A DNA stretch of 64,000 bases, from positions 62,001 through 126,000 of the forward strand of contig JAQUWU010000001.1 in assembly GCA_028692715.1 (NCBI GenBank), given 5' to 3'. The stretch comes from Paludibacter sp. (GTDB lineage Bacteria; Bacteroidota; Bacteroidia; Bacteroidales; Paludibacteraceae). Below, one piece after another: positions 1-64,000 of the stretch; within the stretch, counting starts at the first letter, position 1; the number at the start of each line of letters is the position of its first letter. The notes below the pieces were generated by a model. It saw nothing but the letters and a program-made list of their open reading frames with translations. It ran no database searches and had not been told where the DNA came from. Both the position numbers and the translations under genes were made by a program.

Positions 1-1
1 T

Positions 2-1132
2 GCGACTGGAAATGTTACTTTCAGCGGGACATTGAACGATGGGAATCAATCGGTTTCACTTACTCGTACTGGTTCTGGAATTTCTGCCGGATTTAATTTG
101 GTGGGAAATCCATATCCTTCTTACCTAAATGCAATGTCTGCCATCACTGCTGCGAATGATGCAGCCAGTCCAACCACTATTGTTGAACCAACTATTTGGT
201 ACAGAACAAAGGGAACATCTGCATATTACTTTGAAACAATAAACACTACAACCGGAATTGGAACTAATAATAGTAACACGGGAACTGTAACTGGATATAT
301 ACCCCCTATGCAGGCTTTTTGGGTACGCGTGGCTGCTGGACAAACCGATGCAACGTTAAATTTCACAAACAATCTGCGCTCTCACAGTAAAACAGCCATC
401 GAAACCGGAACAGTAGCGACCACACCGTTGAAGGTGTCATCTGTGAATAAAGATATTCAGAAATTATTGAGGTTACGTGTAAGCAATGGAACTACTAATG
501 ATGAAGCTATTGTAGTTTTCAATCCAAATGCAAGTAATGAATTAGACATATACGATTCCAAAAAAAGGAGCAATAACAATGCTGCTATTCCGGAAATCTA
601 TACATATCTAGACAGCACTAAATTAACGATAAATGGTCTGAAATCTATTGAATCAGTAAATGAAATACCATTGGGTTTTACGACCGGACAATCTGGTTCA
701 TTCAGTATCAAAGCATCTAAAGTTACAAATTTCGATGTAGGTACACAGATTATACTGAAGGATAAATTGCTTGGAATAGAACAAGATATAACTAATGGGA
801 CAGACTATGTTTATACATCTGAAGTTGTTTCCACAAATAGTCGTTTTAGCTTAATATTTAAAACGGCAAGTTCAACTACAGCTTTGAATAATACTGAAGG
901 CGATCAAGTAATCTTGATTTACAAGAATGCAAATAACCAGATTTCAGTTAAATGCATAGGAGATATAGAAGATGCTTTTTTATCAATTTACAACGCATTA
1001 GGTCAAAAATTAATGACAAAGGATATTACAAGCACTACTACTGTTATTAGTTCTATTTTTACTTCAGGAGTTTATGTTGTAAATGTAAATAATGCTGGAA
1101 AAAGTGTAACTCGAAAATTAATACTTAACTAA
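2..1132 (+). CDS. T9SS-sorted surface protein, C-terminal part (5' end outside window)
   Basis: The reading frame is open from base 2, so the gene begins upstream and the first in-frame TTG at 32 is not a real start. The visible part ends in a type A T9SS sorting domain: a beta-rich stretch with LSIYNALGQKLM, a SGVYVVNV-like strand and a terminal KLILN. The middle has the NPYPSYLN...AFWVRV pattern seen in the C-terminal third of large Bacteroidota adhesins; the 1778-residue protein at 56813-62149 has the same layout (NPYTTAIDINLL). The likely fate is export across the outer membrane and surface anchoring. Ligand or enzyme domains, if any, lie upstream of the window, so function is unknown. 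Confidence 0.85.
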   Translation, partial: ATGNVTFSGTLNDGNQSVSLTRTGSGISAGFNLVGNPYPSYLNAMSAITAANDAASPTTIVEPTIWYRTKGTSAYYFETINTTTGIGTNNSNTGTVTGYIPPMQAFWVRVAAGQTDATLNFTNNLRSHSKTAIETGTVATTPLKVSSVNKDIQKLLRLRVSNGTTNDEAIVVFNPNASNELDIYDSKKRSNNNAAIPEIYTYLDSTKLTINGLKSIESVNEIPLGFTTGQSGSFSIKASKVTNFDVGTQIILKDKLLGIEQDITNGTDYVYTSEVVSTNSRFSLIFKTASSTTALNNTEGDQVILIYKNANNQISVKCIGDIEDAFLSIYNALGQKLMTKDITSTTTVISSIFTSGVYVVNVNNAGKSVTRKLILN

Positions 1133-1189
1133 AATCTAATTCTCTTCTCTTTGGAGAGAGGGACTTGGAAAATATAATCGAACAAAAAC

Positions 1190-1372
1190 ATGGAAACAAC
1201 TAATAAAAATACTCAAAAACTTACATATAGTCCGCCTCAAATTGAGCGAATTAAACTGGACAATGATATCTCCCTTCAGTTAGAATCTGAGGCACCTCCT
1301 TTAGGTCCGGGTGAATCAATTGGAGCACTAAAGTATAACAATAACGATCCGTTTAAACAACAGCAGGTTTAA
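1190..1372 (+). CDS. small hypothetical protein with YSPPQIERIKLDN motif
   Basis: A 60-residue protein begins 57 bases after the surface protein ends. It has no signal peptide or membrane segment. The layout is a short basic N-terminus, the motif TYSPPQIERIKLDNDISL, then SEAPPLGPGE and a polar tail. Very small proteins with a 'Y-x-P-P/K-I-x-x-I-x-L-D' core recur in Bacteroidota genomes, often beside secreted or surface proteins, and their role is not known to me. The conserved-looking core and its own ATG after a clean gap argue that it is translated. It could be a cytoplasmic partner or regulator of the neighbouring secretion substrates, but this is speculation. Confidence 0.6.
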   Translation: METTNKNTQKLTYSPPQIERIKLDNDISLQLESEAPPLGPGESIGALKYNNNDPFKQQQV

Positions 1373-1491
1373 TTTCTTTTTCTATGATGCTAAAAATAAT
1401 AGTAAAAATATAAACCAGAAATTGACTCAAACTACAATTAACAAGTATATCTCAATTATTTTATTTATAAACAATTAAAAATTAATTTATT

Positions 1492-2277
1492 ATGAAAACA
1501 AAAAACTCTTTTTTTCTTCGAAACAAAATGTCTTTAGTTAAGACAGCAATTTGTTCCTTTATGTTATTAGGCACAATGCTTGTGTCAGCTCAGGGCTATC
1601 CGGCAGCTGATATTACAGACTTAACAGTTCTTGGTCACACAACTCCGTGGTCGGTTCAAACAAATCTTCAGGTAGGAAATAAACTTTTCGAAGATCGTAC
1701 TTATACAGTTGAGTCAGTTAATTCATTCTTCAAAGGTTCAACTTGGATCAGAACTGCAAATGATGCTAAGTCCTATCTAGGAAGTAATCCTTTAGCAACT
1801 TTTGTTGCTAAAAGTGCCATAGTTGTATATATTGGCCATGACCAAGGACTCACTGCCAAACCAGACTGGTTAACATCTACATGGGATGAATGTCCAAGAG
1901 GAGATAATAATGATTTTAATATGATATCGGGTGGAGGTTTAACTACATACTGGTTCTATAAAAAATCATTTTCTGCAGGAAGTACGGTTGAATTAGGAAC
2001 AGATGGAGGTACTAAAAGATCAATGTACATCATAATAGTTAAAACAGGAACTACTGGAATTGAAGATGTAAATTCATTAGAATTTGTTACAATATCCGGA
2101 AAGTCAATTATCAGCACTCAAACAGGAAGTTTTAAAGTTTATAATTTAACAGGAGAATTGTTATTGAGCAAATTAAATGTTAGCAGAGTAGATACAAATC
2201 TTTCTTCAGGTCTTTATATATTACAATTTACAGGAGTAGATGGTATAAGTTCTTCTAAGAAAATAATGATAAAATAA
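1492..2277 (+). CDS. secreted beta-sandwich protein with T9SS sorting domain
   Basis: Signal peptide of about 34 residues ending near VSAQG, preceded by a long basic N-region (KNSFFLRNK). Residues about 40-180 form a single module with VVYIGHDQGLTAKP, a DWLTSTWDE segment and YWFYKKSFSAGSTVELG. This pattern resembles accessory beta-sandwich modules attached to bacterial pectate and other polysaccharide lyases, so a carbohydrate-binding role is plausible, but no catalytic residues can be recognised. The last 70 residues are a T9SS domain (GSFKVYNLTGELL...NLSSGLYILQF...KKIMIK) almost identical in style to those of the three genes that follow, which suggests shared ancestry of the tails. It is probably co-transcribed with them. 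Confidence 0.7.
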   Translation: MKTKNSFFLRNKMSLVKTAICSFMLLGTMLVSAQGYPAADITDLTVLGHTTPWSVQTNLQVGNKLFEDRTYTVESVNSFFKGSTWIRTANDAKSYLGSNPLATFVAKSAIVVYIGHDQGLTAKPDWLTSTWDECPRGDNNDFNMISGGGLTTYWFYKKSFSAGSTVELGTDGGTKRSMYIIIVKTGTTGIEDVNSLEFVTISGKSIISTQTGSFKVYNLTGELLLSKLNVSRVDTNLSSGLYILQFTGVDGISSSKKIMIK

Positions 2278-2317
2278 ATATTAGCTTATTTATAACTTCA
2301 ATTGCACGCCTTACAAA

Positions 2318-3448
2318 ATGCAAAAAAATCTAAAATCAATTAATCACGGGATAAAGAGAATTCTCTTTATCCCAGTGATGTTGTGTTTTTTCGCACTAAA
2401 CACAAATGGTCAGTCACAGAAAGTAATGCACATATCATTTGACGATGTTCATTATGTTTTGCAAAATCTAACGGTAAACAAAAATACTTATCAAAGTATT
2501 TTTGAAAATCCGATGTTGAATAAACTTAAACTATTCCATGATACGTATGGTGCTGTTTTTAGTTTATATTGTTTCGATGAGTTTGAACTGGCGGTGGGTA
2601 ATGTGTGGAGAATAGAAGCATTACCAACAGCTTTTGCTCATGAGTTTGTACAGAATTCTTCGTGGCTAAAGCTTGGATTCCATAGTAGAGGTACTGCAAC
2701 TGGTTCTGCAGAATATAATATTAGTTATTATAATACTTTTACTACAGTGATGCCGGATATTGAAGGCCGTGCAAATTGTTTCGATTTGATTCCAAGATTG
2801 CATGGTTTTGCCGGTTCGCTGGATTTTTGTAAAAGTTTAAAGAATGCAAATCCCGGATTAATCGGATTTCTTAGTGCTGATGACACAAGAGCCAGCTACT
2901 ATTTAAATACAACTCAAAGTAGTTATATTAATTCTAATGATAGCCTGCATGACTTAACAAATGATTTGTATTTCTTTAGGACAGAGAAGAGATTGGAAAG
3001 CGTTTCTAACATCACTACATTTCTTGCCCAATATCTGAATCCTGCGTACGCTAGCCAAGCCAATGTTATGGTCATTTTTACTCATGAAAATCAGCTCTAC
3101 AGCCATTATAGTGGCTTAAATACAACTAATGGAATGCTTACAAAAATTGATGGTTGTATTAAATGGGCTGTGGCTAATAATTATAAATTTGATTATCCGA
3201 TGAATATAATTAAAAAAGCACCTACATCTGTTAATGCAATAGGAATTTCAGATTATATTTCAATTAAGGGAAATACTATTTGTTCTTCTGAAATCGGATC
3301 ATTTAAAGTTTTCAATTTGTCTGGTGCGCTTGTGTTTCAGCAAGAAAACGTTTTGAGCATCGATACCAATCTATCTTCCGGAATATATGCTTTGCAGTTT
3401 ATGGGACTTGATGGAGGTCGTACTTTTAAAAAATTTATTATCAAATAA
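2318..3448 (+). CDS. polysaccharide deacetylase-like secreted protein, paralogue 1 (T9SS)
   Basis: First of three tandem paralogues. A signal peptide (hydrophobic residues about 14-28, cleavage near NGQS) is followed by a NodB-fold-like domain: HISFDD with Asp42 and Asp43, then DTYGAVFSLYCF, LGFHSRG near residue 120 and FTHE near 252. The SFDD, GFH and THE motifs match the metal-binding Asp/His pattern of polysaccharide deacetylases, though the usual HxxxxH spacing is not conserved. The C-terminal 65 residues are a T9SS sorting domain ending FKKFIIK. Expected to act outside the cell or on its surface, perhaps removing acetyl groups from glycans together with the esterases downstream. The deacetylase assignment is by motif only. 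Confidence 0.7.
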   Translation: MQKNLKSINHGIKRILFIPVMLCFFALNTNGQSQKVMHISFDDVHYVLQNLTVNKNTYQSIFENPMLNKLKLFHDTYGAVFSLYCFDEFELAVGNVWRIEALPTAFAHEFVQNSSWLKLGFHSRGTATGSAEYNISYYNTFTTVMPDIEGRANCFDLIPRLHGFAGSLDFCKSLKNANPGLIGFLSADDTRASYYLNTTQSSYINSNDSLHDLTNDLYFFRTEKRLESVSNITTFLAQYLNPAYASQANVMVIFTHENQLYSHYSGLNTTNGMLTKIDGCIKWAVANNYKFDYPMNIIKKAPTSVNAIGISDYISIKGNTICSSEIGSFKVFNLSGALVFQQENVLSIDTNLSSGIYALQFMGLDGGRTFKKFIIK

Positions 3449-3596
3449 ATTTAAATATATTATCGATAACCAAAACTGTGGTCGAACAACAGAAAACCCT
3501 AAATAAGTAAATAAATTCAAAACATTAATTTTAACTCTTAAGATCATGCAATTCAACTCATAGTCCTTAATTTACTAATAATATAAATCTCATATC

Positions 3597-4781
3597 ATGA
3601 AACAATTACTATATATTACAATACGTAAGTACATGAATATTACCTTTGGCTCTAAAGCTGCTGACCGGACAATCAATCTTCGTAAAAAAAGCATAGTTTG
3701 GGCTTCATTAATTTTATTTGTTTTTTCACTAAATGCACAGAATCCACCACAAAAGATAATGCATTTTTCATTTGATGATTCTTATAATTTTTTGATTGAT
3801 TTAAAAGCGAAAAAAAACTCGTATAAAAGTATTTTTGAAAATCCCCTTTTGGGAAAACTAAAGTCTTATCACGACACATATGGAGCTGTTTTTAGCTTGT
3901 ATTGTTTTACATATAGCCCTGGCGCAGCCTGGAATATTGAGCCATTACCTATTGCATTTGCAGAGGAACTGGTAAAAAATTCAGATTGGCTGAAACTTGG
4001 TTTTCATGGTAAAAATAGTGGGTACTCTGCTGCAGATTGGAGAGTTCAATACTACTACGATTTTCAAAAGGTACTTCCTGATATTGAAGGACGTGAGAAA
4101 TGTTTCGATTTAGTTCCAAGATTGTCTTCTTTCGGTGTAAATTCTACTTTGGTGTATTGTGATTCTTTAAGAGATGCAACTCCGGGATTATTAGGTTTCC
4201 TTACAGCAGATGATACTAGAAATAGTTATTATTTAAATACTGATCAAAGCTATTATATTAACCATAATGACAGTTTATACGATGCTGAAAATAAATTGTA
4301 TTTTTTCAGATCAGAATGGAGATTGGAAGGCGTCAAAAGTATGGTCCCATTTCTTGCCCAGTACCTGACTCCTACCTACGCAAATAGATGTAACGTTATG
4401 CCTATTTTTACTCATGAGTATGGCGTCTACAATTCTAAATTAGGCTTGCTAGACAAGGGATTGTTTCAAAAAATAGATACTTGTATAACTTGGGCGATAC
4501 AAAACAATTATAAATTCGACTACCCGATGAATATTGTTAAGAAAAGAATTTCAACTGGAATCAATTCATCCGTGATCAATTCTGATTTTATAATAGTAAG
4601 AGGGAAAACGATTAGTTCAAAAAAAATTGGATCGTTTAACATTTTCAATATGTCTGGTGCGTTAGTGCTACAACAAAAAAACGTTTCAAGCATTAATACC
4701 AATCTATCTTCCGGAATATATGCTTTACAGTTTATTGGAATTGATGGAGGTAGTATGTTTGAAAAAATTATAATAAAGTAA
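3597..4781 (+). CDS. polysaccharide deacetylase-like secreted protein, paralogue 2 (T9SS)
   Basis: Second tandem paralogue, sharing long blocks with its neighbours: HFSFDD (Asp60, Asp61), SIFENPLLGKLKSYHDTYG, LGFHGKN, DIEGREKCFDLVPRL, GFLTADDTRNSYYLN, FTHE and NYKFDYPMNI. The N-terminus is unusual: about 30 mostly polar residues precede the hydrophobic signal core (WASLILFVFSLNAQ), and the same extension occurs in paralogue 3 but not in paralogue 1. The C-terminus is a T9SS domain ending FEKIIIK. The 148-bp gap before the gene holds no other coding sequence. Same inferred role as paralogue 1: a surface or secreted enzyme on glycans. Confidence 0.7.
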   Translation: MKQLLYITIRKYMNITFGSKAADRTINLRKKSIVWASLILFVFSLNAQNPPQKIMHFSFDDSYNFLIDLKAKKNSYKSIFENPLLGKLKSYHDTYGAVFSLYCFTYSPGAAWNIEPLPIAFAEELVKNSDWLKLGFHGKNSGYSAADWRVQYYYDFQKVLPDIEGREKCFDLVPRLSSFGVNSTLVYCDSLRDATPGLLGFLTADDTRNSYYLNTDQSYYINHNDSLYDAENKLYFFRSEWRLEGVKSMVPFLAQYLTPTYANRCNVMPIFTHEYGVYNSKLGLLDKGLFQKIDTCITWAIQNNYKFDYPMNIVKKRISTGINSSVINSDFIIVRGKTISSKKIGSFNIFNMSGALVLQQKNVSSINTNLSSGIYALQFIGIDGGSMFEKIIIK

Positions 4782-4808
4782 ATAATACTCCAAAATCAAT
4801 ATCATATT

Positions 4809-5999
4809 ATGAAACAATTACTACCTATCACAAAACATAAATATACGTATATTACTTTTAACCTCAAAGCGGATAGTTGGACTATCAATCTTTGTAAAAA
4901 ATGTATAGTTTGGCTTTATTTATTCGTCTTTATTTTTTCTTTAAATGCGCAAAATTCAACACAGAAAATAATGCATTTGTCGTTTGACGATTCCTACTAT
5001 TTTATGATGGATTTGACAAAAAAAACAACAAACTACAATAGTATTTTTGAAAACCCATTTTTGCGGAAACTAAAGTCTTTTCACGATACCTATGGAGCTG
5101 TTTTTAGTCTTTATTGCTACACTTATAGCCCTGGCGCTAATTGGTATATATCACCTCTTAAGACAACATATGCGCAAGAATTTATCGATAACTCCTATTG
5201 GTTGAAGCTTGGATTTCACAACAGAAACAGCAAATATGCAACTGAAGATTGGCAAGTTCGATATTATGAAGATTTTCTTTCGGTAATTCCTGAAATGGAA
5301 GGGCGTTCGAAATGTTTTGATCTGGTTCCGAGATTGCATACTTTCGGGTTGAATACTACCTCTGCTTTTCTTGACTCTTTAAAAAACCATGCAGATATTG
5401 GACTTAAAGGTTTTCTCTTTGCTGATGATGGCAGGGTTAGTTATTGTTTGACGAAAGATCAATCTGACTATCTCAAAAAGAACGACTCTTTGTACGATGC
5501 CGCCAGCGAATTATATTATTTTACCACGGAAACCCGATTGGAATCTGTTAAAGATTCTGTTGCATTCCTAGCTCAGTTTTTGACATCGGCTTATGCAAGT
5601 CGGGCTGACATTCTTCCGATTTTTACGCACGAACACATGCTGTCAAATCTTAATGGTACATTGCGTCCCGAAAAGGATTACTTGTTCGGCAGGATGGAAG
5701 CCTGCATTAAATGGGCGATAGCAAACAACTACAAATTCGACTATCCTATGAATCTAATTCCCTACAAAACTCCAACAGGGAATAAATCGTTGAGTGCGGA
5801 TACAGACATTATCTCAGTTAAAGGAAACACAATTTCTACCAAAACAATAGGGAATTTTCAAATTTTCAATACTTCTGGTATCCTTTTATATCGAAAAGAA
5901 AATGTATCAAGTATTAAAGCAAAGTTATCACGTGGAATATATATTGTTAATTTTAAGGGGAATGATGGTATTCATGCCAAAGAAAAGATTGTGATTTAA
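4809..5999 (+). CDS. polysaccharide deacetylase-like secreted protein, paralogue 3 (T9SS)
   Basis: Third tandem paralogue, starting only 27 bases after the second and with the same MKQLL...N-terminal extension and signal core ending FSLNAQ. Conserved positions are HLSFDD (Asp60, Asp61), the DTYGAVFSLYCY block, LGFHNRN, EMEGRSKCFDLVPRL, the ADDGRVSYCL block and FTHEH. It is the most divergent of the three, with differences around the ADD motif and a T9SS tail ending KEKIVI that lacks the last basic residue of the others. Divergence with retention of the metal-type residues suggests specialisation on a different acetylated glycan rather than decay. Confidence 0.68.
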   Translation: MKQLLPITKHKYTYITFNLKADSWTINLCKKCIVWLYLFVFIFSLNAQNSTQKIMHLSFDDSYYFMMDLTKKTTNYNSIFENPFLRKLKSFHDTYGAVFSLYCYTYSPGANWYISPLKTTYAQEFIDNSYWLKLGFHNRNSKYATEDWQVRYYEDFLSVIPEMEGRSKCFDLVPRLHTFGLNTTSAFLDSLKNHADIGLKGFLFADDGRVSYCLTKDQSDYLKKNDSLYDAASELYYFTTETRLESVKDSVAFLAQFLTSAYASRADILPIFTHEHMLSNLNGTLRPEKDYLFGRMEACIKWAIANNYKFDYPMNLIPYKTPTGNKSLSADTDIISVKGNTISTKTIGNFQIFNTSGILLYRKENVSSIKAKLSRGIYIVNFKGNDGIHAKEKIVI

Positions 6000-6069
6000 C
6001 ATATAAAGTCGATCAGTTCTTTATCAGCATTCTTAAAATGTTACTTTACCTAAAATATTATATATCTAA

Positions 6070-8328
6070 ATGATATCCTTTAAAAACAAACTGATTCTGT
6101 TATTTTGTCTATCCCCTTTAATTTCATACGCAATAGGCGGAAGGGATGGCAAAACGAATAACCCATCTTACACAAATTGGGTCGATCCTTTTATAGGTGT
6201 AGAAATTGGGAATACCTTACCAGGTCCACAATTACCCTTTGGACTAGTACGCTTAGGTCCTGATGCTGCACCTCCTAATAATACGACTGGATATCGTTCT
6301 GACAAATCAATACGCGGTTTTAGCCACAACCATTTAAGTGGAACAGGTGGAGGTGCACGTTATGGGAATATCTTGATAATCCCTCAAATAGGAAATTTAA
6401 ATTTGAATCCGGTTCCATCAAAATATAATGAATATGCTAAACCTGGTTTTTATACAGTTACATTACATGACAAAGCTGGAGACGTTCAGTGTGAGCTAAC
6501 TGCTGGCAATAGAGTGGGAATGCATCGATATACTTTTTTTAAATTGAATAACGATGAAACCTTACTGTTAAATTATTCTCAGGAGGATACAATTCATGCC
6601 AATATCTTGCTAGATGCATCTTCTATCATAAATATGGTGGAAGCAGAGCAAACTCAAAATACGGAGGCAGCTGTTTCAATAGTCTCCGATCATCAAATAG
6701 AAGGTTCTGCAGGATTTAAAGGAGGATGGGGAGGTGAAAATCCATATAAAGTTTATTTTGTCGCTACTTTTGACAGACCGTTTTCATCTCACGGAACATG
6801 GAAAAATAATATTATATTTAATAATGTTTCAAATCAAAGTGGAACTAACACTGGTGCATTTGTTGAATTCATTCTCAAGCAAAAAGAACAGGTTCAAGTA
6901 AAGGTTGCAATTTCGTATGTAAGTTTAGAGAATGCGCATAGAAATATGAAAGAAGTTCAGGGATGGGATTTTGCCAAAGTTAGAAATAATGCAGACAAAG
7001 TCTGGAACGACTATCTGAATCTAATAGAGGTCGAAGGTGGTACCCCCGAAATGAAAACCGTATTCTATACGGCTTTATATCATACTTTCTCTATGCCCTC
7101 TTATTTAGGTATCGACGATGAAAATCCAATGTGGAAATCGGGGAAACCGCATTTCTGGGATTTTTACACTTTATGGGATACCTATCGAACTGTTATGCCC
7201 CTTTACACATTAATCAAACCCGAGAAGCAATCTGCCATCATACAGTGCCTGCTTGATATTTATAAGCAAAAAGGATGGATACCCGATGCATGGACCGCTG
7301 GAGATTACGCTTATGTACAGGGAGGGACAAGTGCTGATGTCGTAATTGCCGATGCAGTACTTAAAGGGCTAAAAGGTTTTGATGTTAAGGGAGCGTATGA
7401 AGCCATAAAAAAGAATGCCGATTCGGTGTCTGATAATCCGTATAAATATGGACGCTATCAAGAAGAATATAGCAGATTTGGCTATCTATCCTCAAACATA
7501 AAAAATGGCAGTTCCCGTACCTTGGAATATGCTTACAATGATTTTTGTATAGCTCAGGTTGCAAAAACTCTATGGAAGGAGGATGACTATCATAAATATC
7601 TGAAACAATCCTATAGCTCGCTGAATTTATTCAATCCCGACACAAAATTCTTCTGGTCAAAAGATACAATAGGGAAATGGATACCGGGTTTTTCTCCCAC
7701 TTTCAGAAGACCGGATTATTGGAATGGACCGTATTTTTACGAAGGTACGCCATGGAATTACAGCACCTATTTCCCTCATGACATGAAATTACTTATTTCA
7801 AAACATGGCAGTAACTCAAATTTCATTGTTTTTTTGGATACATTATTTAACGGTAAGCATTATGAAATGGGAAATGAGCCCGGTTTTTTAACTCCTTATC
7901 TTTATCATTATGCAGGAAGACCGGATAAATCATTTAAGCAGGTTCGTGAACTATTAGGCGATTATAAAGTTGGGCGATTGGGATTACCTGGTCAGGATGA
8001 TTCAGGAGCTATGTCTGCATGGTATATCTTCGGTTCAATGGGGTTTTTCCCTGTTGCTGGACAGGATGTATATTTAATAGGTAGTCCATTATTTACAAAA
8101 TCTACTGTGAAACTAGGTTTCGGCAAAACTTTTACAATTATTGCTAAAAACACGAATAATCAAAATTTATATGTGCAATCAGCTAAACTTAATGGTAAAA
8201 AATGGGATAAATGTTGGTTTATACACAAAGATATTATTAACGGTGGTGAACTTGTATTGGAAATGGGAACAATACCATCAGAATGGGGAACGAAGGTACC
8301 ACCGCCATCTATATCTGACTTAAAATAA
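6070..8328 (+). CDS. GH92 family alpha-mannosidase
   Basis: A full-length GH92 enzyme (752 residues, usual range 700-780) with a signal peptide (LILLFCLSPLISYA). The hallmark N-terminal motif is WVDPFIG...GNTLPGPQLPFGLVRLGPD, followed by GFSHNHLSGTG. Around residues 597-605 sits HYEMGNEPG, which carries the general-acid Glu, and around 642 GQDDSGAMSAWYIFGSMGFFPV, with the paired Asp base region. Known GH92 enzymes are Ca-dependent inverting exo-alpha-mannosidases of the periplasm or surface acting on mannans and N-glycans. No T9SS tail is present, so periplasmic localisation is likely. It shares the strand and short spacings of the surrounding secreted enzymes. Confidence 0.95.
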   Translation: MISFKNKLILLFCLSPLISYAIGGRDGKTNNPSYTNWVDPFIGVEIGNTLPGPQLPFGLVRLGPDAAPPNNTTGYRSDKSIRGFSHNHLSGTGGGARYGNILIIPQIGNLNLNPVPSKYNEYAKPGFYTVTLHDKAGDVQCELTAGNRVGMHRYTFFKLNNDETLLLNYSQEDTIHANILLDASSIINMVEAEQTQNTEAAVSIVSDHQIEGSAGFKGGWGGENPYKVYFVATFDRPFSSHGTWKNNIIFNNVSNQSGTNTGAFVEFILKQKEQVQVKVAISYVSLENAHRNMKEVQGWDFAKVRNNADKVWNDYLNLIEVEGGTPEMKTVFYTALYHTFSMPSYLGIDDENPMWKSGKPHFWDFYTLWDTYRTVMPLYTLIKPEKQSAIIQCLLDIYKQKGWIPDAWTAGDYAYVQGGTSADVVIADAVLKGLKGFDVKGAYEAIKKNADSVSDNPYKYGRYQEEYSRFGYLSSNIKNGSSRTLEYAYNDFCIAQVAKTLWKEDDYHKYLKQSYSSLNLFNPDTKFFWSKDTIGKWIPGFSPTFRRPDYWNGPYFYEGTPWNYSTYFPHDMKLLISKHGSNSNFIVFLDTLFNGKHYEMGNEPGFLTPYLYHYAGRPDKSFKQVRELLGDYKVGRLGLPGQDDSGAMSAWYIFGSMGFFPVAGQDVYLIGSPLFTKSTVKLGFGKTFTIIAKNTNNQNLYVQSAKLNGKKWDKCWFIHKDIINGGELVLEMGTIPSEWGTKVPPPSISDLK

Positions 8329-8440
8329 TTTGAAAAATACTAATAAGATTAAAAACAACTAATTAAATTTAAAATATATGAAAAGCTTCAAATCAACATG
8401 GCTGATTTCTAAAACAATTGGCTTCAATAAATTAAAGCAT

Positions 8441-11400
8441 ATGAATCCATTCAACAGGACTCGATTGGTAATCCGATTCGTTTTAGTGTTAAATTGCATA
8501 TTTATTTTATCCTTAACGGAAAATAATTTATTTGCAAGTCAACCTAATAATGCCCCGAAGTCTGTTCAAGTAACCGCATTAAGTCCTTGGACAACTACTC
8601 TTAATACGAATTGGCTTTTTATCACCGACACCCTCGAACAAGGCATGACAGGTGGTTGGTATACCGAAAACTTAAATGACACCGGTTGGAAAACACTAAA
8701 ATCAGGTTTGTCATGGGAAAAGCAGAATATATTTCACCGAGGCTGGGGTTGGTACAGGCAAAAGATTAGTATTCCAGCGGGTTATGAAGGAATACCTCTT
8801 GTCTTAAAATTAGGTAATACGAAATCTGATGATGATGTTTTTGTGAACGGAGTACGTGTGGGAGGTATTAAAAGCGAGTATAAATACACTAATATGATGG
8901 AAAGATCATATACAGTACCCGCTTCTCTTGTTCATTACGGTCAAACAAATACTATTGCTGTTCGTGTATGGGGTGGAAATCTTTCTTTTATAGGAAGTAA
9001 CAGCGGTCTCGCATCTGGAACATTTAGCGCGGAACTTAATCCTTACAGTCTTTTAGCTGGAGATGTTGATCAAGCTGAATCAACATACCAACATATTAAT
9101 TTATTCGATTTTAGCGATCGTCAAAAAGGGAAACCATTCAAACTGAAATTCAGTTTTCCAAAATCAACGTTCGACCAGGGAGCTGCTAAATTGAAATATT
9201 CAATAAAGGACTACTATAACGCTTTAATAGCTACAAGTACCGTGTCTATATCATCGGCTCCTGATGGCAGTTGCTATGCAATAGTGCCCGTTGATTCTTC
9301 TACTGCACGATCAATTTATTTAAAAGGACGTTTTGTTGCAATCCAAACAATATTAAACAGTTCCGGTGCAACATTATCTACGATAACAGAATCGATAGAT
9401 TATCTGTCATTTGCAAAACGCGACACTTTAGCTTTACCAACTTTGGGCGTTAAATTTGAAGAGACTTCTTATGGCACTCTTAAATTAATAGATGAAATTG
9501 ATTGTTCTACCGCATTTTCAAATGAAGTTCATGGTTATTTGCAAAGTAGCTTCAATAATAAAACACAATGGTATAATACGCCTGGTTGTGGTGTAACAAT
9601 AAATGTAAATGAGATACTCGGGAAGAAAGCAAGGGAACTTAACAATGGTTGGTTTGCTTATAAAATTGGACGTGGAAAACTTAGTCCTCGGAAAACATAT
9701 TTGTTGAGAATTGAATATCCTGAAGATAAACCACGATATTGTCCTATTGAAATTCAGATAGGGCAAAATTATATGGATGCAGGCTGGCGAAGTGGCGTTG
9801 GAATCGAGAACGATCCGTATGAAAACTGGCCGTTAAGTAATTCGTGGCAATACTATGATGTTATTGTTCCACTTGATAATGAGACACTTGGTGCTGGTGG
9901 TACTGGTAGTGCTTCTGCCGAAAATGGTTTTTGGGTATATTTTATGAACAAATTGAATGGTACTTACTTTTCTATGTATCAGGGTGGGCCGGCTATCGCA
10001 AGTATGAAGCTATATGAAATTGATCCTCAAACAAATTCACCGGTTGTCAATAAACCGTCGGCTAATCTGCCTCAAAGAACCCTTATGTTCGACTGGGAGA
10101 GACAGGCTGACCAAGAACCTGCCGACCTTGTAAATTATGCAAAATTGATGGGCTATAATGCCATTTCACCAATAATTCTTAAATGGGCTACAACAAATTA
10201 CAGTGACCCGATATTGGGATATACATCATGTAATATTGATAGGCAAAATTACTGGACTAGAAAAGAGTTTATTGATCCATATACTGCAAAACGGGGAGAA
10301 ACTCCAGTCCCGGGCAAAGAATCGGTGTTTAATAGATACCTTGCCGCCACCAAAGGATCGGGGATTAATTTCGTTCCAAGGGTAGAATATGGAGGATCTG
10401 CAGCTCTTTCTTGGTCAGCCCATGCTACAGCCATTAATGGTACGCCATCCGTTCCTAATAGATTTAATGCTTGGTGCTCTGACCTATTAGATCCTTTGAC
10501 ATTCACTGATATGAAAAATCTTGTTGAACATCTTTTTAAACCATATGTTAATGAAAACCCTCAATTGACAGGAATGTTATGGAGAATTCGATGTGATATG
10601 ATGCCTATCAGCTATAGCGATACAGATGTAGCATTATATAACAGTGAAATGGGTACTTCAGTAACTCGTTCTATTTTATCGTCAAAATCCAGTGAGAAAA
10701 ATAAATATGCAGACTGGTGGCATATAAAACGGAGAGACTTTCATGCTAAACTTGTTGATTTATTGAAGAGTTACCGCTCAGATTTAAAATTGTATTATTA
10801 CAATTGGGATGAAGATAAATTTAGCATGATTTTAAAAGATAGGAATTCCGGCGATTTTTATGCAAATTTAAGTGGTAAAAGTACATATGAAACAGATATA
10901 ACTAATCGTAATAATATTACAACTAGTCAATATTTGGATGTAATAAAGTCGGGAAATTTTTTGGCAACTGCAGGTGTCAATTCTCCTGATTATGGGTTAA
11001 GACCATCTCTTTACAGTAATGTATCAGGAATAGAATTACTTGCACCCGCCAATATCCTTCATTTAGCCAATAACTCTGATTATTTAAATTACTTCAAAAC
11101 AGCAGATGGGGTTTCAGTAAGCAATTGCGTTTCATATGACGAAATACATGCCAGGAGTATCAACCCTAAATACGAAGGGCAGTCTATGACCCCGGGAGGA
11201 CCGGTTTACAGTATGGCGCTTGAATTATTGGATTACTTTCATGCTGATGCTCGGACATTAACATTCACAGCATACACTTATGGTAGGGGATTTGCAAATG
11301 CTCACAGACGTTTTGCACAGGCTTTTCTTGCGCTACCGGCTATAAAAGGAAATGTTATTGATAGCTCGGATGTGGATGTAAAAGTGAGGGCATATAAAAC

Positions 11401-11875
11401 TAGCACTGAAACTTATATTGGAGTTGCAAACAAAGCATATACACCCAAAACAATCACTGTAAAAATTCCCATTACTAGTGGACAAGAAAATATGACTGTT
11501 AAGAATCTTGTAACTGGCAATAACGTATCATTTACTATCGCTGATAATCAACTGCAGTTTGAAGTAAATAGCGGTCCTGTAGAGCTGAATTCTTATTTAT
11601 TAAATGCATCAACAGGGTTAAAACCCACTGAAAATTCACCATCAATAGTTATTTTTCCAAATCCTGTCGAAGAAAATCTAAATATTAAATTAGATAACAG
11701 TTCGACTGGCAATATTAATGTGACAATATTTGACATGTTTGGGAAAGTGATTTTGAAGGATGTATATAATAATACGAATCAAATAAATATGAATGTTGCG
11801 AAATTACTTAAGGGAACATTTATATGTAGAGTAGCAACTTCGAATCAAACAGTGAATCTGAAATTTGTAAAGTAA
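8441..11875 (+). CDS. large secreted glycosidase-like protein with sugar-binding domain and T9SS tail
   Basis: The ATG at 8441 is preferred over 8378 because it directly precedes a normal signal peptide (RLVIRFVLVLNCIFILSL...LFA). Domains: a GH2-type jelly-roll sugar-binding module, about residues 35-210 (LNTNWLFITDTLEQGMTGGWY, GWGWYRQKI, DDVFVNGVRVGG, NTIAVRVWGG); beta-rich linker modules to about 540; then a barrel-like region (TLMFDWERQADQEPADLV...MGYNAISP, DWWHIKRRDFHAKLVDLL, LKLYYYNWDED); and a T9SS domain (FPNPVEENLNIKL...FDMFGKVI...KFVK). The barrel resembles clan-A glycosidases but I cannot assign a GH family or catalytic acids. It probably attacks the same glycan as its neighbours, at the cell surface. 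Confidence 0.75.
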   Translation: MNPFNRTRLVIRFVLVLNCIFILSLTENNLFASQPNNAPKSVQVTALSPWTTTLNTNWLFITDTLEQGMTGGWYTENLNDTGWKTLKSGLSWEKQNIFHRGWGWYRQKISIPAGYEGIPLVLKLGNTKSDDDVFVNGVRVGGIKSEYKYTNMMERSYTVPASLVHYGQTNTIAVRVWGGNLSFIGSNSGLASGTFSAELNPYSLLAGDVDQAESTYQHINLFDFSDRQKGKPFKLKFSFPKSTFDQGAAKLKYSIKDYYNALIATSTVSISSAPDGSCYAIVPVDSSTARSIYLKGRFVAIQTILNSSGATLSTITESIDYLSFAKRDTLALPTLGVKFEETSYGTLKLIDEIDCSTAFSNEVHGYLQSSFNNKTQWYNTPGCGVTINVNEILGKKARELNNGWFAYKIGRGKLSPRKTYLLRIEYPEDKPRYCPIEIQIGQNYMDAGWRSGVGIENDPYENWPLSNSWQYYDVIVPLDNETLGAGGTGSASAENGFWVYFMNKLNGTYFSMYQGGPAIASMKLYEIDPQTNSPVVNKPSANLPQRTLMFDWERQADQEPADLVNYAKLMGYNAISPIILKWATTNYSDPILGYTSCNIDRQNYWTRKEFIDPYTAKRGETPVPGKESVFNRYLAATKGSGINFVPRVEYGGSAALSWSAHATAINGTPSVPNRFNAWCSDLLDPLTFTDMKNLVEHLFKPYVNENPQLTGMLWRIRCDMMPISYSDTDVALYNSEMGTSVTRSILSSKSSEKNKYADWWHIKRRDFHAKLVDLLKSYRSDLKLYYYNWDEDKFSMILKDRNSGDFYANLSGKSTYETDITNRNNITTSQYLDVIKSGNFLATAGVNSPDYGLRPSLYSNVSGIELLAPANILHLANNSDYLNYFKTADGVSVSNCVSYDEIHARSINPKYEGQSMTPGGPVYSMALELLDYFHADARTLTFTAYTYGRGFANAHRRFAQAFLALPAIKGNVIDSSDVDVKVRAYKTSTETYIGVANKAYTPKTITVKIPITSGQENMTVKNLVTGNNVSFTIADNQLQFEVNSGPVELNSYLLNASTGLKPTENSPSIVIFPNPVEENLNIKLDNSSTGNINVTIFDMFGKVILKDVYNNTNQINMNVAKLLKGTFICRVATSNQTVNLKFVK

Positions 11876-11927
11876 TCAAATTCTAATTTTAAACAACCTG
11901 AATGTAAGAGTCTAATATGATTAACAG

Positions 11928-13475
11928 ATGAAGCAAATTAGTTTATTTTTTCTTTCAATATTATTTACCTGCAATATAGTTGCACAAAATACTACTACAG
12001 GTAATTTGATTTTACCATCAATATTTTCTGATAATATAGTTCTGCAAAGAGAAGCTCCTATCCCTATTTGGGGTACGGCTTCTCCCGGACAGAGAGTTTT
12101 GGTTATATTTAAAACACAAAAGAAATTTACTACAGCGGATAATAAAGGAAACTGGATGTTACGTCTATCTCCTGTAAAAGCAGGAGGTCCTTATAATATT
12201 ACAATTATTGCTTGCGATACTATAATGATTAAGAATGTACTAATAGGCGATGTTTGGGTAGCTTCGGGACAGTCTAATATGGAAATGCCCATTGCTCCGA
12301 ATAAATATTTTACAGGTATTCAAAATTATAAAGAAGAAGTATCAGCTGCAAATGATTCACTGTTACGAATTTTCTCTGTTCAGAAAAACTCTGTAGTCGA
12401 AAAGCCTCAAACTCAAATGAAAGGCCAATGGATGGAGGCTAATCCTGCAAATGCCGGAAAATTTTCAGCTGTTAGTTATTTCTTTGGAAAGAATATAAGA
12501 AAAAAATTAAGAATTCCGATTGGAATAATACATACTTCGTGGGGTGCGAGTCCTGCTCAGGCATGGACAAGTGCTAAAGTATTATCTAGCGATCCTGATT
12601 TTCAAAAAGTAGTAACCGATTGGAAAAAGTTAGATGATGAATATCTGGCTAAGGTTGCGATTTATAAAAAGGATTCCGCAGATTGTGCAAAGAAAATTCA
12701 GAATGGAGACACGAGTTTATTGAAAAGTTTGTCTAAAGCTCCTACATACCCGATTTTACTTCAAAAACGACCAGCAACTCTATACAATGGAATGCTGTTT
12801 CCTTTGATTCCATATGCAATAAAAGGAGTAATTTGGTATCAGGGCGAAGGAAATGAAAGTAATCCGAAATTATACGATAAGCTCTTCCCAGCCATGATTA
12901 CCAACTGGAGAAATGATTGGGGGCAAGGGATTTTTCCTTTTTTATTCGTGCAATTGGCCGGCTTTAAAAAACTTCAAACCGAACCATCTGAAGGAGGGTG
13001 GGCAAGATTAAGAGAAGCGCAAACAAAAGCTCTTAAGTTGCCGAATACAGGGATGATAACAGCGGTAGATATTGGCGATGAAAAAGATGTTCATCCGAAG
13101 AACAAACAAGAAGTTGGATATCGGTTGGCTCAATGTGCTTTGGGAAAAGTTTACAAACGTAAAGTAGTTTACTCTGGTCCAACTTACTCCAAAATGCGAA
13201 TTAAAGGAAATGAAATTTATCTGTATTTTAGAAACACAAATGGAGGATTGATGGTTTCAAATTCAAACAAAATAAATGGATTTGCAATTGCCGGTCATGA
13301 CAAAAAGTTTGTTTGGGCTAATGCAAGAATCCAGGGCAATAAGGTGATTATATCAAACGACAGTATAAAAACTCCTGTAGCAGTTCGATACAATTGGGCT
13401 AATAATCCGATAGGTAACTTGTGTAATCGGACAGGATTACCGACAATACCTTTCAGAACTGACGATTGGGAATAA
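11928..13475 (+). CDS. sialate O-acetylesterase-type SGNH hydrolase
   Basis: Secreted (signal MKQISLFFLSILFTCNIVAQ). The N-terminal beta module LPSIFSDNIVLQREAPIPIWGTASPGQ is typical of bacterial 9-O-acetylesterases. The catalytic SGNH domain has the block-I serine in GDVWVASGQSNMEMP (Ser about 115), block V-like GVIWYQGEGNES near residue 300 and the late DVHP near 386, which supplies Asp/His. The family hydrolyses O-acetyl esters from sugars, sialic acid in the founding members, and in plant-glycan loci from xylan or pectin side chains. Given GH28 and other esterases nearby, acetylated pectin or hemicellulose is the likelier substrate. Starts 52 bases after the preceding glycosidase gene. 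Confidence 0.9.
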   Translation: MKQISLFFLSILFTCNIVAQNTTTGNLILPSIFSDNIVLQREAPIPIWGTASPGQRVLVIFKTQKKFTTADNKGNWMLRLSPVKAGGPYNITIIACDTIMIKNVLIGDVWVASGQSNMEMPIAPNKYFTGIQNYKEEVSAANDSLLRIFSVQKNSVVEKPQTQMKGQWMEANPANAGKFSAVSYFFGKNIRKKLRIPIGIIHTSWGASPAQAWTSAKVLSSDPDFQKVVTDWKKLDDEYLAKVAIYKKDSADCAKKIQNGDTSLLKSLSKAPTYPILLQKRPATLYNGMLFPLIPYAIKGVIWYQGEGNESNPKLYDKLFPAMITNWRNDWGQGIFPFLFVQLAGFKKLQTEPSEGGWARLREAQTKALKLPNTGMITAVDIGDEKDVHPKNKQEVGYRLAQCALGKVYKRKVVYSGPTYSKMRIKGNEIYLYFRNTNGGLMVSNSNKINGFAIAGHDKKFVWANARIQGNKVIISNDSIKTPVAVRYNWANNPIGNLCNRTGLPTIPFRTDDWE

Positions 13476-13500
13476 TTATCCTTTAGAATTTTAAAAAAAT

Positions 13501-13770
13501 ATGATGTACAAGAAAAGAGTTGCAAATCTTTGTGTAGTCTTATTAGTATTGATAGTTTTTGGGGGACTATTCCAAGCTCGTGAACAACTAAATAAGCGGT
13601 TTTCAGATTTAGAATATGTAATTAAACCTACAAAAAATCAAAAATTCGAACAACTTGATTATGAAAGTACCAGATCAAATGATAAACTTAACGATTGGAT
13701 AAACTTTCACAATAATAAAGTGATAAGCAATACAAAAAAAAATCATAAAAGATGGGATGTTGACTTTTAA
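13501..13770 (+). CDS. small hypothetical membrane-anchored protein
   Basis: An 89-residue reading frame beginning ATGATG (either codon may be used). A basic start (MYKKR) and one hydrophobic segment (VANLCVVLLVLIVFGGLF) suggest a signal anchor, followed by a polar, Asn/Lys-rich tail ending KRWDVDF. There is no recognisable domain. It begins 25 bases after the esterase stop, in the same orientation. The short, low-complexity tail and the next tiny frame right behind it make a truncated remnant of a longer secreted protein as likely as a functional small protein. Confidence 0.4.
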   Translation: MMYKKRVANLCVVLLVLIVFGGLFQAREQLNKRFSDLEYVIKPTKNQKFEQLDYESTRSNDKLNDWINFHNNKVISNTKKNHKRWDVDF

Positions 13771-13834
13771 AATATCTTATACTGAAAAAAATAACTGGAA
13801 CGCTAATTTTAGAATTATTTACATTAAGAAAAAA

Positions 13835-13951
13835 ATGAAAAAGACAAAAAAGATGATAACTAAGATATTGCATGATTTGCAAATTTCGTTATTCTTATCA
13901 ATTATGCTATTATTTATTTTCTCTATAATATATGCTTATTTGTATTTTTGA
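13835..13951 (+). CDS. possible 38-residue single-pass membrane peptide
   Basis: ATG at 13835 gives a lysine-rich N-terminus (MKKTKKM), a short amphipathic stretch and one strong transmembrane helix (ISLFLSIMLLFIFSIIYAYLYF). It lies between the 89-residue frame and the fusion esterase. An upstream in-frame ATG at 13757 overlaps the previous gene and is less likely. Nothing beyond the hydrophobicity pattern supports translation, and in AT-rich DNA such frames arise by chance. Confidence 0.25.
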   Translation: MKKTKKMITKILHDLQISLFLSIMLLFIFSIIYAYLYF

Positions 13952-14022
13952 TGTTTGTCATTTTAAATCTAAAAAAAAATGATATCTTTTTGCAACAAAT
14001 TCAAATTTATAATTTGCTAATA

Positions 14023-15615
14023 ATGAAATATATTATATTACTATACTTTATTTTATTTGGATTTATGCTAGCTGCACAAAACACATTATGGGATAATACA
14101 ATAAATACAAATTGGCCGGAAAATTTCACTAAGGTTAATATTGAATGTACATTTGACACGGGTTTTCAACCTTGTATGATTTATAAGACCACTTGTTCAA
14201 AACCGCAGCCCTTAATCGTAAGTCTTCATATCTGGAGTGGTAATTATTTACAACAAGATAGTCTGAGTTATTTTGTTGCTGAAAGAAATTGGAATTACAT
14301 TCATCCTGATTTTAGAGGACCAAATAACCAACCATTAGCAATGGGTAGCTTTGCTGTAATAAGTGATATTGAGGATGCTATTAGATTTGCGATAAAAAAC
14401 ATGAATGTTGATACTTCGGAGGTTCATATTATTGGGGTATCTGGAGGTGCGTATGCTACTCTACTTTGTTATATGAAACTTAATTATCCGGCAAAAAGTT
14501 TTAACAGTTTGGCAGGTATTAGTGATTTGAAGGCTTGGTATGAAGAGAGCATTGGAAGGAAACAAAAATATGCTGAAGATATTTTGAAAAGTACTTCTTC
14601 CAAAAACTGCAAATTAAACAACGAAGAAGCAATAAAGCGATCTCCCATATATATGAACCCTTCGAAGCATAGAGGAAAACTATATTTATATGAAGGAATT
14701 CACGACGGATATCAGGGCTCATTACCCATAACTCAAACATTAAATATGTATAATCGGATTGTAAGTAAATTATATCCCAACAGTACACAACTGCTGATTA
14801 AAGAATCTGAGATACTTGATATGGTAGTTAAAAGGTGGTTGCAGGATGTTGAAACACAAAGGACTCTTAGCAATAGAAAAGTTCATTATTTCAAAGATAA
14901 CAAAAATGTCAGTTTATGCATTTTTGAAGGTGCTCACGAACAACTCATACCGGTAGCTCTTTCTCTAATTCCAGAAGGTAATTCTCAACCGAATAAAAGA
15001 TTACATATTTTGACTTTGGGGGATAGTAATGGAACATTTAGTTATGGTTGGCCACAGCAGCTCAAAGATGAGATACCATATGTAGATGTGTTAAGCATTA
15101 GTAGAGTGGGTAAAACAATTGGATTTAATAACAATGGTGATAGTACATTAAATCAACTTGCTACACTTGAAAACGACCTATTGAATGCAAATATTTATAT
15201 TGGTTTAGAAGAATACGATTATATTGTTATAGGTTTAGGAACAAATGACGCTAAATATGATTTTAGAAACAATCAAAATGAAGTATATGCAAATCTTGAA
15301 CTTTTAATAAAAAGACTTCAAACTTTTCAGTACAAGTCAATAAGTATGGCTAAAATTGTCATAAAATCTCCAACACCATACGGGATAAAAAGCCAGTCTC
15401 AAGCAAAATATGTGGGGGGTAATGATAGGGTAAAAGAAATGAATACCCGGTTTAAAGAAATAGCCCAAAAATACAATTGTATTTTTGTAGATACGTTCAC
15501 ATCTTTGTGCAATGATATAGAAATTCTTTCCAATGATGGGTTACATTTAAACGAAGTAGGACAGAAAAAAATTGCAGATTTAATTGCAATCGAAATCAAA
15601 AAAGCACATTATTAG
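14023..15615 (+). CDS. secreted fusion of alpha/beta-hydrolase esterase and SGNH (GDSL) hydrolase
   Basis: The start at 14023 is chosen over 13948 because MKYIILLYFILFGFMLAAQ is a clean signal peptide. Domain 1, about residues 25-290, is a prolyl-oligopeptidase-type esterase: PLIVSLHIWSGNY, HPDFRG, then the nucleophile elbow GVSGGA near residue 139. Domain 2, about 325-530, is an SGNH hydrolase: LTLGDSNG (block I Ser near 334), GLGTNDAK (block III) and NDGLHLNEVG (block V His). Two different serine-esterase folds in one polypeptide point to removal of two kinds of ester, for example feruloyl and acetyl groups, from one glycan. That substrate guess is from context; both catalytic motifs are intact. 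Confidence 0.8.
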   Translation: MKYIILLYFILFGFMLAAQNTLWDNTINTNWPENFTKVNIECTFDTGFQPCMIYKTTCSKPQPLIVSLHIWSGNYLQQDSLSYFVAERNWNYIHPDFRGPNNQPLAMGSFAVISDIEDAIRFAIKNMNVDTSEVHIIGVSGGAYATLLCYMKLNYPAKSFNSLAGISDLKAWYEESIGRKQKYAEDILKSTSSKNCKLNNEEAIKRSPIYMNPSKHRGKLYLYEGIHDGYQGSLPITQTLNMYNRIVSKLYPNSTQLLIKESEILDMVVKRWLQDVETQRTLSNRKVHYFKDNKNVSLCIFEGAHEQLIPVALSLIPEGNSQPNKRLHILTLGDSNGTFSYGWPQQLKDEIPYVDVLSISRVGKTIGFNNNGDSTLNQLATLENDLLNANIYIGLEEYDYIVIGLGTNDAKYDFRNNQNEVYANLELLIKRLQTFQYKSISMAKIVIKSPTPYGIKSQSQAKYVGGNDRVKEMNTRFKEIAQKYNCIFVDTFTSLCNDIEILSNDGLHLNEVGQKKIADLIAIEIKKAHY

Positions 15616-15735
15616 AGTACCTATGAAATGAGCATGAACACTGTTGTTTATCTGTTTAGTTATACCCGTAGATTTACAATGAAAGAAAATGAAAATCATT
15701 TTAGCGAATTGTATAAGACCATAAAAAAATATTGT

Positions 15736-16827
15736 ATGAAACTGTTCTCAAAAAACATACTCTTACTGCTAACTATATTAGTTAGTTTTTCCGGATTCAG
15801 CCAGTTGAAAGTGAAGCCGGGGAATCATAACATTACCTACATGGGACGAATTGCGGTAGCTGAGGACTCAGCTTCAATGTTCTGGCCAGGTTCTTCAGCT
15901 ACCATTCGGTTCCAGGGATCAAGCGTAAGTGTCATAATGAAATCACTTCGGAATCGGGGCTATTTTTATGCGATTGTCGATAATGATACTTCGAAAGCTT
16001 TTAGATTCAGCACTGATAGCATAAAAAAATCAATTTCCATTGCAGATAGTTTAACTGCTGGTGAACATACATTGATGCTTTACAAACTATCAAACTGTAC
16101 CTCTGAAGATAGAATATATGGTTTTGAAATTGAATGTAATCAACTTCTATTAACTCCACAAAAATTACCTTCCCGAAAAATAGAATTTATTGGTAATTCT
16201 ATTACTGCCGGTCATGGTGTAGACAGACCGGAAGGAATGAGTGATTCAGGTAAACCGGAATATTTTAATAATTACTACACTTATGCGGCTTTAACAGCGA
16301 GGCATTTCAATGCACAGTATTCATGCATTGCCCGTAGTGGTATTGGAATTATGTTGAGCTGGTTTCCTGAGATCATGCCGGAGGTGTATAATCGGTTAAA
16401 TCCAGCTGACTCAACCTCCAAATGGAATTTTGAAAAATACTGTCCGGACATAGTGGTTATAAATCTATTTCAGAATGATAGCTATCTATCAAACCATCCT
16501 GAACATGCCCAATTTAAAGCACGATTTGGAAATACCAAACCTACAGATGAATTTATCGTTAAATCGTATCGTGATTTTGTATCAACCATCAGATCAAAAT
16601 ATTCCAAGGCTCAGATAATTTGTGCTTTAGGTAGTATGGATGCAACAAGTGAAGGTTCAAAATGGCCGGGATATATTCAACAGGCTGTGACCGGACTGAA
16701 TGATAAAAAAATACATACGATTTTTTTTCCGTTCAAAAAAACTTCTGGACATCCCACAAGAAACGAACAGGAAACAATGGCCAATCAGCTGATTCAGTTT
16801 ATTGAAAAAGAAATAAACTGGAGATAA
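15736..16827 (+). CDS. CE2-like SGNH carbohydrate esterase
   Basis: The ATG at 15736 (MKLFSKNILLLLTILVSFSGFSQ) gives a proper signal peptide; the frame is open to 15628 but the upstream part is charged and improbable. The N-terminal jelly-roll (YMGRIAVAEDSASMFWPGSSATIRFQGS) followed by an SGNH domain (FIGNSITAGHGVD with Ser near residue 152, YAALTARHFNAQY, IARSGIGI, and catalytic His in SGHPTRNEQ near 338) is the architecture of carbohydrate esterase family 2. Those enzymes deacetylate plant polysaccharides. The 3' end is copied in degraded form at 18563, next to the GH28 gene, showing that this gene and GH28 were once adjacent. Confidence 0.85.
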   Translation: MKLFSKNILLLLTILVSFSGFSQLKVKPGNHNITYMGRIAVAEDSASMFWPGSSATIRFQGSSVSVIMKSLRNRGYFYAIVDNDTSKAFRFSTDSIKKSISIADSLTAGEHTLMLYKLSNCTSEDRIYGFEIECNQLLLTPQKLPSRKIEFIGNSITAGHGVDRPEGMSDSGKPEYFNNYYTYAALTARHFNAQYSCIARSGIGIMLSWFPEIMPEVYNRLNPADSTSKWNFEKYCPDIVVINLFQNDSYLSNHPEHAQFKARFGNTKPTDEFIVKSYRDFVSTIRSKYSKAQIICALGSMDATSEGSKWPGYIQQAVTGLNDKKIHTIFFPFKKTSGHPTRNEQETMANQLIQFIEKEINWR

Positions 16828-16996
16828 ATTTTGAGTTTGTTTAGAAAACCAGAACACATTCTAATGATTTTTTCATACAGTTTGATTAATACTAATAAAT
16901 TCACTTAAATGCATGTGTACAAAATTTAAATTCATATACAAAGTCAATGTTTTTAGTATTTTTTTATCATTATCCGCAACACTATTTTCTCAGTAA
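16802..16996 (+). repeat. duplicated block, copy 1 (CE2 3' end + spacer + GH28 leader)
   Basis: This block, the last codons of the CE2-like gene (IEKEINW), about 80 bp of spacer containing TTTAGAAAACCAGAACACAT, and the start of a coding leader, is repeated with mismatches and small indels at 18563-18757. The two copies bracket the thioredoxin-like and lipoprotein genes. In copy 1 the CE2 part is intact and the GH28 part is truncated; in copy 2 the reverse is true. Confidence 0.8.
16913..16996 (+). pseudogene. remnant GH28 signal peptide (truncated)
   Basis: ATG at 16913 reads MCTKFKFIYKVNVFS...ATLFSQ and stops at TAA 16994. The intact GH28 gene starts MSIKHKFLYKVIIF...GLFSQ, and the same spacer precedes both. 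This is therefore the leader of a deleted GH28 paralogue, cut just after the signal peptidase site. A 27-residue secreted peptide could still be made, but a functional role is unlikely. Confidence 0.7.
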
Positions 16997-17034
16997 AAAT
17001 TAAAATTGTTTCAAAATCAAATTAATTGAATTTT

Positions 17035-17979
17035 ATGTGGAAATATAGATATTATCTTATAATAGGCTTGGTGTTATTAATATTGCTTTGCTCTGTTATA
17101 TATAGGCTGCTACCTATTAGACATAAACCTATGGCACGGTTCTTTATTTACTCAATTCTTATTGAAATTGTAATTTCGCCATTGAGAGGGTATGTGTCAT
17201 TTATGGCATGTATGGCAGTTGGTTTCGGGATATTTATACTGTTTACTTTTTATATCTTAAATAAATATGGGCAAGAAATTTCTGAATGGAGAATACTACT
17301 GATACTAGTATTAGGTATTTGTTTGATTAACGTTGAACGATTCTTCGATTTTGAAAGTACACTAATCTCACTACCTGATGAGCTGTTTCATTTATTTGGA
17401 ATTTTTGTGGGATTTTCGCTATTTAAAATAAAAAGTAAATTCAAATGGGCTGTTCTTATTATTACGTCAATTTTGTGCCTTTTTATGTTTTTTTCAGGTT
17501 ATGATCTGTGGCTTAATAAACTTAATTATGGAACCTTTACGGGGGAATTAATAGAAGAAAAAATTACACAAGAAATTGCTTTCACTGATTCTACAAATTC
17601 TGAAATTAATATTAACCATTTAAAAGGTAAGATTGTTCTTTTAGATTTTTGGAACTCCAAATGTGGAATTTGCTATTCAAAATTTCCTGTTGTTCAAAAA
17701 GCATTTAATAAATATAAGCATAATTCGAAAGTCAGTTTTTATTCGGTAAATTTCTTTTTAAAAGGTAGAGATAAGGATAGCGATGCATTTCGTATCATTA
17801 AAGAACGGGGATATTCGTTTCCCGTTCTCATTTGCAAAGAAAAAGCACTTTTGACTGATTTGAAAATTACGGGTTTTCCAACCGTACTGATTGTCAACAA
17901 GAAAGGAGAGTTGGTTTTTCGAGGAGATATAGTAGACGTTGATAAAAAGATTGAAGAGTTGCTAAAAGAAAATAATTGA
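17035..17979 (+). CDS. multi-pass membrane protein with C-terminal thioredoxin-like (TlpA/ResA) domain
   Basis: Residues about 1-160 hold five or so hydrophobic helices (YYLIIGLVLLILLCSVIYRLL, FFIYSILIEIVI and others). The rest is a TlpA/ResA-type thioredoxin fold: GKIVLLDFWNSKCGICYSKFPVV with the active-site CGIC, then FYSVNFFLKG, and ITGFPTVLIVNKKGELVFRGD carrying the cis-Pro. Such proteins reduce or relay disulfides outside the cytoplasm. The ATG at 17035 is preferred to the in-frame TTG at 17026. It lies with the lipoprotein gene inside a block bracketed by decayed copies of the CE2 and GH28 genes, so the pair is an insertion into the glycan locus or a survivor of rearrangement. Confidence 0.8.
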   Translation: MWKYRYYLIIGLVLLILLCSVIYRLLPIRHKPMARFFIYSILIEIVISPLRGYVSFMACMAVGFGIFILFTFYILNKYGQEISEWRILLILVLGICLINVERFFDFESTLISLPDELFHLFGIFVGFSLFKIKSKFKWAVLIITSILCLFMFFSGYDLWLNKLNYGTFTGELIEEKITQEIAFTDSTNSEININHLKGKIVLLDFWNSKCGICYSKFPVVQKAFNKYKHNSKVSFYSVNFFLKGRDKDSDAFRIIKERGYSFPVLICKEKALLTDLKITGFPTVLIVNKKGELVFRGDIVDVDKKIEELLKENN

Positions 17980-17985
17980 ACTATA

Positions 17986-18432
17986 GTGAAATTACTAAAA
18001 TATGAAAACAAAGACATTTTTACTATTATTTTTTTTGCAGGATTTATGATGCTTTCTTGCTCTAAAGAAAATCCAGCCCTAAAAACAGATATCCAAATAC
18101 CTGTTTTTGACACCTTAAAAGGCAATTGGTATTGGTATGCTACATTACATCCTAAAAATGGATTAATTAGAAATGAATATAAATATGAAATTAGATTTTT
18201 AGACCTTAATAATGATTCTACCATTTCATATGAGACATATAAAAATGACACATGCGTTGTTAAAGGTAACTTAATGATTTCCAAAGATGATTGGGGTATA
18301 AAAATAGAACCCCAAATTATTTTGCAATTTACAATCATAAATGGACAATACTTTAAGTTTTTGACTAAAGATACTCTTGAAATTTATGAAAGATGTAATG
18401 ATTGTTCAATTTATTATTATTCAAAAAACTAA
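17986..18432 (+). CDS. small lipoprotein of unknown function
   Basis: A 148-residue frame starting at GTG 17986, six bases after the thioredoxin-like gene. The N-terminus reads FAGFMMLSCSKEN: LSC followed by Ser-Lys is a lipobox with Cys near residue 25. The mature part (WYWYATLHPKNG, YKYEIRFLDLNNDSTI) looks like a single beta-barrel or lipocalin-like fold with ERCNDCSIYY near the end, two Cys three residues apart. An ATG at 18002 gives a better signal peptide (MKTKTFLLLFF) but is out of frame across an 8-T run. No known family is recognised. Confidence 0.6.
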   Translation: MKLLKYENKDIFTIIFFAGFMMLSCSKENPALKTDIQIPVFDTLKGNWYWYATLHPKNGLIRNEYKYEIRFLDLNNDSTISYETYKNDTCVVKGNLMISKDDWGIKIEPQIILQFTIINGQYFKFLTKDTLEIYERCNDCSIYYYSKN

Positions 18433-18443
18433 ACTTTGGTAAT

Positions 18444-18566
18444 ATGAGAACTTTAAATTTTAAAAATATTCTTGTCATTGTAGGTATAGCTTTGAGTATA
18501 GGTGTATTTGCTCAAAAACATAGAGAACGAAAACAATTGGAAAAAATCAATTTGAAAAATTGTTGA
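18444..18566 (+). pseudogene. signal-peptide fragment fused to decayed CE2 3' end
   Basis: Forty codons, MRTLNFKNILVIVGIALS...FAQKHRER, form a full signal peptide and a short charged tail, ending in TGA where the sequence merges, one base out of frame, with the last codons of a CE2-like gene (VEKEINWK then TAA). The leader resembles that of the intact CE2-like gene (both have a KNIL core and end FxQ). The simplest reading is a CE2 paralogue with its middle deleted. Confidence 0.55.
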
Positions 18567-18757
18567 AAAAGAAATAAACTGGAAATAATTTTCTGAGTCT
18601 GTTTAGAAAACCAGAACACATTCTAATGACTTTATTTTAAAACAGCTTAATCAATATTAATCAATTCACTAAAAAACATGAGTATAAAACATAAATTTCT
18701 TTACAAAGTAATTATTTTTTTATTGTTACCATCAGGTCTTTTCTCGCAAACATTTAA
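18563..18757 (+). repeat. duplicated block, copy 2 (CE2 3' remnant + spacer + GH28 leader)
   Basis: Second copy of the block at 16802-16996. It begins with TTGAAAAAGAAATAAACTGG, continues through the same spacer (TTTAGAAAACCAGAACACAT, then TCTAATGA) and runs into the intact GH28 signal peptide. Here the CE2 portion is broken and the GH28 portion functional. Confidence 0.8.
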
Positions 18758-20183
18758 TATTTTGGACTTTGAGGCTAAATCGAATATAAATGTTCTTAGT
18801 ACTGAAGCAATTCAGGCGGCAATAGATAGTTGTAGTGCTGTTGGAGGGGGAACTGTGATTGTACCTGCCGGAACTTATTATTCCGGGACTTTATTCTTAA
18901 AAGACAGGGTAAATATACATTTAAGGTCTGGTGCATTTTTGATTGGTAGTTCAGATCCTAATGACTATCCTCAACTGGATATTAAATTTAAAACTATGTT
19001 CTCTCCGGTAATATCAAATGAAAACTTGAAAGATGCAAAGAAAAAATACAAAGCCTTTTTATTTGCAGAAAATGCGGAGAATATATCAATTACCGGTGAA
19101 GGTACAATTAATGGGAATGGGAATGCTTCATCATTTCAGTTAGGGAATGATGGTTCGTCCAAAGAAAGCATTCAAAGGCCGATTCTGATATTAGCTGTTA
19201 ACTGTAGGAAAGTAAAATTGGAGGATATTAAATTAAAAAATTCGGCATATTGGATGCAAAGTTATTTGGCGTGTGATGATGTACATTTAAAAGGTATCTC
19301 TGTTTATAATCATTGCAACTATAACAATGATGGGATCGATATTGACAGTAAGAATGTCCTGATCGAAAACTGCATTATTGATTCAGACGATGATGGTATT
19401 TGCTTAAAAAGTCATGACAAAGAGCGTTTTTGCGAGAATGTAATAATCCGAAATTGTACGGTTCGATCAAATTGTAATGCCGTTAAGTTAGGAACAGCTT
19501 CTGTGGGCGGTTTTAAAAATATCCTGATCGAGAATATAATTATCAAAAGCGCTTCTGAAAGCACTATCAGAGACTGGCAAAAGATTTGGAATTTTATTGA
19601 CAAACCGAATACCGGTCTTTGTGGAATATCCATTGAGAATGTCGATGGAGGAATTTCTGAAAATATCAAGGTAAATAACATTTGTATGACTGATATGCAA
19701 GCACCTCTTTTTGTAAAATTGGGGAACAGATGTTTGTGTAACACAGGCAAATTAAAAAATATCGAAATTAGTAATCTTACGGCAAAAACCCACAGTAAAA
19801 TAACTGGAAGTATTTCCGGATATCCCGGTAACTATATCGAAAATATTACTTTAAAGAACATATCTATCAATTCATCTGGTGGAGGTACAAAAAAAGATAG
19901 TAAAATCAATTTACAGGAAAATGAAACACTATATCCGGAAGTTAATATGTTCGGAGAGGTTTTACCCTCAAGCGGTTTGTTTATTAGGCATGCAAGAGGA
20001 ATTATAATACAGAATATAGATTTTCAAAATCGAAATTTAGATTTTAGACCCACAATGGTTTTTGATGACGTTAAACAAGGTTATGTCTATCAAGTGAATC
20101 AAATTAAACCATCAGGAAATGCTTCTTTAATAAAACAAAAAGACTGCAAGAATATACATCTTAAATATAAAACAAAAAAGTAA
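18678..20183 (+). CDS. GH28 polygalacturonase-type pectinase
   Basis: Secreted (leader ends GLFSQ). The N-terminal part carries the pectinase signature FNILDFEAKSN...AIQAAIDSCSAVGGGTVIVPAGTYYSGTLFLKD, and the body is a right-handed parallel beta-helix. Catalytic blocks are NNDGIDIDS near residue 215 (NTDG equivalent), DSDDDGICLKS near 236-244 (paired Asp) and CNAVKLGTAS near 265 (GHG/RIK region equivalent). Length (501) is normal for Bacteroidota GH28. The enzyme hydrolyses galacturonic-acid linkages in pectin or rhamnogalacturonan. It directly precedes the corrinoid methyltransferase block, linking pectin attack with methyl-group handling. Confidence 0.92.
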   Translation: MSIKHKFLYKVIIFLLLPSGLFSQTFNILDFEAKSNINVLSTEAIQAAIDSCSAVGGGTVIVPAGTYYSGTLFLKDRVNIHLRSGAFLIGSSDPNDYPQLDIKFKTMFSPVISNENLKDAKKKYKAFLFAENAENISITGEGTINGNGNASSFQLGNDGSSKESIQRPILILAVNCRKVKLEDIKLKNSAYWMQSYLACDDVHLKGISVYNHCNYNNDGIDIDSKNVLIENCIIDSDDDGICLKSHDKERFCENVIIRNCTVRSNCNAVKLGTASVGGFKNILIENIIIKSASESTIRDWQKIWNFIDKPNTGLCGISIENVDGGISENIKVNNICMTDMQAPLFVKLGNRCLCNTGKLKNIEISNLTAKTHSKITGSISGYPGNYIENITLKNISINSSGGGTKKDSKINLQENETLYPEVNMFGEVLPSSGLFIRHARGIIIQNIDFQNRNLDFRPTMVFDDVKQGYVYQVNQIKPSGNASLIKQKDCKNIHLKYKTKK

Positions 20184-20257
20184 ATTATAAACCAATAAGC
20201 ACAAAGAACTATTAATTAGTTCAGACGTATGTACTATAAATCAAACAAAATAAAAAA

Positions 20258-21265
20258 ATGAAAAACAAAAAAATGGAAAATATCCATAAACAATTACAAA
20301 CTCCAAGTACAAACGACGGTAGAATTTTCTTTCATCCCATATTAATGATGCATGCGTCAAAACTAAATGGTCAGACGTATGAAGATTTGATGACCGACTA
20401 TAAATCACTTGTAGCCGCAAATATGAAATGTCTTGAATTATATGATCACGATGCTGTAAGTGTAATATCCGATCCATATCGTGAAACTGCAGCTTTTGGT
20501 GCAAAAATATATTTTGATGGAGACAATTCACCAAGGGCTGATAAACTGATTCATTCAATTGAAGATGTTGATTCTCTTGTAAATCCGGATGTATATAAAT
20601 GCGAACGAACCCTTGATAGAATCAACGGAGTAAAACTATTTCGGGAACTACTGGGAGAAAAATTTCCTATCATTGGTTGGGTAGAAGGACCACTTGCTGA
20701 GGCTGCTGATTTAGCAGGTATGACCGAAATATTAATGAATATGATGATTGAACCGGAAATGGTTCATAAACTCGCAGACAAATGTCTGACTACTGCTAAA
20801 GATTTCGCATTAGCTCAGATAAATGCAGGTGCCAATATTATTGGCGTAGGTGATGCTATTTGCTCGCAAATTTCTGAAGAACTTTATGAAGAATTTGCTT
20901 TCTCTCGTCATAAAGAATTAATCGATTTTATTCATAGTCATGGAGCACTTGTGAAGTTACATATTTGTGGAGATATTAAACATCTACTTCCTTTAATTGC
21001 TCAAGAGGATATTGATATAATTGATGTTGATTGGATGGTAGACATGGCTGATACTCACCAAGTACTGGGAAAGAATGTGGTGCTCTGTGGAAACCTTGAT
21101 CCTGTTGCCGTAATAATGGCTGGAAGTAAAGAACTTATCAAAGAAAAGTATGATGCTATAAAAACATCAATCCCATCTGAAAATTGGATATTGATGGGTG
21201 GGTGTGAGATTCCAATGAATACTCCTACAGAGAACATGACTTTTTTAAGAGAAATTTCTAAATAA
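20258..21265 (+). CDS. UROD-fold corrinoid:cofactor methyltransferase (MtaA/CmuA-like), copy 1
   Basis: A uroporphyrinogen-decarboxylase-fold protein of 335 residues, the length of MtaA/MtbA methyltransferases rather than a heme-pathway HemE. Zinc-type ligands are visible: LHICGD near residue 234 (His-x-Cys) and GGCEIP near 313 (late Cys), matching the H-x-C...C zinc site of methylcobamide:CoM methyltransferases. GWVEGPLAEAADLAG is the typical substrate-pocket loop. In bacteria lacking coenzyme M, members pass methyl groups from corrinoid proteins to tetrahydrofolate or other acceptors, or act on their own methylated substrate. It lies 74 bp after GH28 and before a sugar permease, so it may be in the same transcript. 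Confidence 0.8.
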   Translation: MKNKKMENIHKQLQTPSTNDGRIFFHPILMMHASKLNGQTYEDLMTDYKSLVAANMKCLELYDHDAVSVISDPYRETAAFGAKIYFDGDNSPRADKLIHSIEDVDSLVNPDVYKCERTLDRINGVKLFRELLGEKFPIIGWVEGPLAEAADLAGMTEILMNMMIEPEMVHKLADKCLTTAKDFALAQINAGANIIGVGDAICSQISEELYEEFAFSRHKELIDFIHSHGALVKLHICGDIKHLLPLIAQEDIDIIDVDWMVDMADTHQVLGKNVVLCGNLDPVAVIMAGSKELIKEKYDAIKTSIPSENWILMGGCEIPMNTPTENMTFLREISK

Positions 21266-21332
21266 TGAGAATATATCTTGTGAAAAACATTTTTTCTTCA
21301 AATTTCAAATTCTATTTTTTAACAATATCCTT

Positions 21333-22640
21333 ATGAATAATAAAAAAAATGCGTTACCATTATTAATGATGTTTTTACTCTTTTTTGTTATTGCTTTTGC
21401 TACAAATTTGAATGGTCCATTTGGTAAAATCCTGAAAGAACAATTCGAGTTTAGCAATATGCAATCTCAATTAGGAACAATGATTTTTTTCTTATCATAT
21501 CTCTTTATGGGAATTCCTTCATCATGGTTAATTCGTGCTCAAGGTTATAAGAAAGCAGCCATTATAGCCTTAATAATTGCTGCGGTTGCCACCTTAGGTA
21601 TTTATATGGTAGGCATTATTGCATTAAAAGACCCCGTTTCTAATAAAAATTTAGCTATTTATTTATATTTGGCTTGTAATTTTATATTGGGTGCTGCTAT
21701 GTGCATTCTTAATAATGTTGTAAATCCAATGCTTACTGTATTAGGTTCTAAAAAAGGAGCAAATCAGCGCCTCAATTTTGGGGGTGCATTAAACTCCTTT
21801 GGTGGAACTTTGGCACCTGCTATTGCAGGATTATTAATAGGTTCAGCAGCATCAGGTCAAATATCTATTTCTGCTGTAAATCCACTATTATTCTTAGCGC
21901 TTAGTATTTTTATTTTAGTAAGTATAGGACTGTTCTTTGTTGAAATTCCTGAACCTATTATTGCGAAAAAAATCAAAGGAGAAAAGGATCAACACAGTGC
22001 TTTAAGTTTTCGCCATCTAAAATTTGGCATTATTGCAATCTTTTTTTACGTAGGTTTAGAAGTATCAATACCGAATATCGCTTTTCTTTATATGACTGAC
22101 CCTGTTTCTAGTTCAGGGCTTGCAATTCAAAATGGAGTGGCTGGTGTTATTGTAGGAACTTATTGGCTACTCATGTTAATTGGCCGACTGATTGGGGGTG
22201 CGTTAGGTAAAATATTTTCAAGTCGTCAAATGATAATCACAGTTTCTTCTGTAGCAATATTTTTAATAACAGTTGCAATTCTGATCCCCGAAAATATTTT
22301 AGTTAAAATGCCGGCAATAAACGGCAGTTTTGGAGTTGAATTTTATCTTGTTCCATTTAGTATATTATTGCTTACACTCACTGGTTTGTGTACTTCTGTA
22401 ATGTGGCCGGGTATTTTTAATTTAGCAGTTGATGGATTAGGTAAATACACGAATCAAGGTTCGGGGCTGTTTATGACTATGGCTTTTGGAGGTGGAATAA
22501 TCCCCTTACTTCAAGGTAGGATAGCGGACATAATTGGATTTCAACAAAGTTATATTGTTCCCTTAGCTGCTGCTATAATTATTTTTTTATTTGGTTTTTG
22601 GGGATATAAGAATATAAATTTAAATATACCCATTGAATGA
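21333..22640 (+). CDS. FucP-family sugar MFS permease
   Basis: 435 residues with about 12 hydrophobic helices. The N-terminal helix region (LLLFFVIAFATNLNGPFGKILKEQF) and the later LNFGGALNSFGGTLAPAIAGLL follow the FucP/NanT-like sugar:proton symporter pattern of Bacteroidota. The likely job is uptake across the inner membrane of a monosaccharide released by the glycan locus, such as a hexuronate, fucose or galactose. Its position between the first methyltransferase and the corrinoid protein also allows a methylated sugar as cargo. Substrate cannot be read from the sequence. The following 201-bp gap up to the corrinoid gene shows no coding sequence and no riboswitch that I recognise. Confidence 0.85.
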   Translation: MNNKKNALPLLMMFLLFFVIAFATNLNGPFGKILKEQFEFSNMQSQLGTMIFFLSYLFMGIPSSWLIRAQGYKKAAIIALIIAAVATLGIYMVGIIALKDPVSNKNLAIYLYLACNFILGAAMCILNNVVNPMLTVLGSKKGANQRLNFGGALNSFGGTLAPAIAGLLIGSAASGQISISAVNPLLFLALSIFILVSIGLFFVEIPEPIIAKKIKGEKDQHSALSFRHLKFGIIAIFFYVGLEVSIPNIAFLYMTDPVSSSGLAIQNGVAGVIVGTYWLLMLIGRLIGGALGKIFSSRQMIITVSSVAIFLITVAILIPENILVKMPAINGSFGVEFYLVPFSILLLTLTGLCTSVMWPGIFNLAVDGLGKYTNQGSGLFMTMAFGGGIIPLLQGRIADIIGFQQSYIVPLAAAIIIFLFGFWGYKNINLNIPIE

Positions 22641-22841
22641 TAATGATACAAGCAAATGATTACTCACTCTGATTTATCACTTAGTTCACCAAGTAAGAAA
22701 ATGAAAATCTGTTAGGTGAGTTCATGTGTTAACTAGAAAACAATTATTTCGGTATTTAATGATAATTAAAACCGATTAAATTAAACAGTTTTTTCTGTTG
22801 TACGTATAAACTATTAATAAAAACAAATCACAAAATCTAAA

Positions 22842-23510
22842 ATGAACGAATTATTAGAAAAACTTCTCGAAGTAGTAGAGTTAGGCAAAGCAGATCAAAA
22901 ATCACCATTTCCACCACAACTCAAGGGTCAGGATGGTGCAATGGAAATTACTATTAAAGCTATTGAAACCGGTGTATCACCTCAGGAAATTTTAGAATTA
23001 GCTCTTATTCCGGCAATGGATAAGGTTGGCAAGAAATTTTCGGAGAATAAGATATTTGTACCCCAAATGCTTATGTCAGCACGTGCAATGGGTGCATCTA
23101 TGCTGCAACTGAAACCATTTTTCACTTCAGGTGAAATCAAAACAAAAGGAACATTCATTATTGGTACCGTAAAAGGTGATTTACATGATATTGGGAAAAA
23201 TTTGGTAGCCATGATGGTTGAAGGTTCAGGCTGGTCGGTAATTGACCTTGGTGTTGATGTCCCTGCTGAAAAATATATTCAGGCAGTTAAAGAAAATCCG
23301 GGTGCAATAGTGGCTCTGTCAGCTTTGCTGACAACAACCATGGTAAATATGGGTCAGATTGTTGCCGATATTAAAGCTGAATCTCCTGATACGTTTGTAT
23401 TTATTGGTGGTGCTCCGGTTAACAACGAATTTTGCAAAAAGATTGGAGCTGATGCTTACAGACCGGATCCACAAGGTGTGGTTGAATACCTGAATAAAAT
23501 GGCCTCATAA
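22842..23510 (+). CDS. corrinoid protein (MtaC/MtbC-like)
   Basis: Two-domain corrinoid carrier of 222 residues, the standard size. Residues about 1-95 form the methionine-synthase cap-like helical domain (EILELALIPAMDKVGKKFSENKIFVPQML). Residues 100-220 form the B12-binding Rossmann domain with the DLHDIG motif at 113-118, His115 being the lower cobalt ligand, then SALLTTTM and FIGGAPVNNEF. It accepts a methyl group from an MtaB-type protein and donates it to a UROD-type methyltransferase. All of these partners are encoded within 4 kb. A terminator-like hairpin follows at 23539-23578 and a new promoter at 23606, so it seems to be transcribed separately from the downstream genes. Confidence 0.93.
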   Translation: MNELLEKLLEVVELGKADQKSPFPPQLKGQDGAMEITIKAIETGVSPQEILELALIPAMDKVGKKFSENKIFVPQMLMSARAMGASMLQLKPFFTSGEIKTKGTFIIGTVKGDLHDIGKNLVAMMVEGSGWSVIDLGVDVPAEKYIQAVKENPGAIVALSALLTTTMVNMGQIVADIKAESPDTFVFIGGAPVNNEFCKKIGADAYRPDPQGVVEYLNKMAS

Positions 23511-23538
23511 ACTCACTTTCTCCTTTAATTTTTTATAT

Positions 23539-23578
23539 AAATATTCCATGGCCTTGTTTTCAAAGTCATGGGATATTT
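23539..23578 (+). terminator. terminator-like hairpin after corrinoid gene
   Basis: Arms AAATATTCCATG (23539-23550) and CATGGGATATTT (23567-23578) pair over 12 positions with one mismatch, with a 16-base loop. The hairpin lies 29 bases after the corrinoid protein stop and just before the next promoter. Confidence 0.5.
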
Positions 23579-23586
23579 TATCTGAA

Positions 23587-23613
23587 TTGAATAAAAAAAG
23601 ACTCATATATTTG
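23587..23613 (+). promoter_or_regulatory. Bacteroidota-type promoter for the methyltransferase operon
   Basis: TATATTTG at 23606-23613 matches the -7 element TAnnTTTG, and TTG at 23587-23589 could be the -33 element, although the 16-bp gap is shorter than usual. The predicted start of transcription is about 20-25 bases before the UROD-type gene at 23645. Confidence 0.5.
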
Positions 23614-23644
23614 TATTTCAATATAATAAAATAAATAGTTATAA

Positions 23645-24649
23645 ATGATTAATATGAAAAGTTGGATTAACCAACAATTATCCAACAAAACAAGAATAAG
23701 TATACCAATTATGACCCATCCGGGAATTGAACTAATTGGTAAAAAAGTAATAGACGCAGTTAAGGATGGTGAAGTTCATGCACAAGCTATCAAAAAATTG
23801 GCTGAAGTTTATCCTTCTGCCGCCACAACAGTAATTATGGATCTGACACTCGAAGCCGAGGCATTTGGCTGTCAAATTGAATTTCAGGAAAACGATATGC
23901 CTCACATTCTGGGTCGATTGCTTACATGTGCCGAAGATATTGAAAATTTGAAAGTTCCTGATTTGTATGCAGGTCGTATGCAAGAGTATCTGAAAGCAAA
24001 TAAGTTGACGGTAGAGTTAGGCATTGACAAACCTGTCTTGGCCGGCGTAATAGGACCATTTTCCTTAGCAGGACGGCTTTACGATGTGTCTGAAATTATG
24101 ATGGCTTGTTACATTGAGCCTGATTCTATCATGTTGTTACTCGATAAATGCACCGAATTTATTATAAATTATTGTCGCGAACTAAAACGGATTGGTTGTT
24201 CGGGAGTTGTTGTTGCAGAGCCGGCTGCCGGACTATTGGCCAATGACGATTGCCAGATGTTTTCGTCGGAATATGTAAAACGGTTGGTAGATGAATTGCA
24301 GGATGAAACATTCACAATAGTACTTCACAACTGTGGTAATAGAGGTCATTGTACCGATGCCATGTTGTATACAGGAGCCAATGCCTATCACTTTGGAAAT
24401 GCTATTGATATGGTTGAAACACTGAAGTACTGCCCGAAGGATAAACTAATAATGGGAAATGTGGATCCGGTAGGAGTTATGAAGATGCAGTCCCCCACTG
24501 AAATCAAGGCTTATATCTCGGATTTATTGAAAAGAACATCTGGATTCGATAATTTTGTTCTTTCAACCGGTTGTGATTTACCACCTCACGTTCCTGCCGA
24601 AAATGTTCAGGCATTTTTTGGAGCATTGGATGAATACAACCAAAATTAA
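23645..24649 (+). CDS. UROD-fold corrinoid:cofactor methyltransferase (MtaA-like), copy 2
   Basis: A 334-residue UROD-fold methyltransferase related to, but clearly distinct from, the copy at 20258. Zinc-type ligands are LHNCGNRGH near residue 228 and STGCDLPPHVP near 306, with MTHPGIELIG at the N-terminus. The start may be 23645 or the ATG at 23654. It is the first gene behind the TAnnTTTG promoter and is followed after 43 bp by the MtaB-like gene. This makes it the better candidate for the partner that removes the methyl group from the MtaC-like corrinoid protein. The acceptor, tetrahydrofolate or a thiol, cannot be told from sequence. Confidence 0.82.
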   Translation: MINMKSWINQQLSNKTRISIPIMTHPGIELIGKKVIDAVKDGEVHAQAIKKLAEVYPSAATTVIMDLTLEAEAFGCQIEFQENDMPHILGRLLTCAEDIENLKVPDLYAGRMQEYLKANKLTVELGIDKPVLAGVIGPFSLAGRLYDVSEIMMACYIEPDSIMLLLDKCTEFIINYCRELKRIGCSGVVVAEPAAGLLANDDCQMFSSEYVKRLVDELQDETFTIVLHNCGNRGHCTDAMLYTGANAYHFGNAIDMVETLKYCPKDKLIMGNVDPVGVMKMQSPTEIKAYISDLLKRTSGFDNFVLSTGCDLPPHVPAENVQAFFGALDEYNQN

Positions 24650-24692
24650 AGTTCTCATTTGCTTGATTTCCTAGTTTGTTAAAATCAATAAT

Positions 24693-26069
24693 ATGAAATA
24701 CAAAAGTCTAATTATCAACAATCCCGAAGATTTAATGTTTGGGAAAGCACCAAAACCGGTAAAAACCCGTCGTGGTCTGGAAATTGGTGGCGGTCAGGTA
24801 TATGCCGAACTTAATTTCACATTACCCATAATGAGTATTAATGAGAGCACCTTGAAAGAAGTTTACGAACATTACCGCGGAATTGCTGAAGGTGCGTTGG
24901 AACGAGCATTGCATTTGGAATCGAAAGGTGTGGTACTGGAACTGGAAACATTATTGGAAATGACAAAAACGCCTTCCATTGGTATAGAAATCGTGAAAGT
25001 AATGAACGAAATTTGCGAAAACTACTACCAGAAATACGGATTGAGGTCTGAGATCCGCTTAACACCAAACGATTTGCGTGAGTTTGAGCGTCCGGCTAAA
25101 CAACGGACGTCGCAATATCTTGAACCTATGTTTGAGCTTTTCGAAAAAGGTGCATTGGTAGGTGGCGATTTATTGTCCATTGAAAGTACAGGTGGTAAAG
25201 AAGTTTCGGATGATGCGTTGATGAACTGCGACATAAAAACCATTATGTTTGCTTTGTCAGTACTTGGAGTACGTGATATGCAGTTTTTGTGGAAGAAAAT
25301 TGTCGACGTAGCAAACAAAAACGGTAAAATTGCAGCCGGAGATTCAGCCTGCGGCTTTGCAAATACGGCAATGGTATTGGCAGAAAAGAAATATATTCCG
25401 AAGGTTTTTGCAGCTTTGGTTCGTGTTATTTCAGTTGTTCGTTCAATCGTTGCTATGGAAGAAGGTGCCATTGGTCCGGATAAAGATTGTGGTTACGAAG
25501 GTCCATTCCTGAAAGCCATCACAGGCATTCCAATTTCTATGGAAGGAAAAACGGCGGCCTGTGCACATTTGAGTCCAATTGGAAACATTGCTTCAGCTTG
25601 TGCCGATTTGTGGAGCAACGAATCGGTTCAAAACATCAAATTATTGTCAGGCATGGCTCCAACAGCCTATTTGGAACAATTGGAATATGATGCCCGATTG
25701 ATGAATGAAGCATTGCGTGCCGGTAAACTGCATTGTAATATTCTACAACAATTATTAGTTTCATCGGATATTTATACCGATCCGCAAGCTTTAATTTTGG
25801 CACCAGAAAACGTTATTCGCATTTCGCGTGAATTGATTAAAGGAGATTCGTATGTGGCAAATGCTAAAAATGGAGCATTGGTGACAATTGATATTATTGA
25901 AGAAGCAGTTGCATCAGGAAAATTGAAGCTTTCGGAGATGGAAATTGGCTACCTTCCTTATATGCGGGAAGAATTGGAAAGTATTCCCGAAAGCGAAAGT
26001 GATTTCGTGGAAATGATGTTACCACTGGTGGATCAAAGTAAATTTACATTAGCCGAATACGGATTATAA
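24693..26069 (+). CDS. mtaB: methanol:corrinoid methyltransferase (MtaB-like)
   Basis: 458 residues, the length of Methanosarcina MtaB, and collinear with it. The zinc ligands reported for M. barkeri MtaB, as I recall them, are Glu164, Cys220 and Cys269. Here Glu164 lies in LLSIESTGG, Cys220 in AGDSACGFANTA, and a Cys at 266 in GPDKDCGYEGP, so two are at the same number and one is three residues off. Other family blocks are EIGGGQVYAELNFTLP and GKTAACAHLSPIGN. MtaB splits methanol and moves its methyl group to Co(I) of the corrinoid partner. Substrates other than methanol are possible, but the intact zinc site and length favour methanol. Confidence 0.88.
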   Translation: MKYKSLIINNPEDLMFGKAPKPVKTRRGLEIGGGQVYAELNFTLPIMSINESTLKEVYEHYRGIAEGALERALHLESKGVVLELETLLEMTKTPSIGIEIVKVMNEICENYYQKYGLRSEIRLTPNDLREFERPAKQRTSQYLEPMFELFEKGALVGGDLLSIESTGGKEVSDDALMNCDIKTIMFALSVLGVRDMQFLWKKIVDVANKNGKIAAGDSACGFANTAMVLAEKKYIPKVFAALVRVISVVRSIVAMEEGAIGPDKDCGYEGPFLKAITGIPISMEGKTAACAHLSPIGNIASACADLWSNESVQNIKLLSGMAPTAYLEQLEYDARLMNEALRAGKLHCNILQQLLVSSDIYTDPQALILAPENVIRISRELIKGDSYVANAKNGALVTIDIIEEAVASGKLKLSEMEIGYLPYMREELESIPESESDFVEMMLPLVDQSKFTLAEYGL

Positions 26070-26150
26070 AACACAAGTGGCAGATAAAGCAATGATTAGA
26101 AAAGTTCACAATAGGAATAAGTTCTGTTTCTATTGTGAACTATTGTGTTT
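26069..26150 (+). promoter_or_regulatory. nested inverted repeat between mtaB and the CobW-type gene
   Basis: Inner arms AGTTCACAATAG (26103-26114) and CTATTGTGAACT (26130-26141) are a perfect 12-bp inverted repeat with a 15-base loop. Outer arms AAACACAA (26069-26076) and TTGTGTTT (26143-26150) also pair. There is no U-tract suited to simple termination, so the element may be an attenuator, an mRNA-stability structure or an operator. Confidence 0.55.
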
Positions 26151-26173
26151 AAAAAGTCTATTAACTAAATCTT

Positions 26174-27097
26174 ATGAAAAAAATACCCGTAAATATAATC
26201 ACAGGATTTTTGGGTGCCGGCAAAACAACTGCTATTATCCGGCTGCTCAAGCAGAAAACATCTGACGAACAATGGGCAGTGATTGTTAATGAATTTGGCA
26301 AGATTTCTATCGATAGTCAAACACTAAAATCTTTCGCAGAAAAAGGAAGCATTTATAACATTTCGGGTGGTTGTATTTGTTGCTCCGCAAAAGCTTATTT
26401 TCGTGAGAATCTTACAGAAATAATAAATTCAGGCAATTTTTCCAGAATTATTATCGAGCCAAGCGGTTTGGGTGGAATAGATATGGTTTCTGAAGCTGTA
26501 GAATCGAATCCAAATTTAGTTTTAATGCCTAAAATATGTTTGGTGGATATTCACATGGTAGATATTGTTCGAATTCACGAATTGCCTATCTATCGGATTC
26601 AAATTATCAAATCTGAGATTATTGTATTTACTAAATGTGATTTATTGCTCGATAAATTTCGTGAGGCTGCACTAAAGAGCAAATTTAGTGAATTATACCC
26701 CGGCAAAGAAATTCGAGAGTACTCAACTATTTCCACGCTATTAAATGTTTATAATGCTATTTACCAACAAAAAAGTCATTTCCGACTGGCTACTTTGGCA
26801 AGTGAAGAATTTGAGGATAGTAATTTTCATAAAAAGATATTTGTTTTTGATTTCGAAACTACTTTTAATCCTGAAAAATTAACGGGTATTTTCAGTAAAT
26901 ATCCCGAAATCCTAAGAGCTAAAGGGCACATTAGAAGCAAGAATAATTGGCTGAGGATTAATTATACGCTATCTTATTCAAATTATGAGCTTTGTAAGAT
27001 CAAGGAGCAAAATGAGATTGTCGTAATTACAGAAAAAGTACCCGATTATTTTTTTGAGCAACTTAATATGGGAATTCAAAATGCCATTATTAAATAG
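26174..27097 (+). CDS. CobW/G3E-family GTPase, probable metallochaperone
   Basis: G3E P-loop GTPase with Walker A GFLGAGKTT at residues 11-19, the family metal-binding motif GGCICC near 66-71, EPSGLGG, and TKCD near 152 as guanine specificity motif. Length 307 is typical. These GTPases deliver Zn, Co or other metals to client enzymes, or act in cobalamin metabolism. Placed between the zinc-dependent MtaB-like enzyme and the corrinoid reactivase, it may load zinc into the methyltransferases or help with the corrinoid. The family and motifs are clear; the client is inferred from gene order only. Confidence 0.85.
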   Translation: MKKIPVNIITGFLGAGKTTAIIRLLKQKTSDEQWAVIVNEFGKISIDSQTLKSFAEKGSIYNISGGCICCSAKAYFRENLTEIINSGNFSRIIIEPSGLGGIDMVSEAVESNPNLVLMPKICLVDIHMVDIVRIHELPIYRIQIIKSEIIVFTKCDLLLDKFREAALKSKFSELYPGKEIREYSTISTLLNVYNAIYQQKSHFRLATLASEEFEDSNFHKKIFVFDFETTFNPEKLTGIFSKYPEILRAKGHIRSKNNWLRINYTLSYSNYELCKIKEQNEIVVITEKVPDYFFEQLNMGIQNAIIK

Positions 27098-27139
27098 ATT
27101 TCACAACTTATATTTATAAACAAATTCCTCACTCCTTCA

Positions 27140-28627
27140 ATGAAAAGACACAATATCAGTCTACAACCTTTAGGTAAAGAATTGCAAGTAAATGATAAAA
27201 CACCCTTGATTGATGTTTTACATGAATTTGGAATTGAATTTCCATGTGGCGGCAAAGGAGCATGTGGAAAGTGTAAAGTTAAATTGCTTAATGGTTGCAT
27301 AGAAGTTTCTGAAATTCATCAACAAAAAATAGATCAATTAGGTCTTTCACCTGAATGGCGATTGGCTTGTTACAGCAATTGTACCAGCGATATCACATTA
27401 GAAATTGACCAGTTTAACCATTTGATTTTAGCAGATGAAAGCGAATTTGAATTTGTTCAGGAATCAGGATTTGGTATTGCAATTGATTTAGGCACAACAA
27501 CTTTAGTTGCTCAATTGGTAGATTTATCCACTTCAAAAGTATTAGCTGTGGAAACCGCGCTTAATCCGCAGGTAAAATTTGGTGCTGATCTGATTTCTCG
27601 TATTCAGGCTTGTCTGGATGGACATGCAGCCGAAATGACCCGGCTTATTCGTTTCTCAATTGGAAATATGATTGAATTGCTGTTGCAAAAACAAAATATT
27701 GAAATAAAACGGATTTCTATAGTTGGAAATACCGTTATGCAACTTATTTTCAGTAATTGTGATGTCAGTCCATTAGCACAATATCCGTTTAACACAAGTA
27801 ATCTCGGTCCCAAGTTGTTTAGTGCGGAGTACCTTGGTTGGAATTTTCAAGTTGCTGAAAATGTAATGTTCTATCCTTCCATTGGTAGTTTTGTGGGTAG
27901 TGATATTTTAGCTGGCATAGCGGCTACAGGACTACATCTGAGCGAGAATTATACGGCACTGATTGATTTAGGTACAAACGGTGAAATTGTGTTGGGTAAC
28001 AAAAAACAGATAGTTTGTGCATCTACTGCTGCAGGACCGGCATTTGAAGGCACCAATATTTCAATGGGAATGCGGGCGGTGACCGGCGCCATCTCGTCAA
28101 TAGAACTAATTGACAATGAATTATCTGCCAATGTAATTGGGAATGTTGCACCAAAAGGAATCTGCGGCAGCGCGTTGGTGGACGCTATTGCAATTTTCAG
28201 GGAACTGGATTTAATAGGACTGTTTGGCGAAATTAATTCAGGGGAAACCAGTCTTTGTATTAATGCAAATATTAGTTTGACACAAAAAGACATCAATGAA
28301 TTTCAACTGGCTAAAGCCGCTATTGCAGCCGGATTAAAGATTTTATGCAAGATTATTTTCATTCAGTTATCTGATATACAGACAATTTATATCGCCGGAG
28401 GTTTTGGTAATTATATCAATGTTCATAACATTGTGCAAACAGGAATGATAGAATTGCCTAAAGAAAAAATTCGTAAAATGGGTAATACTGCTTTAATAGG
28501 TGCTAAAATGTTCTTATTTTCCAATGATGAAACAGTGAAAGACATTCTTTCTAAAACAGAACACATTAATCTGGAAAGTGACCCGAATTTTCAGGATATT
28601 TACGTTGACAAAATGCTTTTCAATTAG
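27140..28627 (+). CDS. corrinoid-protein reductive activator (2Fe-2S / ASKHA, RACo/RamA-type)
   Basis: The N-terminal plant-type 2Fe-2S ferredoxin domain has Cys36-x5-Cys42-x2-Cys45 and a fourth Cys at 77 (RLACYSNC). A linker leads to an ASKHA ATPase domain (GIAIDLGTTTLVAQL near 112, IDLGTNGEIVLG, AGPAFEG, CGSALVDAIA) of the DUF4445 type. RACo-type proteins use ATP and a low-potential electron to return accidentally oxidised Co(II) corrinoids to active Co(I). Its client should be the MtaC-like protein at 22842. Length 495 is shorter than RACo (about 630) and many activators, so the linker domain is reduced or missing. Confidence 0.88.
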   Translation: MKRHNISLQPLGKELQVNDKTPLIDVLHEFGIEFPCGGKGACGKCKVKLLNGCIEVSEIHQQKIDQLGLSPEWRLACYSNCTSDITLEIDQFNHLILADESEFEFVQESGFGIAIDLGTTTLVAQLVDLSTSKVLAVETALNPQVKFGADLISRIQACLDGHAAEMTRLIRFSIGNMIELLLQKQNIEIKRISIVGNTVMQLIFSNCDVSPLAQYPFNTSNLGPKLFSAEYLGWNFQVAENVMFYPSIGSFVGSDILAGIAATGLHLSENYTALIDLGTNGEIVLGNKKQIVCASTAAGPAFEGTNISMGMRAVTGAISSIELIDNELSANVIGNVAPKGICGSALVDAIAIFRELDLIGLFGEINSGETSLCINANISLTQKDINEFQLAKAAIAAGLKILCKIIFIQLSDIQTIYIAGGFGNYINVHNIVQTGMIELPKEKIRKMGNTALIGAKMFLFSNDETVKDILSKTEHINLESDPNFQDIYVDKMLFN

Positions 28628-28653
28628 GAGTTATTTATACAGAATCAATTAAA

Positions 28654-29358
28654 ATGAAAACATATATTCTCCAATTTTCCGATTTAACTCTAAACAAAGA
28701 CGAGATATATCTTAATCTCGGATATGGCGGTCAAACTCCGGATCAGCAATTTGTTGAGATGATTGATCAAATGCTTGAATATATTAGCGGTTTTTGTGCT
28801 CCACAAGCTGGATATACTATGCTGTCAGGAAATATTCCTGACAAAAATTATTTAGAAATAAACGATATTCGAATAAAGGTTGGTCCGGTTATTACCAGAT
28901 ACCTTAATAATTCCACCCAATTTGCTGTATTTCTTGCCTCTGCTGGTATTGAATTTGATCAATATCTGGAGCAGCTCAAAGCTATTGGCGATATTGTTTC
29001 AGAGTTTTTGGCATACTCAATTGGAACAGAAATAGCCGAAGCGACCGTTCGTTTTGTTACGGATAGAATCACTGAAGAGGCGGATAAATCTGGATTTAAA
29101 ATAACGCATTCGTACAGTCCGGGGCATTGTAGTTGGCATGTGCGGGAGCAACAACACCTATTCTCACTTTTACCCCTAAAATCATGTGGAGTGGTATTGA
29201 ATGAATCAAGTTTGATGCATCCAGTCAAATCAGTTAGTGGTATTATCGGATTGGGGAAAAATATAAAACTAACTCCTCATGGCTGCGAAATATGTGGATT
29301 GAAAACTTGTTTTAAAAGGAATGAAGGTATGAAAACGCACGCTAAATTAATCATATAG
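28654..29358 (+). CDS. MetH-activation-domain-like protein
   Basis: A 234-residue stand-alone protein resembling the AdoMet-binding activation domain of cobalamin-dependent methionine synthase. Helical N-terminal half, then ATVRFVTDRITEEADKSGFK, and SYSPGHCSWHVREQQHLFSLL in the place of the RYSPGY/ACP motif of MetH, followed by LNESSLMHPVKSVSGIIGLG. It ends with a Cys cluster (CEICGLKTCFK). Free-standing versions occur beside corrinoid methyltransferase genes in acetogens and related anaerobes, where reductive methylation or re-activation is proposed. It starts 26 bp after the ASKHA activator, so the two are probably co-expressed. Confidence 0.8.
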   Translation: MKTYILQFSDLTLNKDEIYLNLGYGGQTPDQQFVEMIDQMLEYISGFCAPQAGYTMLSGNIPDKNYLEINDIRIKVGPVITRYLNNSTQFAVFLASAGIEFDQYLEQLKAIGDIVSEFLAYSIGTEIAEATVRFVTDRITEEADKSGFKITHSYSPGHCSWHVREQQHLFSLLPLKSCGVVLNESSLMHPVKSVSGIIGLGKNIKLTPHGCEICGLKTCFKRNEGMKTHAKLII

Positions 29359-29637
29359 ACTGAAAAATCATGATTAGTTAAGGAATAAATATACTCTACC
29401 GATAGTGACTTGAATTTAGTTTAATACCGAAAAAACGGGTTGATAATTTTATAGTACTTTATATAAACTGTAAATGTTTGAAAAGCAACTTTTATTAGTC
29501 TACTAAATCGGTAAAAGCTATTTTGTAAATGCTAAAGTATTATTCTCCTAGCGATTTTAATAGTGTTTTAGACAAGACAGACTACAACAAAAAATATGTT
29601 AATATTGCGAAAGGTTTAATAAAGATAAATGTTTATT

Positions 29638-30756
29638 ATGACTGTTCAAGAATTAAAATCAGCTTTCACTTTTGAATATAATATCGAACCTGATAGTATT
29701 TACTTTGCCTCTGGACGCATTAACCTTATCGGTGAATGTATTGCTAGGTTAGACGATTCAATTTTTCCAACTGTCTTAAGTTATGGTATCTATTTATTGC
29801 TTCGCAAGAACAACGATAAATGTATCAAATTTTGGTCATTAAATGAACCGGAAGCAATTAATTTGGAGGTAAATAAACTAATACAGAGGCCTGTTAATTC
29901 TTGGATAAAACACCCACTTAATGTTTTTAATCAGCTAATAAACAGAGGAATTGAGCTGACCTATGGATACGATATGCTTTTCTGGGGCAATATACCAACT
30001 GGGGTGGAATTATCAGCAACAGAAGGGTTGGAGTTAATAACCACTTTCGCACTAAGGGATCAACTTAATGAGTCCAATGAAAACAAAACCTCATCAAATT
30101 TCATTCATAATAACAAACATTATTTTTCTTTTATAAACTGGGATATCATACAGTTGAATCCGCCAATAGAGATACATGAAAGGATTACGTCAGAGATGAT
30201 TGATGTCAAAATTGTCATATCAAATACGCACACACCTCATAGATTTAATACAGCTCCTTATTATCAACGTATATCAGAATGCAAATTGGTCTTTGAATAT
30301 CTGGACAAAATCAAGCCGTTACACGACTTGGATGAATTATCTGAAGATGAATTTAATTCTATGGTCGTGACCATTGACAATCCAACAGCTATAAAAGCTG
30401 TTTATCATATTATTAGTGAAGTACATCGGACAAAAAAAGCTGCAATAGCATTGAAGGAAGGTAACTTAACGTTATTTGGAATGCTAATGAATGCTTCACA
30501 CGAGTCTTTACGTGAGAATTTAGAGATTGTAAGTCCTGAAGTAGATTACATGGTTGCACAAGCATGGAGTATTGATGGAGTAATTGGCTCGCGTATGACT
30601 GGTTGCGGTTTAGGAGGTTGTACGATTTCGTTAGTAAAAGAAGAAGCAATTGATATATTTATAGAAAAGGTAGGTGCAGCCTATGAATCACAAACAGGTA
30701 TCAAACCTGAATTCTATATCGCAGAAATTGGGGATAGTGCTTGTAAGCTAAAATAA
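29638..30756 (+). CDS. galactokinase-like GHMP protein lacking catalytic segment
   Basis: The C-terminal half is plainly galactokinase-like: THTPH...YYQRISECK, ALKEGNLTLFGMLMNASHESLRENLEIVSPEVD, RMTGCGLGGCTISL and the final TGIKPEFYIAEIG. The N-terminal half keeps ASGRINLIGE but the sugar-binding GEHxDYNGG is replaced by GECIARLDDS, and the ATP loop PxGAGLSSSA by PTGVELSATEG. The stretch that normally follows, with the catalytic Asp in CGxMDQ, is absent: FALRDQLNE leads almost directly to KHYFSFINWD. It is therefore most likely not a kinase; a sugar-sensing or scaffold role, as in yeast Gal3-type proteins, or early decay are the alternatives. ATG 29638 preferred to 29629. Confidence 0.8.
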   Translation: MTVQELKSAFTFEYNIEPDSIYFASGRINLIGECIARLDDSIFPTVLSYGIYLLLRKNNDKCIKFWSLNEPEAINLEVNKLIQRPVNSWIKHPLNVFNQLINRGIELTYGYDMLFWGNIPTGVELSATEGLELITTFALRDQLNESNENKTSSNFIHNNKHYFSFINWDIIQLNPPIEIHERITSEMIDVKIVISNTHTPHRFNTAPYYQRISECKLVFEYLDKIKPLHDLDELSEDEFNSMVVTIDNPTAIKAVYHIISEVHRTKKAAIALKEGNLTLFGMLMNASHESLRENLEIVSPEVDYMVAQAWSIDGVIGSRMTGCGLGGCTISLVKEEAIDIFIEKVGAAYESQTGIKPEFYIAEIGDSACKLK

Positions 30757-30800
30757 TATATTATTGATTCTTAATGATAATTGCAAAAAAAAAGACACTG

Positions 30801-31355
30801 ATGAAAATCTACAAATCAAAGTTGCCTGAGAAATCAGCATTAAATGTCAAAAAAAATACATTCAACTTCATTGATAGTTTTGAGGGCTTGTATATTGACA
30901 AAAACATAAGTATTACTTCGACTGATATTGGAAAAGCTTTTTTTGCTTCATGTCCAAAATGGGTTGAAAAATTGTTCTTACTTCGTAACAAAATTGCAGC
31001 ACTCTTTGGATTAAAAATTTCAGGAAGTGTTGCTGAGATGAAGAAGAAATTGGAGACATTCAACTGTAGATATGGAGAACAATTAGGTTTATTTAGGGTG
31101 TATGTGAAATCAAAGTATGAAGTGGTTTTGGGAGAAGATGATAAGCATTTAAACTTCAGAGTATCCTTATTCTCCGATAAGCAATTGAAAGAAAACTCTT
31201 TTAGAAAATTGACAATAACTACAACCGTTGAATTTAATAATTGGTTTGGACGATTGTATTTTTTACCTGTAAGATTATTTCATAAACTTATAGTTCCGAC
31301 AATGCTAAAAGGGATAATTGTAGAACTTCAAAATAGAAAAAATGAAAATATTTAA
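30801..31355 (+). CDS. DUF2867-like protein
   Basis: From ATG 30801 (MKIYKSKLPEKS) the protein has 184 residues. The blocks DIGKAFFASCPKWVEKLFLLRNKIAALFGLK, then LFRVYVKSKYEVVLGEDDKHLNFRVSL and a late FHKLIVPTML match the DUF2867 pattern known to me (FF-x-P-W-x-LRNKI-x-GLK). No signal peptide or catalytic motif is visible. Function of the family is unknown. Its 3' end overlaps the next gene by 14 bp, implying translational coupling with that membrane protein. Confidence 0.65.
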   Translation: MKIYKSKLPEKSALNVKKNTFNFIDSFEGLYIDKNISITSTDIGKAFFASCPKWVEKLFLLRNKIAALFGLKISGSVAEMKKKLETFNCRYGEQLGLFRVYVKSKYEVVLGEDDKHLNFRVSLFSDKQLKENSFRKLTITTTVEFNNWFGRLYFLPVRLFHKLIVPTMLKGIIVELQNRKNENI

Positions 31356-31761
31356 GATTGGTGCAAGGGCATTTATAGTACTTGGTGCATTACATTTATT
31401 AGCTCACATATTCAGTAGCCCTGAAGATCCTATGTCGATTAAGCTTCTTCAAGATATGGAGAACTGTAAAATCAATATCTTAGGTGAACATAATTTCTTG
31501 AAGTTCTATAATGGATTCAGTATTTCGATGGGTGTTTTGCTTTCTGCTTTTGGATTGCAATGCCTTATTTTGTCCGAGTTTATTCTAGAAAACAGAAAAG
31601 CGCTCTATACCACAATTATCATAACAGCTATCGTTTTTGCACTTTCTATAGCTTATTTTCACATTGTCGCTTATGGTTTTACATTCTTCTCGCTGATTTG
31701 CTTTTTATATGCATTAGTAAAAACCGAAATATTGATTAACACAAAAATATCGAACCGTTAA
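31342..31761 (+). CDS. four-helix small membrane protein
   Basis: 139 residues with about four hydrophobic segments (ARAFIVLGALHLLAHIF, ISMGVLLSAFGLQCLIL, TTIIITAIVFALSIAYFHIV, TFFSLICFLYALV). The HLLAH near the start and the short EHNFLKFYNGFSISMG loop recall small membrane proteins of the LIC_13387-like group, a weak resemblance. It overlaps the preceding DUF2867-like gene and is followed by hairpin structures that would end the transcript. No function can be given. Confidence 0.6.
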   Translation: MKIFKIGARAFIVLGALHLLAHIFSSPEDPMSIKLLQDMENCKINILGEHNFLKFYNGFSISMGVLLSAFGLQCLILSEFILENRKALYTTIIITAIVFALSIAYFHIVAYGFTFFSLICFLYALVKTEILINTKISNR

Positions 31762-31825
31762 CACACCCTTTTTTATTTTTTAATTGAGTCTATGTTCACT
31801 ATCTCCATGTATTAGTTTTAAGGTT

Positions 31826-31867
31826 AGAAAGAATATCTGACAATTTAAAAAGTCGGGTATTCTTTCT
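31826..31867 (+). terminator. hairpin 1 of a tandem pair
   Basis: Arms AGAAAGAATATCTGAC (31826-31841) and GTCGGGTATTCTTTCT (31852-31867) pair over 16 positions with two G-U wobbles around a 10-base AT loop; TTTT follows. This is the first of two about 99 bp apart that also share the upstream stretch GTTCACTAT...ATTAGTTTTxxAxGTT. Confidence 0.75.
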
Positions 31868-31926
31868 TTTAATTTACATTTTAAAAGTTCAAGTTCACTA
31901 TACTCTCTCAATTAGTTTTTTAAGTT

Positions 31927-31969
31927 AGAAAGAATGTTTGCACTCAGCAATGAGCGAGACATTCTTTCT
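31927..31969 (+). terminator. hairpin 2 of a tandem pair (GCAA tetraloop, T-tract)
   Basis: Arms AGAAAGAATG... and ...CATTCTTTCT enclose CTCA-GCAA-TGAG, giving a long stem capped by a GNRA tetraloop and followed by six T residues. It is a convincing intrinsic terminator for the upstream + strand genes, or a small RNA end. The outer nine stem bases equal those of hairpin 1 while the inner stem differs. Confidence 0.75.
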
Positions 31970-32070
31970 TTTTTGCGGGATGAAAGAGTTACGACTTTGT
32001 CAAATATCTAAATTTGTCAACCATGTCCCCATAGTCCACTTTAATCCAGAATTAACGGTTAACATTATTT

Positions 32071-32109
32071 GACTGCGATAATATCCGAATATCGGTTATT
32101 ATCGCAGTC
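32071..32109. promoter_or_regulatory. 39-bp palindrome (AbiE upstream operator candidate, distal)
   Basis: GACTGCGATAATA (32071-32083) and TATTATCGCAGTC (32097-32109) are perfect 13-bp inverted repeats; the centre adds CCGA-ATA-TCGG. A second 39-bp site of the same layout lies 168 bp downstream. AbiEi antitoxins studied elsewhere bind paired inverted repeats upstream of their own operon. Confidence 0.75.
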
Positions 32110-32234
32110 ATTTTATTGCTCGCAAGATATATTACTCTCTTCTTTACCTGGTACTCAACATGCCAACTTCACATATTTAATTCGTCAGTACATGTTTTCG
32201 TTTATATTTTTCTGTATTTTTGAAAAAAATCATA

Positions 32235-32277
32235 TTTTGACTGCAATAGTATCCGAAAAGTGATTATATTTGCAGTC
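32235..32277 (+). promoter_or_regulatory. abiE promoter overlapped by second 39-bp palindrome
   Basis: GACTGCAATAGTA (32239-32251) and TATATTTGCAGTC (32265-32277) repeat the palindrome at 32071 with three mismatches between arms and keep the TCCGAA centre. The right arm contains TATATTTG (32265-32272), a -7 TAnnTTTG box, and TTTTG at 32235-32239 supplies -33. A repressor on this site would cover both promoter elements. The antitoxin ATG follows at 32299. Confidence 0.75.
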
Positions 32278-32298
32278 AGAATATATCAAACATGTAAA

Positions 32299-33114
32299 AT
32301 GAATACTGCTTCTACCATAAAAGAATGGATAAATAAGCTCCAACAAAATGGCAAGCTTTACTTTTCTATGGAGCAAGTTACAGAAGCCTTTCCGAACTTG
32401 CAGTCTACAGGTATTCGTAGCGCACTCACCCGACTTTCATCAAAAAACAGCATTGTCTCTGTTTGGAAAGGATTTTATGTGATTGTACCAACATCATATA
32501 CCGCCAAAGGTATACTACCTCCGGTTATGTATATCGACCATTTAATGAAGCATATCCAACGTCCTTATTACGTTGGATTACTCAATGCTGCTGCATTCTA
32601 TGGCGCTGCCCTTCAGCAGCCGCAGGTATTCTCGGTAATTATTCAACAGCCCACGCTTCGCGACAATAACAAAAAAAATGTTCGGTTACAATTTGTGGCA
32701 CGTCGGAATTTTCCGGTAGAAGAATTACTCGAAACACGAAAAACTCAAACCGGCTACGTCAAAATATCCTCCCCTACTCTTACGGCCGCAGATATTATTC
32801 AATATGAGAAAGAAATTGGAGGATTAAATAGAGCATGTACAGTATTGAACGACCTGACAGAGTTGCTTGATTTTACAAAAACTCCGGATAGCTTTTTCGA
32901 CACTGTTAGTACCGCAACAATTCAACGTCTGGGCTACTTGTTGGAAAATGTCGTGGAGTCTCCTGATGTAGCAAATCAGCTATACGAAAAAGCACTAAAA
33001 GCCAACTGTAGTTTTCAGACCATTCCCCTCAAAATTGGCAAATTGGTCGAAGAAAAAACAACAGATAAAAAGTGGAAAATTATAATTAATACTGAAATTG
33101 AAATTGATGAGTGA
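32299..33114 (+). CDS. AbiEi-type antitoxin (type IV toxin-antitoxin)
   Basis: ATG 32299 is chosen because the -7 box ends at 32272; the frame extends to 32260 but that start would lie inside the promoter. The protein (271 residues) has an N-terminal winged-helix (AFPNLQSTGIRSALTRLSSKNSIVSVWKGFYVIVP) and a C-terminal AbiEi-like domain (LTAADIIQYEKEIGGLNRACTVLNDL). AbiEi proteins repress their own operon and counter the AbiEii nucleotidyltransferase. The partner gene follows after 45 bp and two palindromes sit upstream, matching the known autoregulation scheme. Likely a phage-defence or stability module. Confidence 0.85.
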   Translation: MNTASTIKEWINKLQQNGKLYFSMEQVTEAFPNLQSTGIRSALTRLSSKNSIVSVWKGFYVIVPTSYTAKGILPPVMYIDHLMKHIQRPYYVGLLNAAAFYGAALQQPQVFSVIIQQPTLRDNNKKNVRLQFVARRNFPVEELLETRKTQTGYVKISSPTLTAADIIQYEKEIGGLNRACTVLNDLTELLDFTKTPDSFFDTVSTATIQRLGYLLENVVESPDVANQLYEKALKANCSFQTIPLKIGKLVEEKTTDKKWKIIINTEIEIDE

Positions 33115-33159
33115 GTTGAGAAGTCGAGTAATAAAAAATCAACTATTTAAAATAAACAA

Positions 33160-33954
33160 ATGATACCGGTATCAGCTATTGAAGAGTGGAGAAATAAAGT
33201 GCCATGGCAAACAAACGAACAAGTCGAACAAGACTTGATTATTTGTCGTGGACTAACAGAAATATTTAAAGATGAATTCCTGGCACAATCCTTGGCATTC
33301 CGTGGAGGTACAGCTCTGCACAAGCTATATCTTTCACCTCAACCACGTTATTCCGAGGATATCGATTTAGTGCAAATCAGTGCCGGACCAATAAAACCAA
33401 TCATAGATAAACTCCGTGATGAAGTATTATCTTTCCTTGGTGTTCCGGTTGTAAAGCAAAAGGCCAACAACAATACATTAATTTTCCGCTTTGAATCCGA
33501 AATTGCTCCGGTTATGCCTATTCGGTTAAAGGTTGAAACAAATTGCAGGGAGCATTTTTCGATATTAGGCTGGTCAAAATTCCCATTTTCCGTAGAGAGC
33601 GAATGGTACAACGATGCTTGCGAAATCACCACCTATCCGCTAGAAGAATTGTTGGGCACAAAACTCCGGGCACTCTACCAACGTCGTAAAGGGCGTGACC
33701 TATTCGACCTGTACACAGCCATAACTCAAAAGGACTTGAATTTCGACCAAATACTTACTTGTTATCGCGAATACATGAACTTTGTTGTCGGCAGCAATGT
33801 ACCCACACAAAAAGAGTTCCTGATGAATATGGAAGAAAAAATGTTAGATACTGAATTCCTGGGCGACACTCAATTATTGCTACGCAATGGGGAAGGATAT
33901 AATCCGCAAATTGCATATCAAGTAGTAAAAGAAAATTTGTTGGAGAAAATCTAG
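33160..33954 (+). CDS. AbiEii-type nucleotidyltransferase toxin
   Basis: A 264-residue nucleotidyltransferase-fold protein. FRGGTALHKLYLSPQPRYSEDIDLV holds the GG(T/S)...DxD signature with the two metal-binding Asp in SEDIDL; EELLGTKLRALYQRRKGRDLFDLYT is the conserved helical block with the Lys and Asp of AbiEii/AbiGii toxins. Such toxins transfer nucleotides to RNA, tRNA in the best-studied cases, and cause growth arrest during phage infection. Paired with the AbiEi-like gene upstream. All key residues seem intact, so an active toxin is likely. Confidence 0.88.
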   Translation: MIPVSAIEEWRNKVPWQTNEQVEQDLIICRGLTEIFKDEFLAQSLAFRGGTALHKLYLSPQPRYSEDIDLVQISAGPIKPIIDKLRDEVLSFLGVPVVKQKANNNTLIFRFESEIAPVMPIRLKVETNCREHFSILGWSKFPFSVESEWYNDACEITTYPLEELLGTKLRALYQRRKGRDLFDLYTAITQKDLNFDQILTCYREYMNFVVGSNVPTQKEFLMNMEEKMLDTEFLGDTQLLLRNGEGYNPQIAYQVVKENLLEKI

Positions 33955-34028
33955 TTAACACTAGTGTATTACATAAAACGGGATTCTATATTTCACATGA
34001 ACTGAATAGATTTCACTGAGATTTTAAA

Positions 34029-35555
34029 ATGGAAAAGAAAATTAATACACATAAATTGCCTTCAGGATGGCTTCTTGTAAAATTAGAAGATATCTCAAAA
34101 CAAATTACAGATGGTTCACATAATCCACCAAGGAATATGGGGTCTGGTATTCCCATGCTTAGTGCCCGAAATATTGAAAACAATAGAATTTCATTTGAAG
34201 AAGTTAGATATATAGGTGAAGAGGATTTTAAGTATGAAAACCAAAAAACCAAAATTGAAGTAGGTGATGTTTTATTGACAATAGTTGGCACAATAGGTAG
34301 GTGCGCTTATATTTCTGAGAACATTGACACAAAATTCACTTTACAGAGAAGTGTTGCTGCTATAAAGCCGTTAATTAGTGGAAAGTATTTGATGTACTAC
34401 ATCCAATCTCCAAACTTTCAAAAACAACTAATAGACAATGCAAAAGGGACAGCTCAAAAAGGGATATATTTAAAAAAATTAAGTAGTTTAGAATTACCAC
34501 TTCCTCCTTTAAATGAACAAAATCGTATCGTATCTAAAATAGAAGAACTTTTCAGTGAATTAGACCATGCTGAATTAGGATTAAAGAAAGCTCAAATACA
34601 ATTAGATATTAATAGGCAAGTTTTATTGAAAAATGCATTTATAGGAAAATTATTATCAAAAGATTCAGATTTAAAATATAATTGGAGAAGAATAAATTTA
34701 GGAGATGTTGTTGTCAAAAAGAGTCAAAAGGCAAAACCAGATAATAATTCTGAATTAAAGTTTATAGGGCTAGAATGTATTAATGCTAATAGTCTTAAGT
34801 TAAGTTCAACTTTTTTATTCAAAAATTATTCTAGTACTGCCAGTTACTTTAAAAAAGGCGATATTATCTATTCTAGGATGAGACCTAATCTAAACAAAGT
34901 ATATAAAGTTGAATTTGATGGGGTATGTTCAGGTGAATTTTTTGTTTTGGAGGGTCTCGATATTATAAATACGGATTTCCTAAAATACTTGCTGCATTCA
35001 AGTGAATTTGTCAGGTACGCAACAAAAAAAGCTGCTGGAGATAGACCTCGCTTATCATTTAAAGATTTTTGCGATTATCAATTTTATATTCCCAAAATTG
35101 AAGAGCAAAACTTAATTGTCCAAGAGATAGAATCACGTATAACCTTAATGGATAATTTAAATGATTCAATTACTATTGGACTTAAGAAAATTGTAACATT
35201 ACAAGATGCTATTCTCAAAAATGCTTTTGAGGGAAGTCTCATACCTCAAAATTCCAATGATGAGTCTGCATTCAATTTGTTAAGGAAAATTACGACACAA
35301 AAGGATGTTTATTTAACAAAAAGGGACAGTGATTTAAAAAATAAAATAAAACCTAATATGAAGCAAAACTTGATCAATACTATTGAAAATAACTTTTCAG
35401 AGACTCCATTTACTTTTGAAGAACTCTCAAAAGTAACTTCAATGTCTTACGATGACATAAAAGAACAATTATATGAGCTTCTTGACAAAGAAAGCAAATT
35501 AACTTCTATTTTTTCTAAAGATGCTAAATGTATTATTTTTAAATATAAAAAATGA
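34029..35555 (+). CDS. hsdS: type I restriction-modification specificity subunit (HsdS) with C-terminal extension
   Basis: Two target-recognition domains separated by conserved coiled-coil helices: TRD1 about residues 1-165 (GWLLVKLEDISKQITDGSHNPP), helix LPPLNEQNRIVSKIEELFSELD, TRD2 about 215-370 (NWRRINLGDVV), and second helix IPKIEEQNLIVQEIESRI. Beyond the usual end there are about 90 residues (PFTFEELSKVTSMSYDDIKEQLYELLDKES) that look like a small winged helix. HsdS sets the DNA sequence recognised by HsdM. Here it heads an operon whose next gene, an AAA ATPase, overlaps its stop codon (ATGA at 35552), with HsdM two genes further on. Confidence 0.9.
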   Translation: MEKKINTHKLPSGWLLVKLEDISKQITDGSHNPPRNMGSGIPMLSARNIENNRISFEEVRYIGEEDFKYENQKTKIEVGDVLLTIVGTIGRCAYISENIDTKFTLQRSVAAIKPLISGKYLMYYIQSPNFQKQLIDNAKGTAQKGIYLKKLSSLELPLPPLNEQNRIVSKIEELFSELDHAELGLKKAQIQLDINRQVLLKNAFIGKLLSKDSDLKYNWRRINLGDVVVKKSQKAKPDNNSELKFIGLECINANSLKLSSTFLFKNYSSTASYFKKGDIIYSRMRPNLNKVYKVEFDGVCSGEFFVLEGLDIINTDFLKYLLHSSEFVRYATKKAAGDRPRLSFKDFCDYQFYIPKIEEQNLIVQEIESRITLMDNLNDSITIGLKKIVTLQDAILKNAFEGSLIPQNSNDESAFNLLRKITTQKDVYLTKRDSDLKNKIKPNMKQNLINTIENNFSETPFTFEELSKVTSMSYDDIKEQLYELLDKESKLTSIFSKDAKCIIFKYKK

Positions 35556-37102
35556 AAATACAAAATCTTACTATTGGAACAATAGACCATCGTCCATTAC
35601 TTAATGGACTTGATATTCAGTTCTATGAGAACAACATTTCTAAATTAAAAATAAATACTTTAATCGGTATAAATGGATCTGGTAAATCTCAAGTACTTGA
35701 AACAATTGCAGATATATTTTTATGGGTTGATTGCTTCTATAGAACAGAAAATATCGAAACGACATATAAAAATGCAATATTACCTTTCACCTTTGAGATT
35801 CTTTATTCCATTGAAATTAGTAAAAAAAACTATTCTGTAAAAATATCTAATGATAAAGTTACAAAGAAAGTCCCAATCCCATTAGTCGAAGTCTATGATG
35901 AAAAAGATAATGTAATAGTTGTCAACCATGAATCAATTAAGAATTATCTACCAGAGAAGGTTGTTGGTTATTCATCAGGAGAAAATGAAACAATAAGTAC
36001 TCCATTTTACTTGTATTATGATGATTACGCTGAATATACTGGCAAAAGAGCAAATCCAGAAAATGTTGAGTTAGTTGATTATGAACCTAAATTCTATTTT
36101 ATGAATTATAGTACGAATCTAGGCATAGCAATAAGTAATTTAATATTTGATGATGTAGACGGAATCAATGAAATAAAAGATACATTAAATATAAAACGCA
36201 TTAAAAGTTTTCAGTTAATAATACAAACAAAACAAACAGGAGCACCAAGTGGTGAGGTTAAACTGACAACTGAATTAATTGAATGTAGAAATTTTTTATT
36301 TAAATCTGCAACATGCTATTCATACGACCAAACCAATGAGTCTTATATTCTTGATTTCTACAACAATAAAGCGACTATTGAAGCACTGAAATATTTTTTT
36401 AAAACTTCGTATTCTTTTTATACAGCAATATATAAGCTTGAGTTACTTAATAACTTGATGATATCAAAAAATGTAAGAGAAGATATTAAACGAAAAAGAA
36501 AAAAAAGAAAATTAGAAACTAAAATGCCAACAGTCCCAGATAGGGATAAAGTATTACATTACTCTGAATTAAAATTAGAACTTAATAATAATCAAATAGT
36601 TGATTATTTAAGTTTAAGTGATGGCGAGCATCAATTTATGAATATCTTTGGAACAATCTTAATGGTAAATCAAGACAATTCTCTTTTTTTATTAGATGAA
36701 CCTGAGACTCACTTTAATCCTCAATGGAGAAGACTATTTATTCATCATTTAAATAATATTGCAGGTCTACGGAGTCAAGAAATTTTCATTACTTCACATT
36801 CACCATTTATTGTTTCAGATTCGAAAAGGGAATCTGTTTATATTTTTAAAAGAGAATCAAGAGATATAATATCTGTAAATCCTCCAAGACAAGAAACTTT
36901 TGGTGCATCATTTGATCATATTCTTAAAATGGCATTTAACTTAGATGATACTTTATCAAAAGATGCATCAGATCTTATTAAAGAGCTACGAAATGAAGAT
37001 AATCCACAAACGATTGAAGATAAATTGAATGAGCTAGGAGATTCACCTTTGTTAATGGCATTATATAGCAGAATTGACATGCTAAAAAACAGAAGTAAAT
37101 AA
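35552..37102 (+). CDS. AAA/ABC-type ATPase of a defence operon (restriction-associated)
   Basis: 516 residues with an SMC/OLD-like ATPase head: Walker A GINGSGKS at 39-46, signature-like LSLSDGEHQF near 352, Walker B LFLLDEPETHFNPQWR near 378, and H-loop FITSHSPF. No TOPRIM nuclease follows, so it is not a complete OLD protein. The next gene encodes an HNH nuclease two bases downstream. ATPase plus HNH is the composition of Septu (PtuA/PtuB)-like modules, and I also recall a named family of restriction-system-associated AAA ATPases. Overlap with hsdS implies translational coupling, hence a common complex or response. Confidence 0.88.
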   Translation: MKIQNLTIGTIDHRPLLNGLDIQFYENNISKLKINTLIGINGSGKSQVLETIADIFLWVDCFYRTENIETTYKNAILPFTFEILYSIEISKKNYSVKISNDKVTKKVPIPLVEVYDEKDNVIVVNHESIKNYLPEKVVGYSSGENETISTPFYLYYDDYAEYTGKRANPENVELVDYEPKFYFMNYSTNLGIAISNLIFDDVDGINEIKDTLNIKRIKSFQLIIQTKQTGAPSGEVKLTTELIECRNFLFKSATCYSYDQTNESYILDFYNNKATIEALKYFFKTSYSFYTAIYKLELLNNLMISKNVREDIKRKRKKRKLETKMPTVPDRDKVLHYSELKLELNNNQIVDYLSLSDGEHQFMNIFGTILMVNQDNSLFLLDEPETHFNPQWRRLFIHHLNNIAGLRSQEIFITSHSPFIVSDSKRESVYIFKRESRDIISVNPPRQETFGASFDHILKMAFNLDDTLSKDASDLIKELRNEDNPQTIEDKLNELGDSPLLMALYSRIDMLKNRSK

Positions 37103-37104
37103 AT

Positions 37105-38181
37105 ATGCTGTACACTTATCAATATATACATAAACACAAGATTCATGAGTTAAATAAGCATTTGCTTATTTTTTTTAGACGAATCAAAAATGTAAAGAGT
37201 TCAAGTAAATTTGTTTTAGAAACATATTTCCACAAAGACTTTATCACAGTAATTGAAGGTACACAATTAGAAGTTCAGTTTAGAACTTTTTTCAATACTT
37301 ACAAAAAACTAAGTGCAAATAATAAGAACTTGTTTTACAATGTCATTATAGATAGCCAATCTATACAATATTTATTTGAAGATATATCAATTGATTGCAA
37401 TCGATTTAGTAACACTGAGCTTGAAAAAATAATTGGACATAGCTCTATGTTAAAAAATTTAATGTCAACTCTTTATAAATCGATGAGTGCAAAAAATGGA
37501 CATTGGAAAATATACGATCATTATAGTAATATCTATAATGGCAGAAAATCTCCAAAAGTTTGTCCTTTTTGTGGTGTAGAATTATTACATTCTTCATTTC
37601 GTGAGGATTATGATCATCTTGCTCCCAAAGGAGTTTATCCATTATTTTCAATAAATATGAGAAATTTGGCTCCAATGTGTACTTTTTGTAATGAGAAGTG
37701 TAAAGGAGAAAAAGATGTTTTTTATGAGGATAGAAACAAAACAAAAAGAAGGCGCTTTGCTTATCCTTACAATATGATGGTTGAAATAGCTCTTGATTAT
37801 TCAGAAAGTATATTACCTGAAACCGATTATAAATATCCAGAAGGCTATTGGAAAATTAAATTCAACCCAGATATTGATTATGTAAAAACATGGTTGGATA
37901 TTTTTCAAATTGAAAATAGGTATGTAACTGATTATATTATTCCTAACTATTTTGAATGGCTTGATCAGTTTATTTTTACAATTTCAGATAAAGAACTAAT
38001 TATTAATGAGAAAAACCTTCTTAGAACCGAATTAAGTAGATATTCAAATCGTTTATTTAAACAACCTTTTTTGGATACAAATATTATCAAGGCTCCATTA
38101 TTCAAGTACTTTGCAGACTGTGAAAATGAAAGCTTTTACACTTCCCTATTAAGACGTATTAAAACAAAAATATCAGCATGA
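37105..38181 (+). CDS. HNH-family nuclease
   Basis: 358 residues. Core: CPFCGVELLH near residue 152, DYDHLAPKG near 168 with the HNH-type Asp-His, NLAPMCTFCNEKCKG near 190 giving the Asn and the second Cys pair of a zinc-stabilised HNH finger. The flanking N- and C-terminal regions are unrecognised. Starts two bases after the ATPase gene and overlaps the hsdM start by four bases (ATGA at 38178). It probably supplies the DNA- or RNA-cutting activity that HsdR would provide in a classical type I system, controlled by the ATPase. That role is inferred. Confidence 0.85.
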   Translation: MLYTYQYIHKHKIHELNKHLLIFFRRIKNVKSSSKFVLETYFHKDFITVIEGTQLEVQFRTFFNTYKKLSANNKNLFYNVIIDSQSIQYLFEDISIDCNRFSNTELEKIIGHSSMLKNLMSTLYKSMSAKNGHWKIYDHYSNIYNGRKSPKVCPFCGVELLHSSFREDYDHLAPKGVYPLFSINMRNLAPMCTFCNEKCKGEKDVFYEDRNKTKRRRFAYPYNMMVEIALDYSESILPETDYKYPEGYWKIKFNPDIDYVKTWLDIFQIENRYVTDYIIPNYFEWLDQFIFTISDKELIINEKNLLRTELSRYSNRLFKQPFLDTNIIKAPLFKYFADCENESFYTSLLRRIKTKISA

Positions 38182-39632
38182 CAACAAACACGCTAATAGC
38201 AAAAATTTGGTCGTTTTGCGACACTCTAAGAGATGATGGTTTAGGATATAATGACTATCTTGAGCAGTTAACGTACCTATTATTTCTCAAAATGGCAGAT
38301 GAGAATCTAAATGAGTTCAATTTGCCTGCAGGTTGCAATTGGCAATCCCTGAAAAGTCAGAGCAAACTTGAAATTGGGGGCTATTATGAAGAAATTTTAA
38401 ATAAGCTTGCAGAATCTGGTGGTATGCTTAAAAGAATTTTCGCAGGGGCTCAAAATAAAATTCATGATTCGGCTAAGTTGGAAAAACTTATTACTCTTAT
38501 TGATGCTGAAGACTGGACTTCTAAAGATGTTGATATCAAAGGAGAAATATACGAGTCTTTATTACAGAAAAATGCTGAAAGCAGCGGAGCCGGTCAGTAT
38601 TTTACTCCTCGTCCTGTAATTGCAGCAATGGTTGAATGTACCCAACCAAAGCCGAATGAGACTATATCTGACCCATCGTGTGGTACCGGAGGTTTCTTTC
38701 TGGGTACTATAAATTACATAAACCAACAAAAACTAACTGAGACCCAAAAAAAGTTTCTGAAATTTGATGCTTTTCATGGTTGGGAAATTGAAAAATCAAC
38801 AGCTAGATTGTGTCTAATGAACTTGTTTCTTCATGGAATTGGGGATTTAAAAGAAACTCCTGATATTGAAGTTACAGATAGCCTAAAAGCTGGTGTCAAG
38901 AAAAAAGTTGATTTGGTTTTGGCAAATCCTCCATTTGGCATTAGTAGTAGCGACATCCCTACTAATGATAAGAAACAAGCCGATAAAGAAGGCTATTTCT
39001 TAAGGGATGATTTTTGGGTTACTACCAGTAACAAACAACTTGCATTTTTGCAACACATTGTATCAATGCTCAATCAAAATGGTCGTGCTGCGGTAGTACT
39101 CCCAGACAATGTTCTTTTCGAGGGTGGAGCTGGTGAAACAATTCGGAAGAAACTATTGGAAGAAACAAACTTACATACGATTTTACGCCTGCCTACAGGT
39201 ATTTTTTATGCTCAGGGAGTGAAAGCCAATGTCCTCTTTCTTGAAAAGAAACCCAAAACAGATGATCCAGCTACAAAAGAAATTTGGTTTTACGATTATC
39301 GTACAAATATCAGACATACTCCAAAGAAAAATCCACTTCGTTCTGAACATTTGAAAGATTTTGTCGAATGTTATCAACCTAATAATATCAGTAAAAGAGT
39401 AGAAACATGGAGTGAGAGCAATAAAAATGGCCGTTGGAAAAAATTTACATACGAAGAAATAATTTCCCGCGACAAGACAAACTTGGATATTTTTTGGTTG
39501 AGAGATGATAATTTAATTGATTTAGATAATCTGCCGGAACCAGATGAACTAATTGATGAAATAATTGAAAATATTCAAAGTGCTTTGGATAGTTTCAAGA
39601 CAATAAAGGGAAACTTAGAGTTGAATTTATAA
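38178..39632 (+). CDS. hsdM: type I DNA adenine methyltransferase subunit (HsdM)
   Basis: 484 residues, full length. N-terminal HsdM helical domain (WSFCDTLRDDGLGYNDYLEQLTYLLFLKM), then GAGQYFTPRPVIAAMV, AdoMet-binding motif I DPSCGTGGF near residue 164 and catalytic NPPFG near 250 (N6-adenine type). Overlaps the HNH gene start-to-stop. A companion HsdS is three genes upstream. No HsdR gene is found anywhere in the window, in either orientation. Acts in the cytoplasm to mark self DNA. Confidence 0.93.
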   Translation: MTTNTLIAKIWSFCDTLRDDGLGYNDYLEQLTYLLFLKMADENLNEFNLPAGCNWQSLKSQSKLEIGGYYEEILNKLAESGGMLKRIFAGAQNKIHDSAKLEKLITLIDAEDWTSKDVDIKGEIYESLLQKNAESSGAGQYFTPRPVIAAMVECTQPKPNETISDPSCGTGGFFLGTINYINQQKLTETQKKFLKFDAFHGWEIEKSTARLCLMNLFLHGIGDLKETPDIEVTDSLKAGVKKKVDLVLANPPFGISSSDIPTNDKKQADKEGYFLRDDFWVTTSNKQLAFLQHIVSMLNQNGRAAVVLPDNVLFEGGAGETIRKKLLEETNLHTILRLPTGIFYAQGVKANVLFLEKKPKTDDPATKEIWFYDYRTNIRHTPKKNPLRSEHLKDFVECYQPNNISKRVETWSESNKNGRWKKFTYEEIISRDKTNLDIFWLRDDNLIDLDNLPEPDELIDEIIENIQSALDSFKTIKGNLELNL

Positions 39633-39659
39633 CGTTATTTTATTGATTTTAAATCTAGC

Positions 39660-41153
39660 ATGATGGATAAATTTACATGGACAAATACTTACAAAGAAAT
39701 TTCTAACTGGTTATTGACTAAGAGAAGCGAACAACAATACTTAATTGAAATTCTCAAGAAAATAGGAGTTGAAGGTTTTAAAGATGTAAATGAAGATAAA
39801 GAAGAGTTTCAATTAAATGAGATAGATCCTTTTTCATTCTTTTCCTATCTCAACAAATACAAATTAGACTCAAAGCGAATAGAGATACTTCAAAAAATCC
39901 ATTCAGAGCTAAAATTTAAATGCGAAATGCCAAAAGATGTTTTAGGTATTCCAACTTCACACCCTTTGAAAGTAAGATTATTTCCATACAAATATGCTCG
40001 CAAAAACAATGAAATTGAAAAATTATGGAATCTCTTTGAACAAGTCATAACAAAAAAAATAGACAATGATCTATTTCAAAAGGTTCTTGAGATTAAGAGT
40101 GTTGGAAAAGGGAAAATCAGTATTTCCTTTTTCTACTCCATGCCAGATTATTATTTACCATTAGATTCAAAGACAACTAACTATCTTAGAAAGACAAAAT
40201 TAAAATATTCATTCTCCACAATTAGTGAGTATCTATCTTTGATAGACGAAACAAAGAAAGCATTTAAACTAACTCCATTTGAAATTTCATATAAAGCATT
40301 TCTATCGCAAGACAATAATTCAGATAAGACAAAAATTGGAAGTGTAAAAACATTATTAGATATCCTTGATAAACTGAGTGATGATTCGTATGATGATAAT
40401 GTTTCAATATTTTATAGAGGACACTCTAGTCTTAAATTTGAATTAAAACCATCTATTTACAGAGACAAAGAATTGATAAAGAATGAAAATAGGCTTTTCA
40501 AAGATATTATTGCTCGAAGTCCATCAGACTTTAAAGACTGTAATTCTACATTTGAGAAACTGGTTAAGATGCAGCATTACTCTTTACCAACAAGATTATT
40601 GGATATAACATCTAATCCATTAGTTGCACTTTTCTTTGCATGTAAGGATGAAAAACAAATGAATGAAGATGGTGAATTGTATCGTTTTGAAATAACAGAA
40701 GAAGATTTAAAATATTATGATAGTGATACTGTTAGCGTTGTATCCAATATTGCTCGTAGACCACATGATTTTTCTATTCAATCAATTAAGGGTTTACCCA
40801 AGTCAACTTTTAATAAAAAAGGAGAAATACAATATTTACTTCATGAAATTCGTTCCGAGAAATCTCATTTTTCTGCAGTAATTGATCCATTGCATCTTGA
40901 AATGGTTTTTTGTGTTAGACCTAAATTAGATAATCCAAGGATAATAAGACAAGAGGGGGCATTTTTTGTTTTTGGGATTGAAGATGACAAATCACATTGT
41001 GCAAAATTTGATTTTGAATATCAATCATTTATAATAAACAAATCTGAAAAACCCAAAATTCTTAAACAACTTGATATATTAGGGATAAATGAATCAACAC
41101 TTTTCCCTGAAATTGAACACGTTGCTAAACACTTAAAAGACAAGTATTTTTAA
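39660..41153 (+). CDS. FRG-domain protein at the end of the restriction-type operon
   Basis: 497 residues. The C-terminal half has the FRG domain: IFYRGHSSLKFELKPSIYR, MQHYSLPTRLLDITSNPLVALFFACKD. The N-terminal 200 residues are lysine-rich and unassigned. FRG proteins occur often in phage-defence neighbourhoods, but their biochemical action is not established. It starts 28 bp after hsdM on the same strand, so it may be a fifth component or an independent accessory. Start could be either codon of ATGATG at 39660/39663. Confidence 0.8.
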   Translation: MMDKFTWTNTYKEISNWLLTKRSEQQYLIEILKKIGVEGFKDVNEDKEEFQLNEIDPFSFFSYLNKYKLDSKRIEILQKIHSELKFKCEMPKDVLGIPTSHPLKVRLFPYKYARKNNEIEKLWNLFEQVITKKIDNDLFQKVLEIKSVGKGKISISFFYSMPDYYLPLDSKTTNYLRKTKLKYSFSTISEYLSLIDETKKAFKLTPFEISYKAFLSQDNNSDKTKIGSVKTLLDILDKLSDDSYDDNVSIFYRGHSSLKFELKPSIYRDKELIKNENRLFKDIIARSPSDFKDCNSTFEKLVKMQHYSLPTRLLDITSNPLVALFFACKDEKQMNEDGELYRFEITEEDLKYYDSDTVSVVSNIARRPHDFSIQSIKGLPKSTFNKKGEIQYLLHEIRSEKSHFSAVIDPLHLEMVFCVRPKLDNPRIIRQEGAFFVFGIEDDKSHCAKFDFEYQSFIINKSEKPKILKQLDILGINESTLFPEIEHVAKHLKDKYF

Positions 41154-41723
41154 ATCACAATATAGAAATCGCTTGGTTGCGGTCAAAATTCGCTGAAACC
41201 TTTTTACAGTATACCTTTCAGAAGAAATGCACCGCAACCAAAATAGAATTTCCCGAAAAATAAAAATTAGTTTAGTTGCGGTGAAAAATCGATATAATCA
41301 TTTATGGTAAAGGCTTTGATGCCCTCCGCAACCGCAACTCCGCAACCAAGGTATGTTTTCTGAAATTCAAATGTAAAAATCTGGTTTATCTGAGAGATAG
41401 GTATAAAATCCAAAAGGAAAAAGTTCGGTTGAAAGCGGTCAGGTTTCACCTGATAGATAATAACGGGCAGCTCCGCCGGGCAATCCCCAGCCACAAAAAA
41501 TCCCCACCATTCGTTCCTCATGGCTTGCACGGTCTTTTTTGTGGCTTCCGCACAATCCACCCTTCTGTTGTTTTTTTCTGTCACACTTTTTGCAATCCAC
41601 CCTACATTCACAGTGTTGTTTTTTCAAAACCACTGTTTCAATCCCGCCAAAAGAGCAAAAAGACACTGTGCATTCCAACCGCCACCACCATGCACGCTTG
41701 CGCCAGAAAAAAAACAACACAAA
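41154..41723. other. repeat-rich non-coding stretch, no gene seen
   Basis: No plausible gene. The motif GTTGCGGT and its complement ACCGCAAC recur five or more times between 41170 and 41350. A short hairpin TCAGGT-TTC-ACCTGA lies near 41439-41453. Several short frames on both strands have no domain and look like translation of repeats. Confidence 0.5.
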
Positions 41724-41811
41724 GCTATTATACATAACATGTAGTTATATTCGAGCCCTTACCTGACGGCAAATCAATAGGGCTAAATATAACCTAATTA
41801 TGTATAATAGC
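41724..41811. repeat. 88-bp multi-armed palindrome
   Basis: Outer arms GCTATTATACATAA (41724-41737) and TTATGTATAATAGC (41798-41811) are perfect; inner arms GTTATATT (41744-41751)/AATATAAC (41786-41793) and GCCC/GGGC pair inside them with unpaired bases between. This folded-site design recalls integron attC sites or MITEs, but the canonical attC core (GTTRRRY) is not found. Confidence 0.65.
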
Positions 41812-41852
41812 CGCACAAAATCAACGCTTTGCCCCGCTGCGCTGCCCGAAGA

Positions 41853-42245
41853 CCTCAAGATTTCCCCACCACCCATCAGTGGTTGCAGTAAGAAAAAATA
41901 TATCGAGTTTTATTTCCATGTGCTTGCGGTAGGTGAATTTTATAACCATTCTGCGATTTGGAATATTTTCTTCACTATGAACTATCAACTGCAAACTATC
42001 AACTGTATTCACCCACCTCAGCACCGCACAGCATAGGTGGTTTAGTCGCTCCATTCCACAATCCACGCAGTCATTCCATTTCGCTTCCCGGCTGTAATCC
42101 ACACACAAATAAATCCACACACAAACAGCCAGTAAAGCTCCATTTCATTCCCCAACGCCTGTTTCATTACACGCCTAATCCACCCATGCCCTTTTCCAAC
42201 GCATTTCCAACGGTCTATTTTTCATACTGCGGCGAGTCCACCCCA
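41853..42245. repeat. degenerate long repeat, copy A
   Basis: Begins CCTCAAGATTTCCCCACCACCC, contains GTGCTTGCGGTAGGTG, CACCTCAGCACCGCACAGCAT and CATTTCCAACGGTC, and ends CTGCGGCGAGTCCACCCCA. It shares these blocks in order with copies B and C. Copy A is the longest and has an insertion of ACACAAATAAATCC-type sequence. No credible gene lies within it. Confidence 0.7.
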
Positions 42246-42471
42246 TTAAGCGCCTTTCAGGCAGAGCGGAAAATTTATTACACCTAACCGGTGCGTTGTT
42301 CAGGCTTCGCCAACCCGAGAACAATGCCCCGAAAACCACTTGTAATTTTTATTGATATTGTTTGTTTTTTTCGGGTAGCAATAAAAAATTATAAAAGGTT
42401 TTCAAAATATGGGGACAGTTGTCAAGCTCCTTTTCAAGCAGCTTGTAAGTTATTCAGCACTTCGTGCATTT
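42246..42471. other. non-coding spacer between repeat copies A and B
   Basis: Unremarkable AT-rich sequence between two repeat copies, including CCGGTGCGTTGTTCAGGCTTCG. No gene, tRNA or clear hairpin was seen. Confidence 0.4.
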
Positions 42472-42792
42472 CCTCAATATTTCCCCACCGCCCATTAGTA
42501 GTGCAGTAAATTAAAAACATTCCGAATTGATTCTCTACGTGCTTGCGGTAAGTGCACACATTACGTCTCCATTACGTTCCGGGTTCTTCGTTCATTTCGC
42601 AACACTCATGAACTACGATTCCCTACACTCCATTTTGCCTACATTTAGTGCATTCACCTCAGCACCACACAGCTTAGGTAGTTTCCTTCCTTTCCATTCC
42701 GCAAGCTCCATTCATCAGTCAGTCACTACCCAAGCCCTTTCCCACGCATTTCCAGCGGTATGTTTCCATTTCCTGCAGCGAGTTTGCCCCAA
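42472..42792. repeat. degenerate long repeat, copy B (left of IS21 element)
   Basis: Begins CCTCAATATTTCCCCACCGCCC, then GTGCTTGCGGTAAGTGCA, CACCTCAGCACCACACAGCTT, GCATTTCCAGCGGTATG, and ends TGCAGCGAGTTTGCCCCAA. It is separated from copy C only by the IS21-family element and short flanks. Confidence 0.75.
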
Positions 42793-42874
42793 AGATGTAA
42801 TTAGCAAATAAAAAACCACCAATTTTTCGCAATTAATAATCACCAGTAAAAAAGAGATTAGATTGCCTCTAATC

Positions 42875-42932
42875 TATCAGTGCTGTGCTTTATCACGGAG
42901 CTTTAGCGGAGTGATAAAGCACAGCACTGATA
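42875..42932 (-). terminator. perfect 22-bp hairpin after istB
   Basis: Arms TATCAGTGCTGTGCTTTATCAC (42875-42896) and its exact reverse complement (42911-42932) enclose a 14-base loop, one base beyond the istB stop (42934). It could end istAB transcription or insulate the element from outside read-in. U-tracts are short, so its termination mode is uncertain. Confidence 0.7.
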
Positions 42933-42933
42933 A

Positions 42934-43698
42934 CTATTTTAGTTGTTCCTGAGTAAATATATTTTTACGGTTCTCCATCCGATAACTTTGTCCATCAAGT
43001 TTTACTACTTCGCACCGATATAGTATTCTATCTAATAATGCCGTTGCTAGAATTTCATCGTCCATTGATTCTGCCCATTGTTTGGGTGATTTATTGGTGG
43101 TGATTATAAGCGAACATTGTTCGTGCAAATGATTGATAAGATTAAATAATGCAACAGCTTCGTTCTTTTTGATTGGAAAAAGCATAATGTCATCAATAGC
43201 TATTAAATGTGCTTTTAGATAGCGGTTGTATGCTGAAAGTGCTGTGGCCGTTATTTCTTTCATTCTCAGAATGTTTATTAAATCTTCCATGGTGGTAAAA
43301 TAAGCCTTATAGCCTTTATCTACAGCATCATTTATCAATCCGGCAGCAATAAATGATTTGCCTGTTCCACTTGGTCCCATAAGTACGAGATTATAAACCT
43401 GTTCTACCCACACCATCTGGCGAAGTTCCGTCATTTGTTTCTCAGATATACTAGAAGACACCTTATAATCATAGTTTGCCAAATCGTGATGACGGGGCAG
43501 GTTAGCCATTTTTATGCGGCGTTCCAGATCTGTTCGTTTTCGCTGTAGAACTTCCTGTTCTAGTAAATTGTGTGTATAGTCCAGATAGCTTGGTTTGTTT
43601 ATCTGAGCTGTATGTATAATGGCTTCTGCCTGATTACGTATCAACGATAGTCGTAAGTAATCGGCATTTTGTTTTATTTGTTTTATCTGATCAATCAT
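42934..43698 (-). CDS. istB: IS21 helper ATPase (IstB)
   Basis: 254 residues of the DnaA/DnaC-like AAA family: RRTDLERRIKMANLPRHHDLANYDY, Walker A LVLMGPSGTGKSFIAAGL near residue 107, Walker B LIAIDDIML, and the sensor region LIITTNKSPKQWAE. IstB assembles on target DNA and directs IstA. Full length, no frameshift. One base separates it from istA. Confidence 0.95.
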   Translation of the reverse strand: MIDQIKQIKQNADYLRLSLIRNQAEAIIHTAQINKPSYLDYTHNLLEQEVLQRKRTDLERRIKMANLPRHHDLANYDYKVSSSISEKQMTELRQMVWVEQVYNLVLMGPSGTGKSFIAAGLINDAVDKGYKAYFTTMEDLINILRMKEITATALSAYNRYLKAHLIAIDDIMLFPIKKNEAVALFNLINHLHEQCSLIITTNKSPKQWAESMDDEILATALLDRILYRCEVVKLDGQSYRMENRKNIFTQEQLK

Positions 43699-43699
43699 A

Positions 43700-45283
43700 T
43701 TACATTAGTTTTTGATAGGTGTTTATTTTGCTAGTATGAGGCTCATAATTGACATGTGTAGATAACGAGCTTTTTATTTCGACTTGTGGCACAACAGTGC
43801 TCTTAATAACCTGACTTTCTTTTTGATAGTGAAGAGCTGTTAGTATTAATGTATTTGCATTAAACATGGAACTCTCGATACAGAACAGAACTGCCTGTTC
43901 AAGAAACGAAGGCTCTATTTCGACCGATTTATTTTTTAATAGCAGTAGGTTGTCGCGCAAGTATCGCTGCTTGTGAACTGACAACTGCTCGATGAATAAT
44001 GGATAAGAGGGTACATTGATAAAGAGTTCCCCCACTTGGGTCTTGAGTGTTTCCATACTTTGGCTTTTATCCCTTCTGTGATCTGTATTGCGGATAGTTT
44101 GTCCTCGCTCATTACATAAATTATGCGTAGTAAGTAGATTTTTGTCACTTGCAAAAAGATAGAGTTTTTCATCTTCAATCTTCAGAAAAACTGTTGTGTT
44201 GGCCCCTTGATATGTATTTAATGGCAAGGTGTAGAAATTGCTTTTATAACTTATTGTATTGTCTTTACGAACTTTGTACGGTAGTAGACTTACAACATTT
44301 TCCTGTTTGTAATAAGGATGAAGGTGCTCTCGTTCAATAAGCCATTCTTGATACGGTATTTTTTGTATCCCAGCATGCATCTTGCCATTTCCCGTGCGTT
44401 TGAGCCATTCATGAACTGATTCATTGAGTGCTTTTTCGTTTGTATAGGTACGCCCCCGAAGAAAATTCTTTTTTACAAAACCAACTACATTTTCAACTTT
44501 ACCTTTACTCTCTGGGTCGGCTTTGCGACAGAAAACGTGAGTAAAGGTCATTTCAGAACTGTATTTTTGAAACTCCCTGGTTAATATCAAATCGCCAAGA
44601 TTCTCATCAACCATTAATACTCTGTCCTGATCGTAAAGGATCTTATCAGGCTGACCTTCAAAATACTCAAATGCTTGATTGTGTGCCTCAATTGTTGATT
44701 GGCTTGTAAATGGCTTGGTCTGGAAGCTTACAAACTTTTGACGGGAACGACTCAATATCATGACGAAAAAATAGACTTTACATCTACTACCATTTTCACT
44801 TGCCATATGAAAACTCCCAAAATCTGCTTGAGCTTGATCTCCATAAGCTGTTTCGGGTAATTTTTCATACTGACGAAATGACTTTGAACGCACTTTGGGA
44901 ATATCAAACTCCTTGCGAATCTGTTCCACAAAATTGTAAACTGTCTTACTGTGAACAACCGGCAAATCCGGATAATGCTCTTTTAACCAGTCTTCTACTT
45001 GCGAGGCAGATAAATAGGGATGACTATCCAAAGTCGTTTTTACAAACTTCCGATATTCCTTCAATTTCTTTGGACGATGTTGAACTACAGAAATCCAATT
45101 TAAAAATGACTGCTCATCCATCGATAAATACTTACGAACTGTTGAACGATCCAAAGATAATTCAACAGAAATCTGACTCTTATTGAGTCCTTGTGAATGT
45201 AATTCTTTAACTTTGTACCACATAAATGCTTTTTTTAAGTGTTGTGTAGGAGTCTTCATTAATTTGTGTGTTGGTTTGCACAA
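43700..45283 (-). CDS. istA: IS21 transposase (IstA)
   Basis: 527 residues. N-terminal helix-turn-helix (LHSQGLNKSQISVELSLDRSTVRKYL), then the rve integrase core with catalytic acids in GDQAQADFGSF, the ILYDQDRVLM region, and Glu in KADPESKGKVENVVGFVK. C-terminal part includes NVVSLLPYKVRKDNTISYKSNFYTLP. It appears intact, so the element may still be mobile. Confidence 0.95.
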   Translation of the reverse strand: MCKPTHKLMKTPTQHLKKAFMWYKVKELHSQGLNKSQISVELSLDRSTVRKYLSMDEQSFLNWISVVQHRPKKLKEYRKFVKTTLDSHPYLSASQVEDWLKEHYPDLPVVHSKTVYNFVEQIRKEFDIPKVRSKSFRQYEKLPETAYGDQAQADFGSFHMASENGSRCKVYFFVMILSRSRQKFVSFQTKPFTSQSTIEAHNQAFEYFEGQPDKILYDQDRVLMVDENLGDLILTREFQKYSSEMTFTHVFCRKADPESKGKVENVVGFVKKNFLRGRTYTNEKALNESVHEWLKRTGNGKMHAGIQKIPYQEWLIEREHLHPYYKQENVVSLLPYKVRKDNTISYKSNFYTLPLNTYQGANTTVFLKIEDEKLYLFASDKNLLTTHNLCNERGQTIRNTDHRRDKSQSMETLKTQVGELFINVPSYPLFIEQLSVHKQRYLRDNLLLLKNKSVEIEPSFLEQAVLFCIESSMFNANTLILTALHYQKESQVIKSTVVPQVEIKSSLSTHVNYEPHTSKINTYQKLM

Positions 45284-45379
45284 AAATGGAGACTCTTTTT
45301 TTATTATTTACATTTAGTGGTGATTTTTAATTGCGAAAATATGAGGAAACAAAATTACTAATTACAAAAGAATAGAGAG

Positions 45380-45667
45380 CCTCAATATCTCCCCACCGCC
45401 CTTTAGTTGTTGCAGTCATTTCAGGCAATCGTTTACTATTCATGCGCTTGCGGTCGGTGCATTCATTCCGGCTCCATTGCGCTCCGGGACTACGTTCGTA
45501 TCTCACTCCGAACCCCTACGCTCCCTACATTCGTGCATCCACCTCAGCACCCCGCGGCATAAGTATTCCTTTACTCACTCCATATATTCTGTTCCCTCAG
45601 TCATACCCATGCCATTTTCCCTCGCATTTCCAGCGGTTGCCTTCGTTCCTGCGGCGAGTATGCCCCA
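45380..45667. repeat. degenerate long repeat, copy C (right of IS21 element)
   Basis: Begins CCTCAATATCTCCCCACCGCCC, then GCGCTTGCGGTCGGTGCATTC, CACCTCAGCACCCCGCGGCAT, GCATTTCCAGCGGTTGC, and ends TGCGGCGAGTATGCCCCAA. Of the three copies it keeps the GC-rich blocks best. Frames within it are translation of the repeat, not genes. Confidence 0.75.
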
Positions 45668-46071
45668 ATGAAGAAAATCCAATAGGTATGAATGGTATCT
45701 TTTCCCAAAAGGATTCAAAAAACAAATACAGAATCAAATTCCAAAAAGACAAATACAACAAGGACTTTTTGAGTATAATATTTACCGACAAAAAAATAAA
45801 AAATCCAGCAAAGATAAGGCGGTCGACACAAATCCACGCTTTGGGCAGTAAAGGTCGGTGCCCTTCGGGTTTTTGTCACAATCTCCACACCTCGTTACAC
45901 TTCGGGTAGTATTCTGACAAAAAAACCTTGACAGCCCAATCCGTCCGCCTAATAAGATGGCTATATTTTTCTTTTTTTTCTACTTCTTTTTTTCTTCTCT
46001 TTTCTGGGGGTAAAAATTATTTACGGGCGCAGCAGCTCTAAGTCATTTTTAATCATTTAATCCCCCTATTT
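45668..46071. other. leader-like non-coding region before the DUF6943 gene
   Basis: Holds a GC-richer block near 45815-45950 with AAGGCGGTCGACACAAATCC and, in inverted sense, CCGTCCGCCT, plus GGTCGGTGCCCTTCGGG, so a long-range stem is possible. On the minus strand TATCTTTG (45809-45816) fits a -7 box but no suitable -33 was found and no gene follows it. The pyrimidine-rich run near 45970-46005 directly precedes the + strand gene. Confidence 0.4.
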
Positions 46072-46491
46072 ATGAGTAGTTTCAGTATCAAATCACATCG
46101 TCCGGGCGTTGTTTATACCATGCCCCATTTCTTCATTTTAAACAAAGGAAATAACAGCGGAAAGCCGCTTGCCGTTCCATGTACAAATTGTTTTGTAATT
46201 CAATTTCAAAGCGAAGAAGAAAAGGAACAAATTTACTGGCTGTTGTATAGCTTATGGCAGTCAAAAGTCTTTTATCCGTTTTTGCGTGGTTCGGTTATTC
46301 CGTTTGTTGTGCTCAGGGATGTAAAGTCCTGCCTTTTGGATAGCTTAAACAAGGTGGATGAGAATCCGGCTCAGTTTGAAAAAGCAGTGGCAGCTCTCCG
46401 CAGTCTGGAAGCCATGGAAAAGCAATACAAACAAAACCTGCTTTTAATCGCCAATGCCAAGCGGATGCTCTTTTACAAATACATTAGTTGA
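46072..46491 (+). CDS. DUF6943 family protein
   Basis: 139 residues. PHFFILNKGNNSGKPLAVPCTNCFVIQF, then WLLYSLWQSKVFYPFLRGSVIPFV and QNLLLIANAKRMLFYKY match a small Bacteroidota family I know as DUF6943, usually found in phage-like or integrative-element surroundings. No catalytic motif is known. There is one CxxC (PCTNC) that could bind metal. A hairpin about 70 bases downstream could end its transcript. Confidence 0.75.
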   Translation: MSSFSIKSHRPGVVYTMPHFFILNKGNNSGKPLAVPCTNCFVIQFQSEEEKEQIYWLLYSLWQSKVFYPFLRGSVIPFVVLRDVKSCLLDSLNKVDENPAQFEKAVAALRSLEAMEKQYKQNLLLIANAKRMLFYKYIS

Positions 46492-46563
46492 GTATGGGTG
46501 GAGTTGGTTGCCTTTGATGACCAGCTCCATTTTCGCAATAGTTAGCTTTGGCGGAAAAACGAG

Positions 46564-46606
46564 AATAACTTTTTTCGGGCTCGATGGGACGGCCCCAAAA
46601 GTTATT
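46564..46606 (+). terminator. hairpin downstream of DUF6943 gene
   Basis: AATAACTTTT (46564-46573) and AAAAGTTATT (46597-46606) form a perfect 10-bp stem, with GGGC/GCCC pairing inside. TTTCCCATTTT follows. It is a plausible terminator for the DUF6943 gene, or an unassigned structured element. Confidence 0.55.
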
Positions 46607-46746
46607 TCCCATTTTCCGAGTGATGGGTGCAAATAATCAAACTATACTCAAGCAATAGATAAGTCCTACAAAAGCCATACATAAAGGCTACATAAGTGCA
46701 CTCATGATATATCAACCATAAATTCACCTTAATTGCCAGGAATGAA

Positions 46747-46774
46747 AAAGGGCGATCCATTCGGAACGCCCTTT
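46747..46774 (-). terminator. intrinsic terminator of the phage-like minus-strand unit
   Basis: AAAGGGCG/CGCCCTTT stem with a 12-base loop. On the minus strand it is followed by a run of T (CCCTTTTTCATTCC), 26 bases after the stop of the gene at 46800-47606. Confidence 0.8.
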
Positions 46775-46799
46775 CGCTAATTAATACCAAGTACTGGTT

Positions 46800-47606
46800 T
46801 TAGTAAGTGCTTTGAATCTTCAGTGCATGGCCTGCATTCAGCAAGTAATAATCATTACCGGCTTTTTGATAGAATTCAATACCAACAGAATTCAACACAG
46901 TTACATCGTCATTCATTTCAGGTGCTCCCGGAAGAGCGCTGACAATGACAGTCTCAGCTGCAATATCTAGTTTTAAATCCAGATAATCTGAATACACCAC
47001 GTTTGACTTTTGGTTCAGCTCGGGCTGAATTGGTTCATAAATACCGGTTGTGGCGTTAAAGGCAAAATCGGAAATTACTGAAACAGCATTAATCAATCGG
47101 AAATGAGTTGCACCAGCAGGAGCAATCACTGATTTTGCCGGATTAAATGCCGGAACTGTCAGAGTTGAACTGTTGCGGTCCACATTTCCTGTTAATTCAA
47201 ATGGAGCAATGAACGAACTGTCAAAGCTGAAATTTCTGTTGAAATTCAAACCAAGCAAATATTTGCTTTGGGTTGAAATCAAAATTGCCCGATAACCACG
47301 AGCTTCAGTCTGATCTTCCAAATTGATTTTTTTCATGATGCCGGTTAATCGACCGGTCAGCTGTGCATCGCTCATTTGCTTCATGAGCATGTTCAACCCA
47401 ACGCGAACAGATTTACCTGCAATAGCACAAGCCGCAAACTCATTCATGTTTTCTCGGGTTCTGACAAACCCGGGGTCATTCTTGATTTGCTCACCAGTTG
47501 CACCACCTTTTAAACCGGCGAAGTTGCCTGTCATACCTTTAATCTTGAAATGGCGAATCTCGCCGATTGTACCTTTGTACTTTACATGTCCTAATTGACG
47601 TGCCAT
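46800..47606 (-). CDS. phage-structure-like protein of unknown function
   Basis: 268 residues starting MARQLGHVKYKGTIGEIRHFKIKG. N-terminal halves of the type 'MARQ-GH-K-GTIG...GGATGEQIKNDPGFVRTRENMNEF' recur in Bacteroidota beside endolysin and holin-like genes. The rest is beta-rich with no signal peptide. I cannot name its function; a structural or particle component is possible. It has its own upstream region, nearly identical to that of the lysis-like unit, and a strong terminator. Confidence 0.55.
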   Translation of the reverse strand: MARQLGHVKYKGTIGEIRHFKIKGMTGNFAGLKGGATGEQIKNDPGFVRTRENMNEFAACAIAGKSVRVGLNMLMKQMSDAQLTGRLTGIMKKINLEDQTEARGYRAILISTQSKYLLGLNFNRNFSFDSSFIAPFELTGNVDRNSSTLTVPAFNPAKSVIAPAGATHFRLINAVSVISDFAFNATTGIYEPIQPELNQKSNVVYSDYLDLKLDIAAETVIVSALPGAPEMNDDVTVLNSVGIEFYQKAGNDYYLLNAGHALKIQSTY

Positions 47607-47647
47607 AGTTGTAAGTTTTTAATTGTTTGTACTAGAAAATTTTTCAG

Positions 47648-47710
47648 TAAAATTACAGAGCAATCATCTGTGTTATAAATACATAAATAATGCTAAATGA
47701 TGCTTTTTGA
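47648..47710 (-). promoter_or_regulatory. shared 63-bp upstream region, copy 1
   Basis: Identical at 53 of 63 positions to 49024-49086 and located, like it, about 17-42 bases ahead of a minus-strand start codon. Read on the minus strand it contains two tandem AGCATxxTTTA-like repeats followed by TAATTTTA, close to a TAnnTTTG -7 box. It is probably a common promoter with an operator. Confidence 0.65.
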
Positions 47711-47734
47711 CGCTATCAATCTGATACAATAAAT

Positions 47735-48358
47735 CTATTTAAGAATCAATACAATAGTTTCTATAAATATAATTACTCCGGCTACCTTGATTTTGACGTC
47801 GTTCCAAAAGTCAGTTTTCTTCTTTTGAGTTTTATAGTAGTTTATTGAGGAGTCTTTGCAAGCAATCAATTCTTGTTTGCTTTCGATAACGCCATTTTGA
47901 ATTTCTACTTTTCCCTCCAGTTCTTCCACTTCACAGGAATAGTTTTCTATTTCAGAATCGAGGCTTTCAATAACGCTGTCCTTTTCTACTGTTTCGAGTT
48001 TCAAACCCTGAACAAGATCTTCGCAATCGCTCAGGTTCTTTTCTTTTTCGAATCGTTCCTGGAGTGAATCATTAAGAATATGCTGTTTGCTGGCTTCAGC
48101 TTTTTGGATGGCTGTGTTTGCTTTTTCTTTGGCCAGTTTTGAGTTAAGAAGTTTTATTGTACTGTCTTTCTGATTGAGCAAGATATTGGCTCTGACGGTC
48201 TTTAAGCTGTCTTCTTTTGACTTGTTTATGTTTCGTTGGTCAATGGTTGCCGGTTGCGGTGTTTCTTGTTTGAAGTCGCATTGAAATACAATCACTGAAT
48301 AGATAATTAGAGCAAGAAACATGACTATAATTTTAAAAAGGCAATTTGAATTTTTCAT
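47735..48358 (-). CDS. spanin-like coiled-coil membrane protein
   Basis: 207 residues: N-terminal membrane helix (LFKIIVMFLALIIYSVIVF), then about 130 residues of charged heptad-like sequence (KTVRANILLNQKDSTIKLLNSKLAKEK..., VEKDSVIESLDSEIENYSCEVEELEGK), and a second hydrophobic helix at the very C-terminus (VAGVIIFIETIVLIL). This layout fits a unimolecular spanin or another envelope-spanning phage lysis protein. Its start overlaps the upstream peptidase stop (ATGA), implying coupled translation. The assignment rests on topology and position only. Confidence 0.55.
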   Translation of the reverse strand: MKNSNCLFKIIVMFLALIIYSVIVFQCDFKQETPQPATIDQRNINKSKEDSLKTVRANILLNQKDSTIKLLNSKLAKEKANTAIQKAEASKQHILNDSLQERFEKEKNLSDCEDLVQGLKLETVEKDSVIESLDSEIENYSCEVEELEGKVEIQNGVIESKQELIACKDSSINYYKTQKKKTDFWNDVKIKVAGVIIFIETIVLILK

Positions 48359-48783
48359 AACTGTATGTATTTTCCGTTTTTATATTTGAGTATCTGGTTG
48401 CGGTTTCCATTGCTTTTAAAGCTTACATGGACCCAATCGGGTTGTCGGTCATTTCCTTTTTCCCAAATCAATTGGTCAAACTGAAAATGTTCCAGGATAA
48501 CCTGGAACATGTTGGCATTATCAAAACATTCTATGTCCGCGGCTTCGCCTTTGGTGTGTTGGCTGATAGGATTTTGAGCTCCGCCAATTGCTTTATTTAC
48601 GGCCAATGTCCTGAAGCCTGAGTTGACGGCTATCGGTTCATCAATCATTTCCCGGAGTGGATCCAGTAGATTATCTACTAGTACTTTCAGCTTTTTACGA
48701 ACTGTTGGTCCGGGTGTGTTGTCCATGTTCTCATTGGTTACTGTCATTTCTTCCAATGAGAAGTATTTTCCTAACTTGCTCAT
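48355..48783 (-). CDS. M15-family peptidase (endolysin-like)
   Basis: The ATG at 48783 overlaps the stop of the upstream gene (ATGA) and gives MSKLGKYFSLEEMT, the usual N-terminus; the longer frame to 48822 is unlikely. Peptidase_M15_3-type features: SGFRTLAVNKAIGGAQNPISQHTKGEAADIEC supplies the zinc His and Asp (SxHxxGxAxD), and DWVHVSF the second His. Such D-Ala-D-Ala carboxypeptidase-like enzymes are common endolysins in Bacteroidota phages. No signal peptide, as expected if it depends on the adjacent holin-like protein. Confidence 0.85.
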   Translation of the reverse strand: MSKLGKYFSLEEMTVTNENMDNTPGPTVRKKLKVLVDNLLDPLREMIDEPIAVNSGFRTLAVNKAIGGAQNPISQHTKGEAADIECFDNANMFQVILEHFQFDQLIWEKGNDRQPDWVHVSFKSNGNRNQILKYKNGKYIQL

Positions 48784-49007
48784 GATTGTTTCTTGTTGAA
48801 GAATTGGAGGATAAAAGCACACACACCACCGGCAATGGCAATGTACTTCAAATAAGAGCTTGGAATAGCTGATTTAAACTCTTCTGGGAGTGCAGCATAA
48901 TACAAGGGTAATGCAGCAAAAGCGCTGGAAATAAGTTGGAAGAAACGAGCAAAAGCCGGAGTGTCAGCTTTCCACCATTCGGGCAGTTTAAATAATACTT
49001 TTTTCAT
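48780..49007 (-). CDS. holin-like small membrane protein
   Basis: 75 residues: an amphipathic N-terminus (LFKLPEWWKADTPAFARFF), hydrophobic segment LISSAFAALPLYYAALPEEF, a short loop, and a second helix (YIAIAGGVCAFILQFF) ending in a basic tail (NKKQS). Size, two helices and the position directly ahead of an endolysin-like gene match class II holins. First gene of the minus-strand lysis-like unit, behind copy 2 of the shared upstream region. Confidence 0.6.
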   Translation of the reverse strand: MKKVLFKLPEWWKADTPAFARFFQLISSAFAALPLYYAALPEEFKSAIPSSYLKYIAIAGGVCAFILQFFNKKQS

Positions 49008-49023
49008 ACAATTGATTTTCTTG

Positions 49024-49086
49024 TAAAATTACAAGTCAATCACCTGTTTAATAAAGACCTAAACAATGCTAAACGATGCTTTTTGA
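49024..49086 (-). promoter_or_regulatory. shared 63-bp upstream region, copy 2
   Basis: Second copy of the element at 47648-47710. On the minus strand it reads with tandem AGCATCGTTTAGCATTGTTTAGG, then GATTGACTTGTAATTTTA. It ends 17 bases ahead of the holin-like start. Confidence 0.65.
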
Positions 49087-49098
49087 AGTTATAAGAAA

Positions 49099-49125
49099 AG
49101 CCCTGTTGATGAAATCACTAGGGCT
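49099..49125 (-). terminator. small hairpin at the edge of the phage-like block
   Basis: AGCCCT (49099-49104) and AGGGCT (49120-49125) form a 6-7 bp stem followed on the minus strand by TTTCTTATAA. It would stop transcription coming from the tRNA-Pro side before it reaches the phage-like genes. Confidence 0.45.
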
Positions 49126-49294
49126 TACAAAATGGTTATTAAGATTTAGAAAAAAGGATGGAATAATTCGAATAGCAAAGATTTTATTTCTTTTAAAAGC
49201 CTATGAATGAAATCAATCACACTAATATTAGATTGTATTTTTTTATAATTAAATATCTGTTTTGTGTAATGTTTGTGTAATGTTTGGAAACAAA

Positions 49295-49322
49295 AAAGAC
49301 CTACAAATTAATGTAAGTCTTT
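49295..49322 (-). terminator. tRNA-Pro terminator
   Basis: AAAGACCTACA (49295-49305) and TGTAAGTCTTT (49312-49322) pair with one mismatch; on the minus strand the stem is followed by six T. It lies 12 bases after the tRNA 3' end. Confidence 0.75.
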
Positions 49323-49334
49323 CATTTTCAGCAG

Positions 49335-49410
49335 TCGGGATGACAAGATTCGAACTTGCGACCACTGGTCCCCCAGACCAGTACTCTAAACCGGGCTGAG
49401 CTACATCCCG
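49335..49410 (-). tRNA. tRNA-Pro (GGG)
   Basis: Read on the minus strand: acceptor CGGGATG pairs with CATCCCG, discriminator A, D-arm TAGCTCAGCCCGGTTTAGAGTA, anticodon stem CTGGT/ACCAG around loop CTGGGGG (anticodon GGG), and T-arm CAAGTTCGAATCTTG. The CCA end is not encoded. It marks the right border of the accessory region. Confidence 0.96.
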
Positions 49411-49427
49411 CTGATTTTTTAGTGGCA

Positions 49428-49435
49428 CAAAAATA
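49428..49435 (-). promoter_or_regulatory. -7 box for tRNA-Pro
   Basis: TATTTTTG on the minus strand matches TAnnTTTG and lies 18 bases ahead of the tRNA 5' end. No clear -33 element was seen at the usual distance. Confidence 0.5.
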
Positions 49436-49502
49436 CAAAAAATATTATCCTGAGAAAAGAATTAAATAAAATTTTTATATAAAATAAATATCATTCTCAT
49501 TA

Positions 49503-50930
49503 TCACATAATTGGGCTAAACAATCGTGCAAACGATTCTTTCAATTTCTGTTTTCGTTTTCGGTTCATCCAAGCACCTAAAGTCAACTCTTCACATTGCT
49601 TAATATCTGATTTAAAGAGTTTTTTCAATTCAAAAGCTGTTTTCTTTTCATATATAAAGGCATTGGCTTCAAAGTTTTGCATAAAACTTCTTTCATCCAA
49701 ATTACAAGAACCTACAATTGAAATAAAATCATCAATCACAATGGCTTTACTATGCAAAAACCCGTCTGTGTATTTATAGACTCTTACTCCTGCTTCCAGT
49801 GCCTTTCCCAAATAACTGCTAGTACTGGCATCGGAAAGTGAAGAATCAGATCGGGAAGGAATCATCAGACGCACATCAACTCCACTTAAAGCTGCCATTT
49901 CAATGCAGGAGGCAATTACTTCGGTGGGCATATAATAGGGTGTGTGTATAAAAACATATTTTGTAGCAGACATCACAGCTGAAGCAATTCCCTGCATGAT
50001 AGCTTCCCAGTCTGTATCCGGACCACTATTGACTATTTGCACAAGATTTTTGCTGAACTTTTGTGGTTCCGGGAAATATTCTTTGCCTTCAATCAGTTTT
50101 CGATCCACAAAAAACCAGTCTATCATAAATAATAATTGAAGACCGTGAACAGCAGAACCTTCTAATCGAATAAATGTATCGCGCCAAATTCCAAATTTAT
50201 TTCCATAAATATACCTGTCAGCAATGTTCAATCCACCCGTAAATCCAATTTTCCCATCTACTACTACCAACTTACGGTGGTTGCGATAATTTATTTTACT
50301 ACTTCTTGATATTCGCCAACGAAATGGAAGGAATGACCGAACATAAACTCCTGCTTCTCTAAGCGTACGAATATATTTTTTTGACAGCGCAAAACTTCCC
50401 CAATAATCGTAAATCATTCGCACCCGAATACCTTCTTCTGATTTTTGAATCAAAAGTTTACGAAGTTCATTGGCAATTTTATCGTCATCAAAAATAAAAA
50501 ATTCAAGGTGAATATGATCTTTAGCATTTCTTATAGCATCAAATATCGCTTCGAAAGTAGTAATTCCACTAGATAAAACCTCAATTTTATTGTTAGCATA
50601 TCCGGCTGCATCACTATTTTTATTGAGTAATTTTATCAGATTCAGTTTATTATTATCAATACTATCCTTTTCCAAATCATTAATATCAAATGAAGCTACA
50701 GGCCTTTCTGTTACTCGGCGTATACTTTTTTTCGATATAATTTTTTTCTTACGGTAATCCTGACCCAATAACAAATAAAGAAATAAACCCAAAAATGGGA
50801 GAAACAATAAAACCAATACCCATGACAGTGATTTCACCGGATTACGATTTTCCAACAGTAATACGGAGATTGTACTTATTGTAGTATATACGTATAATGC
50901 TATAAAAATAATGGACAATACACTCGTCAT
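49503..50930 (-). CDS. cls: cardiolipin synthase (phospholipase D family)
   Basis: 475 residues. Two N-terminal membrane helices (VLSIIFIALYVYTTISTISVLLL, VLVLLFLPFLGLFLYLLLG) and two HKD catalytic motifs: HRKLVVVDGKIGFTGGLN near residue 218 and HSKAIVIDDFISIVGSCNLDERSF near 392. It condenses two phosphatidylglycerols, or PG with CDP-DAG, to cardiolipin at the inner membrane. Start at 50930, 30 bp after ribD on the same strand, so the two may be co-transcribed. Confidence 0.95.
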   Translation of the reverse strand: MTSVLSIIFIALYVYTTISTISVLLLENRNPVKSLSWVLVLLFLPFLGLFLYLLLGQDYRKKKIISKKSIRRVTERPVASFDINDLEKDSIDNNKLNLIKLLNKNSDAAGYANNKIEVLSSGITTFEAIFDAIRNAKDHIHLEFFIFDDDKIANELRKLLIQKSEEGIRVRMIYDYWGSFALSKKYIRTLREAGVYVRSFLPFRWRISRSSKINYRNHRKLVVVDGKIGFTGGLNIADRYIYGNKFGIWRDTFIRLEGSAVHGLQLLFMIDWFFVDRKLIEGKEYFPEPQKFSKNLVQIVNSGPDTDWEAIMQGIASAVMSATKYVFIHTPYYMPTEVIASCIEMAALSGVDVRLMIPSRSDSSLSDASTSSYLGKALEAGVRVYKYTDGFLHSKAIVIDDFISIVGSCNLDERSFMQNFEANAFIYEKKTAFELKKLFKSDIKQCEELTLGAWMNRKRKQKLKESFARLFSPIM

Positions 50931-50960
50931 GTCATTTGAGTTTTATTTAATCTTAAATTC

Positions 50961-52010
50961 TCAGCTTTTTAATGGATTTTTATAAAACAGCCATTCATGG
51001 TTCTCAATCGTTGCTCTCCTTACCGATAGAACGGGTAATAATGGAGCTACTATACCTGTTTTTATTGTTTGGGGCGATACTTCAACATTTGCTTCATCCC
51101 AAAGTCCGGATTTTATAAAATTTCGCAACAAAGTCGCTCCCCCTTCTACCAATACAGAATGTATATTTTTTTTATAAATAGACTGTAATATTGTTTCAAT
51201 ACTATTCTCATCAAATTCTATTGGCAAGTATTCCAAATGATGAGTATTTGGTTTCTCTTTTGTTGTAAAAATATAGGTTTGTACTTTTTCATCTTTCAAC
51301 TGATAATCATCAGGAATTATCCCTTGCCGATCCAATGCTATTCTGATTGGATTTTTTCCCGACCAGTTTCTCACTGTAAGTGATGGGTTATCGAGCAAAA
51401 CAGTATTCGTGCTGACTAATATAGATTGATTTTCGGATCGCATTTTATGGGTCAGGAGTTTCGTAACATTATTTGAAATCAGCAATGGAGTTTCTGTAAC
51501 ATCTGTTCTTATTCTGTCCATAAATCCATCTTGAGTTTGAGCCCATTTCAATAAAACAAAAGGACGTTTTTGTTCCTGAAAAACGAAAAACCGTTTATTT
51601 AACTCACGACATTCTTCTTCCATTACCCCTACAACAACTTCAATACCTGCCTTTCGAAGAATGTCCACTCCCCTACCCGATACTTTTGGATTCGGATCAA
51701 GAGTACCTATCACCACTTTAGGAATGCCACTACGCACAATTAAATCGGCACATGGTGGTGTCTTTCCAAAATGCGAGCAAGGCTCCAAGCTGACATATAA
51801 AATAGATTTTTTCAGCAACTCTTGATTCTTAACAGAATGAATTGCATTTGGTTCTGCATGAGCTTCACCAAACCGACGATGATATCCTTCACCAATAATC
51901 TCATCATCAAGAACTACAACTGCTCCAACCATTGGATTTGGCGCAACATAACTTCCTCCAAACTGAGCCAGTTGAAGACAGCGTTGCATATATTTTATTT
52001 CGTAATTCAT
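50961..52010 (-). CDS. ribD: bifunctional riboflavin deaminase/reductase (RibD)
   Basis: The N-terminal cytidine-deaminase-like domain has zinc ligands in HAEPNAI (His51, with catalytic Glu53) and EPCSHFGKTPPC (Cys78, Cys87). The C-terminal reductase domain runs from about 150 (PFVLLKWAQTQDGFMDR) to GGATLLRNFIKSGL. It performs the deaminase and reductase steps after GTP cyclohydrolase II in riboflavin synthesis. Length 349 is normal. It is divergently transcribed from prmC; no FMN riboswitch was recognised ahead of it. Confidence 0.96.
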   Translation of the reverse strand: MNYEIKYMQRCLQLAQFGGSYVAPNPMVGAVVVLDDEIIGEGYHRRFGEAHAEPNAIHSVKNQELLKKSILYVSLEPCSHFGKTPPCADLIVRSGIPKVVIGTLDPNPKVSGRGVDILRKAGIEVVVGVMEEECRELNKRFFVFQEQKRPFVLLKWAQTQDGFMDRIRTDVTETPLLISNNVTKLLTHKMRSENQSILVSTNTVLLDNPSLTVRNWSGKNPIRIALDRQGIIPDDYQLKDEKVQTYIFTTKEKPNTHHLEYLPIEFDENSIETILQSIYKKNIHSVLVEGGATLLRNFIKSGLWDEANVEVSPQTIKTGIVAPLLPVLSVRRATIENHEWLFYKNPLKS

Positions 52011-52104
52011 AATTTTACATCCATCGTTTGAGTCTAATGTGCAGAATGATTTTTTCTTTAAAAAATTAGCAAATCAGTACATAAGCACATTGACACATTT
52101 ACCT

Positions 52105-52112
52105 TATCTTTG
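52105..52112 (+). promoter_or_regulatory. -7 box immediately upstream of prmC
   Basis: TATCTTTG matches TAnnTTTG and ends seven bases before the ATG at 52120, so transcription would begin at or next to the start codon. A TTG at 52090 is closer than usual for -33. Confidence 0.5.
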
Positions 52113-52119
52113 CAATTAT

Positions 52120-52962
52120 ATGCAAAACACATTTTATAAAATTCAATCAGAGCTTCAGGGTTTATATCCGGAAACTGAGATTCGCAATTTCAGCTATTTA
52201 ATTATTGAAAAAATAACAAAATTTTCAAAAGCCGAAATTGTAGTTAACAAAAATACACTTTTTTCTGATGAACAAAGCCAATTTGTTGAAAATTTTATTT
52301 TACGACTTAAAAAATTTGAGCCTATTCAATATATTTTAGGCGAAACGGAGTTTTATGGTCTGCCTTTCAAGGTCAACGAATCGGTATTAATTCCACGCCC
52401 TGAAACGGAAGAACTAGTGTATTGGATAAAAACGGAGAATACTGATAATGAGACAAAAAGCATTCTTGATATCGGAACAGGAAGTGGTTGTATTGCCATA
52501 TCGTTAAAACATATTTTCCCGAAAGTGGATGTCTCAGCTTACGATATTTCAGAAAAAGCACTTGAAACGGCAAAAATTAATGCTGAATTAAACAATGTAA
52601 ACATTCGGTTTTCAACTATTGATATGCTAAACCCAATTTCAACAAACGAAAAGTGGGATATCATTGTTAGTAATCCTCCTTATGTTCCGGAAAAAGAAAA
52701 ATCAGAAATTCAACCCAATGTCTTGAATCACGAACCACATTTGGCATTGTTTGTACCTGATAATGATCCATTGTTATTTTATCGACAGATAGCATTATTT
52801 GCAAAAAAACAGTTAAATAATAAGGGGAAGTTATATTTCGAAATTCATCGGGACACCGCAAAAGACGCAGTCAAACTCCTTTCAGAAATGGGTTTTGTAA
52901 ATATTGAACTCCGAAAAGACATTTCAGGAAATGATAGAATGATTCGGGCTATTTTTGAATAA
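52120..52962 (+). CDS. prmC: release factor glutamine methyltransferase (PrmC)
   Basis: From ATG 52120 the protein is 280 residues, near the 277 of E. coli PrmC; the longer frame from 52039 adds 27 unusual residues and would begin before the TATCTTTG promoter box. Features: IQYILGETEFYGLPFKVNESVLIPRPETEELV, AdoMet motif LDIGTGSGCIAISL, and catalytic NPPYVPEKE near residue 185. It N5-methylates the GGQ glutamine of release factors. Stands alone between ribD (divergent) and the aminopeptidase gene. Confidence 0.95.
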   Translation: MQNTFYKIQSELQGLYPETEIRNFSYLIIEKITKFSKAEIVVNKNTLFSDEQSQFVENFILRLKKFEPIQYILGETEFYGLPFKVNESVLIPRPETEELVYWIKTENTDNETKSILDIGTGSGCIAISLKHIFPKVDVSAYDISEKALETAKINAELNNVNIRFSTIDMLNPISTNEKWDIIVSNPPYVPEKEKSEIQPNVLNHEPHLALFVPDNDPLLFYRQIALFAKKQLNNKGKLYFEIHRDTAKDAVKLLSEMGFVNIELRKDISGNDRMIRAIFE

Positions 52963-53013
52963 AAAGTATTGATTTCATTTTTACATGAAAAAAATAATAA
53001 AAACCCTTTTCAA

Positions 53014-53043
53014 TTGTTTTTGTTTTGAGATTGCTTATCTTTG
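53014..53043 (+). promoter_or_regulatory. promoter for the Xaa-Pro aminopeptidase gene
   Basis: TTG at 53014-53016, a 19-bp gap, then TATCTTTG at 53036-53043: an orthodox Bacteroidota -33/-7 pair. Transcription should begin near 53050, about 33 bases before the start codon. Confidence 0.7.
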
Positions 53044-53082
53044 CATTGCTTGAAATTTGAATAATCATAAACTTTTTATACA

Positions 53083-54873
53083 ATGGAACAAATAAAAAAC
53101 AGAATTTCATTACTTCGTAATGCGATGAAAGAACAAGGCATTTCGGCTTGCATAATTCCCGGAACTGATCCCCATGCCAGTGAATATATTGCTGATTATT
53201 GGAAGGAACGTGAATGGATTTCGGGCTTTGATGGTTCTGCCGGAACAGCTGTTGTTACACTTGAAAAAGCCGGTTTATGGACTGACTCACGATATTTTCT
53301 TCAAGCAGCGGAACAATTGGAGGGTACAGGTATTGAACTTATGAAACAAGGATTACCCGATACGCTCGAAATCATTCCATGGTTATCTACTGTTTTAAAA
53401 CCCGGAGAAAAAGTGGGCGTTAATGCACAAGTGTTTTCGATAAATAATTATGCTTCGATGAAGGCAGAATTGAGAATGAGTCATTTGGAATTGGTTTCAA
53501 TAGATTTACCGGATAAAGCATGGAAAGACAGACCGAGTCTTCCTCTCAATCCGTTTTTTGTGTTTGATACAAAATATTCAGGCAAATCAGCAATCGAAAA
53601 GCTTAACCTTCTACGAGCCGAAATGAAAAAAGCATTTGCTGATGTTTTTGTTGTTTCCGCATTGGATGATATTGCCTGGTTATTTAATATTCGGGGAAAT
53701 GATGTTGATTATAATCCGGTGGTGATTTCCTATGCTATAATCGAAATGGATAAAGCAACTATATTTATTGCCCCTGAAAAATTAAATTATGACACAACTG
53801 CTTATCTCCAAAGTCAACAGATTTTCGTTTCGGATTATACTGAAATATACAACTCTTTGAATAAAATTGAACCAACAAAAGCCGTATTGGTAGATGGGAC
53901 AAAAATGAATCAAGCTCTATTTGAATCAATTCCGACGACTTGTGCTATTCGAAACTCAATGTCACCCGTTTTCAAACTGAAAAGTATGAAAAATGATATA
54001 GAGATGGAAGGTGTTCGTAAGGCAATGACCAAAGATGGAGTGGCTTTAACACGATTCTTTATCTGGCTCGAAGAAAATCTGAACAGCGGAGAATTATCAG
54101 AAATCTCCATTTCGGAAAAATTAAAATGGTTTCGGAGCGAAGAAGAAAATTTTGTGGGTGAAAGCTTTGGTACGATAGCCGGATATGCATCACACGGTGC
54201 TATTGTTCACTATCACGCTTTGCCAAATACAGAGTACAAACTAAAAGCTGAAAACATCTTATTGTTGGATTCCGGCGGACAATATTTAGATGGCACAACC
54301 GACATTACACGTACTGTTGCACTTGGATCGCCCACTGTACAACAAAAAACGGATAACACACTCGTTCTGAAAGGACATATTGCATTGGCAACAGCTATTT
54401 TCCCTGTTGGCACACGGGGTTCGCAACTTGATATCTTAGCCCGAAAAGCGATGTGGGATCTGGGACTAAATTATGGGCACGGTACAGGGCACGGTGTTGG
54501 ACATTTTTTATGTGTACATGAAGGTCCCCAAAGTATTCGCATGGATGAGAACCCAACGACCTTGCAACCGGGGATGATTATTTCGAATGAACCCGGTATG
54601 TATCGTACAAATGAATATGGCATCAGAATTGAAAATTTAGTGCATGTTGTTCCGGCTCAAAAAACTGAATTCGGACAATTTCTTAAATTTGAAACCTTAA
54701 CCCTATTCCCAATTGACACACACTTGATAAATTTTGACCTTTTGACGAACAAAGAAATCAATTGGCTGAATGATTATCATCAAAAAGTTTACGATACAAT
54801 TGCGCCAAAGTTAAATGAGTTTGGTCGTGAATGGTTAAGCAAAAAATGCATCCCGTATATTCGTCAGAATTAA
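53083..54873 (+). CDS. Xaa-Pro aminopeptidase (M24B, long form)
   Basis: 596 residues: the three-domain eukaryote-like aminopeptidase P common in Bacteroidota. N-terminal creatinase-like domains begin GISACIIPGTDPHASEYIADYWKEREWISGF. The pita-bread catalytic domain has metal ligands in LLLDSGGQYLDGTTDITRTV (two Asp), GHGTGHGVGHFLCVHEGP (His), SNEPGMY (Glu) and GIRIENLV (Glu). It removes the N-terminal residue from peptides with proline second, in the cytoplasm. A good terminator follows. Confidence 0.95.
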   Translation: MEQIKNRISLLRNAMKEQGISACIIPGTDPHASEYIADYWKEREWISGFDGSAGTAVVTLEKAGLWTDSRYFLQAAEQLEGTGIELMKQGLPDTLEIIPWLSTVLKPGEKVGVNAQVFSINNYASMKAELRMSHLELVSIDLPDKAWKDRPSLPLNPFFVFDTKYSGKSAIEKLNLLRAEMKKAFADVFVVSALDDIAWLFNIRGNDVDYNPVVISYAIIEMDKATIFIAPEKLNYDTTAYLQSQQIFVSDYTEIYNSLNKIEPTKAVLVDGTKMNQALFESIPTTCAIRNSMSPVFKLKSMKNDIEMEGVRKAMTKDGVALTRFFIWLEENLNSGELSEISISEKLKWFRSEEENFVGESFGTIAGYASHGAIVHYHALPNTEYKLKAENILLLDSGGQYLDGTTDITRTVALGSPTVQQKTDNTLVLKGHIALATAIFPVGTRGSQLDILARKAMWDLGLNYGHGTGHGVGHFLCVHEGPQSIRMDENPTTLQPGMIISNEPGMYRTNEYGIRIENLVHVVPAQKTEFGQFLKFETLTLFPIDTHLINFDLLTNKEINWLNDYHQKVYDTIAPKLNEFGREWLSKKCIPYIRQN

Positions 54874-54907
54874 GTAAATCATTTTTCTATAGTCAATATT
54901 CTGCAAG

Positions 54908-54944
54908 AAATAGAAATCACCCTTATAATGTGATTTCTATTTTT
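54908..54944 (+). terminator. intrinsic terminator after the aminopeptidase gene
   Basis: AAATAGAAATCAC (54908-54920) and GTGATTTCTATTT (54930-54942) form a perfect 13-bp stem with a 9-base loop, followed by more T. It separates the aminopeptidase gene from queF. Confidence 0.85.
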
Positions 54945-54973
54945 GCTTCAAACAACATCAATAAAAGAACGAC

Positions 54974-55873
54974 ATGGAAGAGTTTGATATAAAAGACAGC
55001 ATTCTTGGCAAAATCACAACAAACCCGGAGAGATACAATCCTTCCTTATTGTTTAAAATTCCGCGTAACGAAAATCGGGTTCATTACGGAATTGATTCAT
55101 CCAATTTAAATTTTGTTGGATTCGATGTGTGGAATTGCTATGAACTTTCGTTTCTCACTCAAAACGGGTTGCCGGTTTCAAGAGTACTAAAATTGATTTA
55201 TTCGTGCGACAGCCAATACCTTGTGGAGTCCAAATCGTTGAAACTATATTTAAATTCATTTAATATGGAAAAGTTTGGAAAAACGGTTATAGAATCAGTG
55301 AACGAAGTGAAAGCTATTATTTGTAACGATCTTAGTCAATTATTGGAAACAGAAGTAAGGGTTTCTCTTTTCGACACTGACTGTGAAACGAGGAAACCTT
55401 TTCCCGAATTTTCGGATAAAAATCTTTTAAAAATGGTTGATGATGAAACATTAAACTCTTTGCATTTCCATCACTTTAATGAAACGCCGGCTATATTGCA
55501 AAGCAAGATAACTCGAGAAAATCATGATTATAGCTTTTACTCGGATTTATTGCGTTCAAATTGCAGGGTGACAAATCAACCCGACTGGGGCGATTTGTTT
55601 GTATCTATTTCAACAAAAAACGAAATTGATGTCCTTTCAATAATTGAATATTTGGTTTCGTTTCGAAAAGAGAACCATTTCCACGAAGAAGTAGCAGAAA
55701 TGATTTACAAACGTTTTTCGGATTTATTTAACCCTTCAAAACTAATGGTTGCAGCCATGTATACTCGTCGTGGTGGCATTGATATTAATCCAATCCGTGC
55801 TTCACACACTGAACTTATTGACGAAACATTGATAAGCTCACATTATTTTATTGAAAAGAGGTTAAGGCAATAA
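54974..55873 (+). CDS. queF: NADPH-dependent 7-cyano-7-deazaguanine reductase (QueF, long form)
   Basis: 299 residues, the two-domain YqcD/E. coli-like form. ESKSLKLYLNSFNMEKFG is the NADPH-binding QueF motif in the N-terminal half. LRSNCRVTNQPDWGDLFV near residue 198 has the thioimide-forming Cys and catalytic Asp, and FHEEVAEMIYKRF the Glu that positions the substrate. It reduces preQ0 to preQ1 in queuosine synthesis. The 100-bp upstream gap contains only the previous terminator; no preQ1 riboswitch pattern was seen. Confidence 0.95.
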   Translation: MEEFDIKDSILGKITTNPERYNPSLLFKIPRNENRVHYGIDSSNLNFVGFDVWNCYELSFLTQNGLPVSRVLKLIYSCDSQYLVESKSLKLYLNSFNMEKFGKTVIESVNEVKAIICNDLSQLLETEVRVSLFDTDCETRKPFPEFSDKNLLKMVDDETLNSLHFHHFNETPAILQSKITRENHDYSFYSDLLRSNCRVTNQPDWGDLFVSISTKNEIDVLSIIEYLVSFRKENHFHEEVAEMIYKRFSDLFNPSKLMVAAMYTRRGGIDINPIRASHTELIDETLISSHYFIEKRLRQ

Positions 55874-55946
55874 TCAGCAAACAAATCGCACAACTGATTC
55901 ATTTTATACAAAATATTGAATTTGTCTCCAAATTTACTTTTTAAAG

Positions 55947-55977
55947 TTTGCAGAAACGAAAAAAGAATGTATCTTTG
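55947..55977 (+). promoter_or_regulatory. promoter of tRNA-Leu
   Basis: TTTG (55947-55950), 19 bp, TATCTTTG (55970-55977): a textbook Bacteroidota promoter, ending 20 bases before the tRNA. Confidence 0.8.
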
Positions 55978-55997
55978 CACCCGCTAACAAGCAACAT

Positions 55998-56079
55998 GCG
56001 GTTGTGGCGTAATTGGTAGCCGCGCCAGACTTAGGATCTGGTGCCGAGAGGCGTGGGGGTTCGAGTCCCTTCAGCCGCA
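55998..56079 (+). tRNA. tRNA-Leu (UAG)
   Basis: Acceptor GCGGTTG pairs with CAGCCGC (one G-U), D-arm GGCGTAATTGGTAGCCGC, anticodon stem CCAGA/TCTGG with loop CTTAGGA (anticodon TAG), a variable arm TGCCGAGAGGCG typical of class II tRNAs, T-arm GGGGGTTCGAGTCCC, and discriminator A. CCA is not encoded. Confidence 0.96.
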
Positions 56080-56084
56080 CAAAA

Positions 56085-56119
56085 AAAATCCCAATCATCT
56101 TTTGATGGTTGGGATTTTT
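56085..56119 (+). terminator. terminator of tRNA-Leu
   Basis: AAAATCCCAATCATC (56085-56099), loop TTTT, GATGGTTGGGATTTT (56104-56118): a 15-bp stem with one G-U pair, ending in a T-run, a few bases after the tRNA. Confidence 0.9.
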
Positions 56120-56812
56120 CGTATTTAAACTGTTCTTTTCAAATTCTGCTGTAACTATTTTTGAGAATGTAGTTAAAGGGATCAATGCAAATAGCAATAG
56201 AGAATTGTTATGTCAATAACTCAATTAACCTGTTAAAGCTTCTTATTTGAAATAAGTACAGGTCGAATAACATTGAATAAATTTCGCAGAAGCCATTGAC
56301 TATCTTACTTACAATCGAGAAAAATACTTTTGCATCTTTATAATTATCAAAGTTTATTTATAGCGACTTTTCTGTTTACATCTTACTTATTAACAGCAAA
56401 TTACATACATTCAACTTTTTTTTTAAAAGCTAAACGTTTTATTCTGCTGGTTAGCAAATCTTTAAGATCTTCACAAATCATCCCTGATTAATTACGATTC
56501 CTTACATTTCAAACAACAAAGACAAATAAATGAAGTTTTTCAATGTGCTTCAACTTCAACAAGACAACACATATTAACATTTTGTACATGTTTAACACGT
56601 TAATTTATTTAAAACACTAATTTTATAACTATTTTTGTTTTTTAATTTATACAATTAGCTAATTTATTAAATTTTAATTTCAAACAAAACTATTTGAAAA
56701 TTTCAAATACAAAAAAAATAATTGCAAATATGATTCTTCTTTATTTTACTTCCAAAAAAATGCAAACATTGAGCTTTTTTATTAATTTCATATCGGTTAA
56801 AATTGCTTTTGC
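56120..56812. other. AT-rich intergenic region ahead of the giant surface protein
   Basis: No coding frame, RNA gene or strong hairpin was seen. The sequence becomes extremely AT-rich towards 56600-56760, with poly-A and poly-T runs. No clean TAnnTTTG box is visible near the start of the following gene, so its promoter is unidentified. Confidence 0.5.
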
Positions 56813-59800
56813 ATGATGATGATTGGAGTAGGCTTATTTTTTAAGGAACAAAGGCAACCTAACTTGGGACTTCCAACTCTCGAAATGAGTAGTTGGAAGT
56901 TTCTATTCCCGAAAAAAGGATTAAACTTTTCCAGCCTTTTTACCTTTGCTTTTGTAATAAACGCTTTGTTTCTTTCAAGTGCTGCATATGGGCAAACTTC
57001 GGCTTCTGTCACCTGGTCAGTATTGAGCAGCCTCTCTGCGACCTCAACCAACGGAGCTGTAACAGGCTCTACTGCTACACTCACAGGCATTGATGGTATG
57101 ACTGCTTATAACGATACTATTGGATCAGTAGCGGGTTGGGCAAAGACGGGTGGATTTCTGTCAGCCACATATAGCTCGGGTATTTATGTTGAGTTTTCAA
57201 TTGCGCCTACAACTGGTAATAATATCACAGTCAATTCAATATCCGGATATTTTGTTGGGTATGCATCGGAAAATACAAAGATGGCAGCTTATTATTCTGT
57301 TGACAATTTTATAAATTCGACAAATTTGGGTTCGTGTACATACAATGGGGCATCCAGCAATACTAGCACTACAGATCCAATATCATTAACCGATGATAGA
57401 CTTACAACAACATCAATCCAGGGAGCAACTGTTTTTACGCCCACTATTTCCGTAAAAAATGGACAAACATTAAAAATCAGATTGTATATTTGGAATAAAA
57501 ATGGCACTGCGAAGAAACTTGGTTTAAGAAATATAGTTCTTTCCGGTACAACTACTTCAACATCTTCTACTCCAACTGTAACTACCGGAAGTGCATCAAG
57601 TATAACTACTACCGGAGCTATTTTAAATGGAACAATAAATGCAGCCAATGGAGCTGCCACCACCATTTCGTTCGATTATGGCACAACTACAGCTTATGGT
57701 ACAAACGCCGGAGGAACCAACAGCCCCACTAGTTCATCTGCTACCAATGTAAGTTCCTCCTATACCAAAACCGGATTAACAGCAAATACACTGTATAATT
57801 TCAGAATAAAAGGTGTGAATTCAGCAGGAACTACGAATGGGAATAATGCAACATTCACCACACTTCCCGGCCAACCAACTATTGCTGCCGAAAGTGCAAT
57901 TACATCAACCGGCTTCAGGGCTAACTGGACAGCTCCTTCTCAGGGAGGTGCAACATTTACCTACACATTGGAATATGGAACCGATAATACTTTTGCCAGT
58001 AAAACAACTGTGACCGGCATTTCGGCTATTTTTGCTGATATTTCAGGTCTAAGTATGGGAGTGACCTATTATTACAGAGTAAAATGCAGCAATACTACCG
58101 GCGATGGTGCGTATTCAGCATCATACGAAACAGTAACAACTACAACATCTGCACCCACTGTTACGACCCAAGCGGTTTCAAGTATAACTTCCACAACTGC
58201 AACCGGTAATGGAACCATTATTTCAACAGGAGGTTCAACAACCAATTGGGTAAGTGGTATTTGTTGGAAAACAAGCACCGGGCCAACAACAGCAGATAGC
58301 AAGACTACAAATGGGACTTCTGCACTTTCAGCTTATATCGGAAATTTAATAAGTTTAGCCCCCAATACAAAATATTATGTTAAAGCATATGCAACAAATA
58401 ATATTGGAACTAGTTATGGTTCGGAGGTGAACTTCAACTCTTTGTCACTTCCACCTACAATTAGTTCAGGTAGTAGTGCTACCAATGTTGGTTTTACAGC
58501 CAACTGGTCTGTTCCCGGAACTCAGGGAAGTGAAACATTTACCTACACAGTGGAAGTTTCTACTTCCAGTGGAAGCTTTGATGCCAATATTGTGAGCAGC
58601 TCTATTGTAACAGGCATTTCATCGTCAAGTGTTTCGCAGGCAATAACTGGTTTGAGTCCTAGTACTACTTATTATTTCCGGGTAAAAGCAGTAAATACAA
58701 GTGGTAGTAATGCTTCTGGAATTAGTACCGGCATTGCTACATTAGCTTCTAGTAGTTCTACTGATTATTTCCGATCGAAAACAACAGGTAACTGGAATGC
58801 ATCGACAACTTGGGAAAGTTCCGCGAATGGAAGTACAGGCTGGATAAATGCGAATCAAACTCCTACTTCTACATCTGCAGAAATTACTATTTTAAATGAA
58901 CATACAGTAACCATGTCTGCCGATGTAAGTGCTGACAATATGACTATTGCAAGCGGTGGACAATTAATTGTAAGTTCAGGACTAACTTTAACGGTGACTA
59001 ATGGAACAGGAACCGACTTAACCATAAACGGAACACTGATAAATAGCGGAACTGTAATTGCCACCGGAACAATAGTGGTAGGTAATGGCGGTTTGTTTGA
59101 TCATAATCAATCAAATATGAACGTTCCTGTTATTACTTGGAATACAGGTGCTATATTAAAATTAAGTGGAACATATTCAGGTGCAGGTACTGAAAGTTTT
59201 ACTGCCGGAGATTATTATAATATTATTTACACCGGGAATATACCTATAGCAACCGACTACGTTTCGTTAGGAACGAATATAATTACTATTGCCAATAAAC
59301 TGACCGCTTCAGGCATCGGCGATGGCGCTTTATTGCTAACCCGACCCGGAACTGCAACATCTTATGTTCAGGAATACGAACAAACCAGTGGAAATGTATA
59401 TATAAACAGGAATGCATCCGGCGATCGAAGTTTTACGGTTCTTGGTAATGCTACAATATCAGCAGGAACCATGTATGTAAAAACTTTAGGGAATATTTAT
59501 GCAGGAATATTGTATATTGAAGGAAATTTAACAATAGGTTCGGGAGCAGTGATAGAGAATAATGGGACAGACGGTTTGGCATCTATCGTATTTAGTGGCA
59601 ATACTAATACTCCCCAACTATTCACTAATGCTGGCAACTTTAATAATGGCAGTAGTGCAACTACGATGAATATTACGGTAAATAGCGGTGCTATCGTAAA
59701 CCTTGGGACAAGTGATTTTGGAACAAGCACCCATGAAAGGACTTTTACCTCACAAGCCGGTGCTACAATAAAAACAGCGCATACAAGTGGGATTAATGGA

Positions 59801-62149
59801 AATATAAATTTAATAGGAACAATTACCTTGAATACCGGAACTAATTTTGAATTTAATGGTTCCACACCTCAGATAACGAGTGCTTTAATGCCTGCAACCG
59901 TTAATAACCTGAACATAAACAACACCTCCGGTGTAACATTATCCAAAGCGACTTCAGTATCAAATATCCTGACTTTAAACTCCGGGAAATTCACTACTTC
60001 GGTGACAAATACACTTAACATAAATAATACTGCAACTACAGCCATTTCGGGAGGAAATACTACTTCTTACATTGATGGTCCAGTTACATGGGCATTGCCT
60101 TTAAATCCTACCTCAGGTTCAAATTACCTATTTCCAGTTGGTAAATCTGATAAATATCTCCCTTTTACGTTGGTTAACCCTACTACCAGTGGAATATCAT
60201 CAGCCAAAATAGAAGCATATAATACCGGATCAGGCGGAACAGTGGATGGATTGACTCTGAATTCAATAAGCTCTACAGAGTATTGGTCACTCGTTACGGG
60301 GACTAATTTCACAAACAGTTCGGTAACTTTAGCTAAAGCTACTGCAATATCACCGTTTAACACCATTGGTGGTAGTACTTCAGCATCTGGAGAATATAAT
60401 TTTTTATCAGGAACTAAAAGTGATTTTTCGGTCTCAAACTCCAATCAGATAAACGCAAATCGTTTTTTTACATTGGCTTTTCAGGATAACTTTTGGCGTG
60501 GAAATTTAAGCACTGATTGGGGAACAGCAAGTAATTGGACTGCAGGATATATTCCAGATAGTGGACAAAAGATTGAGTTTGCAGACGGGAACAATATTAC
60601 CGATGTTGCTCAAAATGATTTGAGCTTGGATACAGACAGAACAATCAGCCAGCTAATTAACAAAAGTTCAAAGGCCTTGGTTGTAAATCCGGGAAAAACT
60701 TTAACCGTAAATTCGACCATTACAACATCAAACAATACAAATCAAATATCTATTCTAGCTGATTCTATTCTGCCAAATGGTTCGTTAATTTTCCACAATT
60801 CGCCGTCTCAACCCGTTTATGCTACAGTACAAATGTGGTCACAATCCTGTTGGGACACTAGTCAACCGGTAAATCAGAAATACAACTGGCAATTCTTCGG
60901 CATACCGATTGATACAGTCAAAGCTTCTCCCACAGTAGATGGAGCATATTTACGATTCAGAGATGAGGCAGGAAACGACACAACAACTCACTGGCAATCT
61001 TTGACGAACACTTCGAATATTATTCCATTCATGGGATATGAACTTTGTTATCAAACACAACGATTTATTTCCTTTAAAGGAAAGTTGGTGAACAGGGATT
61101 TTAACTCCGGACAACTAGCAAAAACGACTACTGAAGGAGTCCTTTACGGTGGACAGCATATTTTTTCAAACCCATACACGACTGCTATAGATATTAATCT
61201 ACTTGACTTTGGAAGTGCAATGGAACAAAACATTTACCTATACAACACCGGGAGTTTTGCCCAATGGCATGCGGGTCTCGTGGGCGAATCAGATAAATCA
61301 CCCGGACAATACACTTCTGCATCAATAGGATACGCGGGAGTTTTAGGCGTTCCGGGACAAATTCCGTCAATGAGTAGTATCCTTGTAAAAGTGACGAGTT
61401 CAACTTCCGAAGCGTACCTCAACATTAACTATAATACGATGACAATAGGAAATGCAGAACAACAAAGGGTTCGTGCTATAAACAATATTCGTCCAAGTAT
61501 TATTGGGACAAGAATTGATTTACAAAGTGAAAATGCAAAAGATAAGTTATGGCTCTTTGTTGATGATAAATTAAGTCGATCTTTCGATAATGGCTATGAT
61601 GCTAAAAAAATATCTGGGTCGGCTTTAAATCAACAAATTTTTGCTGTGGAAGAAGATGGAAATTATCAGATCGATGCTGTAGAAGATATAAATGATACAA
61701 GAATTGCTTTCCGAGCCGGACAAGACAGTCTTTATAAAATGATATTTAACCACGAAAATATTTCAAACAAATACTCAGGACTATACTTATTTGACATGGT
61801 AGAAAACAAGATAATAAATGTAACTGAAAATGGTGCTACATATAATTTTACTGCATTATCTACACCAAGTTCAGTTTTACGATTTAAAATCATTTCCAAA
61901 ACACAAACTTCAGATACAGAGGAGAAACCAGACATTATTTACTTCAATATAAATAAGGTGCTCTACATTTTCAATCAAGGTCATGAGTCATGTAAAATTT
62001 ACCTTTATGATTTATCGGGAAGAATCATTGCTCACGAAACGATTCCTGCAAATGGAAATGTGAATATACCGGTGAACTCTCAACATGTATATATTCTAAA
62101 AATAGAGGATTCTACCTCAACCAACTCTGTAAAAATAATTGCTCACTAG
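56813..62149 (+). CDS. giant T9SS-secreted protein with fibronectin type III repeats
   Basis: 1778 residues. The signal core SSLFTFAFVINALFLSSAAYGQ begins unusually late, near residue 40; an internal ATG at 56885 (MSSWKFLFPKKG) is an equally good start. Residues about 250-640 contain four FN3-like repeats (PTVTTGSASSITTTGAILNGTI, GFRANWTAPSQGGATFTYTLEY, TYYYRVKCSN and so on). A Ser/Thr/Gly-rich beta-helix-like region follows (NWNASTTWESSANG, GQLIVSSGLTLTVTNGT), then a second NWxxxxNWT module near 1225. The tail is a T9SS domain (IYLYDLSGRIIAHETI...KIIAH). It is probably a surface adhesin; no catalytic motif was found. Confidence 0.85.
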   Translation: MMMIGVGLFFKEQRQPNLGLPTLEMSSWKFLFPKKGLNFSSLFTFAFVINALFLSSAAYGQTSASVTWSVLSSLSATSTNGAVTGSTATLTGIDGMTAYNDTIGSVAGWAKTGGFLSATYSSGIYVEFSIAPTTGNNITVNSISGYFVGYASENTKMAAYYSVDNFINSTNLGSCTYNGASSNTSTTDPISLTDDRLTTTSIQGATVFTPTISVKNGQTLKIRLYIWNKNGTAKKLGLRNIVLSGTTTSTSSTPTVTTGSASSITTTGAILNGTINAANGAATTISFDYGTTTAYGTNAGGTNSPTSSSATNVSSSYTKTGLTANTLYNFRIKGVNSAGTTNGNNATFTTLPGQPTIAAESAITSTGFRANWTAPSQGGATFTYTLEYGTDNTFASKTTVTGISAIFADISGLSMGVTYYYRVKCSNTTGDGAYSASYETVTTTTSAPTVTTQAVSSITSTTATGNGTIISTGGSTTNWVSGICWKTSTGPTTADSKTTNGTSALSAYIGNLISLAPNTKYYVKAYATNNIGTSYGSEVNFNSLSLPPTISSGSSATNVGFTANWSVPGTQGSETFTYTVEVSTSSGSFDANIVSSSIVTGISSSSVSQAITGLSPSTTYYFRVKAVNTSGSNASGISTGIATLASSSSTDYFRSKTTGNWNASTTWESSANGSTGWINANQTPTSTSAEITILNEHTVTMSADVSADNMTIASGGQLIVSSGLTLTVTNGTGTDLTINGTLINSGTVIATGTIVVGNGGLFDHNQSNMNVPVITWNTGAILKLSGTYSGAGTESFTAGDYYNIIYTGNIPIATDYVSLGTNIITIANKLTASGIGDGALLLTRPGTATSYVQEYEQTSGNVYINRNASGDRSFTVLGNATISAGTMYVKTLGNIYAGILYIEGNLTIGSGAVIENNGTDGLASIVFSGNTNTPQLFTNAGNFNNGSSATTMNITVNSGAIVNLGTSDFGTSTHERTFTSQAGATIKTAHTSGINGNINLIGTITLNTGTNFEFNGSTPQITSALMPATVNNLNINNTSGVTLSKATSVSNILTLNSGKFTTSVTNTLNINNTATTAISGGNTTSYIDGPVTWALPLNPTSGSNYLFPVGKSDKYLPFTLVNPTTSGISSAKIEAYNTGSGGTVDGLTLNSISSTEYWSLVTGTNFTNSSVTLAKATAISPFNTIGGSTSASGEYNFLSGTKSDFSVSNSNQINANRFFTLAFQDNFWRGNLSTDWGTASNWTAGYIPDSGQKIEFADGNNITDVAQNDLSLDTDRTISQLINKSSKALVVNPGKTLTVNSTITTSNNTNQISILADSILPNGSLIFHNSPSQPVYATVQMWSQSCWDTSQPVNQKYNWQFFGIPIDTVKASPTVDGAYLRFRDEAGNDTTTHWQSLTNTSNIIPFMGYELCYQTQRFISFKGKLVNRDFNSGQLAKTTTEGVLYGGQHIFSNPYTTAIDINLLDFGSAMEQNIYLYNTGSFAQWHAGLVGESDKSPGQYTSASIGYAGVLGVPGQIPSMSSILVKVTSSTSEAYLNINYNTMTIGNAEQQRVRAINNIRPSIIGTRIDLQSENAKDKLWLFVDDKLSRSFDNGYDAKKISGSALNQQIFAVEEDGNYQIDAVEDINDTRIAFRAGQDSLYKMIFNHENISNKYSGLYLFDMVENKIINVTENGATYNFTALSTPSSVLRFKIISKTQTSDTEEKPDIIYFNINKVLYIFNQGHESCKIYLYDLSGRIIAHETIPANGNVNIPVNSQHVYILKIEDSTSTNSVKIIAH

Positions 62150-62862
62150 AGGCAAATACAAGCAGTTAGTTTTAAATACTTAATAATATATTTTAACACA
62201 ATAATTCACATAGAAGAAAAAAACTTAGTTCACATAGTAAAAGCATCTATCGAAACTTCTGAAGAGTCTGAAATTATCCCAATATTCTGGATAATACTAT
62301 GTGACTTTCCTTCCTGTGGAGGGATTCTTCGTTTTATCTCTTCTATTCATAACCACTGTGGACTATGTGTTAAGAAATAGATCAATAATAAAGTGAGAAG
62401 TGGATAGGCAATAACATCAAGAAGATTTAAAAACATTGGTTGATAAAATTCGATGGCGCTACCGATAGTCAATTTGGCACATCAAATGGCTATGAAAGAG
62501 TAGAGATGGCTTATCATCTCATGGCAATAGAATAAGAAATCGAAATGACGGAATGTCGATTATTTGAAGAAAATGACAGAACTCTTTTTTATGACAAAAT
62601 GGTTTGACAGGGTCCCAGGGTTGGAAAAGATTCGTACAGTTGGCAATGCCGGTATTTACAACCAAATTGAAAAATAAAACGTTGCCCCGCCTGCCGCAGG
62701 GAGAACCTAATTTGGGCTATATTGTTTGAATAATCAATATAAGTTAAATTCGTAAAAAACAACTATCTAAGTAAAGAAAATAATAAAATGTATCATTAAT
62801 TAACTCGTAATATGCTGTTTATCTTCTTTTAATTAAATGGTAAATTGTATAATGGTAAATAC
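62150..62862. other. intergenic region with short inverted motifs and a possible gene relic
   Basis: CACATAG occurs at 62207 and 62231 and its complement CTATGTG at 62297 and 62363; TCACATAGTA (62230-62239) pairs exactly with TACTATGTGA (62295-62304). Around 62451-62535 a 27-codon run reads DGATDSQFGTSNGYERVEMA... before a stop, and further scraps follow to 62690. This could be the remains of a gene, but no family is recognised. Confidence 0.4.
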
Positions 62863-63747
62863 TTATCTTACTCTTATGCTTTGACCAGGGCGGATAAGTG
62901 TTTTCGTATTAATATGGTTTAAGTTGCAAAGGTTTTTTACACTCGTTCCGTTTTGAATAGCAATGCTCCCAAGATTGTCTCCTTTTTTCACTTTAACATG
63001 TTTGGCCATTTGCATAATTTTCACATGGCTTTGATAATAAAAAGTTTGCTTTTTAGTAATTAAATAGTTGCTGGCAAAAACTTTTCCGGTATTAAAATTA
63101 ATGATAGTTGCAGGATTAATGGCATTCCCAATATATCGGGTTTCGAAATGAAGGTGAGGACCAGTGGAGTGCCCGGTATTGCCACCATAAGCTATTAACT
63201 CACCAGCTTTGACTGTTTGGTTTAATTTCACCAGCACTTGCGAGAGATGAGCATAAACGGTTTCAAGACCATTTCCGTGACGAATAACAATATAATGTCC
63301 GTAACCACTTTGTTCATATTCAATAATACGGACTTTACCCGAAAAGGCAGAACGAACTGAATCACCTACATTGAGCCGTAAATCGATGCCGTAATGAAAC
63401 CGATATCGGCGCGGGCCAAACTCAGAAGTAACAATTCCGGGAACAGGAATACAGAAATTCGACAAATCAATACGAATGGAATCGTGTAAGCTATCAACAG
63501 GAGTTTTATAAGGATTTATTCTTTCACTAGTCCAAACATTATTGTAAAGGTCTTCTGCAGGGTGGTTTTCCATCAAGTTATCCGAATGGTTAGTCATCAT
63601 CTCCAAAAAAGTATTTGTTGAATCTTTTGACACAACACTTTTTTTGAAATCAGTAGAAAGGCTATTTTTGGTTTGTTCTGAATGTAAACTACTTACAAAT
63701 ACAAAAATGATAAAGACAGAAAGATATTTTTTTAATAAAATGTGCAT
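62863..63747 (-). CDS. M23 metallopeptidase with C-terminal LysM domain
   Basis: 294 residues with an N-terminal signal peptide (LLKKYLSVFIIFVFVSSLHSEQ). M23/lysostaphin-type domain: GIVTSEFGPRRYRFHYGIDLRL (zinc His and Asp), HLSQV and GPHLHFE (HxH motif), all ligands present, so probably an active endopeptidase. The C-terminal 45 residues are a LysM peptidoglycan-binding motif (VKVKKGDNLGSIAIQNGTSVKNLCNLN). It is expected in the periplasm to trim peptidoglycan during growth or division. It lies upstream of nothing in this window and 72 bp after the ndk gene on the same strand. Confidence 0.92.
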   Translation of the reverse strand: MHILLKKYLSVFIIFVFVSSLHSEQTKNSLSTDFKKSVVSKDSTNTFLEMMTNHSDNLMENHPAEDLYNNVWTSERINPYKTPVDSLHDSIRIDLSNFCIPVPGIVTSEFGPRRYRFHYGIDLRLNVGDSVRSAFSGKVRIIEYEQSGYGHYIVIRHGNGLETVYAHLSQVLVKLNQTVKAGELIAYGGNTGHSTGPHLHFETRYIGNAINPATIINFNTGKVFASNYLITKKQTFYYQSHVKIMQMAKHVKVKKGDNLGSIAIQNGTSVKNLCNLNHINTKTLIRPGQSIRVR

Positions 63748-63819
63748 TCGTTAAATTTCTCTTAAATCAATTACCAATAGTTTTTACTGGGAATTGGAAA
63801 TTAATAAATCGGGAATTGA

Positions 63820-63999
63820 CTAAATTTCGTCGTTGGCATAAAGAAAGTTAAGACCGTTTTGTTCAAATTCAAAAATTTCATCTTCCTTAAAAAAACGTGC
63901 TAATTCTTCATTTGCATTCTCAACAGAGTCCGACGTGTGAATTATATTTTCTTGTACGCTCATACTAAAGTCCCCACGAATGGTTCCAAAAGCTGCTTC
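63820..63999 (-). CDS. ndk: nucleoside diphosphate kinase, C-terminal part (5' end outside window)
   Basis: Minus-strand frame open at the window edge. The translation EAAFGTIRGDFSMSVQENIIH, then SDSVENANEELARFFKEDEIF, is the NDK C-terminus, with GTIRGDF and the conserved NxxHxSDS block in which the Bacteroidota form has HTSDS. The catalytic histidine segment (NxxHGSD) is this same block, so the end is complete; only the N-terminal two thirds lie outside. It balances nucleoside triphosphate pools. Confidence 0.9.
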   Translation of the reverse strand, partial: EAAFGTIRGDFSMSVQENIIHTSDSVENANEELARFFKEDEIFEFEQNGLNFLYANDEI

Positions 64000-64000
64000 A

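Follow-up and report, generated by a model that had tools for sequence, protein, structure and literature searches.

Does a stretch of Paludibacter DNA in which corrinoid methyltransferase genes follow a GH28-family gene encode a way of using methanol that is coupled to glycan breakdown? The window, by which we mean the whole 64,000-nucleotide stretch that was analysed, comes from a draft assembly (122 contigs, 5.34% contamination) of the 4.85-Mb genome of an anaerobe that holds many plant-fibre enzymes. Methanogens and acetogens are usually named as the consumers of the methanol that pectin sets free. Methanogens have been argued to be users of pectin-derived methanol (PMC6411164). A sequence-only reading of the window had proposed that a Bacteroidota cell might use the methyl groups that it releases while feeding on pectin.

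Gene content of the locus

Open reading frame calls and profile matches place a run of genes, GH28-UROD1-MFS-MtaC-UROD2-MtaB-CobW-RACo-MetHact, on the + strand at 18678-29358. The features of this region are:

18678..20183, + strand: GH28-family enzyme, first gene of the run (PF00295, 62.5 bits; nearest curated model rhamnogalacturonidase BT4146, under cut-off)
20258..21265, + strand: UROD1, MtaA-type zinc methyltransferase, candidate second methyl acceptor enzyme (PF01208, 198.1 bits; H235-x-C237...C316)
21333..22640, + strand: MFS sugar permease of the GluP/NagP/FucP group (PF07690, 77.8 bits)
22641..22841, + strand: 201-nt spacer between MFS and mtaC, lacking the operator and TAnnTTTG element that relatives have at this site (matrix and promoter scans)
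22842..23510, + strand: MtaC-like corrinoid protein (PF02310, B12-binding, 82.9 bits; PF02607, B12-binding_2, 61.8 bits)
23645..24649, + strand: UROD2, MtaA-type zinc methyltransferase, candidate MT2 (PF01208, 187.1 bits; H228-x-C230...C310)
24693..26069, + strand: MtaB, methanol:corrinoid methyltransferase by family (PF12176, 543.8 bits)
26103..26141, + strand: stem-loop of 17 pairs separating mtaB from cobW, which may act as an attenuator or processing site (hairpin search)
26174..27097, + strand: CobW/COG0523-type GTPase, probable metallochaperone or corrinoid helper (PF02492, 120.9 bits; motif GGCICC)
27140..28627, + strand: RACo-type 2Fe-2S/ASKHA reductive activator of corrinoid protein (PF14574, RACo_C_ter, 212.5 bits; PF17651, Raco_middle, 146.8 bits; Fer2, 30 bits; PF00111)
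28654..29358, + strand: MetHact, stand-alone MetH activation-domain-like protein (PF02965, Met_synt_B12, 35.4 bits, partial profile)
29629..30756, + strand: divergent galactokinase-like GHMP kinase (PF08544; PRK05322, 268 bits vs cut-off 385)

Every gene named in the sequence-only reading was found on the + strand and matched the family given for it, and the gene run and family matches confirm that a methanol-type corrinoid operon follows a GH28 gene in this Bacteroidota genome. The two UROD genes, which had been listed side by side, are separated by MFS and MtaC. From mtaC onward the intergenic gaps measure 26-134 nt; on the GH28 side they are 74 nt (GH28-UROD1), 67 nt (UROD1-MFS) and 201 nt (MFS-mtaC). 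At the mtaB-cobW stem-loop the transcript may be divided in two. The GHMP kinase gene starts 270 nt past the block, and its membership of the operon is uncertain.

The methyl-transfer proteins and a proposed mechanism

The match of MtaB to PF12176 covers positions 3-460 of 460 and compares with a curated cut-off of 25 bits; the protein falls under the stricter NCBIfam MtaB_Meth cut-off (433.8 vs 720). It shares 39% identity with Methanosarcina barkeri MtaB (2i2x; E = 2.9e-90), and its residues E164, C220 and C266, invariant in 82 of 82 alignment rows, align with E164, C220 and C269 of 2i2x, which we take to be zinc ligands. In a tree of MtaB proteins it groups with Paludibacter-type Bacteroidota, and a profile search of its own genome recovered it as the sole MtaB match. 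Judged by sequence, MtaB is a genuine member of the methanol family with all three ligand residues kept, and its substrate is presumably methanol.

The B12-binding motif D-x-H-x-x-G is present in all 75 MtaC-group proteins and reads DLHDIG in the window. As this protein scores under the curated MtaC equivalog cut-offs (112 and 121 bits vs 420 and 450; best model MtgC_2, 193 vs 370), we label it MtaC-like. Both UROD1 and UROD2 carry an H-x-C...C zinc triad, found in 16 of 17 proteins of the UROD1 group and 31 of 32 of the UROD2 group, and its presence rules out UROD1 as an HxC...H-type protein. UROD2 aligns to the motifs of 4ay7, and each UROD protein falls in a clade of its own (support 1.00). 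Because their scores (UROD1 102-147 bits, UROD2 116-143 bits) lie under the curated MtaA/MtbA cut-offs (235-600 bits), we describe them as MtaA-like and do not file them as MtaA.

An orthologue of UROD1 (48%) adjoins an MFS orthologue in genome G194, and UROD1 in locus L093 is followed by an MFS protein 74% identical to that of the window. Calditrichota and Ignavibacteria loci (L076, L077) likewise have UROD1-type or UROD2-type genes in the neighbourhood of MtaB. A UROD1/UROD2 cluster occurs in only 11 of 80 MtaB loci (the best 80 of 585, of which contig ends truncate many), which leaves both enzymes as candidates for the transfer to the acceptor. PF00809 gave two matches in 28 of 31 carrier genomes, one in G308 and three each in G303 and G315 (fragments included); the pair consists of one FolP-like and one MetH-like protein, labels that rest on frame length. 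Since no MtrH-type MT2 was apparent among the PF00809 matches of the 31 carriers, a UROD protein is the candidate MT2.

RACo has a C-x5-C-x2-C 2Fe-2S motif and aligns with 3zyy (E = 1.3e-67). It shares 2Fe-2S, middle and ASKHA domains with the RACo/AcsV corrinoid activators of acetogens, from which it differs in its length (495 aa vs the 631-aa chain of 3zyy), its position within a methanol block and the absence of acetyl-CoA synthase. Common to the window system and to MtaABC of Methanosarcina and methanol-using acetogens (2i2x; methylcobalamin:CoM methyltransferase 4ay7) are the family, length and ligands of MtaB, a corrinoid protein and an HxC...C UROD-fold enzyme. The window differs in having a Bacteroidota host without acetyl-CoA synthase, two MtaA-like genes and glycan genes upstream, and the AraC-type switch of relatives was not found in it; coenzyme M is unlikely to be the acceptor.

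The block is not peculiar to its own genome. A scan yielded 585 related stretches, 72 of the best 80 being from Bacteroidota, and the set of MtaC, MtaB, CobW and RACo is met repeatedly in Bacteroidia. We found no description of an MtaABC-type system in Bacteroidota in the open-access literature, consistent with the earlier statement that no described version within a Bacteroidota glycan locus was known. MTHFR was found in 29 of 31 carriers and acetyl-CoA synthase (PF03598) in none of the 31, own genome included. We rejected acetogenesis on this basis, as the methyl group cannot reach acetate by the Wood-Ljungdahl route without that enzyme.

The reading that we favour as probable is that, in a Paludibacter-like anaerobe, a glycan operon has captured a methanol:corrinoid methyl-transfer operon, which works as a methanol-to-C1-pool module. 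In the mechanism we propose, zinc-containing MtaB would take the methyl group from methanol and load it onto MtaC at its cob(I)amide, and UROD2, perhaps also UROD1, would pass it to a cellular acceptor, either a thiol (homocysteine, for example) or tetrahydrofolate. Oxidised corrinoid would be re-reduced by RACo together with the MetH-activation-like protein, CobW would act as a metal or corrinoid helper, and the methyl group would then enter the one-carbon pool (MetH, MetF). If MtaB blocks do work in this way in Bacteroidota that lack acetyl-CoA synthase, fibre degraders themselves could draw off some of the methyl flux, with consequences for methane formation; the data hint at recycling of plant-cell-wall methyl groups by such bacteria.

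Regulation and the glycan genes

Regulation is the unusual part of the window block. Among the best 80 of 585 MtaB loci, 34 have an AraC-type gene and 35 an operator, in a layout where mtaC is preceded by a divergently oriented AraC-type gene, an operator of 40 nt and a promoter element (TAnnTTTG downstream of the operator in 19 of 27). The AraC-type regulator presumably switches the block on in many relatives. Four of the six same-genus carriers with readable flanks keep this layout, and the window and one other are without it; the close relative L131 has the AraC-type gene and an operator with 0 mismatches. Draconibacterium aestuarii, Sunxiuqinia indica and Labilibacter sediminis, named strains that carry the block, have it in the AraC-type form. 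The MFS-mtaC gap of the window scored -23 with the operator matrix (vs at least 32.6 for 35 sites in relatives), and no homologue of the AraC-type gene was found in the window. The gap held no terminator-like site and no match to the Bacteroidetes-type promoter (-33/-7 consensus); a sigma-70-type pattern gave one 9-of-12 match at 22814-22843, and the gap may contain a promoter, as the scans covered these two patterns. An Rfam scan at gathering scores of the window, L010, L011, L013 and L022 returned two tRNAs only and no riboswitch. Weak operator-like sites at 29595 in the window (score 3.0) and at 2977 in L093 (score -1.5) are not relied on.

A second same-genus methanol block, L060, lies within a GH2/CBM6 gene run and has no AraC-type gene and no operator (best score 1.1). 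Because neither was found in the window and GH28-UROD1-MFS lie upstream, the window block is probably co-transcribed with the glycan genes and used during plant cell wall feeding. The two glycan-embedded blocks offer a direct test case for this coupling. In common with Bacteroidota polysaccharide utilisation loci, the window has GH28 and a sugar permease (NagP 143, GluP 132 and FucP 89 bits, all under cut-off), with GH92, SASA and CE2-type genes upstream on the same strand; it differs from them in its corrinoid methyltransferase system and in the lack of a SusC/SusD-type match among 20 scanned window proteins.

The identification of the GH28 protein as a polygalacturonase is not clear. Its best curated match is the rhamnogalacturonidase model NF049898 (252 bits vs cut-off 500), and the GHG motif, whose histidine we take to be catalytic in GH28 polygalacturonases, is not kept: GH of 5olp aligns with NC. 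GH28-mtaB adjacency was seen in the own genome only, with a GH28 homologue near MtaB in none of 80 other loci (the best 80 of 585, several of them short), which argues against a general pectin link. An obligate link does not hold either: within the genus, pectin methylesterase is equally frequent whether MtaB is absent or present (4 of 7 vs 26 of 41; p = 1), so that relatives keep pectin genes where the block is missing, a pattern that the sequence-only reading had itself named as contrary to its proposal. Pectin may be the source of methanol for this block.

Alternative readings and modules without MtaB

A chance neighbourhood, in which an autonomous methanol block adjoins a separate GH28-UROD1-MFS unit and gene order carries no functional link, would account for the lone GH28 adjacency, the AraC-type switch of many relatives, the missing association with pectin methylesterase and the sigma-70-like match; as the genome holds 15 GH28 matches, the window one included, adjacency to GH28 is not very unlikely. 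We nonetheless consider it unlikely, given the missing switch, the shared strand and the gap without Bacteroidetes-type promoter or terminator-like site, the MtaA type of UROD1 itself and the second glycan-embedded block in L060. Were the contig a chimera joining the GH28 locus to the methanol block of a related strain, the four other same-genus carriers with AraC-type gene and operator at this site and the somewhat lower third-position G+C on the GH28 side (0.22-0.28 vs 0.28-0.36) would be explained; the draft state and contamination of the assembly, in which the MFS-mtaC junction lies in one contig, also speak for this reading. That G+C difference is small, however, with seven other window genes spanning 0.26-0.31; the gap at the junction has no N, and L060 is independently without the switch, all of which leaves a chimera improbable.

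A methyl donor other than free methanol, such as the O-methyl groups of sugars that the glycan enzymes set free, MtaB or UROD1 then serving as demethylase, is suggested by MtaB-less copies of the MtaC-UROD2-MetHact core, which lie next to RhaT and GH2, GH29 or GH106 genes together with an HxC...H UROD-fold protein. The own genome holds this form at G000:C12 (SSF-URODx-RhaT-MtaC-UROD2'-MetHact-GH2). For the window itself such a donor is improbable: almost the whole of MtaB aligns with the methanol family and with the solved M. barkeri protein, the three ligand residues included, and the UROD1 triad is MtaA-type.

Alongside the methanol reading of the window, we tentatively suggest, at somewhat less than even confidence, that anaerobic Bacteroidota have a glycan-linked corrinoid methyl-transfer family. 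It would combine a shared core (MtaC-like, HxC...C UROD and MetH-activation-like proteins) with an exchangeable demethylase, MtaB for methanol or an HxC...H UROD-fold protein for O-methyl plant sugars (e.g. O-methyl fucose, rhamnose, xylose or uronate). In each case the methyl groups would go to the one-carbon pool, and the own genome would hold both forms. If true, corrinoid-dependent sugar demethylation would add a new class of reaction to glycan breakdown, and the sister modules provide a testable answer to how anaerobes handle O-methylated plant sugars.

GH-type proteins made up 7 of 18 scanned UROD1 neighbours (7 of 10 and 0 of 8), a lead and not a test, as the 18 were hand-picked (17 came from a list of 51). 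Around UROD2, GH enrichment among the families listed was not significant (at least 7 of 67 flanking vs at least 2 of 62 control proteins; p = 0.17), with the first 25 families listed in four of six tallies and control NamZ and glucosaminidase proteins (peptidoglycan) not counted as GH. This count left out 13 of 80 target proteins (near-duplicate L158, L171, L172 and L175) and 11 of 73 control proteins (L188, L189 and L192); L163, which had no anchor frame, was left out, and L186 yielded no control protein. RhaA, RhaT and a DUF5703 protein were present among the controls as well, which speaks against a glycan-link reading, and a DUF5703 protein is present in the target set too.

A methanol-type corrinoid operon in Bacteroidota

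Gene calls and profile searches placed nine genes on one strand, with a galactokinase-like gene 270 nt beyond their end:

18678-29358, same strand: GH28, UROD1 (UROD-fold, MtaA-like methyltransferase), MFS permease, MtaC, UROD2 (also a UROD-fold, MtaA-like methyltransferase), MtaB, CobW GTPase, RACo-type activase, MetH-activation-like protein (MetHact)

In a profile search, MtaB matched PF12176 at 543.8 bits over positions 3-460 of 460, and it shares 39% identity with MtaB of M. barkeri. Its residues E164, C220 and C266 share columns with E164, C220 and C269 of 2i2x, which we take to be the zinc ligands, and are kept in 82/82 rows. MtaC contains the motif D-x-H-x-x-G, CobW GGCICC and RACo C-x5-C-x2-C. 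With all of the named genes present and a full-length MtaB that retains the ligand columns, the methanol-type corrinoid operon proposed in the sequence-only reading is borne out. It contains the one MtaB match in the whole 4.85-Mb genome (122 contigs searched). Between mtaB and cobW, an inverted repeat of 17 pairs (26103-26141) scores as terminator-like.

MtaB was found in 7 of 300 genomes of the same family, all seven in one genus. A scan of named genomes returned 585 stretches encoding relatives, the best 80 of which were retained for comparison. Of these best 80 of 585 loci, 72 carry a Bacteroidota label, and in the 82-row tree the window MtaB groups with Paludibacter-type rows, nearest to L010 (95% identity). 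Titles among the best 80 include Candidatus Symbiothrix and Tannerella bins, presumably termite-gut lineages, and the strains Draconibacterium aestuarii, Sunxiuqinia indica and Labilibacter sediminis. Many of the best 80 loci end at contig ends, which bears on the counts of partner genes: MtaC (59/80), a gene identified by eye as AraC-type from its sequence (34), RACo (32), the CobW cluster (30), MetHact (23) and the UROD1/UROD2 cluster (11). We conclude that the methanol half belongs firmly to a known kind of system, here in a host group where it was not expected. The parts consulted of the open-access literature (including PMC10266427, PMC12203004, PMC4031174, PMC6302309 and PMC6411164) contained no description of a Bacteroidota methanol methyltransferase operon or of corrinoid demethylation of sugars; in them, pectin-derived methanol is treated as methanogen food (PMC6411164) and pectin is named as a source of methanol (PMC12203004).

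The one-carbon route and the methyl acceptor

We surveyed 31 carrier genomes, comprising this genome and those of 30 loci hand-picked from the best 80 of 585. Acetyl-CoA synthase (PF03598) was found in 0/31, so the carriers are not acetogens and an acetogenic role is ruled out; MTHFR was found in 29/31. The pterin-binding domain gave two matches in 28/31 genomes, FolP-like and MetH-like to judge by frame length, one in G308 and three each in G303 and G315 (fragments included). No MtrH-type methyl-THF enzyme is apparent among the matches in the 31 genomes. The UROD-fold proteins are candidates for the second methyltransferase (MT2). UROD1 and UROD2 are 28% identical and fall in separate clades (support 1.00), and both contain the HxC...C triad of MtaA. 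The zinc at this site in MtaA activates a thiol, so homocysteine joins tetrahydrofolate as a candidate methyl acceptor.

The pectin link and the missing switch

This genome contains 15 GH28 and 7 pectin methylesterase matches, making methanol release from pectin plausible. In the window GH28 heads the run, but the proposed pectin link did not extend beyond it: a homologue of this GH28 was found in 0/80 of the best 80 of 585 loci (tblastn, 1e-10), and pectin methylesterase was not associated with MtaB in the genus (4/7 carriers vs 26/41 other genomes, p = 1) or the family (4/7 vs 170/293, p = 1), a comparison that assumes the two 300-genome draws to be identical (all seven carriers occur in both). 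Among the 31 carriers, a set without a matched background, GH28 occurs in 30 and methylesterase in 16. Nor is the assignment as a polygalacturonase upheld, as the window GH28 is nearest to a rhamnogalacturonidase model (score below cut-off) and its GHG histidine is replaced. The pectin half is a local arrangement, and we regard it as more than accidental because a regulatory switch is missing from the window and a second case exists at another locus, L060.

In many relatives, this presumed switch consists of a divergent AraC-type gene, a 40-nt operator and a promoter element. Of the best 80 of 585 loci, 35 have the conserved 40-nt site (consensus aATGTGAATATaGCATCaAAAnTAGTAAAAATtGnTGTAG) 5' of mtaC or mtaB. 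It is followed by TAnnTTTG, which we take to be the Bacteroidetes promoter element, in 19 of 27 upstream regions examined, at 28 nt downstream in 6/6 positive rows among twelve shown. With the operator matrix, scores of these 35 sites range between 32.6 and about 57, and the maximum on 3 million bases of model background was 7.6. Matrix scans did not find the operator in the gap before mtaC (best score -23) or anywhere in the window (4.3), and the window has no homologue of the AraC-type gene. In the close relative L131 (MtaC 95%), the site has zero mismatches and a divergent AraC-type gene is present; L009, L010 and L011 each have both. Of the seven same-genus MtaB carriers, six have a readable flank; the switch is kept in 4/6 and absent in the window and L060. 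Where the galactokinase-like gene begins there is a weak operator-like site (29595-29634; score 3.0; chance expectation in the window ~0.2), and a degenerate one lies 3' of a UROD1-MFS pair in G194, near a contig end (L093:2977-3016).

The L060 block is ordered MtaC-MetHact-MtaB-CobW-CobW-UROD. Upstream are a protein with a GH3-like motif (judged by eye) and then two proteins with CBM6-like regions, the first of them GH2-like, on one strand with the block and with gaps <120 nt; the block is followed by a frame of 351 aa and an aldose-epimerase-domain protein. The genus therefore has at least two methanol blocks that lie within or follow a run of glycan genes.

MtaB-less modules and other features

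UROD2-clade genes occur in 22/393 genomes of the order, this one included (cut-off 1e-60). A second module in this genome (G000:C12:44000-56000, L112) reads SSF transporter-URODx-RhaT-MtaC-UROD2'-MetHact-GH2, the GH2 having a malectin domain; MtaB is absent (MtaC 62%, UROD2-like protein 55%). On a 5.26-Mb single contig, L115:4370-14918 reads RhaT-URODx-GH29 fucosidase-MtaC-UROD2-MetHact-GH106 rhamnosidase, a candidate sugar demethylation operon. The UROD-fold types URODx, URODx2, c6 and L122u form one clade (support 0.95); 34 rows of these types carry HxC...H (23), HxC...N (5) or neither (6).

MtaC and an MT2-type UROD lie within 6 kb in 27 of 121 loci examined (window included), 11 with MtaB and 16 without, counts that include non-independent same-genus sets (L169/L172, L125/L127, L166-L168). 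A gene similar to HxC...H-type seeds occurs in 8/16 MtaB-less loci vs 3/11 MtaB loci; the 8/16 that lack one argue against a simple rule. UROD1 orthologues occur in 15/393 genomes of the order (this one included), some near GH127, apiosidase-like, GH92, GH31 or alpha-amylase genes and others not, and at L122 one lies beside an HxC...H-type UROD. GH genes were not significantly enriched around UROD2 (7/67 flanking vs 2/62 control proteins, p = 0.17). Exchangeable corrinoid modules beside glycan genes may be a wider pattern and are the most interesting lead. At L170:9293-13090 and L171:9550-13347, a UROD2-clade gene adjoins a 924-aa protein, probably the member of its set with a fucose pyrophosphorylase domain.

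Elsewhere in the window, 2318-5999 encodes three tandem related proteins (376-396 aa), and the one scanned had a sub-threshold match to a C-terminal sorting domain. At 32260-41153, an AbiEi-type antitoxin gene is followed by nucleotidyltransferase-like and restriction-modification-like genes (names other than AbiEi assigned by eye), which looks like a defence island.
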